From the IMG/VR virus record IMGVR_UViG_3300032668_001213, positions 1 through 30,976 of that record: a DNA stretch of 30,976 bases; one strand, 5' to 3'. Source of the DNA: a virus. Shown in pieces: positions 1 through 30,976 of the stretch (its first letter is position 1; each line of letters begins with the position of its first letter). The translations under genes were made by a program, and so were the position numbers. A model generated the notes under the pieces. The model saw only the letters and a program-made list of their open reading frames with translations. It was not told where the DNA came from and searched no databases.

Positions 1-115
1 CGAAAAACCACAATACCCAAGATTGTTTAGCAAAGAATGCTATTCCAGCAAATACAGCGCTGACAGCAACTGCTTTTAATACAGACCCTAACAGGGTTAA
101 TAATGTTTGTTTCAT
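1..115 (-). CDS. Small membrane protein, N-terminal part only
   Basis: Only the first 38 codons are present; the gene runs off the window start. The peptide opens MKQTLLTLLGSVLKA and then becomes strongly hydrophobic to the cut (AVSAVFAGIAFFAK, then WVLWFF), so it very probably has an N-terminal signal-anchor or transmembrane helix. The start ATG (115-113) is well supported: AGGAG lies six bases upstream, one of the few clear Shine-Dalgarno sequences in the window. That SD is partly inside a hairpin (118-137), so translation may be controlled. It follows the gene at 142-540 by 26 bases in the same direction. The family is not recognisable from this fragment; a holin or other small phage membrane protein is possible but unproven. 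Confidence 0.6.
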   Translation of the reverse strand, partial: MKQTLLTLLGSVLKAVAVSAVFAGIAFFAKQSWVLWFF

Positions 116-117
116 AT

Positions 118-137
118 GTTACTCCTATTAGAGTAAC
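118..137 (-). promoter_or_regulatory. Intercistronic hairpin overlapping a Shine-Dalgarno sequence
   Basis: A perfect 7-bp inverted repeat, GTTACTC (118-124) and GAGTAAC (131-137) with a 6-base loop, fills the gap between the stop of the 142-540 gene and the start at 115. On the minus-strand transcript the AGGAG of the downstream gene spans the end of the loop and the 3' arm, so the stem would partly hide the ribosome-binding site. No U-run follows, so it does not look like a terminator. Confidence 0.4.
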
Positions 138-141
138 TTAT

Positions 142-540
142 TCACTTAGGTGCAAGAGTAAACTTATTTAATTCACTAGCTAGTTCTTTGCAAGCTACCA
201 TAATGCCGGCTAACTTAGCACGGAACTTCTTTAAATCTTTTTCTTTACCCTTATATAAAGGCATAGTGGTTGCTGTTGCAGCCTTATTCTTTAAATCTAA
301 TGATTGTAAATAAAGATTAGCTAATTGAAGTACAGCATCTTGTAACGGATAAGGTAGTGCTTCTGGATTAATATTACCATTACCGTTATTTTTGAGGTTA
401 GCAATCTTATCTAGTGTAGGAGCGTTATCGCTGCTATACTCATAAGCAGACATCGTTTCAGGTGTACGCTGAGAGCTTTGTACACCAGTGTAGTATTCGG
501 CTTCGCTTAAAAGGGCGTTAGTTTTTCTTTTTTTGCTCAC
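142..540 (-). CDS. Hypothetical phage protein (132 aa)
   Basis: A 132-residue soluble protein with no signal or membrane segment. The first 40 residues are polar and probably disordered (MSKKRKTNALLSEAEYYTG). The C-terminal half is Lys/Leu/Ala-rich and looks helical, with LYLQSLDLKNKAATATTM and a basic stretch KGKEKDLKKFRAK. The start ATG at 540 has AGGA only three bases upstream and overlaps the 3' end of the zinc-ribbon gene by 23 bases, so the two are probably translationally coupled. It is the last gene before the membrane-protein fragment. I do not recognise the family; the basic helical C-terminus would suit a nucleic-acid or protein-interaction role, but that is a guess. Confidence 0.6.
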   Translation of the reverse strand: MSKKRKTNALLSEAEYYTGVQSSQRTPETMSAYEYSSDNAPTLDKIANLKNNGNGNINPEALPYPLQDAVLQLANLYLQSLDLKNKAATATTMPLYKGKEKDLKKFRAKLAGIMVACKELASELNKFTLAPK

Positions 541-712
541 GTTCCTGTATACTTACTGTTCCAACCTTGAATCTACCAGAACATTTTGGGCAAATCCAAT
601 GAGCTTCTGTAGTTATCTTAGTGACACTTGGTACTGTAACAGTACGAGGGTGAACAGGTCCATATCCGCAAATATGACAGCTTTCTGGACGGGGCACAAC
701 TTGTTCGTTCAT
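518..712 (-). CDS. Small zinc-ribbon protein
   Basis: A 64-residue protein with two CxxC knuckles: CHIC near residue 11 and CPKC near residue 41, separated by a Val/Thr-rich beta-type stretch. This is the pattern of a four-cysteine zinc ribbon, common in small phage DNA- or RNA-polymerase-associated proteins. I chose ATG at 712 (MNEQVVPRPESC), 10 bases after the stop of the nuclease gene. A TTG at 748 would add 12 residues but would start inside the nuclease gene. The C-terminal tail is charged (QEREQKKKN). Transcription-factor-like or replication-accessory roles are possible; no specific function can be assigned. Confidence 0.65.
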   Translation of the reverse strand: MNEQVVPRPESCHICGYGPVHPRTVTVPSVTKITTEAHWICPKCSGRFKVGTVSIQEREQKKKN

Positions 713-722
713 AGACGAATAC

Positions 723-1649
723 TTATCCAAACATCTTACAGAAATCAACTAAAGCTTGGTTATTTGCTTGTTTATTAAAGGTTTTCTTCCAATCTGATAA
801 CTTATCAATAATACTATTAAACTCTAATTCTTTACATTTTTCTTCAAATTTACTGAAATCTGAGGTTTGAGAGTTTATTGTATTATACTGTTCAGAATAT
901 AATTTTATTTCTTCAGGGTGCACAGCTAAACCGTGTGATAAGTCTACTAAAGGCTGATTAGTAGTAATACGTTCATTACACAATTCTAAAGCTTTAGGGT
1001 CTTTTGCTACCCATTGCTTTGCTAGTTTTTGCCCTCTTACCTTACCAATCTTATCCATACCTTCAATATTATCGGATTTATCACCTATAATACATTTGTA
1101 GATAAGAAATTCTTCTGGGGTTAAACCATAGTTCTCTTCAAAGTTATTAACATCTACGAGAAGCTTTTTAATCGGGTTATAGAAAGATATATCCTGGCTA
1201 ACCAATTGTGCAAAATCGTTATCAACACTAATAATAATTTTTTTACCGGGTACAGTCTTACTTAACCAACTAATAACATCGTCTGCTTCAAGATTACCTG
1301 GAAATATGTTTTTAATTCCAAGCATTGTAGTTATTTCTACAATTGCATCTGCTTCCCCATAAACAGCTTTATTACGTTCTTGATTTCTATTACCCTTATA
1401 TGTTCCTTCAGTAAGTGTCTTACGAAAGTTTTCTTTATTACCTAGTTTCTTATCCCAAGCAATGTATATCTTATCAGTATTAAATTGATCAGCATTTGAC
1501 TTAACAGTCTTAAGAAATGCAAAAATACTACCTGTATTAATTCCTTTGGAGTTTGTTAATTGCTTGCCGATGTTGTTTGCTACCCAGTACGCTCGATGAA
1601 GGGTGTTGTTTCCGTCTATCAGGAGTGTTGCTTTGTTTTGTGTTGACAT
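723..1649 (-). CDS. rnh: RNase H / 5'-3' exonuclease (FEN-like, T4 Rnh type)
   Basis: A 308-residue protein of the flap-endonuclease/5' nuclease family, the T4 RNase H type that removes RNA primers and flaps from lagging-strand fragments. Metal-binding acidic motifs occur in order: IDGNN (D12), AWD (D66), YKGNR (84-88), LEADD (E121, D123, D124) and SVDND (D143, D145). They are followed by the helix-3-turn-helix part GDKSDN...GKVRGQK around residues 190-208. The length matches T4 Rnh (305 aa). The start ATG lies 113 bases inside the preceding gene, but the first catalytic Asp is only 12 residues in, so no later start is possible. It belongs to the replication operon and presumably works with gp32, gp45 and gp43. 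Confidence 0.9.
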   Translation of the reverse strand: MSTQNKATLLIDGNNTLHRAYWVANNIGKQLTNSKGINTGSIFAFLKTVKSNADQFNTDKIYIAWDKKLGNKENFRKTLTEGTYKGNRNQERNKAVYGEADAIVEITTMLGIKNIFPGNLEADDVISWLSKTVPGKKIIISVDNDFAQLVSQDISFYNPIKKLLVDVNNFEENYGLTPEEFLIYKCIIGDKSDNIEGMDKIGKVRGQKLAKQWVAKDPKALELCNERITTNQPLVDLSHGLAVHPEEIKLYSEQYNTINSQTSDFSKFEEKCKELEFNSIIDKLSDWKKTFNKQANNQALVDFCKMFG

Positions 1650-1944
1650 TTTGAGCGTCTTGTTTAATTTTAAGTTCGTATTCTGCTAAGCAGGTATTAT
1701 ATACCTTTTTAGGTAATATATCTACTATATCTAATATTTTATTTTGTAAACCCTTTTCAACTTCTTTAGAAGGTATAATTCTTATGTGTTTATCAGGTAA
1801 TGAAAAGAAGACTATTTGGCCAGGACCATATGATACAGGTACTAGCCATTCTCCTTTATAAGAACCTTCTAAAACTACGTATAATCTTCTATTTTTAGAA
1901 GTGAAAAGTTCTTTAATCTTCCTGACCGTTGTCTTTAAGTCCAT
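1537..1944 (-). CDS. Hypothetical protein overlapping the nuclease gene
   Basis: A 135-residue protein of unknown family. The first 95 residues or so look like a compact alpha/beta domain (RRLYVVLEGSYKGEW, then VPVSYGPGQIVFFSL). The last 37 residues are Gln/Asn/Ser/Arg-rich and coincide exactly with the 113 bases that also encode the start of the nuclease, so the tail is probably disordered. I chose ATG at 1944 (MDLKTT) because GGAAG lies eight bases upstream; ATG at 1959 lacks any SD. The start still overlaps the preceding gene by 32 bases. Nothing reveals a function beyond its place among replication genes. Confidence 0.55.
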   Translation of the reverse strand: MDLKTTVRKIKELFTSKNRRLYVVLEGSYKGEWLVPVSYGPGQIVFFSLPDKHIRIIPSKEVEKGLQNKILDIVDILPKKVYNTCLAEYELKIKQDAQNVNTKQSNTPDRRKQHPSSSVLGSKQHRQAINKLQRN

Positions 1945-2356
1945 ATGGGTCGCTTCCATTAGTTTGTACGATGTTTTGATTTATTTTATACATTACACGA
2001 CGGAAACGCTCTAATAAGGCATCATGAGAAGCAGGGTCATTAGCAGAAACAATTTCGACAGGTTGATTGTTTAAATCGTAACCAATAAGCATATAAGCTC
2101 CAAGAAACTCTTTAATTTGTATATCTAAAGAATCAATCTCTTTACGCTTTTCGTTTACGATATTATTTTTCAATGTCTTCATATACTCAAGCTTAGCTAG
2201 CTGTATCATTTGATTAATGTTTGCTTGCTCGGTTTGAGTTAAAGGCGTCGTTTTAGACGCCTCTGTTGGTGCTTTCAAAGCATTACCCTGCTCGGTAGCA
2301 GGTGCTTGTTTTTTAGCCTGAGCTTTTTTACCCTTCGTTGGTTTTTTAGCGGCCAT
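1913..2356 (-). CDS. Hypothetical protein with Lys/Ala-rich N-terminus
   Basis: A 147-residue protein. Residues 1-45 are Lys, Ala, Pro and Thr rich (AAKKPTKGKKAQAKKQ) and likely disordered or DNA-binding. Residues 45-85 are helical with mixed charge (INQMIQLAKLEYMKTLKNN). The rest is mixed (FLGAYMLIGYDLNNQPVEIV, then LLERFRRVMYKINQ). The gene begins 5 bases after folE ends and has no visible Shine-Dalgarno sequence. It overlaps the next gene by 32-47 bases depending on the start used there. I do not recognise the family; histone-like or scaffolding-like N-termini of this kind are common in phage proteins and are not diagnostic. Confidence 0.55.
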   Translation of the reverse strand: MAAKKPTKGKKAQAKKQAPATEQGNALKAPTEASKTTPLTQTEQANINQMIQLAKLEYMKTLKNNIVNEKRKEIDSLDIQIKEFLGAYMLIGYDLNNQPVEIVSANDPASHDALLERFRRVMYKINQNIVQTNGSDPYGLKDNGQED

Positions 2357-2361
2357 TAATA

Positions 2362-3021
2362 TTATTTAGTGTCTCGCTCAGCGGAAGCAACAAAGTCGTA
2401 AAATTCTTTACGTGTTTGTGGTTCGTTCATAAAATCCCCAGATAGCTTAGAAGTAATCATAGCACAACCATGATGCTTTACCCCGCGGTGGCATGCACAA
2501 GTATGAGAACATTTAAGTATAACCGCTACGCCTTGATTACCTACACAAAGTTGATCGATGGCTTGATGTATCTGAACAGTAAGGCCTTCCTGGATTTGAG
2601 GACGACGAGCATAATGTTCTACAATACGATTAAGCTTAGATAAGCCAATTACTTGACCGTTCTTATCAGGAATATAAGCTACGTGTGCTACACCAGTAAA
2701 AGATAGGTGATGATGGGAACACATAGATACTACAGGTATATTCATCTGACTAACAATACCATCATAACCGTCTGATGGGAATGTAGTAATTTTAGGCGGA
2801 CCTTCATAGCAACCTTTAATAAGGTCACATACATAAGCTTTAGCTACACGACGAGGTGTATCAGCACTATTGACGTCATTACGCCAATCAATACGTAGTG
2901 CATCAAGAAAAGACGAATACGCTTCTGCTGCTTTATCAATAATTGCTTTCCTATCTTCTTCTGTAGTAATCATACTACTATTAGCTGTAGGAAGTGTTGG
3001 GTGTTTAACTTCGTTTGACAT
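2362..3021 (-). CDS. folE: GTP cyclohydrolase I (FolE)
   Basis: This enzyme converts GTP to 7,8-dihydroneopterin triphosphate, the first step towards folate or the 7-deazaguanine preQ0. The core is plain: MCSHHHLSFTGVAHVAYIP, with VIGLSKLNRIV after it, and a later HTCACHRGV segment. By comparison with E. coli FolE the zinc ligands are C101, H104 and C175, and H103 matches the catalytic His. I chose ATG at 3021 (MSNEVKHP, 219 aa), 19 bases after the preceding gene stops. ATG at 3087 would add 22 residues and overlap that gene by 47 bases; neither start has an SD. With queF, dpdA, a dpdN-like gene and queD nearby, its likely job is supplying precursor for modified phage DNA rather than folate. 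Confidence 0.93.
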   Translation of the reverse strand: MSNEVKHPTLPTANSSMITTEEDRKAIIDKAAEAYSSFLDALRIDWRNDVNSADTPRRVAKAYVCDLIKGCYEGPPKITTFPSDGYDGIVSQMNIPVVSMCSHHHLSFTGVAHVAYIPDKNGQVIGLSKLNRIVEHYARRPQIQEGLTVQIHQAIDQLCVGNQGVAVILKCSHTCACHRGVKHHGCAMITSKLSGDFMNEPQTRKEFYDFVASAERDTK

Positions 3022-3040
3022 ATTAAAAGAATTTACGGAC

Positions 3041-3367
3041 TTAAACTTTTCGCCCGTTGTATAACTCTGATTTGTTGTTGATTCCATATTTTACTAAATA
3101 GTTTATTATAACCTCAATTGAGTCGGTTTTCAACTTAAACTTTTCAGGAATAAATTGCCCGCCATCATAAAATTCAAAATAGTATTCACCAAAAATACTA
3201 TCGTTACTGTAACATGTACAATATACTGAAGCATTACCAGGGTCGATCATAACTGTCCAGTTACGAGGATCTGCTTCTCCATATTGATCAAAGATCTTAA
3301 AAACTACATAACCTGAGTCTTTAAGCCTTTTAATGAAATAGCTTTGTGTTGTTATCTTATTAGCCAT
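3041..3367 (-). CDS. Hypothetical protein (108 aa) between clamp and folE
   Basis: A 108-residue soluble protein, aromatic-rich and probably alpha/beta (SGYVVFKIFDQYGEADPRNW, then a YCTCYSND stretch and GEYYFEFYDGG). Its ATG shares one base with the stop codon of the clamp gene (TAATG), so it is likely translated by reinitiation after the clamp. The two close cysteines (YCTC) alone do not make a metal site. I do not recognise the family. Its position between sliding clamp and FolE in a compact operon suggests an early-expressed accessory protein. Confidence 0.6.
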   Translation of the reverse strand: MANKITTQSYFIKRLKDSGYVVFKIFDQYGEADPRNWTVMIDPGNASVYCTCYSNDSIFGEYYFEFYDGGQFIPEKFKLKTDSIEVIINYLVKYGINNKSELYNGRKV

Positions 3368-4101
3368 TATTTAACTAAGCCTGATATAATGAATGTAAAA
3401 TCAGTTTCGTTAGCTGGTTTAACGTGGAACGACATAACCTTAAACTTAAGATTAATACCTACACGTGCTTTCTCAAATTTCACACCTGTAAGTATGCGAA
3501 ATATATCGAGATTGAAAGGTATAGACTGATTAAACGGTGCACCTTCAGCACTATCAGCTACTTTAAGACTGATGTTATCTGTATTTGCTTTTTCTTTATC
3601 ACCTAATTCACAATATACACCATCAGGTTGACCGTAAAGATAAATCTTATTAGTTTCTGTAGTAAAAGAACTAGCTTTTAATATTTCTTGTAGTTTCTTG
3701 TTATCAATATCAAAGAAAGTATCATTAGTTAGTGCTTCTATTTTTTCTCTCTTAAGTGTTACTTTAGGTACTACTGAATCATCTAAGAAGTGATACTTAA
3801 ACTGTAACTTATCTGTCTTATAATAAAGATGATTAGACTCAATCTTAAATACTAGCTCGTCTTCATCAATACAGTCAATTACTCTTAAGAGTTTCTTAAT
3901 ATCACCGAGATTAAGAGTGATCTCTTGATCTACATCAAAAGACTTATTGTATTTAGCTAATAGAATAATACTTGTATCAGGCTTGTTACATACAGCGTAT
4001 AAGCCATCCTTATTGAGCTTTAAAGATACGATATCTACAGCTTTACCTACAACATTTAAAAAGTTATCGGCAAAATCTTTCTTAACGAGCTTAAGTTCCA
4101 T
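3367..4101 (-). CDS. 45: DNA polymerase sliding clamp (gp45-like)
   Basis: A 244-residue protein resembling T4 gp45 (228 aa), the trimeric ring that tethers the polymerase to DNA and activates late transcription with gp55. Two similar halves show the clamp pattern of strand-helix-strand units: one around residues 13-75 (LNKDGLYAVCNKPDTSI, LGDIKKLLRVID) and one around residues 130-190 (FDIDNKKLQEILKA, KIYLYGQPDGVY). The C-terminus ends FIISGLVK. No catalytic motif is expected. It lies just downstream of gp32 and one further ORF in a replication block, which supports the call. Sequence identity to T4 is low, so the assignment rests on pattern, length and context. Confidence 0.75.
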   Translation of the reverse strand: MELKLVKKDFADNFLNVVGKAVDIVSLKLNKDGLYAVCNKPDTSIILLAKYNKSFDVDQEITLNLGDIKKLLRVIDCIDEDELVFKIESNHLYYKTDKLQFKYHFLDDSVVPKVTLKREKIEALTNDTFFDIDNKKLQEILKASSFTTETNKIYLYGQPDGVYCELGDKEKANTDNISLKVADSAEGAPFNQSIPFNLDIFRILTGVKFEKARVGINLKFKVMSFHVKPANETDFTFIISGLVK

Positions 4102-4621
4102 TTGTTATCTTCGGTTTTTTTTTATTGCTAGAGTCAATTAACTGATTTACTTTATCAGTTAGTATGTTAACCTTATTCTCTAATTTATCAATAGCATTTA
4201 TAATATCTTCGTAATGAGTTTGTTTATTTAAATCGAACTCTAGCTGATTAGGATCAGAAAGCGGAAGATTAACTGCTTGTACTTGTTGTACAGACGGTGC
4301 TACAAATTGGTATTCAGGCTGTACCACTTGTTGAGGTGGTTGCTGATAAACAGGGCGTGGAGGTTGTGGTTGCTGTTGTACCGGTTGTGACGGTGCACTG
4401 AGGCCAGCTTTAGGTTTGAACGTTTTAAGAATATGAGAAGGCATAACCTTACTCATATCTACGTCGTTAACTTTAAGACCACCACCTACTTCAGCGGCTT
4501 GTTTCTTAATACCATTAAGATCTCCTTGCAGCTGTTTACCGAACATAGCTGCAAGAATAATCTCTTCATTAGATACCTCACCCTCATTAAGGGTGGGTAC
4601 GTATGTAGGTTGATCAGGCAT
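4091..4621 (-). CDS. Pro/Gln-rich coiled-coil protein between gp32 and clamp
   Basis: A 176-residue protein in three parts. Residues 1-70 form a short possibly folded segment (EEIILAAMFGKQLQGDLNG). Residues 75-115 are a Pro/Gln-rich low-complexity linker (VQQQPQPPRPVYQQPPQQ). Residues 137-164 are a heptad-like coiled coil (IDKLENKVNILTDKVNQLID) ending in a basic KKKP tail. Its ATG shares one base with the gp32 stop (TAATG), and its 3' end overlaps the clamp start by 11 bases. The linker plus coiled coil suggests an oligomeric adaptor or tether. Its place between the ssDNA-binding protein and the clamp hints at a replisome or late-transcription accessory role, which is inference. Confidence 0.6.
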   Translation of the reverse strand: MPDQPTYVPTLNEGEVSNEEIILAAMFGKQLQGDLNGIKKQAAEVGGGLKVNDVDMSKVMPSHILKTFKPKAGLSAPSQPVQQQPQPPRPVYQQPPQQVVQPEYQFVAPSVQQVQAVNLPLSDPNQLEFDLNKQTHYEDIINAIDKLENKVNILTDKVNQLIDSSNKKKPKITNGT

Positions 4622-5520
4622 TATAGATTATCTAAACCGTTTAGAATATCTAATACCTTATCGTCATTTGACGCAACTGCAACTGACTTAGCAGGAGCAG
4701 CTTTAGGAGCAGGTGTATCATACGGTACATCTTCTTCCTCTTCTACTACAGGGGCAGTAGCAACTTCTGTTTCAGCTTCTGCTTTACCAAAGTAGTGTTC
4801 ATCAATAAACGCTTTGATTTCGTCTGTTGATTTACGATCTACAAAAGTATTAAGATCAAAAATACTATTATAAGTTTCTTGAATCTTTGATTCGTCTAAA
4901 CCTTCAATAGCAGATGGGTTTAAGAACTTGGAAGCTGTATAAGTTGGGTACTTAGGTGCGCCTGGCTTATCAGATACTAATTCTACTTTAATACGTAAGT
5001 TACAGCCTTCTTCACTTAAGTCGAAGATCTTTGCACCGAATTCATCAGCATCATCACCAGCAATAGCAGCTTGAATAATCTTGTCTAATTGACGTCCATA
5101 ACGCAATACTTTAATAGTACCGTTATTTTCTGGTTTCTTAGGATCGTTTACAACATAAACGTTAACTAACCAGTTTTCTTTACGACGAAGATTGGCTTTA
5201 GCACGTTCTTTTTCTTCATTTGTACCATCACGTAATACTTTAAAGTACAGTTCACTTACAGGGCAACGGTCGCCCCAAGTTGAAGGAGAAGTAACACTAG
5301 CATACTTACCTGTACTAATGCTATTCCAACCATGATGAAAGTAATGAAGAATCGTTTCTTCAGGATTCTTAATATTAGGTAATAATCTAACAACATAAGG
5401 TTTATCGCTAGGTTCCATCTGAAGAAGGTTACGATAAGCTGAACCTTCGCTTGACTTTGTCTTTGTTTTGTCTAAAGCATTCTTAATGCTTTCGAACATA
5501 TTTGAGTTATAAGGTTTCAT
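4621..5520 (-). CDS. 32: Single-stranded DNA-binding protein (gp32-like)
   Basis: A 299-residue homologue of T4 gp32 (301 aa), which coats ssDNA during replication and recombination. The core includes YVVRLLPNI, the HHGWNS segment and WGDRCPVSELYF, matching the OB-fold region and the T4 zinc-site area. The C-terminal tail is acidic and Pro/Ala-rich (PVVEEEEDVPYDTP, then DDKVLDILNGLDNL), as expected for the protein-interaction tail. Compared with the T4 zinc ligands (His, Cys, Cys, Cys), only the His (H62 or H63) and C86 remain; the other positions read Val and Ser, so zinc binding is probably lost. Start may be 5520 (MKPYNSN) or 5499 (MFESIKNALDK), the latter closer to the T4 N-terminus. Confidence 0.87.
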   Translation of the reverse strand: MKPYNSNMFESIKNALDKTKTKSSEGSAYRNLLQMEPSDKPYVVRLLPNIKNPEETILHYFHHGWNSISTGKYASVTSPSTWGDRCPVSELYFKVLRDGTNEEKERAKANLRRKENWLVNVYVVNDPKKPENNGTIKVLRYGRQLDKIIQAAIAGDDADEFGAKIFDLSEEGCNLRIKVELVSDKPGAPKYPTYTASKFLNPSAIEGLDESKIQETYNSIFDLNTFVDRKSTDEIKAFIDEHYFGKAEAETEVATAPVVEEEEDVPYDTPAPKAAPAKSVAVASNDDKVLDILNGLDNL

Positions 5521-5549
5521 ATTGAATGATAAGGTATATTAGTATGGTT

Positions 5550-6194
5550 TTATTTTTTATCAAGAGAAAGTTCACTTATTCTTTTTAATCCCTCTGTAAT
5601 GATTTTCTTAGCTCGGGATGAGTTGTTTAATCGTATTTTAAACTTGACAATATCGTTTGCAATCGTTTTTAAATAGATTTCTTTATCTTGCATTTGCATG
5701 CTATTAAAAATTGTGTCAAAATTGAATAAAGATAGCAATACATACAGATTAAGTTGTTTATTCCTGTAATCCTCTAAGCATCTCCATGTATAACCAGATT
5801 TTAAGTTACAATACTGTGATAAACTGATTCGTTCGTTAATACAAGTAGTAGCTAGATACTTTAAGGATTCAAGAATATGTTTAATGTGGCCTTCAGTATC
5901 GGGTAATTCTTCGGTCCTCTGACTCTGTAAGAGAGAGTAACAGGCAATAGCTTTTTGCGTGAGGTAGAAGTTGAGCGGGAAGTGTTCTTCGTCTTTGTAG
6001 ATGACATAAGGTGCTAATAAAAAGTCTTTAATGTTTATTTGAGGGAATCTCTTAAAAAACATATCCAAACGTACACAAAGTATACCGTCTGGGGTTTTAT
6101 CGAACCCTTCAAAGTCTTTACGCGCCTTCCAGGGCTTGTTTTTATGGCCTCTAGATACACTTAAATAGGTGTTGTAAACTTGTTCTACGCTCAT
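5550..6194 (-). CDS. 59: Probable helicase loader (gp59-like)
   Basis: A 214-residue, mostly helical protein, close to T4 gp59 (217 aa), which loads gp41 onto gp32-coated DNA. The pattern fits weakly: an N-terminal VYNTYLSVSRGHKNK segment, then LDMFFKRFPQINIKDFLLAP resembling the gp59 segment where basic/aromatic residues precede a helix pair, and a Lys-rich helical C-terminus (FKIRLNNSSRAKKIITEGL). Its place after gp32 and before the helicase gene gives the strongest support, since gp32 and gp59 are adjacent in T4. No catalytic motif is expected. An unrelated helical replication accessory protein cannot be excluded. Confidence 0.45.
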   Translation of the reverse strand: MSVEQVYNTYLSVSRGHKNKPWKARKDFEGFDKTPDGILCVRLDMFFKRFPQINIKDFLLAPYVIYKDEEHFPLNFYLTQKAIACYSLLQSQRTEELPDTEGHIKHILESLKYLATTCINERISLSQYCNLKSGYTWRCLEDYRNKQLNLYVLLSLFNFDTIFNSMQMQDKEIYLKTIANDIVKFKIRLNNSSRAKKIITEGLKRISELSLDKK

Positions 6195-6201
6195 TAATGA
6201 G

Positions 6202-6498
6202 CTATGATTTTAATATCTCTCTCACTACTTTGCTACGGCAAAGGTTGTTATTATATTTTAAAAACAACAGTATTGCTTCTCTTTCACTGTCAGTATCAGT
6301 TAATTCCATGAAAATCTTACGGTACGTTTTATTTTTGACTATAAAGGAAAATATAGTAACGTTATTGAGTTTTTTGTTGTGAATAATGGAACAAAATGAA
6401 CCAAACTTAATAAGTTCCTGTTCCAGTTCATCTCTAGCGAGATTGCTTATCGGCGTCTCGATTATAGCTTCTTGTAATGCTCCTACAACACCAGACAT
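6202..6498 (-). CDS. Hypothetical protein (98 aa)
   Basis: A 98-residue protein between the DHH phosphoesterase and the gp59-like gene, separated from them by 1 and 7 bases. It is helical at both ends (ARDELEQELIKFGSF, then EREAILLFLKYNNN) with a short strand-like middle (NVTIFSFIVKNKTYRKIFME). T4 has the late-transcription coactivator gene 33 next to 59, but I see no convincing gp33 sequence match. Position and size are therefore the only hints. No Shine-Dalgarno sequence precedes the ATG. Family unknown. Confidence 0.55.
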   Translation of the reverse strand: MSGVVGALQEAIIETPISNLARDELEQELIKFGSFCSIIHNKKLNNVTIFSFIVKNKTYRKIFMELTDTDSEREAILLFLKYNNNLCRSKVVREILKS

Positions 6499-6499
6499 A

Positions 6500-7420
6500 T
6501 TACGCGGTTGGCGTGAGTAGTTTAGTGAAATTTAAGAACGTTTCCGTTACTTTTCCACCCGCTGCATATTCATGTCCGCCTCCTTCGCAGATTTTAGCAG
6601 CTAATTTTGACAAGTCTACTTCACATGACTTATTTTTGCGAAACGATACATGGGAGTTGTCTGAATTGACAAAGAAGACTATGTCAGCTGGGTGGGTGTT
6701 TAACATGTAGTCGCAAATCTCGTTAACAAATTTATTACCGTGTGTACCGTATATTTTACGCATTTTACCACCTACAGCAACTTCACCATGGAAAATCTGT
6801 AAGTTGTTTATGGCTTTATTCTTACGGTCAACGTATTCTTTTATAATAGCTTTTTCTTGAATGGTAAAAGCTCTAAAACCGTCGTAAAATTTATTTACAA
6901 ATATCTCAGCACGCTGCATTGTAGAGGTACGCTGGGTATTAGTGTACAAACAATTCAATTCATAAGTTTCAGGTAATTTGAATTGATAGCAATCGTAATC
7001 GTCAGCTAATGCAATAAAGTACTTTTGTTCTTTAGTAAGTTTATCTAATTTACCCAAACTCTTAAAATGGTTATAAACTTTCTTAGCACATGAAGTTGTC
7101 TCAGTTACGCTAACTTCAGCATTTTTGTAAACGTCTTTTGCTTTAACGTGTGTTAAATGGTGATCAATAATAACAATATTTTTTCTGTCGACTAAGTCGC
7201 TATTTTTAGCAACATCTAAATCTAAAATATAAATCTTGTCAAAATCATTTGGGTTGTTTTCATTTAACCAATTTAAAAATTCTCTACGAAAATTAGTAAC
7301 AGTAGTGGTTTTAAACGCAATTTGACCAGGCTTTGCATCTAACGCCCAGTGTAGGGTTAGTAATGATGTAACTCCGTCTATATCGAAGTCGGTAAAAACG
7401 TATATCTTGTTAAAGCTCAC
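6500..7420 (-). CDS. DHH/DHHA1-family phosphoesterase
   Basis: A 306-residue DHH-superfamily hydrolase. Metal-binding motifs are in order: DFDIDG (11-16), ILDLDV (D67, D69), IIDHH (86-88), LADDYD near residue 140, and the C-terminal DHHA1 substrate motif GGGHEYAAGG near residue 283. Family members include RecJ ssDNA exonuclease, nanoRNase NrnA and cyclic-dinucleotide phosphodiesterases. At this length, and without the extra RecJ domains, it is nearer NrnA-like or c-di-NMP-hydrolysing enzymes. Between the gp59-like and gp41 genes, a nucleolytic role in replication is likely; degradation of short RNAs or host signalling nucleotides is also possible. The start is GTG at 7420 with no SD. Confidence 0.85.
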   Translation of the reverse strand: MSFNKIYVFTDFDIDGVTSLLTLHWALDAKPGQIAFKTTTVTNFRREFLNWLNENNPNDFDKIYILDLDVAKNSDLVDRKNIVIIDHHLTHVKAKDVYKNAEVSVTETTSCAKKVYNHFKSLGKLDKLTKEQKYFIALADDYDCYQFKLPETYELNCLYTNTQRTSTMQRAEIFVNKFYDGFRAFTIQEKAIIKEYVDRKNKAINNLQIFHGEVAVGGKMRKIYGTHGNKFVNEICDYMLNTHPADIVFFVNSDNSHVSFRKNKSCEVDLSKLAAKICEGGGHEYAAGGKVTETFLNFTKLLTPTA

Positions 7421-7435
7421 TATAATCTATTTAAA

Positions 7436-8788
7436 CTACTTGCTGATAAATTCCAGCTTATTTTCCAGGTCCATAAGCTCATCTAATCCACCAGCGGATT
7501 TATTACCCGTTAAACCGATATAGCCTTTTTCTTCTGTTAAAGAGAGTGTAGTGTAGTCAATACGCATTGCAGTAGCAGCATGTTTAGGTCCTAAACGATT
7601 CTTTACCCCAGCTACTTTAATAACACCAGTTTCTTGATCGCCTGCTTCTTGATAAATAGCCCAAACAACGTCTGCAGTAAAAGCTACACCTAAAGATTCA
7701 CTTACGGTATCCAGACTTGGTTTCTCCATACCTTCACGGTTGGTTTGAATAGCGCTAACTACAGGCATACTGAAAAAATATGATAATGCTCTTAATTCTT
7801 CTGCAGCCACTTTACCTTGTTCGTAAGAATTCTCACCTTGTGATGCCTTTATTAGTCCAAGATAGTCTATAACGAGTATATCCGGTTTTATCCCAGACTT
7901 TACTAAAGACTCAAGATAGGCCTTAATACCTGCTACAGTTATGGATTTCGGTGGGAATTCCTTAATAATTAACTTACGTTTATGTGTTTCTGTAACACCT
8001 TTAAAGTAAGAATCTAATGCACCGATTTGACTCTGCACATCGTTAATAGGGATTTTAGAAAGATGACTACTCAATCTCTTTGCATACATCATTTCAGGCA
8101 TTTCAAGAGATATAAGAACTGTGGTAAGACCTTTTGCAGCCATATTAGCAGCTACATTACCTAAAAAGATAGACTTACCCACGTTAGTTGGTCCTAAGAA
8201 CAAATAAAGCGCTCTACCGTTCTTCATTAAACCACCACCAATTTTGTCGTCAATAAAGCTCCAACCAGTAGGTATAGTTTCACTTTTTGTACCTAATTCA
8301 CTGATTATCTTTTCGTATTCACCGAAAAAGTCTAAACCAATATCACTTGTTAAAGCTATATTACAAGCCTTTTCAAACATTGATAAGAACTTAGGGTAAT
8401 CAGCTTTTTCTTTAGATACATCATCTACTATCTTTAATACAGTATTGTATACTGCTTTCTCTTTAAAGAATTGTTCTGTATTAGCAATAAGCTCATCCAT
8501 ATTAAGAGCAGTATCATATTGCTTGTATGTCGTAACTGTATCTTTAAATAGTTTTAGATCTTCTTCTTTACTGAGATACGTTTTGATCTCAGTAATAGTA
8601 GGTAGAGCTTTACGTTTAGTGTAAAAGTCTCTAATAATACCTATAACAAGTTTATTACCAGGATTCTTAAAATTTTCTGGTGCTAAATAATCTAATACTA
8701 AGGAAGTATAATAAGCATTAGTTAAACATTGACAGGCTACAATGTTTTCAAAGAAATCGCTATTGACTTGAAGAGAGTTTTTCTTCAT
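7436..8788 (-). CDS. 41: Replicative DNA helicase (gp41, DnaB family)
   Basis: A 450-residue hexameric 5'-3' helicase of the DnaB/gp41 type that opens the fork ahead of gp43. The N-terminal helical domain covers about residues 1-150. The RecA-like domain shows Walker A GPTNVGKS (199-206), a catalytic-Glu motif SLEMPEMMYAKR (227-238), Walker B ILVIDYLGLI (304-313) and sensor-like AIQTNREG (346-353). The length fits T4 gp41 (475 aa). It is preceded by a strong hairpin terminator after uvsX, so it probably has its own promoter; AT-rich TATAAT-like sequence lies in the leader at 8789-8811. No SD precedes the ATG at 8788. Confidence 0.92.
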   Translation of the reverse strand: MKKNSLQVNSDFFENIVACQCLTNAYYTSLVLDYLAPENFKNPGNKLVIGIIRDFYTKRKALPTITEIKTYLSKEEDLKLFKDTVTTYKQYDTALNMDELIANTEQFFKEKAVYNTVLKIVDDVSKEKADYPKFLSMFEKACNIALTSDIGLDFFGEYEKIISELGTKSETIPTGWSFIDDKIGGGLMKNGRALYLFLGPTNVGKSIFLGNVAANMAAKGLTTVLISLEMPEMMYAKRLSSHLSKIPINDVQSQIGALDSYFKGVTETHKRKLIIKEFPPKSITVAGIKAYLESLVKSGIKPDILVIDYLGLIKASQGENSYEQGKVAAEELRALSYFFSMPVVSAIQTNREGMEKPSLDTVSESLGVAFTADVVWAIYQEAGDQETGVIKVAGVKNRLGPKHAATAMRIDYTTLSLTEEKGYIGLTGNKSAGGLDELMDLENKLEFISK

Positions 8789-8806
8789 TTGTACATTATA
8801 TATTAT

Positions 8807-8839
8807 AAAATAAAAAAGCTAAGGTTGCCCTTAGCTTTT
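8807..8839 (-). terminator. Rho-independent terminator between uvsX and gp41
   Basis: A perfect 11-bp stem (AAAAGCTAAGG, 8814-8824, with 8829-8839) encloses a 4-base loop, and on the minus strand it is followed by a T-rich run (TTTTTTATTTT). It lies 4 bases after the uvsX stop and before gp41. The stem is flanked by A/T runs on both sides, so it could act in both directions. It is the only convincing intrinsic terminator in the window. Confidence 0.8.
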
Positions 8840-8843
8840 CTTT

Positions 8844-9980
8844 TTATTCTTTTGTAAGCTCTTCAGCCTCGTCTAGAACCGGGTTACTTGACCCGTACCC
8901 GACTTTCTCTTTAAGAGTCTGTTCGAGCACCGGTAGTACCTTCTTATCCCAAAACTCGGTATCGTTTTCCCAAGTCTTTCTATAACCGATCTTCTCTCCA
9001 TTGAACTGGAACGTAGAACCGGTTTGCTGTATAACACCAAACGCTACTGCCATATCAGCTAAGCCGGCATATCGACTTAAACCAGTACGGAAGTTATTGT
9101 ATAGCTCTGCTTTTAAGAAAGCAGGAACGAAACGGTTTTTAACCGTCATTGCTGACAATGTAACACCGCTCACGTTATGAGCTACTGCGATTGATTCTTC
9201 TCCTTCGTTTTTATCAATCTTTTCGTTTCGAGTCGCAAGCTGAACCAACAAAGAAGCAAGATAAATAGGGCCAGAGCCACCGGACTGCTTTTTAACCAAT
9301 TCAGGATAGAGTGAAGTTGGGTTGTCATAAATATGATTAGTAAAAAGTATAGGTACACGAGCCTTAGCTGCTTTAAAAGTTAAAGCACGCATCATAGACT
9401 TCATTGCTTTAGCCTTTGTACCCATATCTGCTGCATCCTTACCTTCTGTAACGTCGCGAAGCTCTTTAGCGCTTGCTAAGTTGCCTAGACTATCAATAGC
9501 GATAATAACCTTTAAATTAGGGTCATTAGCTGCAATAATCTTATCTAAGAATGTAGCGATTTGGTTACGACAATCTTCTACTGTTTCTACTGGATAGTAT
9601 TTTAAGCGTTTAGGGTCAATACCAACACCTTCTGCAGATTGCTTATCTACTGCTGCTTCCGTATCCCAGACAGCAGCAAAGTAGCCCTTCTTTTGAGCGT
9701 TCGCAATGATCTTATTAACAATAAGCGTCTTACCCGCACCGGAAGGCCCGGAAAAACCAGTAACCCTACCAACAGGAATGCCCTTGTAAAGAGATCCAGA
9801 AAAGATAGCATTAAGTGCATAAGAGCCTGTATCGATCCAGTCACCTACAATAGAAAGTGAATTATCATCTGAAAGCAGAGATGCATCTGCATTTAGCGCA
9901 TCTACTGCTTCAAAGATATCTTTCATTGACGAAACCTTAGTCTCGTCATTGTTTTCGTCTGTACGTGGTTTACGTGCCAT
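8844..9980 (-). CDS. uvsX: UvsX recombinase (RecA-like)
   Basis: A 378-residue RecA/UvsX strand-exchange protein that forms filaments on gp32-coated ssDNA with UvsY help, driving recombination-dependent replication. The ATPase core shows Walker A GPSGAGKT (78-85), WDTEAAVD with the catalytic Glu near 108, Walker B KVIIAIDSLGNL from 157, and a conserved LFTNHIYDNP segment. The C-terminus is acidic (DEAEELTKE). I chose ATG at 9980 (MARKPRTDEN), one base after the preceding gene's stop. A TTG at 10001 would start inside that gene. The T4 protein is 391 aa. A strong terminator follows. Confidence 0.93.
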   Translation of the reverse strand: MARKPRTDENNDETKVSSMKDIFEAVDALNADASLLSDDNSLSIVGDWIDTGSYALNAIFSGSLYKGIPVGRVTGFSGPSGAGKTLIVNKIIANAQKKGYFAAVWDTEAAVDKQSAEGVGIDPKRLKYYPVETVEDCRNQIATFLDKIIAANDPNLKVIIAIDSLGNLASAKELRDVTEGKDAADMGTKAKAMKSMMRALTFKAAKARVPILFTNHIYDNPTSLYPELVKKQSGGSGPIYLASLLVQLATRNEKIDKNEGEESIAVAHNVSGVTLSAMTVKNRFVPAFLKAELYNNFRTGLSRYAGLADMAVAFGVIQQTGSTFQFNGEKIGYRKTWENDTEFWDKKVLPVLEQTLKEKVGYGSSNPVLDEAEELTKE

Positions 9981-9981
9981 A

Positions 9982-10329
9982 TTACTTGGTTTCGTCGTCA
10001 AATAACTTTACTACAGGTGTGTTTGAAGCTTGAGCAGCTGTTTGAAACATCTGTTGATACTGTAATACTAAGTTACCTTCTAAAGCTACATCAGAAGTAA
10101 CGATAGAGCTCTTTGCGTATGTCCAGTTTGCGAATTCATCGCGATTAGCTGTAAACTCTCTAAAGAATACAGGATACAATTGTACTTGTAGTTTCTTGTC
10201 TTGAGTTGGTGATACATTAAGAATAACCGGCTTAGTTACTGTTAATGTTGCATCGTCTTGTGATACAACAGTCGCGATAATAGTGCGTTGAATATTATCT
10301 AAGAATGTAATTAGTGTGTCTTGGCTCAT
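9982..10329 (-). CDS. Hypothetical protein upstream of uvsX
   Basis: A 115-residue protein, apparently rich in beta strands (TIIATVVSQDDATLTVTKPV, LQVQLYPVFFREF) with a helical C-terminal part (LQYQQMFQTAAQASN) and acidic end. It ends one base before the uvsX start, so the two are probably coupled, and follows queF by 36 bases. No motif points to an enzyme. The alternating strand pattern would fit a small barrel or a virion-type protein, but I do not recognise the family. Confidence 0.6.
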   Translation of the reverse strand: MSQDTLITFLDNIQRTIIATVVSQDDATLTVTKPVILNVSPTQDKKLQVQLYPVFFREFTANRDEFANWTYAKSSIVTSDVALEGNLVLQYQQMFQTAAQASNTPVVKLFDDETK

Positions 10330-10365
10330 ATGTTTATATTAATATAGTTTTTATTTTAATCAAGG

Positions 10366-11283
10366 TTATTGACGTGGGAATTTAAAATAAGGTGTACCTG
10401 CATCAATTAAATGTTGGTCAAGTAGTTCTTTCTTTGAAGCACGAGTAGGTACAATATCCCAACCACCGCGGCGAGCGTAGAAGCAAGTTACCATTAGCTC
10501 TTCTGGTTGTAATAAGTCCCAAAGACGTTTATACGCAGCTTCACAGATTTCTTCGTGGAAATGGCATTCATTACGGAATGATACAATCCACTCTAATAAG
10601 GATTGCTCTGTTACCTCTTTATCACCTTTATAGTATACAAAAATATCGCCAGAGTCTGGTTGTTTAGTAATCTTACAGTTAGAACGAAGTAAAGTACTCA
10701 TATAGAAGTGTTGTTTAACAACTTCTGCTTCATTAGCTACTAGTAAGTCTGCATTTTCATTGAACACAGTAAATTTAATATTTTCTGCACTTTTAATCTT
10801 TTCTAGTGGGAGCCACACTTCAGGGGCATAATCTCTCATCCATACTTCTCTTAAAGGAAAATCTTTTGCTTGTATTTGAGAGAATAATTCTACTTCTACT
10901 GTAGTCTCTAATAGTTTAGATAGATCTTCTGAAGCAGTCTTTTTGATATTGTTTAAAGCTTCTGCTACAGTCTTGCCCATCGGTTGCATATTAAACGAAT
11001 TCCAGTAAAGCTTCATTGACTTAGACTCTACAATGTAAGGATTAGTAGCAGGGTATACCACTTTAGCAACACAAGTAACGGGTAACCCATTATCTGTTAA
11101 TGCACTACATTCATAACCATTCCAGATATCGTAACCTACGAATGGTAAAGAATCGTTCTGTAAACCTAAATAGGTACGATTACGTTGACGTTCTTCACGC
11201 ACTAAAATCTCAGGCGTGTAGGTGGTAGGAGAATCAACTCTCTGACCAAGTACTTTGTCAATATTATTAGTATTATAGCTCAT
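10366..11283 (-). CDS. queF: 7-cyano-7-deazaguanine (preQ0) reductase, QueF long form
   Basis: A 305-residue NADPH-dependent reductase of the E. coli-like two-domain QueF type (282 aa), reducing the nitrile of preQ0 to the aminomethyl of preQ1. The NADPH motif ESKSMKLYW is at 86-94, preceded by LPFVGYDIWNGYE (46-58). The active-site Cys is C203 in LLRSNCKITKQPD, with D210 as the partner Asp, and FHEE (242-245) provides the conserved His/Glu pair. RRGGWDIVPTR (271-281) is the C-terminal signature. The gene overlaps the kinase gene start region by 11 bases and begins the metabolic part of the dpdA cassette. With DpdA present, preQ1 is probably destined for phage DNA rather than tRNA queuosine. 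Confidence 0.93.
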   Translation of the reverse strand: MSYNTNNIDKVLGQRVDSPTTYTPEILVREERQRNRTYLGLQNDSLPFVGYDIWNGYECSALTDNGLPVTCVAKVVYPATNPYIVESKSMKLYWNSFNMQPMGKTVAEALNNIKKTASEDLSKLLETTVEVELFSQIQAKDFPLREVWMRDYAPEVWLPLEKIKSAENIKFTVFNENADLLVANEAEVVKQHFYMSTLLRSNCKITKQPDSGDIFVYYKGDKEVTEQSLLEWIVSFRNECHFHEEICEAAYKRLWDLLQPEELMVTCFYARRGGWDIVPTRASKKELLDQHLIDAGTPYFKFPRQ

Positions 11284-11851
11284 TGGTAAAATCTTTCTTT
11301 ATTGTATCAGTTACAGTTTTAACTCTATCTTCTACAGAACCCATTACATAAACAAGTTTATCTGCAGGCATAGAATGATGCTTAAGATAGAAATCAAATT
11401 GTTTAATAACCCCATCAAAAAATTCTTTACCTGTACTTCTTTCACCATCTTCTTGTACATTAAGTTCAGGTACAACATAAAAAATCTTATCATAAGTCTT
11501 TAGTAATTCTTCGTATACAGCTAAAGCAGCTTGATATACGTCTTTATTAACCTGACCTTTTTCATAAAAATAAGTAGTATACGCAATACCATCTAAAGCA
11601 CCTCTATCTAAAACCCAGTTACCCGGCGTTAAAGCATACTCTAAATGTCTAGCCATTACCAAGTATTGAGTTAAAGACGTACCACCTTCATTAATAGGTA
11701 CGTTTAAGTCTTTTAAGCCTCTTGTTAAGTTAGTTCTAAACGAAAAATGAAAATCACTAGTAATAGTGTTAACTTCTTTTAGAGCTTTTACTAACGTAGT
11801 CTTACCTTGTGAATGAGCACCGCAAATTGCAGCTTTATAGTTTGATCTCAT
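11273..11851 (-). CDS. P-loop nucleoside/nucleotide-kinase-like ATPase
   Basis: A 192-residue P-loop protein resembling the AAA_28/NadR-like kinase group. Walker A is GAHSQGKTT (11-19). WVLDRGALDGIAY (79-91) holds the DR motif typical of dNMP and nucleoside kinases, and PELNVQEDGERSTG (128-141) looks like a substrate lid with R138. The length suits a small kinase. It overlaps queF by 11 bases and follows the formyltransferase gene by 3 bases, so it is co-translated with the DNA-modification cassette. The substrate cannot be read from sequence: deoxynucleotide supply, or phosphorylation of a modification intermediate, are options. Confidence 0.75.
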   Translation of the reverse strand: MRSNYKAAICGAHSQGKTTLVKALKEVNTITSDFHFSFRTNLTRGLKDLNVPINEGGTSLTQYLVMARHLEYALTPGNWVLDRGALDGIAYTTYFYEKGQVNKDVYQAALAVYEELLKTYDKIFYVVPELNVQEDGERSTGKEFFDGVIKQFDFYLKHHSMPADKLVYVMGSVEDRVKTVTDTIKKDFTNEL

Positions 11852-11854
11852 AAG

Positions 11855-12433
11855 TTATTTATTTAATAGGCTTTTGCGCATAAAGCCAACCCAATTTTCG
11901 ATTGCTAGTTTATGCAGTTTACCGATATAATCGTCTAAGCTATCAAATTCACTATAAATATTCTTACTGTAAAACTCTTTCTCTGACACTACTTTACCAG
12001 CATCTACTTCAGGGATTACTTCATGTATAACATGCCCGTGTTGGTAATAAGGTCTTTCAGCGTGGCTAAACCACACTTTTGCTTGTGGATCTTTACCTTT
12101 TAACTCAGGAAACTTAGTAATAAGACCCGGATGCCCGTTGTATATCTTAAATCTACCACAGATTTCAGGTGGTAGTATACGGAGATAACCGTGAAGGGTA
12201 ATAATATCGGTATGTCTAATAGCTTCCCGATATTCTTCTACAGTTGGCTTCTTGGGTAAGAATATAAAACGATCAAAACATTTTTCTAAAAGATCTGGAT
12301 TAATTTTATCGAGATCTTCAAAGCTTTTATTAGTTATAATTGCATCCGGAAACTTACCGATATTTTTAGATATCTCATATATCTCAGAACCACTCTGAGA
12401 GAAAAATGTTTTCCAGATTAAAGTACGTTTCAT
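11855..12433 (-). CDS. dpdN: PurN-like formyltransferase, candidate dPreQ1 formyltransferase (DpdN)
   Basis: A 192-residue member of the formyl_trans_N fold (glycinamide ribonucleotide transformylase type, using 10-formyl-tetrahydrofolate). The catalytic triad is intact: YNGHPGLI supplies N99 and H101, and EVDAGKVV supplies D144, with the conserved HGYLRILPPE (81-90) before it. Purine biosynthesis genes are absent here. Instead it lies between the kinase and a small ORF in a cassette with queF and dpdA. Published work on phage 7-deazaguanines predicted a formyltransferase, DpdN, that makes the formylamino-methyl derivative of dPreQ1; this gene fits by fold and context. The call is inference, since I cannot compare it with the named DpdN sequences. 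Confidence 0.72.
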   Translation of the reverse strand: MKRTLIWKTFFSQSGSEIYEISKNIGKFPDAIITNKSFEDLDKINPDLLEKCFDRFIFLPKKPTVEEYREAIRHTDIITLHGYLRILPPEICGRFKIYNGHPGLITKFPELKGKDPQAKVWFSHAERPYYQHGHVIHEVIPEVDAGKVVSEKEFYSKNIYSEFDSLDDYIGKLHKLAIENWVGFMRKSLLNK

Positions 12434-12660
12434 ATTTTTAGACGATAACCTATTGTATTATCACTAAAGAAAATTACAAGCGTAAAGTCAACAATACCTT
12501 TAGATATTAAGTAAGGTTTGACTTCTGCAAGCTCTCTTACCGGGAGTTCTTGATTACGAATACAATCCCAAAAACAATAATCGCGGATATAAACAGAATC
12601 GGCCAGTAAGTGAGGATAGTTTGCATGTACTGAATTAGTTATAGCTTCTAAAGTTGTCAT
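12430..12660 (-). CDS. 76-residue orphan between dpdN-like gene and dpdA
   Basis: A 76-residue protein of unknown family, overlapping both neighbours by 4 bases (ATGA junctions), which implies tight translational coupling with dpdA upstream and the formyltransferase downstream. The sequence is mixed: an N-terminal helix (LEAITNSVHANYPHLLADS), an aromatic/Cys segment (IRDYCFWDCIRNQELP), and a C-terminal strand pair (VDFTLVIFFSDNTIGYRL). The two Cys (DYCFWDC) do not form an obvious metal site alone. Its conserved-looking placement makes it a candidate small subunit or regulator of the modification enzymes. Confidence 0.65.
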   Translation of the reverse strand: MTTLEAITNSVHANYPHLLADSVYIRDYCFWDCIRNQELPVRELAEVKPYLISKGIVDFTLVIFFSDNTIGYRLKI

Positions 12661-13463
12661 CCATTAACGTAATTTCTGAACTGAATTAAGTTACTTGCGA
12701 TAATTCTTTCTTGTATTTCGTCCGGTACTACATCTAAGAGATCTACAAGCTTAGTAGATTCTTTCTTCCAGTTACCAATAACATCAGAATATCTTACTCT
12801 CTTAATACCGTGTACAATAGGAGAAGAAGTGTCTAGTGTTTCGATCCAGTGATATTGAGGGCTTTGATAGAAACTAAATTCTCTAGGGTGTGCACAACCT
12901 AATAAATGGTGAGGTTTATCTTTATTAATAATACCATCATTCATTAATTGCGTTAAAGTCATTACTCTACCCATCATATAAGATACCCACTTGTTAGGAT
13001 GAGGAAATGCTTTAAGGTAGTAAGAATAGTCGAACGAAATAGCTAGTTTATCTACACCGATCTCTTGATCTAGTGTTACATAACACTTAACTAATTCCCC
13101 GTAAGTCTTACCCTGTACAACACCAATAGTTTTAGCACTACTAACAAAGTCCCAATCGTGCCATAAACACTTTTTAGCTGAATCAATAGTACCTTGACAG
13201 TCTTCTAATACGTCTGGTATGATATACTCTGTTGGGTTTAATTTTTGTATCCAGTGTGCATAACGCTTAGGATCAAAAGAGGTACCTAGTTCGAAAATAG
13301 AATTGTCTAATAGAACATGTCTGCCTCCTTTAACACTTTCTTCAAAGAACTTATAGTACTTTGGGTGCTCTTCAAATAAATGCACAAGAGCGTAGTCATA
13401 ATCATTGTATGTGCGAGAAATCTCGAGCATACTTAAGGGAGATTCATGTGATATTTTAATCAT
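12657..13463 (-). CDS. dpdA: DpdA-type DNA guanine transglycosylase
   Basis: A 268-residue TGT-fold protein of the kind that exchanges guanine in DNA for a 7-deazaguanine base. TGT-like motifs appear in order: LLDNSIFELG (51-60, D53), IIPDVLED (81-88, D84 at the general acid/base site), VVQGKTYGEL (115-124), HLLGCAHPREF (186-196) and ETLDTSSPIVHG (208-219). D211 matches the nucleophile Asp of TGTs, followed by the conserved Ser-Pro. It lacks the zinc site and C-terminal extension of bacterial tRNA TGT and is shorter, as phage DpdA proteins are. The start codon overlaps the polymerase stop by 4 bases. The subfamily cannot be set by eye. Confidence 0.85.
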   Translation of the reverse strand: MIKISHESPLSMLEISRTYNDYDYALVHLFEEHPKYYKFFEESVKGGRHVLLDNSIFELGTSFDPKRYAHWIQKLNPTEYIIPDVLEDCQGTIDSAKKCLWHDWDFVSSAKTIGVVQGKTYGELVKCYVTLDQEIGVDKLAISFDYSYYLKAFPHPNKWVSYMMGRVMTLTQLMNDGIINKDKPHHLLGCAHPREFSFYQSPQYHWIETLDTSSPIVHGIKRVRYSDVIGNWKKESTKLVDLLDVVPDEIQERIIASNLIQFRNYVNG

Positions 13464-16021
13464 GAGAATATGTCAAATAAGTCTGTTGTTACTTCGTTAG
13501 TTAAATCTGGTAAACGCCATCCAATAGCTTCATATACAGCTAATATCGGCGGTTTAATTATTGTATCGAACATTTCAATATAGTCTACTTGAAATTCATT
13601 AAATTCTGGTGGAAAGTTGTAAGGATAACAAAGAGTATCGATATTATACTTGTTTGGTGCAATATAAATCTTCTTTACTTTACCACCGGAAGTAATTCGT
13701 TCATACTTTGTTTCCAAATGTAAATGTTTTAGTAGTTGATTATACCATAATGCACCTTTAACGTGATTTGGTGTACCAGTACCTATCTTAAAGCCATCTG
13801 CTTTTACTTCGTACTTCTCTAAATCACTAAGACCACCGCGAATAGCAATTTCATCTACATTCAACGTTTTAAACGTGTCATAAACCTCTTTGTAAAGGCT
13901 GTTTGCCTTTATTTGATCCTGACCTAACAGAGAGTTCTCAATGACCTTCTTAATCAGTTCTTTTGCTTTCTTTGGCGTTGTAGATCTAGCGATTTCTACC
14001 CCAACATACTTAAACTTATTAACGTTTGCACCTTCATCGTTTAATACGTGAATAATATAGCGCTTCTTCTGTAGATAAACACCTACATCACAAATTGATT
14101 CACGTTTAAAGAAGTAACGAGGGTCAGTAGACTTAAATTCTGCAGCAGACCAACGTTTAATTTCGTTATTTAAATATGTACCGATTTCTTTATCGATTAA
14201 ATCTATACCTTCTGGTGTTACTTTACCGTTAGCAAATAGCTTTATCTTAAGCTTATCAACAATCGGTTGAATAGTAACATGAGTACTGTCAGTGTCACCA
14301 TAAATGTTAAGAGAAACGTTAACTCCGTATTTTTCTTTAGCATATGTATCAAGGATGATACCTGCCTGCTTAACCACAGACTGCCCAGTAAGAGTAATGC
14401 TACCGGCGTGATCACTATCACAAATAGGACTAAACTTATTAGCAAAAACACCGTAAATGGAGTTAAGAAGAATTTTGATAACGTGCTGTATGGTGTCAGC
14501 TCGTTCCATATTAAACTTACACGTTTTATATTCATCAGTATCTGGGGTTAAATTACTTAGCTGTTTCTTATATTCAATATACTGATTTTTGTTTCTTACC
14601 CGCTCACTATAAAGGTTATCAATTAGAGACGGTACAACACCTTTTTTCTTCTGTGTATACAAAACGTTAGCTTTTGATATAGCTAACTTTTCAATCTCCA
14701 TAAACTTTTCGAGCTTATCGAGGGGTACTGTCTTTTCAGTACCACTAGCTAACAATAAAGTAGCTTCAGTATCGGTCTTGCGAATAATTTTACCTATCTT
14801 AGTCTCTGGCGAAATATTAAGAGTAATGATAGTGTTAGGGTATAGTGAATTAGCGTCATAACTCACTACTGCAGTCTTTAAACCGCGTTCTGGATCTCTA
14901 ACATAACCACCTTCAATTTCATCTCTAGTAGGGCCTGAAACGAATGTTGGTATAACCATACCGTGTTTATACGCTTCTAAAGCAACACAACCAGTAACAA
15001 TAGATACTTTACCTAAAGCAGCTTCAAAACTAGTTAAGCCTTTGTACGCTAACATACGAATAATTTTAAAGAACTGTAATTTCTTTTCCATTCGTACTAA
15101 CAGGTCAACGTCCTGAATATTATAATCTACAAAGTTATTCCAGTCGTTTTCAGATAGAGAAGCTAAGTTAGTAGCGTTAATAGCTAATTTACCTTCACCT
15201 AATTCATGTTGAGCAACAAAGTTTAGTGCGTATGATTCAAGCAAACCACGTGCAAAACCTTTATATACTTCAAGGTAGTCCATAGCTGATATACCGTGAA
15301 TATACCAACGATCTAACTCTTGTCCTTTAACGAAAATACCTTTACGACACCATAGACTTTTTAACGGCGATAAGCGTTTAGCTGCGTTTTCACCTAATAA
15401 ATTATTAATACGGTTAATGGTATAAGGAAAGTCGAAAAAGTCTGTATTCCACCCGGATAGAATATCAGGGTAGTAGTCTTTCTCCCAAAAGTCTAAGAAC
15501 TTATTGAGTAGATCTACTTCGCCACTACACTCCGTATAAATGACGTTTTTACGTGTTGGTGTGTATGGTTTACAACCCCAGGTATAAAACGTTTCTGATA
15601 AGTTATCGTATATCGTTATAAGGTTGATAGGGTGCTTAGCATCCTTAGCTTCAGGAAACTCATCTGGTGAATAAACTTCAATATCAAGAAAACAAACCTT
15701 TAATGGGTTAGCAGAAAACTCAGGCTTTTCGTAATCTTCTTTATACTTTTCGATAAGAAACTGCTGTTCTACCTGAATATTGTGATATAAACGTTTAATA
15801 GCACCGTCCTGCGCTGCTTTATTACGTTCAAACGAATTCTTAAATACCTTTTTCTTTAACTTAGTGTTAAAGATAGATAAAGCATCAGCGTTATCCTGAT
15901 TAGTTTCTACATAAAAATAAGGACTATACAGTTCTTTCTTAACTGTACGGTTACCGTTTTTATCCCAGGTAAAAAGGTAAGCAGTAGATTCGCGAGAATT
16001 ATAATATACGTTACGATACAC
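13460..16021 (-). CDS. 43: DNA polymerase, family B (gp43)
   Basis: An 853-residue replicative polymerase with proofreading. Exonuclease motifs: FLDIEVYS (D113, E115), SGWNTDFFDFPY (N192, D194) and YNIQDVDLL (Y300, D304). Polymerase motifs: A, SYDANSLYPNTI (387-398); B, KILLNSIYGVFANKF (516-530); C, IYGDTDST (573-580). All catalytic acidic residues are present. T4 gp43 is 898 aa. The likely start is GTG at 16021 (reads YRNVYYNSRES); no ATG lies nearby in frame, and only a distant AGGTGG precedes it. Its stop overlaps the dpdA start by 4 bases, so replication and modification enzymes are made from coupled reading frames. Confidence 0.95.
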   Translation of the reverse strand: MYRNVYYNSRESTAYLFTWDKNGNRTVKKELYSPYFYVETNQDNADALSIFNTKLKKKVFKNSFERNKAAQDGAIKRLYHNIQVEQQFLIEKYKEDYEKPEFSANPLKVCFLDIEVYSPDEFPEAKDAKHPINLITIYDNLSETFYTWGCKPYTPTRKNVIYTECSGEVDLLNKFLDFWEKDYYPDILSGWNTDFFDFPYTINRINNLLGENAAKRLSPLKSLWCRKGIFVKGQELDRWYIHGISAMDYLEVYKGFARGLLESYALNFVAQHELGEGKLAINATNLASLSENDWNNFVDYNIQDVDLLVRMEKKLQFFKIIRMLAYKGLTSFEAALGKVSIVTGCVALEAYKHGMVIPTFVSGPTRDEIEGGYVRDPERGLKTAVVSYDANSLYPNTIITLNISPETKIGKIIRKTDTEATLLLASGTEKTVPLDKLEKFMEIEKLAISKANVLYTQKKKGVVPSLIDNLYSERVRNKNQYIEYKKQLSNLTPDTDEYKTCKFNMERADTIQHVIKILLNSIYGVFANKFSPICDSDHAGSITLTGQSVVKQAGIILDTYAKEKYGVNVSLNIYGDTDSTHVTIQPIVDKLKIKLFANGKVTPEGIDLIDKEIGTYLNNEIKRWSAAEFKSTDPRYFFKRESICDVGVYLQKKRYIIHVLNDEGANVNKFKYVGVEIARSTTPKKAKELIKKVIENSLLGQDQIKANSLYKEVYDTFKTLNVDEIAIRGGLSDLEKYEVKADGFKIGTGTPNHVKGALWYNQLLKHLHLETKYERITSGGKVKKIYIAPNKYNIDTLCYPYNFPPEFNEFQVDYIEMFDTIIKPPILAVYEAIGWRLPDLTNEVTTDLFDIFS

Positions 16022-16052
16022 AAAATATATTATGTACCACCTTACTAACTAA

Positions 16053-17228
16053 TCAAGAAGGAAAGTAAACTTTCATATGCTCGTCAATATGATCTTCCAA
16101 CCAGTATTTGGTAGCAACCTTACGAGCATCATCTGATTCGTTCAAGTACATTCTACGGTCTCTTAGTAGCTTCTTAGCTAAATCCATCATTTCATCAGGA
16201 GTATCGAACCGTAGTGGCGCAATAGGGTCTGTATTATATGGTGGAGCGTCTTGGCATAAACATGGAATACCTAGTGCACCTGCTTCAAGATACTTGATAG
16301 GTGCTTTAGCATAATTAAACTTGTTATTCTGTAAAGGTGCAAATGCTAAATTAAGGTTTAACGAATCAAATGCATAATTGTATTCGTATAATGATTTCCA
16401 CCCAACAAACTCAACTTCACCAGCTTGAATAAGATCTTGTATACCGTTTGGAGCAGCACCCATAAATACCCATTTATAATCCTTGTAAGTTTTACGAATA
16501 ATATCGGTATAAGGCTCAATATCATCTATTACACCTGGTAATCTCATTACGTTTAAGTGTGTTGGACTACCTACATAACCAATACGCGGACGCTTTTTAT
16601 TACGGTCAAAATTTTCTACTACCTTTTGTTTACTATAAAAACGATCCATCCAGAATTTAGGTAAATAGTTAGGAACAACTATAGCTGGTACCCCGGTTCT
16701 TTCTGAATAGTAATCTGCCATGAACTTAGTAGGGCAAGTAATAGCATCACAAAGTCTAATAATTTCAGTAGCAGTTTTACCTATAACTGGATCAACAAAA
16801 GCTTCTCTAGATTTGTTGTATAGAGGAATATCTTCAGGGAAAATAACGTCGTCAATTTCGTAATAGATTTTAAACTTGTTACCTTTATTAGAAGTATCTC
16901 TTAAGAACTTTACAAACTCTAATTGAGGGGGTGTTACTTGACGTTGTATCTTTACTGACTTAACTCCTGCATAATAACGTGGGTCTAGTAACATCACAGT
17001 TGAGTTAATAACAACACCCCTACCAGAAGCATTAATTAAAGATTCTGGCCAATGTAAGCGCCAGAAACCGCAACCACCATGATCAGCTGCAAAGCTAATA
17101 GCCATATTAGCTGGGGCAGGACCACCAGGAGATGGGGCTTGAACCTGCTGTGCATTAGCAATAGGAGAACCAAATGCAGGTGCTCCAAATGGAAGTGCGG
17201 GTGCGCCAAGTACGAAGGAATTATTCAT
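16053..17228 (-). CDS. GT-B glycosyltransferase with Ala/Pro-rich leader
   Basis: A 391-residue glycosyltransferase of the GT-B fold (GT1/GT4-like). After an Ala/Gly/Pro-rich leader (residues 1-41, with GAPALPFGAPAFG repeats) the folded part begins MAISFAADHGGCGFWRLHWP. Donor-side features follow: RIGYVGSPTHLNV near residue 206, and IKYLEAGALGIPCLC near 318, the usual place for the sugar-nucleotide contacts. The acceptor is unknown. It overlaps the gp46 stop by 8 bases (ATGAATAA), and gp43 follows after 31 bases. Related GT-B genes occur in replication regions of other marine T4-like phages. It is separated by gp46 from the five-gene glycosyltransferase island. Confidence 0.8.
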   Translation of the reverse strand: MNNSFVLGAPALPFGAPAFGSPIANAQQVQAPSPGGPAPANMAISFAADHGGCGFWRLHWPESLINASGRGVVINSTVMLLDPRYYAGVKSVKIQRQVTPPQLEFVKFLRDTSNKGNKFKIYYEIDDVIFPEDIPLYNKSREAFVDPVIGKTATEIIRLCDAITCPTKFMADYYSERTGVPAIVVPNYLPKFWMDRFYSKQKVVENFDRNKKRPRIGYVGSPTHLNVMRLPGVIDDIEPYTDIIRKTYKDYKWVFMGAAPNGIQDLIQAGEVEFVGWKSLYEYNYAFDSLNLNLAFAPLQNNKFNYAKAPIKYLEAGALGIPCLCQDAPPYNTDPIAPLRFDTPDEMMDLAKKLLRDRRMYLNESDDARKVATKYWLEDHIDEHMKVYFPS

Positions 17229-19047
17229 TATTAAAATTTGTTGTTGCTCTTACTGTAATACCGTTTTTCTTTTCTAGGAATATAATTTCACCACTTGTAC
17301 AGTATTTCATACTTTCCTTGCGGTGTGATATTATATACACTGCCTCTTGGTATTTTTCCACTCTATCACGTATTATATCCAATACCAATTCAATACCTTT
17401 TTCATCTAAAGATGAGTCAAGTAATTCGTCAAATACGGATATATTCAACCATACATTAGCTTTAGCTCTACGGATATCCTGAAAAGTAAAGATCATTGCA
17501 AGATCAATTGCTTTACGTTCAGCTCCAGAAAAATTAAAGTAACTACATTCAGCACCACGTTCATTAGTGATAGTTTCTTCAAAGAACTCATTAAACTTGA
17601 CTGTACTATTACTTTCAAGCTTTTTAAGGTAATAAGCAAGTCTAAGGTTTAATACTTCTAATATCTTTTTAACAATATACGACTTTACACCTTCTTCTGA
17701 AGTAATAAACTTAGCGGACTCAATTATATCAATTCTAGTCTGTAGCTCTTCTACTTTTACTTTAATTTCAGATATACGATCTTCTATCTTCTTAATATTA
17801 TCGTTATATGCACCGTCATCGTTATTCAATGCATCTAAATCTACTACTAACTGTGATTGCCACTCTTTAAGCTGGTTTAAACGATTGTTAATACTCTCTA
17901 CTTCTTTTTTACGAATATTAAAATCATTTATCTTCTTTTGGGTATTAGTAATATGAGTCTCAACTTTATTTAACTGGTTTTGAGCTTCTACTAAGAGAGG
18001 CTTCTGTGTATTAACTACTTCAGTAAATTTTTGTATTTCGTTTTGACATTCAGCTTTGTCTTTTTCGTATTGTAAGTTAGTAGCTTCTGCTAAGTCTTTA
18101 CCACAATGCGGACATCTACTATCTACCTTTTTAAGCTTCTTGATACGATCATTATTAAGTTTAATATGTGTTTCTGCTTCTGTAATGAGCTTATTAATAG
18201 CAGCTATCTTACGATCGCATAAATTTTCAGCATTTTTAAGCGCTGACATATTATCTAATATCTTTTTCTCAGCTTCAGTATCTACTGATTCAATCTTACC
18301 AATCTTTTCGTTAATTAAAGCAATTTCTTGTGTATTATTACGTTGACGAGTAAGAAGCACTTCTCTACGTTTACTTTTCGTTTCTTCGTATGTTTCTCTT
18401 TGCTTAATGCTATCTTGTAATGATTTCTCAGTAGTATCTATCTTAGCATGTTCAATATCTAAGCAACGTTTAGCTTCATTAAAATCTGAACGGGCAATAA
18501 GCAACATATTGCTAAACACCTCTAAACCTAGAATACCTTCAATAAACTTACGTTTTTCGATTTTCTTTTGAGCCATAAACGGTACTGTATTGTTTATGGT
18601 CATTACTACACTATTCTGAAACACTTCTGAAGAAGTATTAATAATATCTATAATGTACTCTGTAGTTTGTGGTACACCTGAACGAGTCTTGTCTTCACCG
18701 TTAATAAACAGATGGCACTTAGTAGGATTAAGTGTTCTTACTATTTTATATTCAGTTTTTACATTATTAATATCTACAGTAAACTCTAATTCTACCTCAC
18801 AAACGTCTTCTGGATAAAGATTGTTAACAATGTTTTCTTTCTTAAGATCTCTAATGGTAGATCCATACAAAGCAAAGTGTATAGCATCTGCAACTGTAGA
18901 CTTACCTACACCGTTTGCACGATCTGCTTTATCTAAATTACGCCCGGTAATAATATTCAACCCGGGCTTAAAATCTACCGCAACCGGTCTTTTACCTACA
19001 GACAGGAAGTTAGTAATTTTAATTGACTTAAAAAAGACGTACTGCAT
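17221..19047 (-). CDS. 46: Recombination nuclease ATPase subunit gp46 (Rad50/SbcC-like)
   Basis: A 608-residue SMC-like ATPase that works with gp47 to resect DNA ends for UvsX-driven recombination. The N-terminal half-site has Walker A GVGKST (46-51). Long coiled-coil arms (about 190-305 and 320-450) flank a zinc hook CPHC (312-315). The C-terminal half-site has signature FSGAERKAIDLA (506-517) and Walker B VFDELLDSSLDEKG (538-551). T4 gp46 is 560 aa. I chose ATG at 19047 (MQYVFFKSIK); a TTG at 19074 would lie inside the upstream gene. An AGAGG sits about 15 bases upstream, with a small inverted repeat between it and the ATG. Confidence 0.92.
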   Translation of the reverse strand: MQYVFFKSIKITNFLSVGKRPVAVDFKPGLNIITGRNLDKADRANGVGKSTVADAIHFALYGSTIRDLKKENIVNNLYPEDVCEVELEFTVDINNVKTEYKIVRTLNPTKCHLFINGEDKTRSGVPQTTEYIIDIINTSSEVFQNSVVMTINNTVPFMAQKKIEKRKFIEGILGLEVFSNMLLIARSDFNEAKRCLDIEHAKIDTTEKSLQDSIKQRETYEETKSKRREVLLTRQRNNTQEIALINEKIGKIESVDTEAEKKILDNMSALKNAENLCDRKIAAINKLITEAETHIKLNNDRIKKLKKVDSRCPHCGKDLAEATNLQYEKDKAECQNEIQKFTEVVNTQKPLLVEAQNQLNKVETHITNTQKKINDFNIRKKEVESINNRLNQLKEWQSQLVVDLDALNNDDGAYNDNIKKIEDRISEIKVKVEELQTRIDIIESAKFITSEEGVKSYIVKKILEVLNLRLAYYLKKLESNSTVKFNEFFEETITNERGAECSYFNFSGAERKAIDLAMIFTFQDIRRAKANVWLNISVFDELLDSSLDEKGIELVLDIIRDRVEKYQEAVYIISHRKESMKYCTSGEIIFLEKKNGITVRATTNFNNE

Positions 19048-19066
19048 TAGGTTAAAATTATAACCT

Positions 19067-19927
19067 CTAAGCAATATTATTCAACGTGTCCAACATTCTT
19101 TTTGCTACTGCTGTTGCAGTACAGTTCTGATATAATGCCTGTCTAAACGATTCAATATGTTTGTCGTAAACGTTTTCAGGTTTTTCTTTGTTAAATATGT
19201 CTGTAAGCACGCTTTGACATTCTTTCTTAGGAAAATACTTCATTGTAAGATCAGGGCATTTATCTATGTTATAAAACACGGGTATACAGCCGTTACCTAA
19301 TATTTCGTAATGTCTCAAGCAATCCCAACCAGCTTTCCTTACAGTTACACCGAATCTTGATTCATTATAATCATTGTAGTAGTCTTTTTCGTTTTTGTAT
19401 ATGTACGTACTTTTATCTAAAGGTGTAATATATGCTACATTTTTAACTTTATTTGTGTTAAAGTTAATTTTACACATAGGTATAGCAAAATTTATAGGAA
19501 ACATTCTAGGCTTTTCGTAAACAAGCTCGCGCTTAAAATAGACAATACCTTTACTATAAGAAGGATGAATATTAGTTTCATCTTCCCCATCTATTGCAAT
19601 AATTTTATTGGTTGGGTAGTATTTTAGTATTTCATCTAGATAATCACTACATCTCCATATAGAACCATACACTACAAGGTCAAAGTATCTGTTTACAATT
19701 TTAGAAGTAATATCAGTACGATCTACATCTAAATCTGGTAATACGCGAGTTACGGTCATACCCATACCGTAAAGCTTACTAGCTCTCTCAGCATCGTAAT
19801 TATCATAGTTGTGAGCTTGTTTGTTAAGATCAACAACATCTGCACCGTATAGTTCCTTAAGACCTATCAGTACTGCATCATTTTGATAGTCTACGTGATC
19901 GCCTTTAGTTAGGTAAAGTATTTTCAT
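19067..19927 (-). CDS. Glycosyltransferase-like protein (island gene 5)
   Basis: A 286-residue protein with a Rossmann-like N-terminus (MKILYLTKGDHVDYQNDAV) and a C-terminal segment CLRHYEILGNGCIPVFYN near residue 210, the shape of an exostosin/GT-B donor-binding region (EI..G..P). Between them are LVVYGSIWR (near 84) and IIAIDGEDE (near 108). No membrane segment or signal peptide is seen. It is the last gene of the five-gene island, overlaps the next upstream GT by 4 bases and ends 19 bases before the gp46 start. Donor and acceptor are unknown. A non-catalytic GT-fold protein is possible. Confidence 0.65.
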   Translation of the reverse strand: MKILYLTKGDHVDYQNDAVLIGLKELYGADVVDLNKQAHNYDNYDAERASKLYGMGMTVTRVLPDLDVDRTDITSKIVNRYFDLVVYGSIWRCSDYLDEILKYYPTNKIIAIDGEDETNIHPSYSKGIVYFKRELVYEKPRMFPINFAIPMCKINFNTNKVKNVAYITPLDKSTYIYKNEKDYYNDYNESRFGVTVRKAGWDCLRHYEILGNGCIPVFYNIDKCPDLTMKYFPKKECQSVLTDIFNKEKPENVYDKHIESFRQALYQNCTATAVAKRMLDTLNNIA

Positions 19928-20814
19928 AGAAATTTTAATAATGATTTAACTCTTGCTGTAGCTGTATGGTATTTTGATACTTTGTCAAAGCCTGCTTGAG
20001 CAATTTTAAGTCTTTCTTCATCATGAGATGAATAGTAGTTTACTTTATCGATACAATCATCTAAAGAATCGAAATATACAATATCTTTACCTTCTTCGAA
20101 TATTAAATCTATACGAGTATCTTTATCTAGTCTATCAGCAATAACCATTCTATTAGCTAACATACCTTCAAATATACGACGTGTTACTTCTTTATATTGA
20201 CTGTTCTGTAAAACGATTTTACCTCTTCTGAGATACGATGAATGTTCTAAAGCGTGTAAACCACTACGAGTATCAAATCTATCACCTAGACGCGCTCTTA
20301 CACTTTGAAAGAACTTATCTGATACATCTCTAGTACATACTGCATCTAAATCAGGTTCAATACTATAAACCTTCCCAGGGTACATGGCGGTATCCGCAAA
20401 ATGCGGGAACCACATAGCTTTATAGCCTAAACCTGTATATCTCTGTACACATCTAATATCTGGCGAAATAATAAAGTCAAATTTACCAATCTGAGCTTTT
20501 TGATAATTATATGCAAAGCTTTGCGGGTCATCACCAGATTCCAGTATCCATTTTGCGGAAGGAAATTGATCTTTAGTTAAAAGAGGACTACGAAACATGC
20601 CGTAATCAAGATTAATGATTACGTCTGGTATGAATATACCTGATTTAGCTTCAAAAAGTAAGTCAGTTATACCATCTTCAGTATACTGCTCTTGCAAATT
20701 CATTGAAGAGTAGCATTTGGTTTTATGGCCAGCTGCTTCAAACTCTCTTTGTAAAGCTATAGACGTATTCCAGACGTCTTTAGGTAATCTTGCATACAAA
20801 AACGATATGTTCAT
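19924..20814 (-). CDS. GT-B glycosyltransferase (GT4-like, island gene 4)
   Basis: A 296-residue protein with a GT-B plan: N-terminal MNISFLYARLPKDVWNTSIA acceptor-side domain, a central VINLDYGMFRSPLL region, and a C-terminal domain with the donor motif RRIFEGMLANRMVIADRLDK, followed by FEEGKDIVYFDSLDD, which is typical of glycos_transf_1_2 proteins. I chose ATG at 20814, one base after the preceding gene's stop; the longer form from 20850 would begin inside that gene. It overlaps the following GT gene by 4 bases (ATGA). The sugar and target are unknown. Confidence 0.75.
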   Translation of the reverse strand: MNISFLYARLPKDVWNTSIALQREFEAAGHKTKCYSSMNLQEQYTEDGITDLLFEAKSGIFIPDVIINLDYGMFRSPLLTKDQFPSAKWILESGDDPQSFAYNYQKAQIGKFDFIISPDIRCVQRYTGLGYKAMWFPHFADTAMYPGKVYSIEPDLDAVCTRDVSDKFFQSVRARLGDRFDTRSGLHALEHSSYLRRGKIVLQNSQYKEVTRRIFEGMLANRMVIADRLDKDTRIDLIFEEGKDIVYFDSLDDCIDKVNYYSSHDEERLKIAQAGFDKVSKYHTATARVKSLLKFL

Positions 20815-20815
20815 C

Positions 20816-21565
20816 TTATAAAGTATATTCTTTAAATTTTTTAAAGCCACCAGATTTGAATGGCTCTTCTAAATGCCATTTTGTACCAAGTATGTTACCT
20901 TGTGCATCCATATTAGCCGGTATATATTGACATCTTTGAGGTCCTCGATTAGCTTTAGCGGTATCACCGCTCTTATGACTAACTCGTGCACTTGTTAATA
21001 CGCCGTGTACGAGGTTGTTACGTTGTAAACTTAAAATATAGTCATTGTCTTGATAAAAGAAATAAAATCTTTCATCTAAATAACCAATCTTTTCAAATAC
21101 ACTTCTACGAGCGCAGAAACATGCTCCAAACATATGCAGTGCTATTTCCCAGCCGTAATAAAGCTTGTTATCGTTAACAAAATACTGTTTGGTGTGACGA
21201 TGCCACTCTCTGTCTATAGGGCTAATAGAACTAATAAAAGAATTACTTTCAAATTCTTTTACAATGTTTTGTATACAGTTTTTTTGTATGGTTAGGTCGT
21301 TATTAGGGCCCATAACATACTCAGCTTTACAGCGACTTAAACCTATGTTATAAAACTGGTTATAATTAAACTCAAAAGGAGGTATTATTACCTCTACCTT
21401 AGGTTGGTTATAATCTTTATTAAATTGCTTATACGATTCTATTACGTATATCTTTTCAATTAATTCATCAGCAGTAGCTATGTATGAATCAATACAGTTT
21501 TTAGTAGTTTGAAAGCTCTTGTCGTCTTCAGCAAGAGATAAAATAATAACATCAACTTTGTTCAT
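20816..21565 (-). CDS. GT-A (GT2-like) glycosyltransferase (island gene 3)
   Basis: A 249-residue GT2-type protein. It begins MNKVDVIILSLAEDDKSF, the usual strand-turn of the nucleotide-sugar site. The metal/donor motif position reads GPNNDLTI (86-93), so the classic DxD is NND here. A later GACFCARRSVFEKIGYLDE with FFYQDNDY matches the GT2 acceptor and catalytic-base area (about 148-178). The C-terminus is basic (FKKFKEYTL). It overlaps the preceding island gene by 14 bases. Typical roles are transfer of hexoses to glycans, proteins or DNA-linked groups; nothing in the sequence picks one. Confidence 0.78.
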   Translation of the reverse strand: MNKVDVIILSLAEDDKSFQTTKNCIDSYIATADELIEKIYVIESYKQFNKDYNQPKVEVIIPPFEFNYNQFYNIGLSRCKAEYVMGPNNDLTIQKNCIQNIVKEFESNSFISSISPIDREWHRHTKQYFVNDNKLYYGWEIALHMFGACFCARRSVFEKIGYLDERFYFFYQDNDYILSLQRNNLVHGVLTSARVSHKSGDTAKANRGPQRCQYIPANMDAQGNILGTKWHLEEPFKSGGFKKFKEYTL

Positions 21566-22337
21566 TTATAAATCTTTCTACGTCCTTATTAACGTCGTAT
21601 TGGTGAACAACTACAGGTATAATACTACCATCAATAACAATTTTACCATTTTTTATTTTAACTGTTCTCTTAGCATTAGCATATGCCATATTGGCTACTG
21701 TATTATAGTCCCAAATGTTGTATCTAAGATAATCAAATCGTACTACTTTGTTTAAAACAGCTTGATCAACGTTTGGATAGTTACCAATTCTACCGATTAC
21801 AATCGATATATCGGAACACATCTCTTTTAACAACTCTGCACATCTTTCTCTGTGGCCTAAAATTGCGCCACCATTAATAATTTCATAACCTCTAGTAAGA
21901 TTAAAAATATCTGTATTATAGCACAAGTTCATCCAAGTTGTGTTAGTTTTACAGTTCATTATAAGCTCTATTTCATGAAACACTGTAGGTTTACCTTGGG
22001 TCTTATAAAAGTCCTTAAATACATCTCCTTGAAAATAGACGTCTGTAAAATCACATAGAAATACATTTTCTGAAGTTGAGATCTTACTGCAATACAAATA
22101 AAAGAATATAACTTTAAGAGTATACGGCGAAAGATTTAAATCTACATTGTATTTTTCAGCAATAGGATGAGCATTCACATAATTGACGTTGTTGTTTTTA
22201 AAATAATCAACAACATCGTCTTTTAAATTACAACCAATGACAGTTACTTTGCTACCTGTCTTTATAGCAGACTGTATAAAGACTTTTATACCTTTATTAA
22301 GGCTGTAATTTTGCCCGTATGTAATTATTTCGTTCAT
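21552..22337 (-). CDS. GT-A-fold glycosyltransferase (GT8/DUF616-like, island gene 2)
   Basis: A 261-residue protein with GT-A features: an N-terminal alternating strand/helix domain (KVTVIGCNLKDDVVDYF), a metal-type motif FLCDFTDVYFQGD (93-105, with D96 and D99), and INGGAILGHRERCAELL near residue 155, matching the NGG/A-type segment of transferases that bind sugar nucleotides. A late PVVVHQYDVN near 243 may supply the C-terminal His common to GT8-like enzymes. It overlaps both neighbours (14 and 4 bases). Target unknown. Confidence 0.72.
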   Translation of the reverse strand: MNEIITYGQNYSLNKGIKVFIQSAIKTGSKVTVIGCNLKDDVVDYFKNNNVNYVNAHPIAEKYNVDLNLSPYTLKVIFFYLYCSKISTSENVFLCDFTDVYFQGDVFKDFYKTQGKPTVFHEIELIMNCKTNTTWMNLCYNTDIFNLTRGYEIINGGAILGHRERCAELLKEMCSDISIVIGRIGNYPNVDQAVLNKVVRFDYLRYNIWDYNTVANMAYANAKRTVKIKNGKIVIDGSIIPVVVHQYDVNKDVERFINEQS

Positions 22338-23155
22338 TTATTTTTAATCTGTTTAAGAATATTTAAAACCTCGTTTTGTGTATAGTTTCTAGGTTCGTTA
22401 GGGTAATGACCGTGCTTCTTTTTGTATAACTCTCTACCGCCGTACACGTTTTTCTGCCATTGCTCTGTTTTATTAGCAATAGAAGAGTTATCTATAGCAC
22501 CAGGCGCTTCTTCAAGGTATTTTTCACTATCAGCTATATCAGCAAACCACCAAAAAGGGGGGTGATAACCAGCTAATGCAATACGGTAAGTATGATCTAC
22601 GTGCTCCCAAGCATTATAAAATTGCTCATCAATATAACCCACTTTCTCAAGTATTTCTCGTGTAAAAAACGAAAACATCGCCACTGTATGAGTATATAAT
22701 GCAATTTTAACGTTGTTAGGATACTCAACTATAATACGAGGATTAACCGGGCTCTTTTGATCTAATAAATGTCTGTTATGAAGATCAAATTCTATATTTT
22801 GTTTACGATTAAATGGTGAACCAGGACCGTAATTAAAATGATGTATACCTGATTCTTTATATGCTTCAATATATTTGTAAAACACGGTCTTATCTTTAAT
22901 GAGCATATCATCTTCAATAATAAAAATGTAATCACAACTAGCATCATACAAATGCTTCATTGCTTTATTCTTAGATTTACCCACACCTAGATTAACTTCA
23001 TTTTGTAACCAAGTACCTGGTACCTCTATTTGGTTTTCAGCTTTACCGTCATTTACAACCACTAGTTCATTCACAACATCCATAGGGAGTGTTGCGATTA
23101 ATGCTTTGAGGTAATCGTTTCTATTACAGGTAATTATGCCTACACCGATTTTCAT
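22334..23155 (-). CDS. GT2-family glycosyltransferase (GT-A, island gene 1b)
   Basis: A 273-residue GT2 enzyme. It opens MKIGVGIITCNRNDYLKALI, the standard GT2 start, followed by VVNDGKAEN (34-42) and NLGVGKSKNKAM (55-66). The DxD-like motif is IIEDDML (79-85). The acceptor/catalytic segment FFTREILEKVGYIDEQFYNA with AWEHVDHTYR is near residues 163-191. The C-terminus (YTQNEVLNILKQIKNK) is basic and helical. It overlaps genes on both sides by 4 bases, so it is translated as part of the island. Of the island genes this has the most complete GT2 motif set. Confidence 0.85.
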   Translation of the reverse strand: MKIGVGIITCNRNDYLKALIATLPMDVVNELVVVNDGKAENQIEVPGTWLQNEVNLGVGKSKNKAMKHLYDASCDYIFIIEDDMLIKDKTVFYKYIEAYKESGIHHFNYGPGSPFNRKQNIEFDLHNRHLLDQKSPVNPRIIVEYPNNVKIALYTHTVAMFSFFTREILEKVGYIDEQFYNAWEHVDHTYRIALAGYHPPFWWFADIADSEKYLEEAPGAIDNSSIANKTEQWQKNVYGGRELYKKKHGHYPNEPRNYTQNEVLNILKQIKNK

Positions 23156-24129
23156 GTTAAGAATACATCCTTATACTGAGTAATTACTGACTTTGGGCTA
23201 AATTTCTCTGTAAACATGTCCCAGTTTTGACTACGTAAATGTTGTACATCCAAACCTTTCATTATATTAACTAAACCGTCATAATCGTGATAAACTATAG
23301 CTTTACTACCTAAATGATCTAGATGTGCTATATCATAACCTGGATAATCCTTACCGCTCCATGTTATAACAGGTTTATTACAAGAAGAGAACTCTCCTAC
23401 CGATAATCCGAACGTTTCTCCAATCTGTCTAGCATGTAACATAATATCGCATGCATGAATAAAATTAAAAATACCTCTTTCATTACCTACCCAAGGAAAG
23501 AAAATTGCTCTTTCATGATTAATGAATTGATTTGTAGACAAAAACAAAAAGTAAACGTCTTTTCTAGTATTAAGAATAGTCTGTACAGCTTGTTTTACGA
23601 AAGGTAAGTCGAAAGACTCTTTACCACCGTGTCTACCAATAACTAATGCATCTTTAGGTATATTTAACGCTGCTCTAATATCTTTAGTAGGTTCCATACC
23701 CTGTATAATATGAGGTACGTAAGCGGTAAGATTAAATTTACGTGCTAATGCATTAGATACAGCAGCAAACACATTACCATGAGGTTGGGAACCATCAAAT
23801 ATATAATGAGTACCTGTTTTGCAGTTCTCTGGGTTAATATTATCATTAGCACCAGATTTCATCATTTGCATAAAATCTATTTTTTGCTCTGCTACTATCT
23901 TTTCAATCTGACGCTTAACATCTGCAGCTGGTGCTCTATTTGCGTTACCGTTGTATTGGAATACTTGGAATTCTTTTTGTATTCTAGGCAAACCTTCATT
24001 AGGATCATCATGTGTAGTAACATACACTACTTCATGCCCGAGAATATCTCGTAAAGCTAAGCCATAATCATATGGTGTTTTACCTGTACCTCTACCATCG
24101 AATTGATTTGAGTGTATTGCGATTTTCAT
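23152..24129 (-). CDS. GT-B glycosyltransferase (GT4 family, island gene 1)
   Basis: A 325-residue GT4-like protein and the first gene of the island in transcription order. The N-terminus MKIAIHSNQFDGRGTGKTPY has the glycine-rich loop typical of GT-B. The C-terminal donor domain shows VIGRHGGKESFDLPF near residue 162 and GETFGLSVGEFSSCNKPV (237-254), with the E-x7-E arrangement of GT4 enzymes. Its ATG begins one base after the gp47 stop, so it is coupled to gp47. No signal or membrane segment. Acceptor unknown. Confidence 0.82.
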   Translation of the reverse strand: MKIAIHSNQFDGRGTGKTPYDYGLALRDILGHEVVYVTTHDDPNEGLPRIQKEFQVFQYNGNANRAPAADVKRQIEKIVAEQKIDFMQMMKSGANDNINPENCKTGTHYIFDGSQPHGNVFAAVSNALARKFNLTAYVPHIIQGMEPTKDIRAALNIPKDALVIGRHGGKESFDLPFVKQAVQTILNTRKDVYFLFLSTNQFINHERAIFFPWVGNERGIFNFIHACDIMLHARQIGETFGLSVGEFSSCNKPVITWSGKDYPGYDIAHLDHLGSKAIVYHDYDGLVNIMKGLDVQHLRSQNWDMFTEKFSPKSVITQYKDVFLT

Positions 24130-24130
24130 A

Positions 24131-25183
24131 TTACATTCTAATAGCTTTACTGTATAGTTCTGTTACGTATTGTTTAGTATTATCTTTATTTTTAATATCC
24201 ATTAACTCGACGAATTCTTCTATAGACTTCTCTACACTAATGTTAAATTCTTTATTTGCAGCTTCTTCTATATTAACCTTACTTTGTTCAGTAACATCGT
24301 GCTCCATAGTAAACTCTACTGGTTTAACAGATACTAATTTACGCACGATAGCTTCTAATGTAATAGGGTCAACTACTTTATCAACGATAAACTTAACTAT
24401 GTTACCTTGTATTACTGCTTTAAGAGTTTCAGGTGTGTACGCTCCGTTAGTTAATTCTGTATACTGTAAACGTCTGTATTGAGGGGAAACATTATTCTCT
24501 ATAAATTTATAACTTAAATCTGCAAGATCTAATATGTATAAACCTTTAGTAGTACCAAAATCCCCCCAATCTTGCTGATAAGGTGCACCAACATATAATA
24601 TTGTACCTTTTTCGTATTTACGTTCTTCTCTATGATGGAAATGACCTGTAATAGTTAAAGGTGCTCTATCGGTTAAATCAGAAGACTTTAAACCGTTGGT
24701 ACAAACTTTATAAGAGTTCATTTTAAAGCTATTAATTTCAAAATGACCTACAATTAAATTACACTCAGGTACTTCGTTAATATCTTGACCCCACGGGCAG
24801 AAAGCTATTTTTTGTCCGTGAAACGTTTCGATCGTAATCTTATCAACAACAGTAATATTACTCCAACCGCGAAGAATGGATACGGAATTAACTGTAGAAT
24901 TATCACGGTAGTAAGCATCGTGATTACCCACAGTAATAATGATGTTAAAATCACGCAATACATCAAAAATGTCAGTAACCACGTGAAGAGTATTAACAGC
25001 AATGTCATTACGATCATGAAATATGTCTCCTGGAATTATAATGTCTTGTATACCGTTCTTTTTAAACTGCTCAGCAGCCCATTTTGCATGATCTAATGCA
25101 ATTTTATGCCATGTTGCACTGTTACGGTGCACACCATAATGAGGATCTGAAAATATACCGACTTCTGTACCTTTAATCTGCAT
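24131..25183 (-). CDS. 47: Recombination nuclease subunit gp47 (Mre11/SbcD-like)
   Basis: A 350-residue metallophosphoesterase that pairs with gp46 in DNA end resection. The five phosphoesterase motifs are present: FSDPHYG (D13, H15), IIPGDIFHD (50-58), TVGNHDAYY (84-92), LIVGHFE (143-149) and ITGHFHHRE (178-186). T4 gp47 is 339 aa. The C-terminal region, about 290-350, is helical and basic, as expected for the ATPase-binding part. It overlaps the gp55 stop by 11 bases. Unlike the T4 order, where 46 and 47 are near each other, five glycosyltransferase genes lie between them here. Confidence 0.93.
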   Translation of the reverse strand: MQIKGTEVGIFSDPHYGVHRNSATWHKIALDHAKWAAEQFKKNGIQDIIIPGDIFHDRNDIAVNTLHVVTDIFDVLRDFNIIITVGNHDAYYRDNSTVNSVSILRGWSNITVVDKITIETFHGQKIAFCPWGQDINEVPECNLIVGHFEINSFKMNSYKVCTNGLKSSDLTDRAPLTITGHFHHREERKYEKGTILYVGAPYQQDWGDFGTTKGLYILDLADLSYKFIENNVSPQYRRLQYTELTNGAYTPETLKAVIQGNIVKFIVDKVVDPITLEAIVRKLVSVKPVEFTMEHDVTEQSKVNIEEAANKEFNISVEKSIEEFVELMDIKNKDNTKQYVTELYSKAIRM

Positions 25184-25709
25184 GCTTATTATTAGGGTTT
25201 ACTGGATCGTTTACACCTACTTGAGGTCCGATTTCACTATAAACTGCTTCTTGATAAGCAGCTAAAGTATCTCTCATACGTTTCTCTTTCTTAATACGTG
25301 AACGCCAGCAATTAAAAGCTATGGAATTAAAGTAAGAGAATGGGTTAAAACCTTTATCGAAATTGTATTTCTTATCTTTCAATGCATTAAACATATTAAT
25401 TAAAGAGTCACCGATAGCCTCTTCTTTAAATGTATAATTGATAAAATTCGAAGCATGTGCAAGCCCGTATGCAATATTACGAATCATAACTGCTAAGTTA
25501 TCACTCATTACATTTGTTTCATAATATTTGCGTAATTCGTCTGTAAATTCTTTTGGGTTTACATAATAAACCTTCTTAGCCTTAGCAGATTCACTTAACG
25601 GCTTTTTAGGTTTTGCAGAAGCAGGTACTTTAGTAATTACTAGAGTCGACGGCTCAAGTGCCTGACTCTGTAATTGCTTTTTCGGTAATTTTGATTTTTT
25701 CAAGGTCAT
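25173..25709 (-). CDS. 55: Late-promoter sigma factor gp55
   Basis: A 178-residue protein matching T4 gp55 (185 aa), the small sigma-70-type factor that directs host RNA polymerase to late promoters with gp33 and the gp45 clamp. The recognisable part starts at KVYYVNPKEFTDELRKYYE. It continues through LAVMIRNIAYGLAHASNF and the core-binding helices NPFSYFNSIAFNCWRSRIKKEKR, written here as two segments: NPFSYFNSIAFN and CWRSRIKKEKR. I chose ATG at 25709, overlapping uvsW by 56 bases; ATG at 25745 would add 12 residues. The first 50 residues are basic and Pro/Ser/Ala-rich, longer than in T4. Its presence predicts late promoters for the plus-strand virion genes. Confidence 0.8.
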   Translation of the reverse strand: MTLKKSKLPKKQLQSQALEPSTLVITKVPASAKPKKPLSESAKAKKVYYVNPKEFTDELRKYYETNVMSDNLAVMIRNIAYGLAHASNFINYTFKEEAIGDSLINMFNALKDKKYNFDKGFNPFSYFNSIAFNCWRSRIKKEKRMRDTLAAYQEAVYSEIGPQVGVNDPVNPNNKHAD

Positions 25710-27111
25710 AAAATTCTTTTCGTTTGTCGTAGTGTTTAATACCATAAATTAAATCATCAACAATATCGACTAACGTCAATATATCTTTATTTTCGTGAAC
25801 GCGTAATCCACGACCGATAGATTGTAGAGTTTTAATCTTTGATTTACCGCCTGCAGCAAACACTATATAATGTATGTTTTTTATAGAAATGCCAGTAGAA
25901 AAGATCTTACTTATGGCAATACATACAACATTATTATGTTGTTCCATTATTTCTTGTACTCTGCGTCGTTCTTCAACTTCTACACTACCTTGTATAAAAT
26001 AAACCTGTTTATCTGTTAAAGTGGATAGCTCTTTATAAAGATTATCACCATGTGCAATGTGATCTATAAGAATAAGGCAGTTATTTTTAAAGTTATGTGC
26101 AAGTTGTTTGATTACTTTATTTCTGAACTTACTATTATGTATGTAATCAAGTTCTAGTAGATATCTTTGTCCAGAAGATACTGCCGTATAATCTGGTTTA
26201 AAGTCATAATCTAGCTTAATAGCTAAACATTGTGCATTAGCAATATACTCACCACCAGCTGCAGCTCTTAACTCCGTAGTTGTCTTTTTAAATATAACCG
26301 GACCAATAAAGTTATTAATATTCCACGTATCAATGTTATTTTCTGGTAATGTACCAGTAAAACCTATACGTCTCAATGTAGGTACTTTGTCAAGTAGCTT
26401 ACATACTTTATTACCTCTACGTAACTTATGACATTCATCTACAACTAGTAATCCTACTTTACTAAACCAGCTAATATCTGAGCTTTTACTCTGTAAAATA
26501 CCCATATTAGCAATAATAACCCGGGCATTAGGGTCAAGTTCAGTGTTGCCAGTCCACTTACTCACTATTTCTATAGGAAAGTTATAGGAAGTAAAGTCTT
26601 TATATGTTTGAGACACTAGACCTAAGTCTGGAACTACTATTAGTATTTTTTCAGTAGGTTCTATTTGGTGTAATGCAGCATATACTAGATTAGCAATGAT
26701 TAAAGTTTTACCACCACCAGTTGCCAACTCTACTACCCCATAACCACTGTCTAGTGCTTTACTAACTGCTGTTTCTTGGTAATCTCTAAGTTTAAACTCA
26801 CTATTTAACGTTTTAAAGTTATCAGTATTAAGAATATGTGTATGTTGTACGATGTCTTTATAATCTTGATTAACCTTAATTTCAAATGGTATGTTCTGAT
26901 TATTTAAAAACTCTATAATACCAGGTACTAGCCCTATACCGCAATAACCAGCTGGTGTAATGGCGTATATACGCTGAGGCATGAACCTAGCAAAACGATT
27001 AAAACGGGCACCCGGGTTCTTAACACTAAAGTGCTCTTTTATACTAGGGAGAAAATCTGAAACGATTTTTACTTCCTTGCGTTTTGGGTCATATTGGAAC
27101 TCAACTACCAT
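25654..27111 (-). CDS. uvsW: UvsW helicase (SF2 branch-migration helicase)
   Basis: A 485-residue superfamily-2 helicase like T4 UvsW (502 aa), which unwinds R-loops and branched recombination intermediates and helps switch to recombination-dependent replication. Motifs: FKLRDYQETAV (106-116, Q-like), Walker A ATGGGKT (130-136), DECH box VVDECHKL (223-230), FTGTLP (about 252-257), and motif VI SIGRGLRVHENK near residue 437. The first 90 residues form the small N-terminal domain. It overlaps uvsY by one base (TAATG type) and gp55 at its other end. Confidence 0.9.
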   Translation of the reverse strand: MVVEFQYDPKRKEVKIVSDFLPSIKEHFSVKNPGARFNRFARFMPQRIYAITPAGYCGIGLVPGIIEFLNNQNIPFEIKVNQDYKDIVQHTHILNTDNFKTLNSEFKLRDYQETAVSKALDSGYGVVELATGGGKTLIIANLVYAALHQIEPTEKILIVVPDLGLVSQTYKDFTSYNFPIEIVSKWTGNTELDPNARVIIANMGILQSKSSDISWFSKVGLLVVDECHKLRRGNKVCKLLDKVPTLRRIGFTGTLPENNIDTWNINNFIGPVIFKKTTTELRAAAGGEYIANAQCLAIKLDYDFKPDYTAVSSGQRYLLELDYIHNSKFRNKVIKQLAHNFKNNCLILIDHIAHGDNLYKELSTLTDKQVYFIQGSVEVEERRRVQEIMEQHNNVVCIAISKIFSTGISIKNIHYIVFAAGGKSKIKTLQSIGRGLRVHENKDILTLVDIVDDLIYGIKHYDKRKEFYDLEKIKITEKAITESGT

Positions 27112-27512
27112 TACGTTGTTTCAAGTTTTTGTAAGTCTATTACGTTTTTGTAGTCGTACGTTAACGAGCTGGTTAGTTTTTCGATCTTTTCAAGATACTC
27201 TAAAATGATCTTTACTTGATCGATACAAGCATTAATAGAAACGATATCATCGTCACTATGCATGATTTCATCTCGTGCAGTTTTTGATAAAACAACAGGC
27301 GAGTTAACGACTTTTGTTTTAATCTTTTGCTTTTTAGTATGTTCTAGTTTAAACAGTGTACTCTTGTACTGGGTTGTTCTAGCTACCCACTTGTGTTTAG
27401 TGGTAGGTGCTAACATGGCTTTCTCTTTTATAGAAAGTTCATCCATTTTTATATCAGCTTCCAGTTCTTTCTGAAAACCACTTATAATTTTATCTACGTC
27501 GAGTAAGTCCAT
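27111..27512 (-). CDS. uvsY: UvsY recombination mediator
   Basis: A 133-residue helical protein, matching T4 UvsY in length (137 aa), position beside uvsW and pattern. The N-terminal part ISGFQKELEADIKMDELSI resembles the UvsY EELKKDVFIDSTKL region, and Lys-rich KLEHTKKQKIKTKV follows. The C-terminal helices (DQVKIILEYLEKIEKLTSS) would carry the oligomerisation surface. UvsY helps load UvsX onto gp32-coated ssDNA. It is the first gene of the long minus-strand operon. No SD precedes ATG 27512; the leader is AT-rich. Confidence 0.7.
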   Translation of the reverse strand: MDLLDVDKIISGFQKELEADIKMDELSIKEKAMLAPTTKHKWVARTTQYKSTLFKLEHTKKQKIKTKVVNSPVVLSKTARDEIMHSDDDIVSINACIDQVKIILEYLEKIEKLTSSLTYDYKNVIDLQKLETT

Positions 27513-27552
27513 AAATCTTACTAAGTATATAGTATTATTTTTAAAAATCTAC
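27513..27552. promoter_or_regulatory. Divergent promoter region between replication and virion modules
   Basis: The 40 bases between uvsY (minus) and the small basic protein (plus) are almost pure A/T, with AGTATATAGTATTATT on the plus strand and TATATACTTAG on the minus strand. Both transcription units must start here or nearby. A TATATA-like element could serve as a T4-type late promoter on the plus strand, but the TATAAATA consensus is not present. The region has no SD for either gene. Confidence 0.4.
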
Positions 27553-27801
27553 ATGAATAAGTTTAATAATTTGTATAACAAGATATTACAAGAAATGACT
27601 ACAGGCACGGCTTTTGGTCCTAGCCAAGCACAAGCCCCTGTAACTGGTCAATCTTCCGATTTCTACGCTCCAGGCGATTCAAGAAACTTATTTGGTGGTG
27701 GTAAAAAATGGAAACCTAAAAAAGATAAAAAGAAAAAGCTAAATGGTGAAGCTCAGCCTTTATTGCCAATCCAGCGTAGAACATTTCCAGGCGGGATGTA
27801 A
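27553..27801 (+). CDS. Small basic virion-like protein with cleavable N-terminus
   Basis: An 82-residue protein. The N-terminus MNKFNNLYNKILQEM forms a short amphipathic helix ending in LQE, a T4 prohead-protease-type site at residue 14. A Gln/Ala/Pro-rich linker (FGPSQAQAPVTGQ) leads to a very basic segment (KKWKPKKDKKKKLNG, about residues 51-65) and a PLLPIQRRTFPGGM end. This layout suits a small DNA-associated internal head protein; the four related N-termini in this region support it. No SD is seen. I do not know the family. Confidence 0.6.
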   Translation: MNKFNNLYNKILQEMTTGTAFGPSQAQAPVTGQSSDFYAPGDSRNLFGGGKKWKPKKDKKKKLNGEAQPLLPIQRRTFPGGM

Positions 27802-27810
27802 GTAGGTTGC

Positions 27811-28302
27811 ATGGATTTAGGCCATTGGATAACAAATGAAACTTTCGACAGCACTATTTTGCCTTACGGTTTTATTTATCGTATTACAAACTTGGTCAGT
27901 GGTAAGGTCTATTTCGGTAAAAAGCAGATTAAAAGCGTTAAAAAACTTAAACCTCTCAAAGGAAGAAAAAACAAAAGACACTTTGACGTAGAGACAGACT
28001 GGAAAACCTATACTTCATCATCTAATGATGTTAATGAAGATATAGTAAAGCTTGGCAAGAATAAGTTTAAGTTTGAAATACTTAAGTTTTGTGATAGTAA
28101 GTTTGAACTAGCTTATTATGAAGCTAAAATACAGTTCGATCATGATGTCTTACTTAAAGAAGGATACTACAACGGTATTATAAACTGCCGTATTGGAAGA
28201 GCCCCAAATGCATTGTTAAATAAGCTTGCACAACAAAAAAATAACGCTACAATAACTAATAATGCAGGTGCTACCACTCAACTACAATCTTTATCTAGCT
28301 GA
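27811..28302 (+). CDS. GIY-YIG-domain protein (homing-endonuclease-like)
   Basis: A 163-residue protein with a GIY-YIG nuclease core: GFIYRITN (20-27), VYFGKKQI (33-40), then a WKTYTSSSNDVNEDI segment, FKFEILKFCDSK (87-98) and YYEAKIQFD (102-110), where E104 would be the catalytic Glu and NGIIN (121-125) the conserved Asn area. The middle arginine usual after YIG is not in its standard place, so activity is uncertain. It overlaps the next ORF by 41 bases, and its last 20 residues or so (Ala/Asn/Thr/Gln-rich) are probably disordered. GTAGG upstream gives some SD support. It may be a free-standing Seg-like gene. Confidence 0.7.
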   Translation: MDLGHWITNETFDSTILPYGFIYRITNLVSGKVYFGKKQIKSVKKLKPLKGRKNKRHFDVETDWKTYTSSSNDVNEDIVKLGKNKFKFEILKFCDSKFELAYYEAKIQFDHDVLLKEGYYNGIINCRIGRAPNALLNKLAQQKNNATITNNAGATTQLQSLSS

Positions 28303-28744
28303 TTTTTCTATAATAGAATCAGAAGTACAAAGTTTGTTTAAAGCTGAGCTATTAAAGTACAATATTACAACATATGATAGTTTACCAAAACAAGACTATC
28401 TTAAGTTAATACACTATTTTACACTATCTACGTTATTAAAAGAGTACGCTAATATAGAACACAAAAAGAATACCATATTTTGGATTAATAAAGAAACGTG
28501 CCACGCGGATATTTTAACATTTGCAAAAGAAGTAAAGAAGTGTTTCCCGATACTACTTTATGTTACCAACAAACCATATAAAACGGCATTGGTTGACAAG
28601 AATACTGCAGAATACCTGGAATTAACAACAGAGCTCAAAGAGTTTAGATATTCCATCGATTATAGCAAGTATAGCTTCAACAAAATCAAACGGTTTTGCA
28701 CAAAAAACGGGTTAGAAGCGCTGGTTTCAACGTTTAAGCCATGA
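28262..28744 (+). CDS. Hypothetical protein (160 aa)
   Basis: A 160-residue protein starting at ATG 28262 inside the GIY-YIG gene; GTG at 28268 is an alternative. It is largely helical with Leu/Tyr/Lys bias (SEVQSLFKAELLKYN, YLKLIHYFTLSTLLKEY), a strand pair in the middle (FPILLYVTNKPYK) and a basic end (FNKIKRFCTKNGLEALV). No metal or nucleotide motif is visible. The large noncoding region follows it. Family unknown. Confidence 0.55.
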   Translation: MQVLPLNYNLYLADFSIIESEVQSLFKAELLKYNITTYDSLPKQDYLKLIHYFTLSTLLKEYANIEHKKNTIFWINKETCHADILTFAKEVKKCFPILLYVTNKPYKTALVDKNTAEYLELTTELKEFRYSIDYSKYSFNKIKRFCTKNGLEALVSTFKP

Positions 28745-28760
28745 GCGGATTTCTCTCTAT

Positions 28761-28774
28761 ATATTATATAATAT
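28761..28774. repeat. Perfect AT palindrome
   Basis: ATATTATATAATAT is a perfect 14-base palindrome 17 bases after the stop of the upstream ORF. It could be a protein-binding site or part of a promoter; in AT-rich DNA such a palindrome can also arise by chance. Confidence 0.4.
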
Positions 28775-28776
28775 TA

Positions 28777-28795
28777 AGCGAGCGTCAGCGAGCGT
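28777..28795. repeat. Tandem repeat of AGCGAGCGT
   Basis: The 9-mer AGCGAGCGT occurs at 28777-28785 and again at 28787-28795, so the unit is 10 bases with a variable last base. The repeat is GC-rich in an otherwise AT-rich spacer and lies directly upstream of the two-hairpin element. A binding site or part of the RNA leader is possible. Confidence 0.6.
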
Positions 28796-28800
28796 TTAAA

Positions 28801-28845
28801 AGGTCTGACAAGACCGGAGACGAAGGAGCTATGCTCCTGAGTCCC
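28801..28845 (+). ncRNA. Candidate structured RNA: two adjacent hairpins
   Basis: Two hairpins abut without a spacer. Hairpin 1 pairs GGTCT (28802-28806) with AGACC (28811-28815) around a GACA loop. Hairpin 2 runs 28816-28845. GG (28816-28817) and GAC (28819-28821) pair with GTCCC (28841-28845), leaving A28818 bulged. GA (28822-28823) faces GA (28839-28840) as a possible tandem sheared pair. AGGAGC (28824-28829) pairs with GCTCCT (28833-28838) around a UAU loop. No U-run follows, so it does not look like a terminator. The element is far more GC-rich than its surroundings. The strand is inferred from the flanking plus-strand genes, and the class is unknown. Confidence 0.5.
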
Positions 28846-28865
28846 AAAAACCATTAACATATTAC

Positions 28866-28884
28866 TATGTAGTATGTAGTATAC
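28866..28884. repeat. Tandem TATGTAG heptamer
   Basis: TATGTAG is repeated exactly at 28866-28872 and 28873-28879 and followed by TATAC. TACTA and TAGTA arms also form a small inverted repeat around the first unit. It lies in the leader of the next plus-strand gene, where a promoter or operator would be expected. The rest of the spacer to 28969 is plain AT-rich sequence. Confidence 0.45.
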
Positions 28885-28969
28885 TCCTTAAACCGACGAC
28901 ACTTTATATTACTTTATTGCCAATAAAAATCAAGTGCAAATATGCAAAAAAGTCGTAAGTATGTTGTAT

Positions 28970-29284
28970 ATGGACGCTATTTTAAGCAAAGTTAAAGAAA
29001 AAAGCAGATTTTTAAAAATACTAGAAACCACTATGAAAGAAGACATTGCTTCCGGTGGTCAAGGAGATGTAACTGATCCTAATGCTGTTGGTGCAGGTGT
29101 AACTACAGGTGTTAGCGGGGTACAGACTGCAACTGCTAATCTTAAACAACAAGCTTTAGCAGTGTTAATGCAAGATCCTGACTTTCAAGCTGCTCATCAA
29201 TCTGGTGACCAAACAAAGCTTAACACATATTTTCAGAACCTTTTATCTCAACAAAGCGGTAGTTCTACAACACCTACACAATGA
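28970..29284 (+). CDS. Small Gly/Gln/Thr-rich virion-like protein
   Basis: A 104-residue protein if started at ATG 28970 (MDAILSKVKEKSRF); ATG 28961 and GTG 28934 are longer options. The N-terminal amphipathic helix ends in KILETTM, giving an ILE prohead-protease-type site at residue 19. A Gly/Val/Thr-rich linker (DPNAVGAGVTTGVSGVQ) follows, then a helical part (LKQQALAVLMQDPDFQAAHQ) and a Ser/Gln/Thr tail. It overlaps the next gene by 4 bases (ATGA). Its layout is the same as the neighbouring 29281-29646 protein. The likely role is an internal capsid or core protein; the family is not recognised. Confidence 0.6.
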   Translation: MDAILSKVKEKSRFLKILETTMKEDIASGGQGDVTDPNAVGAGVTTGVSGVQTATANLKQQALAVLMQDPDFQAAHQSGDQTKLNTYFQNLLSQQSGSSTTPTQ

Positions 29285-29646
29285 AAAGATTTAACGCAAT
29301 AGCTAATAAGGTATTTTTAACTTTACTTGAAGCAGATGGAGTACCTCCAGTTGCTGCACCAGGCGCTGATCAAGCTCAAGCACCAGCTGCAGGTTTACCG
29401 CAAGATGGTGGTCCTGTAAATGCCCCAACACCTACGCCTGAACCTCAAAAGACTCCACAAGAGATGAGAAACTGGCAAACAGACATTTTAAATACAGCTC
29501 GTGTAGCTTTATTAACTGTTAAAAACGATCCAGGTCAGTTGAGCGAAGATGATGTTAAGACTTTAAGTTCTACAGTTACATTACAAAACAAAGACCAAGC
29601 TGGTGGTGTTCAAGATATAATGAACAGACTAGCGGGTAACACTTAA
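29281..29646 (+). CDS. Small Ala/Pro-rich virion-like protein with cleavable N-terminus
   Basis: A 121-residue protein. MKRFNAIANKVFLTLLEADG is an amphipathic helix ending in an LLE site at residue 17. Residues 20-60 are an Ala/Pro/Gln linker (GADQAQAPAAGLPQDGGP). The C-terminal half is helical (MRNWQTDILNTARVALLTV, LSEDDVKTLSSTV). It begins within the 3' end of the preceding gene (4-base overlap), and its end overlaps the oppositely oriented lysozyme gene by 18 bases. The layout matches a capsid-targeted internal or prohead core protein. No SD. No named family can be given. Confidence 0.62.
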   Translation: MKRFNAIANKVFLTLLEADGVPPVAAPGADQAQAPAAGLPQDGGPVNAPTPTPEPQKTPQEMRNWQTDILNTARVALLTVKNDPGQLSEDDVKTLSSTVTLQNKDQAGGVQDIMNRLAGNT

Positions 29647-30222
29647 GTACCTGTTAGCAAAAGCACTATTACGACCGGTTAACTCTTTACCGTTAACATG
29701 TCGTTTGTATTGAGCATTAATCTCGGCTGTATTGTTTGTTACTACACCATCCAGAAACTTTGGAAACTTAGCTAATACCCCATTAAATGCGAAGTCTGTT
29801 AGCATTTCTTTTTTAATATTGTCTAAACGTTCCCACGCACCTTGACCAAACTTATAGTTAGTTATTTGCTTAGCTCTTTCAGCAGCTGCATTTATATCTT
29901 GTTTTAATAAGGCTGTAGCTTGAGCGTCAGTTAATCCTCTAGAAAAGTTATTTCCTGGGTGTAGTTTGTGTCCGTATGCAATAGTATCTGTGCCACCTTC
30001 TACACTTTTATGAGGGTGCCACATACCATGCTTAAAACCAGCTTTTACTCCGTTTTCTACACTTTTCATATAGTTTATGAAATCTGGGGTTGCTTGAAAC
30101 TGACTACCGTAGTAGTCTGCAAATGAAGATACCTTTTGTACTTGTGCAGGGGGCTCGAAATGGATTGGAGGGGGTAAATCCACAGCTTCAATAATACTTA
30201 CAAATTTCTTAATACCAGGCAT
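29629..30222 (-). CDS. Lysozyme-like (GH24-type) protein with prohead-targeting-like N-terminus
   Basis: A 197-residue protein. Residues 45-185 match the T4 lysozyme/GH24 family: FINYMKSVENGVKAG with catalytic Glu E56, EGGTDTIAYGHKLHPG with the D79/T80 region and GH, then GLTDAQATALLKQDINAA (97-114) and a helical C-terminus. It should cleave the MurNAc-GlcNAc backbone of peptidoglycan. The first 40 residues are extra: MPGIKKFVSIIEAVD ends in an IIE site at residue 12, followed by a Pro-rich linker (PPPIHFEPPAQ). There is no signal peptide. That suggests a capsid- or virion-associated lysozyme rather than, or besides, the lysis endolysin. It is the only minus-strand gene in this module. Confidence 0.78.
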   Translation of the reverse strand: MPGIKKFVSIIEAVDLPPPIHFEPPAQVQKVSSFADYYGSQFQATPDFINYMKSVENGVKAGFKHGMWHPHKSVEGGTDTIAYGHKLHPGNNFSRGLTDAQATALLKQDINAAAERAKQITNYKFGQGAWERLDNIKKEMLTDFAFNGVLAKFPKFLDGVVTNNTAEINAQYKRHVNGKELTGRNSAFANRYLSVTR

Positions 30223-30253
30223 GTCAATATTTACATATTAAGTAAATAAATGC

Positions 30254-30613
30254 GTGATAATAAAATACAAAAATAAAACATATAGCAGCGAAGATCTGCC
30301 TATTTTTTTGTATTTTAAACGTGTAGAAGATAAAAAAGACTTTATAAACCTGCTTGCCATCTATCATAAACCTAACGTATTTGTTAGAGTAAACAGTGTA
30401 GATTTTGTTTTAGCTGGTAACACAGTTATAAAGGATAAGAGATCTGCAATATACATTAATATGGAGACAATGGATGAAAAACGTCACATTCAAAGGTATT
30501 TGTTTGATTCTAATGATGAAAGTAATGCAGTAATATCTACACCACCCGATATCAGACCGGTAATATTGGAAGAATGGATCGGTAGACACGCAAAAGACTT
30601 AATTTTAAGTTGA
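30254..30613 (+). CDS. Hypothetical protein (119 aa)
   Basis: A 119-residue protein from a GTG start at 30254; a nearby ATG at 30250 is in a frame that stops after eight codons. The sequence is alpha/beta, with YKNKTYSSEDLPIFLYFKRV at the N-terminus, VFVRVNSVDFVLAGN in the middle, and RPVILEEWIGRHAKDLI at the end. There is no obvious motif. It lies divergently from the lysozyme gene across 31 AT-rich bases and directly upstream of the queD-like gene, which hints that it is expressed with it. Family unknown. Confidence 0.55.
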   Translation: MIIKYKNKTYSSEDLPIFLYFKRVEDKKDFINLLAIYHKPNVFVRVNSVDFVLAGNTVIKDKRSAIYINMETMDEKRHIQRYLFDSNDESNAVISTPPDIRPVILEEWIGRHAKDLILS

Positions 30614-30633
30614 TATTATATTAAAAGCCCTTA

Positions 30634-30646
30634 CCATAAGTTATGG
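30634..30646. repeat. Palindrome spanning the queD start codon
   Basis: CCATAA (30634-30639) and TTATGG (30641-30646) are perfect inverted arms around one G, and the second arm contains the start ATG (30643-30645). As RNA it could hide the start codon; as DNA it could be an operator. It may be chance. Confidence 0.3.
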
Positions 30647-30976
30647 GCAAATTTACATCAACTAAAGTCATTCCGTTAGGTTCGGCTGCATTTAGACAGC
30701 CTTATGCACAAAGTCATTGTCACTTTATTCATGGTTATCGGTTACAAGCCAAGTTTTGGTTTACTTGTAATATGTTAGATCAAAACAACTGGGTTGTAGA
30801 CTTCGGTGCTCTTAAGCAGCTTAAAAATACTTTAGAAGAATACTTCGACCATAAAACAGTAGTTTGGGCAAAAGATCCTGACTTAGATATGTTCAAACAA
30901 CTTGAACAACGCAAAATGATTGAACTGGTGGTGCTTGAAGACGGAGTAGGTATTGAACGTTTTGCTGAACTGTGTC
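30643..30976 (+). CDS. queD: QueD-like 6-carboxytetrahydropterin synthase, C-terminus cut
   Basis: The first 111 codons of a 6-pyruvoyl/6-carboxy-tetrahydropterin synthase family protein; the window ends before its stop. QueD turns the FolE product into 6-carboxytetrahydropterin, the second step to preQ0. Matches: SAAFRQPY (14-21), HCHFIHGYRL (25-34) with C26 as the catalytic Cys, NWVVDFGALK (49-58), FDH (68-70) with D69/H70, and GVGIERFAE. Two of the three zinc His of E. coli QueD are changed: F17 and Y32 replace His, while H30 remains. H25 or H27 might substitute. The start ATG has no SD. This is the fourth gene for the 7-deazaguanine pathway in the window. Confidence 0.85.
   Translation, partial: MGKFTSTKVIPLGSAAFRQPYAQSHCHFIHGYRLQAKFWFTCNMLDQNNWVVDFGALKQLKNTLEEYFDHKTVVWAKDPDLDMFKQLEQRKMIELVVLEDGVGIERFAELC

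Follow-up and report, generated by a model that had tools for sequence, protein, structure and literature searches.

Evidence for an exchangeable glycosyltransferase cassette between the gp47 and gp46 genes of uncultivated T4-like phages

In an uncultivated T4-like phage from a lake, six genes encoding assigned or putative glycosyltransferases (GTs) lie between gp47 and gp46 and very probably form an exchangeable cassette within the replication/recombination operon. The description as an exchangeable glycan-assembly locus follows from empty sites, differing gene sets, shuffling, selection and recurrence. The reading taken as a whole, in which the cassette also builds an oligosaccharide chain on virion proteins, falls just short of being probable. 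The analysed DNA (IMG/VR record IMGVR_UViG_3300032668_001213, positions 1-30,976; hereafter the window, 30,976 nt) carries the island as six successive minus-strand open reading frames (ORFs), G6 to G1, listed in Table 1 in the 5′ to 3′ order of transcription, with neighbouring ORFs overlapping by 4–14 bp or separated by 1 bp. The original prediction had correctly described overlapping, same-strand GT genes at this position but counted five, although its own text named six folds; the ORFs number six, and the GT gene that it placed sixth, after gp46, is real but is the seventh. The gp46 start was shortened relative to the longest ORF, probably rightly, because homologue alignments begin at residues 7–10, and G2 probably starts at the ATG at 20814 rather than with its longest ORF because the proteins of close relatives are all 296 aa.

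Table 1. Genes of the island, its flanks and the nearby DNA-modification module (window positions)
Feature	Position	Strand	Basis
gp47/SbcD-like nuclease subunit, upstream flank	24131..25183	minus	phrog_100 E 1.8e-68, Pfam Metallophos
G6, GT4-like (GT-B) glycosyltransferase	23152..24129	minus	weak profile hits and motif
G5, GT2 family glycosyltransferase	22334..23155	minus	phrog_2456 E 1.3e-29
G4, GT-A fold glycosyltransferase, GT6/GT8-like by predicted structure	21552..22337	minus	AlphaFold2 and Foldseek
G3, GT2 family glycosyltransferase	20816..21565	minus	PF00535 E 5.8e-7
G2, Glyco_trans_1_2 (GT-B) glycosyltransferase	19924..20814	minus	PF13524 E 4.9e-21 (on longest ORF 19924-20850)
G1, putative GT-B-type glycosyltransferase, unannotated family, GWDC-RHYE motif	19067..19927	minus	weak family hits and neighbours
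gp46/SbcC-like nuclease subunit, downstream flank	17221..19047	minus	phrog_77 E 6.9e-90
GTx, GT4-like glycosyltransferase	16053..17228	minus	phrog_7162 E 2.5e-25
Family B DNA polymerase (gp43-like), context	13460..16021	minus	phrog_262 E 2e-189
DpdA-like DNA guanine transglycosylase, outside island	12657..13463	minus	49% to DpdA-annotated gene of Flavobacterium phage immuto, same gene order
Formyltransferase, outside island	11855-12433	minus	43% to phage immuto
Kinase, outside island	11273-11851	minus	part of 10366..12433 module
QueF, outside island	10366-11283	minus	QueF_N Pfam E 1.9e-28, TIGR03138 E 4.5e-67, 44% to phage immuto

Both gp47 and gp46 were present in 45 of the 80 related environmental phage loci that we compared. 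The two genes overlapped by exactly 4 bp in 13 of these 45 loci (gap of -4 bp, an empty site) and lay 3.2–8.3 kb apart in the other 32, and the empty sites thus provide the clean insertion boundary that the original prediction proposed to seek in island-less relatives. Occupied junctions held the window's six genes, or G6-G5 with three replacement genes, one of them encoding a Glyco_trans_1_2 enzyme, or a GT2-GT11-GT10-(dGTP diphosphohydrolase N)-GT7/GT2 array with one unclassified gene, which includes the fucosyltransferase families GT10 and GT11 and a galactosyltransferase-like gene; larger islands contained many unclassified genes. The junction was therefore not always filled by the same genes of known non-glycosyl role, an outcome that would have spoken against a GT island: the sets differed, and the classifiable genes were again mostly GTs. 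Because the transferase sets of relatives differ, or are missing altogether, at precisely this position, the module looks exchangeable, and this combination of alternative sets with empty sites at one fixed junction resembles a serotype locus. Judged from sequence comparison, island alleles are shuffled between close relatives (G6 99% identical and uvsW 84% in loci L010 and L011; uvsW 99% identical and G4 65% between the window and locus L012). Median dN/dS values of 0.06–0.13 for island genes, against 0.05–0.09 for flanking genes, indicate that all six are intact and under purifying selection. The locus is hypervariable and common to a clade of uncultivated T4-like phages whose hosts are probably Bacteroidota, a point that, like the DNA-modification module nearby, the original prediction had overlooked. 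The same families also occurred together, in the nearly constant order G5-G4-G3-G6-(G2)-G1, in distant phages with gp46 identity mostly of 37–40%, either at the gp47/gp46 junction or elsewhere, close to clamp-loader-like or helicase genes. A megablast search with the region found no match among phage records.

The expected mixture of folds among these adjacent, co-oriented genes was borne out for four by profile (two GT2, two GT-B) and for a fifth by predicted fold (GT-A), and for G1 only weakly, through profile hits of family members and through neighbouring genes. G6 matched GT4 profiles weakly (Glycos_transf_1/Glyco_trans_1_4, Pfam 0.0011; phrog_2170, 4.6e-4), conserved a GETFGL..E motif of the E-x7-E type over 17 homologues, and matched at 38% a gene of Synechococcus phage S-SKS1 that itself lies in a sugar cluster. 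G5, the most persistent island gene, was found in 35 island loci and matched at 23–30% GTs of mycobacteriophages and lambdoid phages, and residues N89-D90 and Q172-D173-N174-D175 were invariant in G3. Profile search with G4 returned no credible hit; the best PDB matches of its AlphaFold2 model (mean pLDDT 65) in Foldseek were GT6 galactosyltransferases, glycogenin (GT8) and collagen glycosyltransferases, at E about 1e-5, in keeping with the GT8-like label given originally, and C95-D96 and D99 were invariant across 17 homologues. In PDB sequence searches, G2, G3, G5 and G6 matched GTs weakly; those with G1, G4 and GTx were uninformative. For G1, neither its own profile search nor a profile–profile comparison with G2 gave a hit, and its structure model (pLDDT 55) was too poor for use, leaving the fold search uninformative. 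Among 37 members of the G1 family, five matched Glyco_trans_1_2 (best E 0.0038), three RXYLT1_C and one Exostosin at 0.11; the exostosin-like label proposed earlier is not established. Bacterial G1 homologues are often neighbours of GT or polysaccharide-type genes, including GT2 and rhamnose-synthesis-looking genes in SAR11 and adjoining GT genes in Chitinophaga, which places this unannotated, widespread family beside glycosyltransferases.

We propose that these soluble enzymes would act one after another in the cytoplasm, on host nucleotide sugars, to yield one oligosaccharide whose structure would vary by phage, as with a serotype locus; a probable multi-sugar chain, as first suggested, is supported for this multi-gene island. 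No island protein contained a membrane-helix-type hydrophobic segment (maximum 19-residue hydropathy 1.55), and, as anticipated, the window encoded no sugar-nucleotide epimerase or dehydratase; genes of this type are present elsewhere in relatives. Less confidently, the chain may be placed on virion proteins (capsid, tail or baseplate), altering the virion surface. We favour this acceptor because GT genes lie near capsid and baseplate genes in relatives and G5 has homologues in mycobacteriophages. In relative G001, a GT2 gene adjoins gp23, which encodes the major capsid protein, and GT11, GT25-like, PF11397 GlcNAc transferase and UDP-galactopyranose mutase genes are clustered next to a baseplate gene; a conserved 350-aa gene (a GT2 in G001) lies near gp23 in three relatives. 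The distant G5 homologues include those of cluster F1 and other mycobacteriophages, and capsid glycans are reported for the F1 phage Che8 in PMC11256854, citing Freeman 2023. Against a virion acceptor, GT2 similarity of G5 does not fix the acceptor, the island sits with replication genes and its expression presumably precedes that of virion genes, a timing equally compatible with DNA or host-surface targets, and the neighbourhoods of bacterial G1 homologues would favour a surface-glycan origin. Scans for sigma-70 promoters and terminators gave chance-level matches, and neither the late-promoter motif TATAAATA nor Bacteroidota promoter motifs were enriched. Among putative acceptors, we rank virion protein first, the host surface second and DNA third. 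If virions are decorated, such phages would possess an interchangeable antigenic coat, akin to the O-antigen loci of bacteria, with consequences for receptor binding, superinfection, grazing and immune recognition. More doubtful is a true serotype locus in a lytic clade, with whole cassettes, fucosyl- and galactosyltransferase types included, swapped at a fixed junction and near-identical phages differing in virion sugar coat.

It seems rather unlikely that the island instead alters the host surface polysaccharide (O-antigen or another envelope glycan) during infection, stopping adsorption of competitor phages. The authors of the pelagimyophage work so interpreted GT clusters in a hypervariable region (PMC7029224), and the bacterial distribution of G1, the early or middle expression suggested by placement with replication genes, and the fucosyl and galactosyl families of the alternative set, which suit envelope glycans, are all consistent with this role. 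However, family search and hydropathy give no sign that the island encodes a membrane protein, a lipid-carrier initiating enzyme, a flippase or a polymerase, and the components of Gtr-type O-antigen modification (a membrane-embedded GT, a flippase and a lipid-linked donor synthase) are lacking there; the time for envelope remodelling is also short for a lytic phage.

Hypermodification of the bases of phage DNA by a variable glycan, against restriction, is improbable in our estimation, even though DNA glycosylation by phage GTs is established and the replication-operon position holds at both kinds of site. A separate base-modification module does lie nearby: DpdA-like, QueF and GTP cyclohydrolase genes make up the DpdA and preQ0/preQ1 synthesis components of a 7-deazaguanine pathway, with a weak TGT match for the L019 homologue of the DpdA-like gene and no QueC, QueD or QueE in the annotated part of the 31 kb fragment. 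Among long records, QueF and the island each occur without the other (G003, 124 kb, has the island without QueF; G002, 127 kb, QueF without the island), and an obligatory link between island and module is therefore rejected; formylated preQ1, moreover, would have no free amine for a sugar. Like the T4 alpha- and beta-glucosyltransferases of hydroxymethylcytosine, the enzymes here are GTs of a T4-like phage encoded with early/replication genes, but the hydroxylated base supply of T4-type glucosylation was not found: the thymidylate-synthase-fold gene (dCMP hydroxymethylase type, PF00303) was absent from all 20 records, several of them incomplete, and TET/JBP (PF12851) from 26 records in a search without positive control. 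In further contrast to T4, G5 matched phrog_842 at E 0.006 only, and the set is multi-enzyme and variable. A decorated DNA would carry an unusually complex glycan. Finally, it is very improbable that unrelated moron genes simply accumulate at the junction as at a passive landing site, the GTs not forming one pathway: the dATP/dGTP diphosphohydrolase N-terminal domain in one alternative set and the variable, often unclassified contents of larger islands would fit, but every classifiable gene of the window's island is a GT, the genes are under purifying selection, and G5, G4, G3, G6 and G1 homologues are co-inherited in distant phages, also at other places in the genome.

Returning to the exchangeable cassette, phage transferase islands are already known; the gp47/gp46 position and the cassette behaviour are new, and no description of a GT island there was found in the literature searched, which had limited coverage. 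The pelagimyophage/cyanomyophage host recognition cluster (PMC7029224) is likewise a GT-rich hypervariable region of T4-like aquatic phages but is located within the structural genes, from VrlC to gp14, and contains tail fibres, whereas the island here lies in a replication block, as a compact GT cassette flanked by gp47 and gp46, with exact empty sites. Mycobacteriophage virion glycosylation (Freeman 2023, as relayed in PMC11256854 and PMC12619734) also involves phage GTs, among them GT2 enzymes with distant similarity to G5; F1 phages, as described there, have a few GT genes near a genome end, in contrast to the six exchangeable GTs here, for which a virion acceptor is putative. Plastic regions of the T4 superfamily (Comeau 2007, as cited in PMC7029224) similarly place variable genes between conserved core genes. 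In T4, genes 46 and 47 are close, as the original prediction stated, and parted by two small ORFs, 46.1 and 46.2; here the insert is 3–8 kb, consists mainly of sugar-transfer genes and has several allelic sets. Exact empty sites and allelic sets make the question of the acceptor testable through close relatives. GTx lies between gp46 and the DNA polymerase gene in nearly every relative, those with empty sites included (synteny across the loci compared); kept even without the island, it would add an invariant sugar or serve a different acceptor.

The sequence studied, a 30,976-base fragment taken from an IMG/VR viral record, carries on its minus strand, in transcription order, uvsY, uvsW, a gp55-like sigma factor gene and gp47, then six island ORFs (G6-G5-G4-G3-G2-G1), followed by gp46, a further glycosyltransferase (GT) gene (GTx), a family B DNA polymerase gene and a DpdA-like gene, and then formyltransferase, kinase and QueF genes, uvsX and a DnaB-like helicase gene. 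Neighbouring island ORFs overlap by 4–14 bp or lie 1 bp apart. The original prediction of a multi-GT island between gp47 and gp46 holds, but its count of five does not, as there are six ORFs, or seven with GTx; overall, its observation stands with corrections and its interpretation in part.

Profile matches make G2 (PF13524, E 4.9e-21), G3 (PF00535, E 5.8e-7) and G5 (phrog_2456, E 1.3e-29) secure GTs, and G6 is a weaker call, with a GT4 C-terminal motif kept across 17 homologues. The profile search returned no credible match for G4; the structure predicted for it (mean pLDDT 65, good chiefly in the N-terminal half) resembles GT-A enzymes, among them GT6 galactosyltransferases, glycogenin and collagen glycosyltransferases (E ~1e-5). 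G1 had no profile match with its own sequence; in a 37-member family alignment, Glyco_trans_1_2 was matched by 5 members (best E 0.0038), RXYLT1_C by 3 and GT88 by 1, and a separate alignment gave a single exostosin match at E 0.11. G1 is taken here to be a probable GT of unassigned family.

Locations of features in the window and in related loci
Feature	Location	Observation
G1	19067-19927	Large family without clear Pfam assignment; GWDC-RHYE motif invariant
DpdA-formyltransferase-kinase-QueF	10366-13463	Same order in Flavobacterium phage immuto
GTP cyclohydrolase gene	2362-3087	
Plus-strand gene	27811-28302	Matches homing-endonuclease families (phrog_7363, E 1.3e-18) as well as one family labelled NAD synthetase
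Second sugar cluster of G001, a long related record	L087:6613-11727 (86.6-91.7 kb)	GT11, GT25-like, 393-aa unknown, PF11397 GlcNAc transferase, UDP-galactopyranose mutase
GT2 genes of G001	L084:124-801 and L084:4344-6457	Flank the major capsid gene region
Short dATP/dGTP diphosphohydrolase N-terminal-domain protein	L024:7111-7425	Amid fucosyl-/galactosyltransferase genes in one type of island

Searching viral contigs with gp46 yielded 80 relatives, all environmental or other metagenomic contigs. Among the 45 loci holding both genes, the overlap of gp47 and gp46 is exactly 4 bp in 13, and in the other 32 a distance of 3,213–8,338 bp separates them; these counts are not independent events because several loci are near-duplicates. 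The two genes likewise overlap by 4 bp in the named phage C48C1. In T4 two small ORFs sit between genes 46 and 47. Occupied junctions hold the window-type set G6-G5-G4-G3-G2-G1; G6-G5 with three other genes, one encoding a Glyco_trans_1_2 enzyme; or a G5-like GT2, GT11, GT10 and a GT7/GT2 enzyme together with a dATP/dGTP diphosphohydrolase N-terminal domain and one unclassified gene. G5 is the most persistent island gene across these loci, and gp46 is followed by GTx and the polymerase in nearly all loci, empty ones included.

Comparison across nine window-type loci shows that island alleles are shuffled among them: L010 and L011 share 99% identity in G6 and 96% in G5, yet just 84% in uvsW, and the window and L012 share 99% in uvsW and 93% in G6, yet 65% in G4 and 73% in G3. 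Median dN/dS is 0.06–0.13 for the six island genes, which are therefore maintained as functional proteins, and 0.05–0.09 for the flanking genes and GTx.

More distant carriers, located by a G1 search and having gp46 mostly 37–40% identical, hold homologues at the gp47-gp46 junction in the order G5-G4-G3-G6-(G2)-G1; G6 therefore shifts position while the remaining cassette genes stay together. Other distant phages carry the cassette away from gp46, upstream of clamp-loader-like and helicase genes. The best 80 of 134 confirmed bacterial stretches place G1 homologues in SAR11, Bacteroidota (Chitinophaga, Mucilaginibacter) and many other bacteria, often near GT-like genes. One locus filed as bacterial, L156 from a Winogradskyella MAG, has homologues of G6, G2 and G1 and more transferase-like genes among phage-like genes, and is probably a phage contig within that MAG. 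What lies between gp47 and gp46 is thus an exchangeable multi-GT cassette; phage GT islands are already known, and this one differs in its position and in having clean empty and alternative states.

Virion proteins are one candidate acceptor of the glycan. In G001 a GT2 gene adjoins the major capsid gene and the second sugar cluster adjoins a baseplate gene. In three relatives a 350-aa gene is conserved near gp23, and in G001, the one tested, it is a GT2; one of the GT2 genes of G001 has a homologue near gp23 in two other relatives. Named-phage relatives of G5 include mycobacteriophages, and capsid glycans have been reported for the F1 mycobacteriophage Che8 (PMC11256854), which we count for a virion acceptor. 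The host surface is a second candidate, to which the contexts of bacterial G1 homologues point, as does the interpretation published for GT clusters of pelagimyophages (PMC7029224). Modification of DNA would fit the island's place in the replication block beside base-modification genes, but no thymidylate-synthase-fold gene was found in 20 possibly incomplete records, and the longest records, also possibly incomplete, hold QueF and island together (G001), island only (G003), QueF only (G002) or neither (G004).

No Shine-Dalgarno signals precede the start codons in the window or in three long relatives, a pattern expected in Bacteroidota. Phage immuto has Flavobacterium as its host; a Bacteroidota host is therefore likely, by this indirect assignment. 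Identity to immuto is 49% for DpdA, 43% for the formyltransferase and 44% for QueF. Together with the kinase and GTP cyclohydrolase genes, these form a 7-deazaguanine DNA-modification module, whose product in DNA, with Cui et al. 2023 as background, may be formylated preQ1. The T4 late promoter core octamer TATAAATA occurs once in the window, against 6.75 expected from shuffles, and looks depleted.
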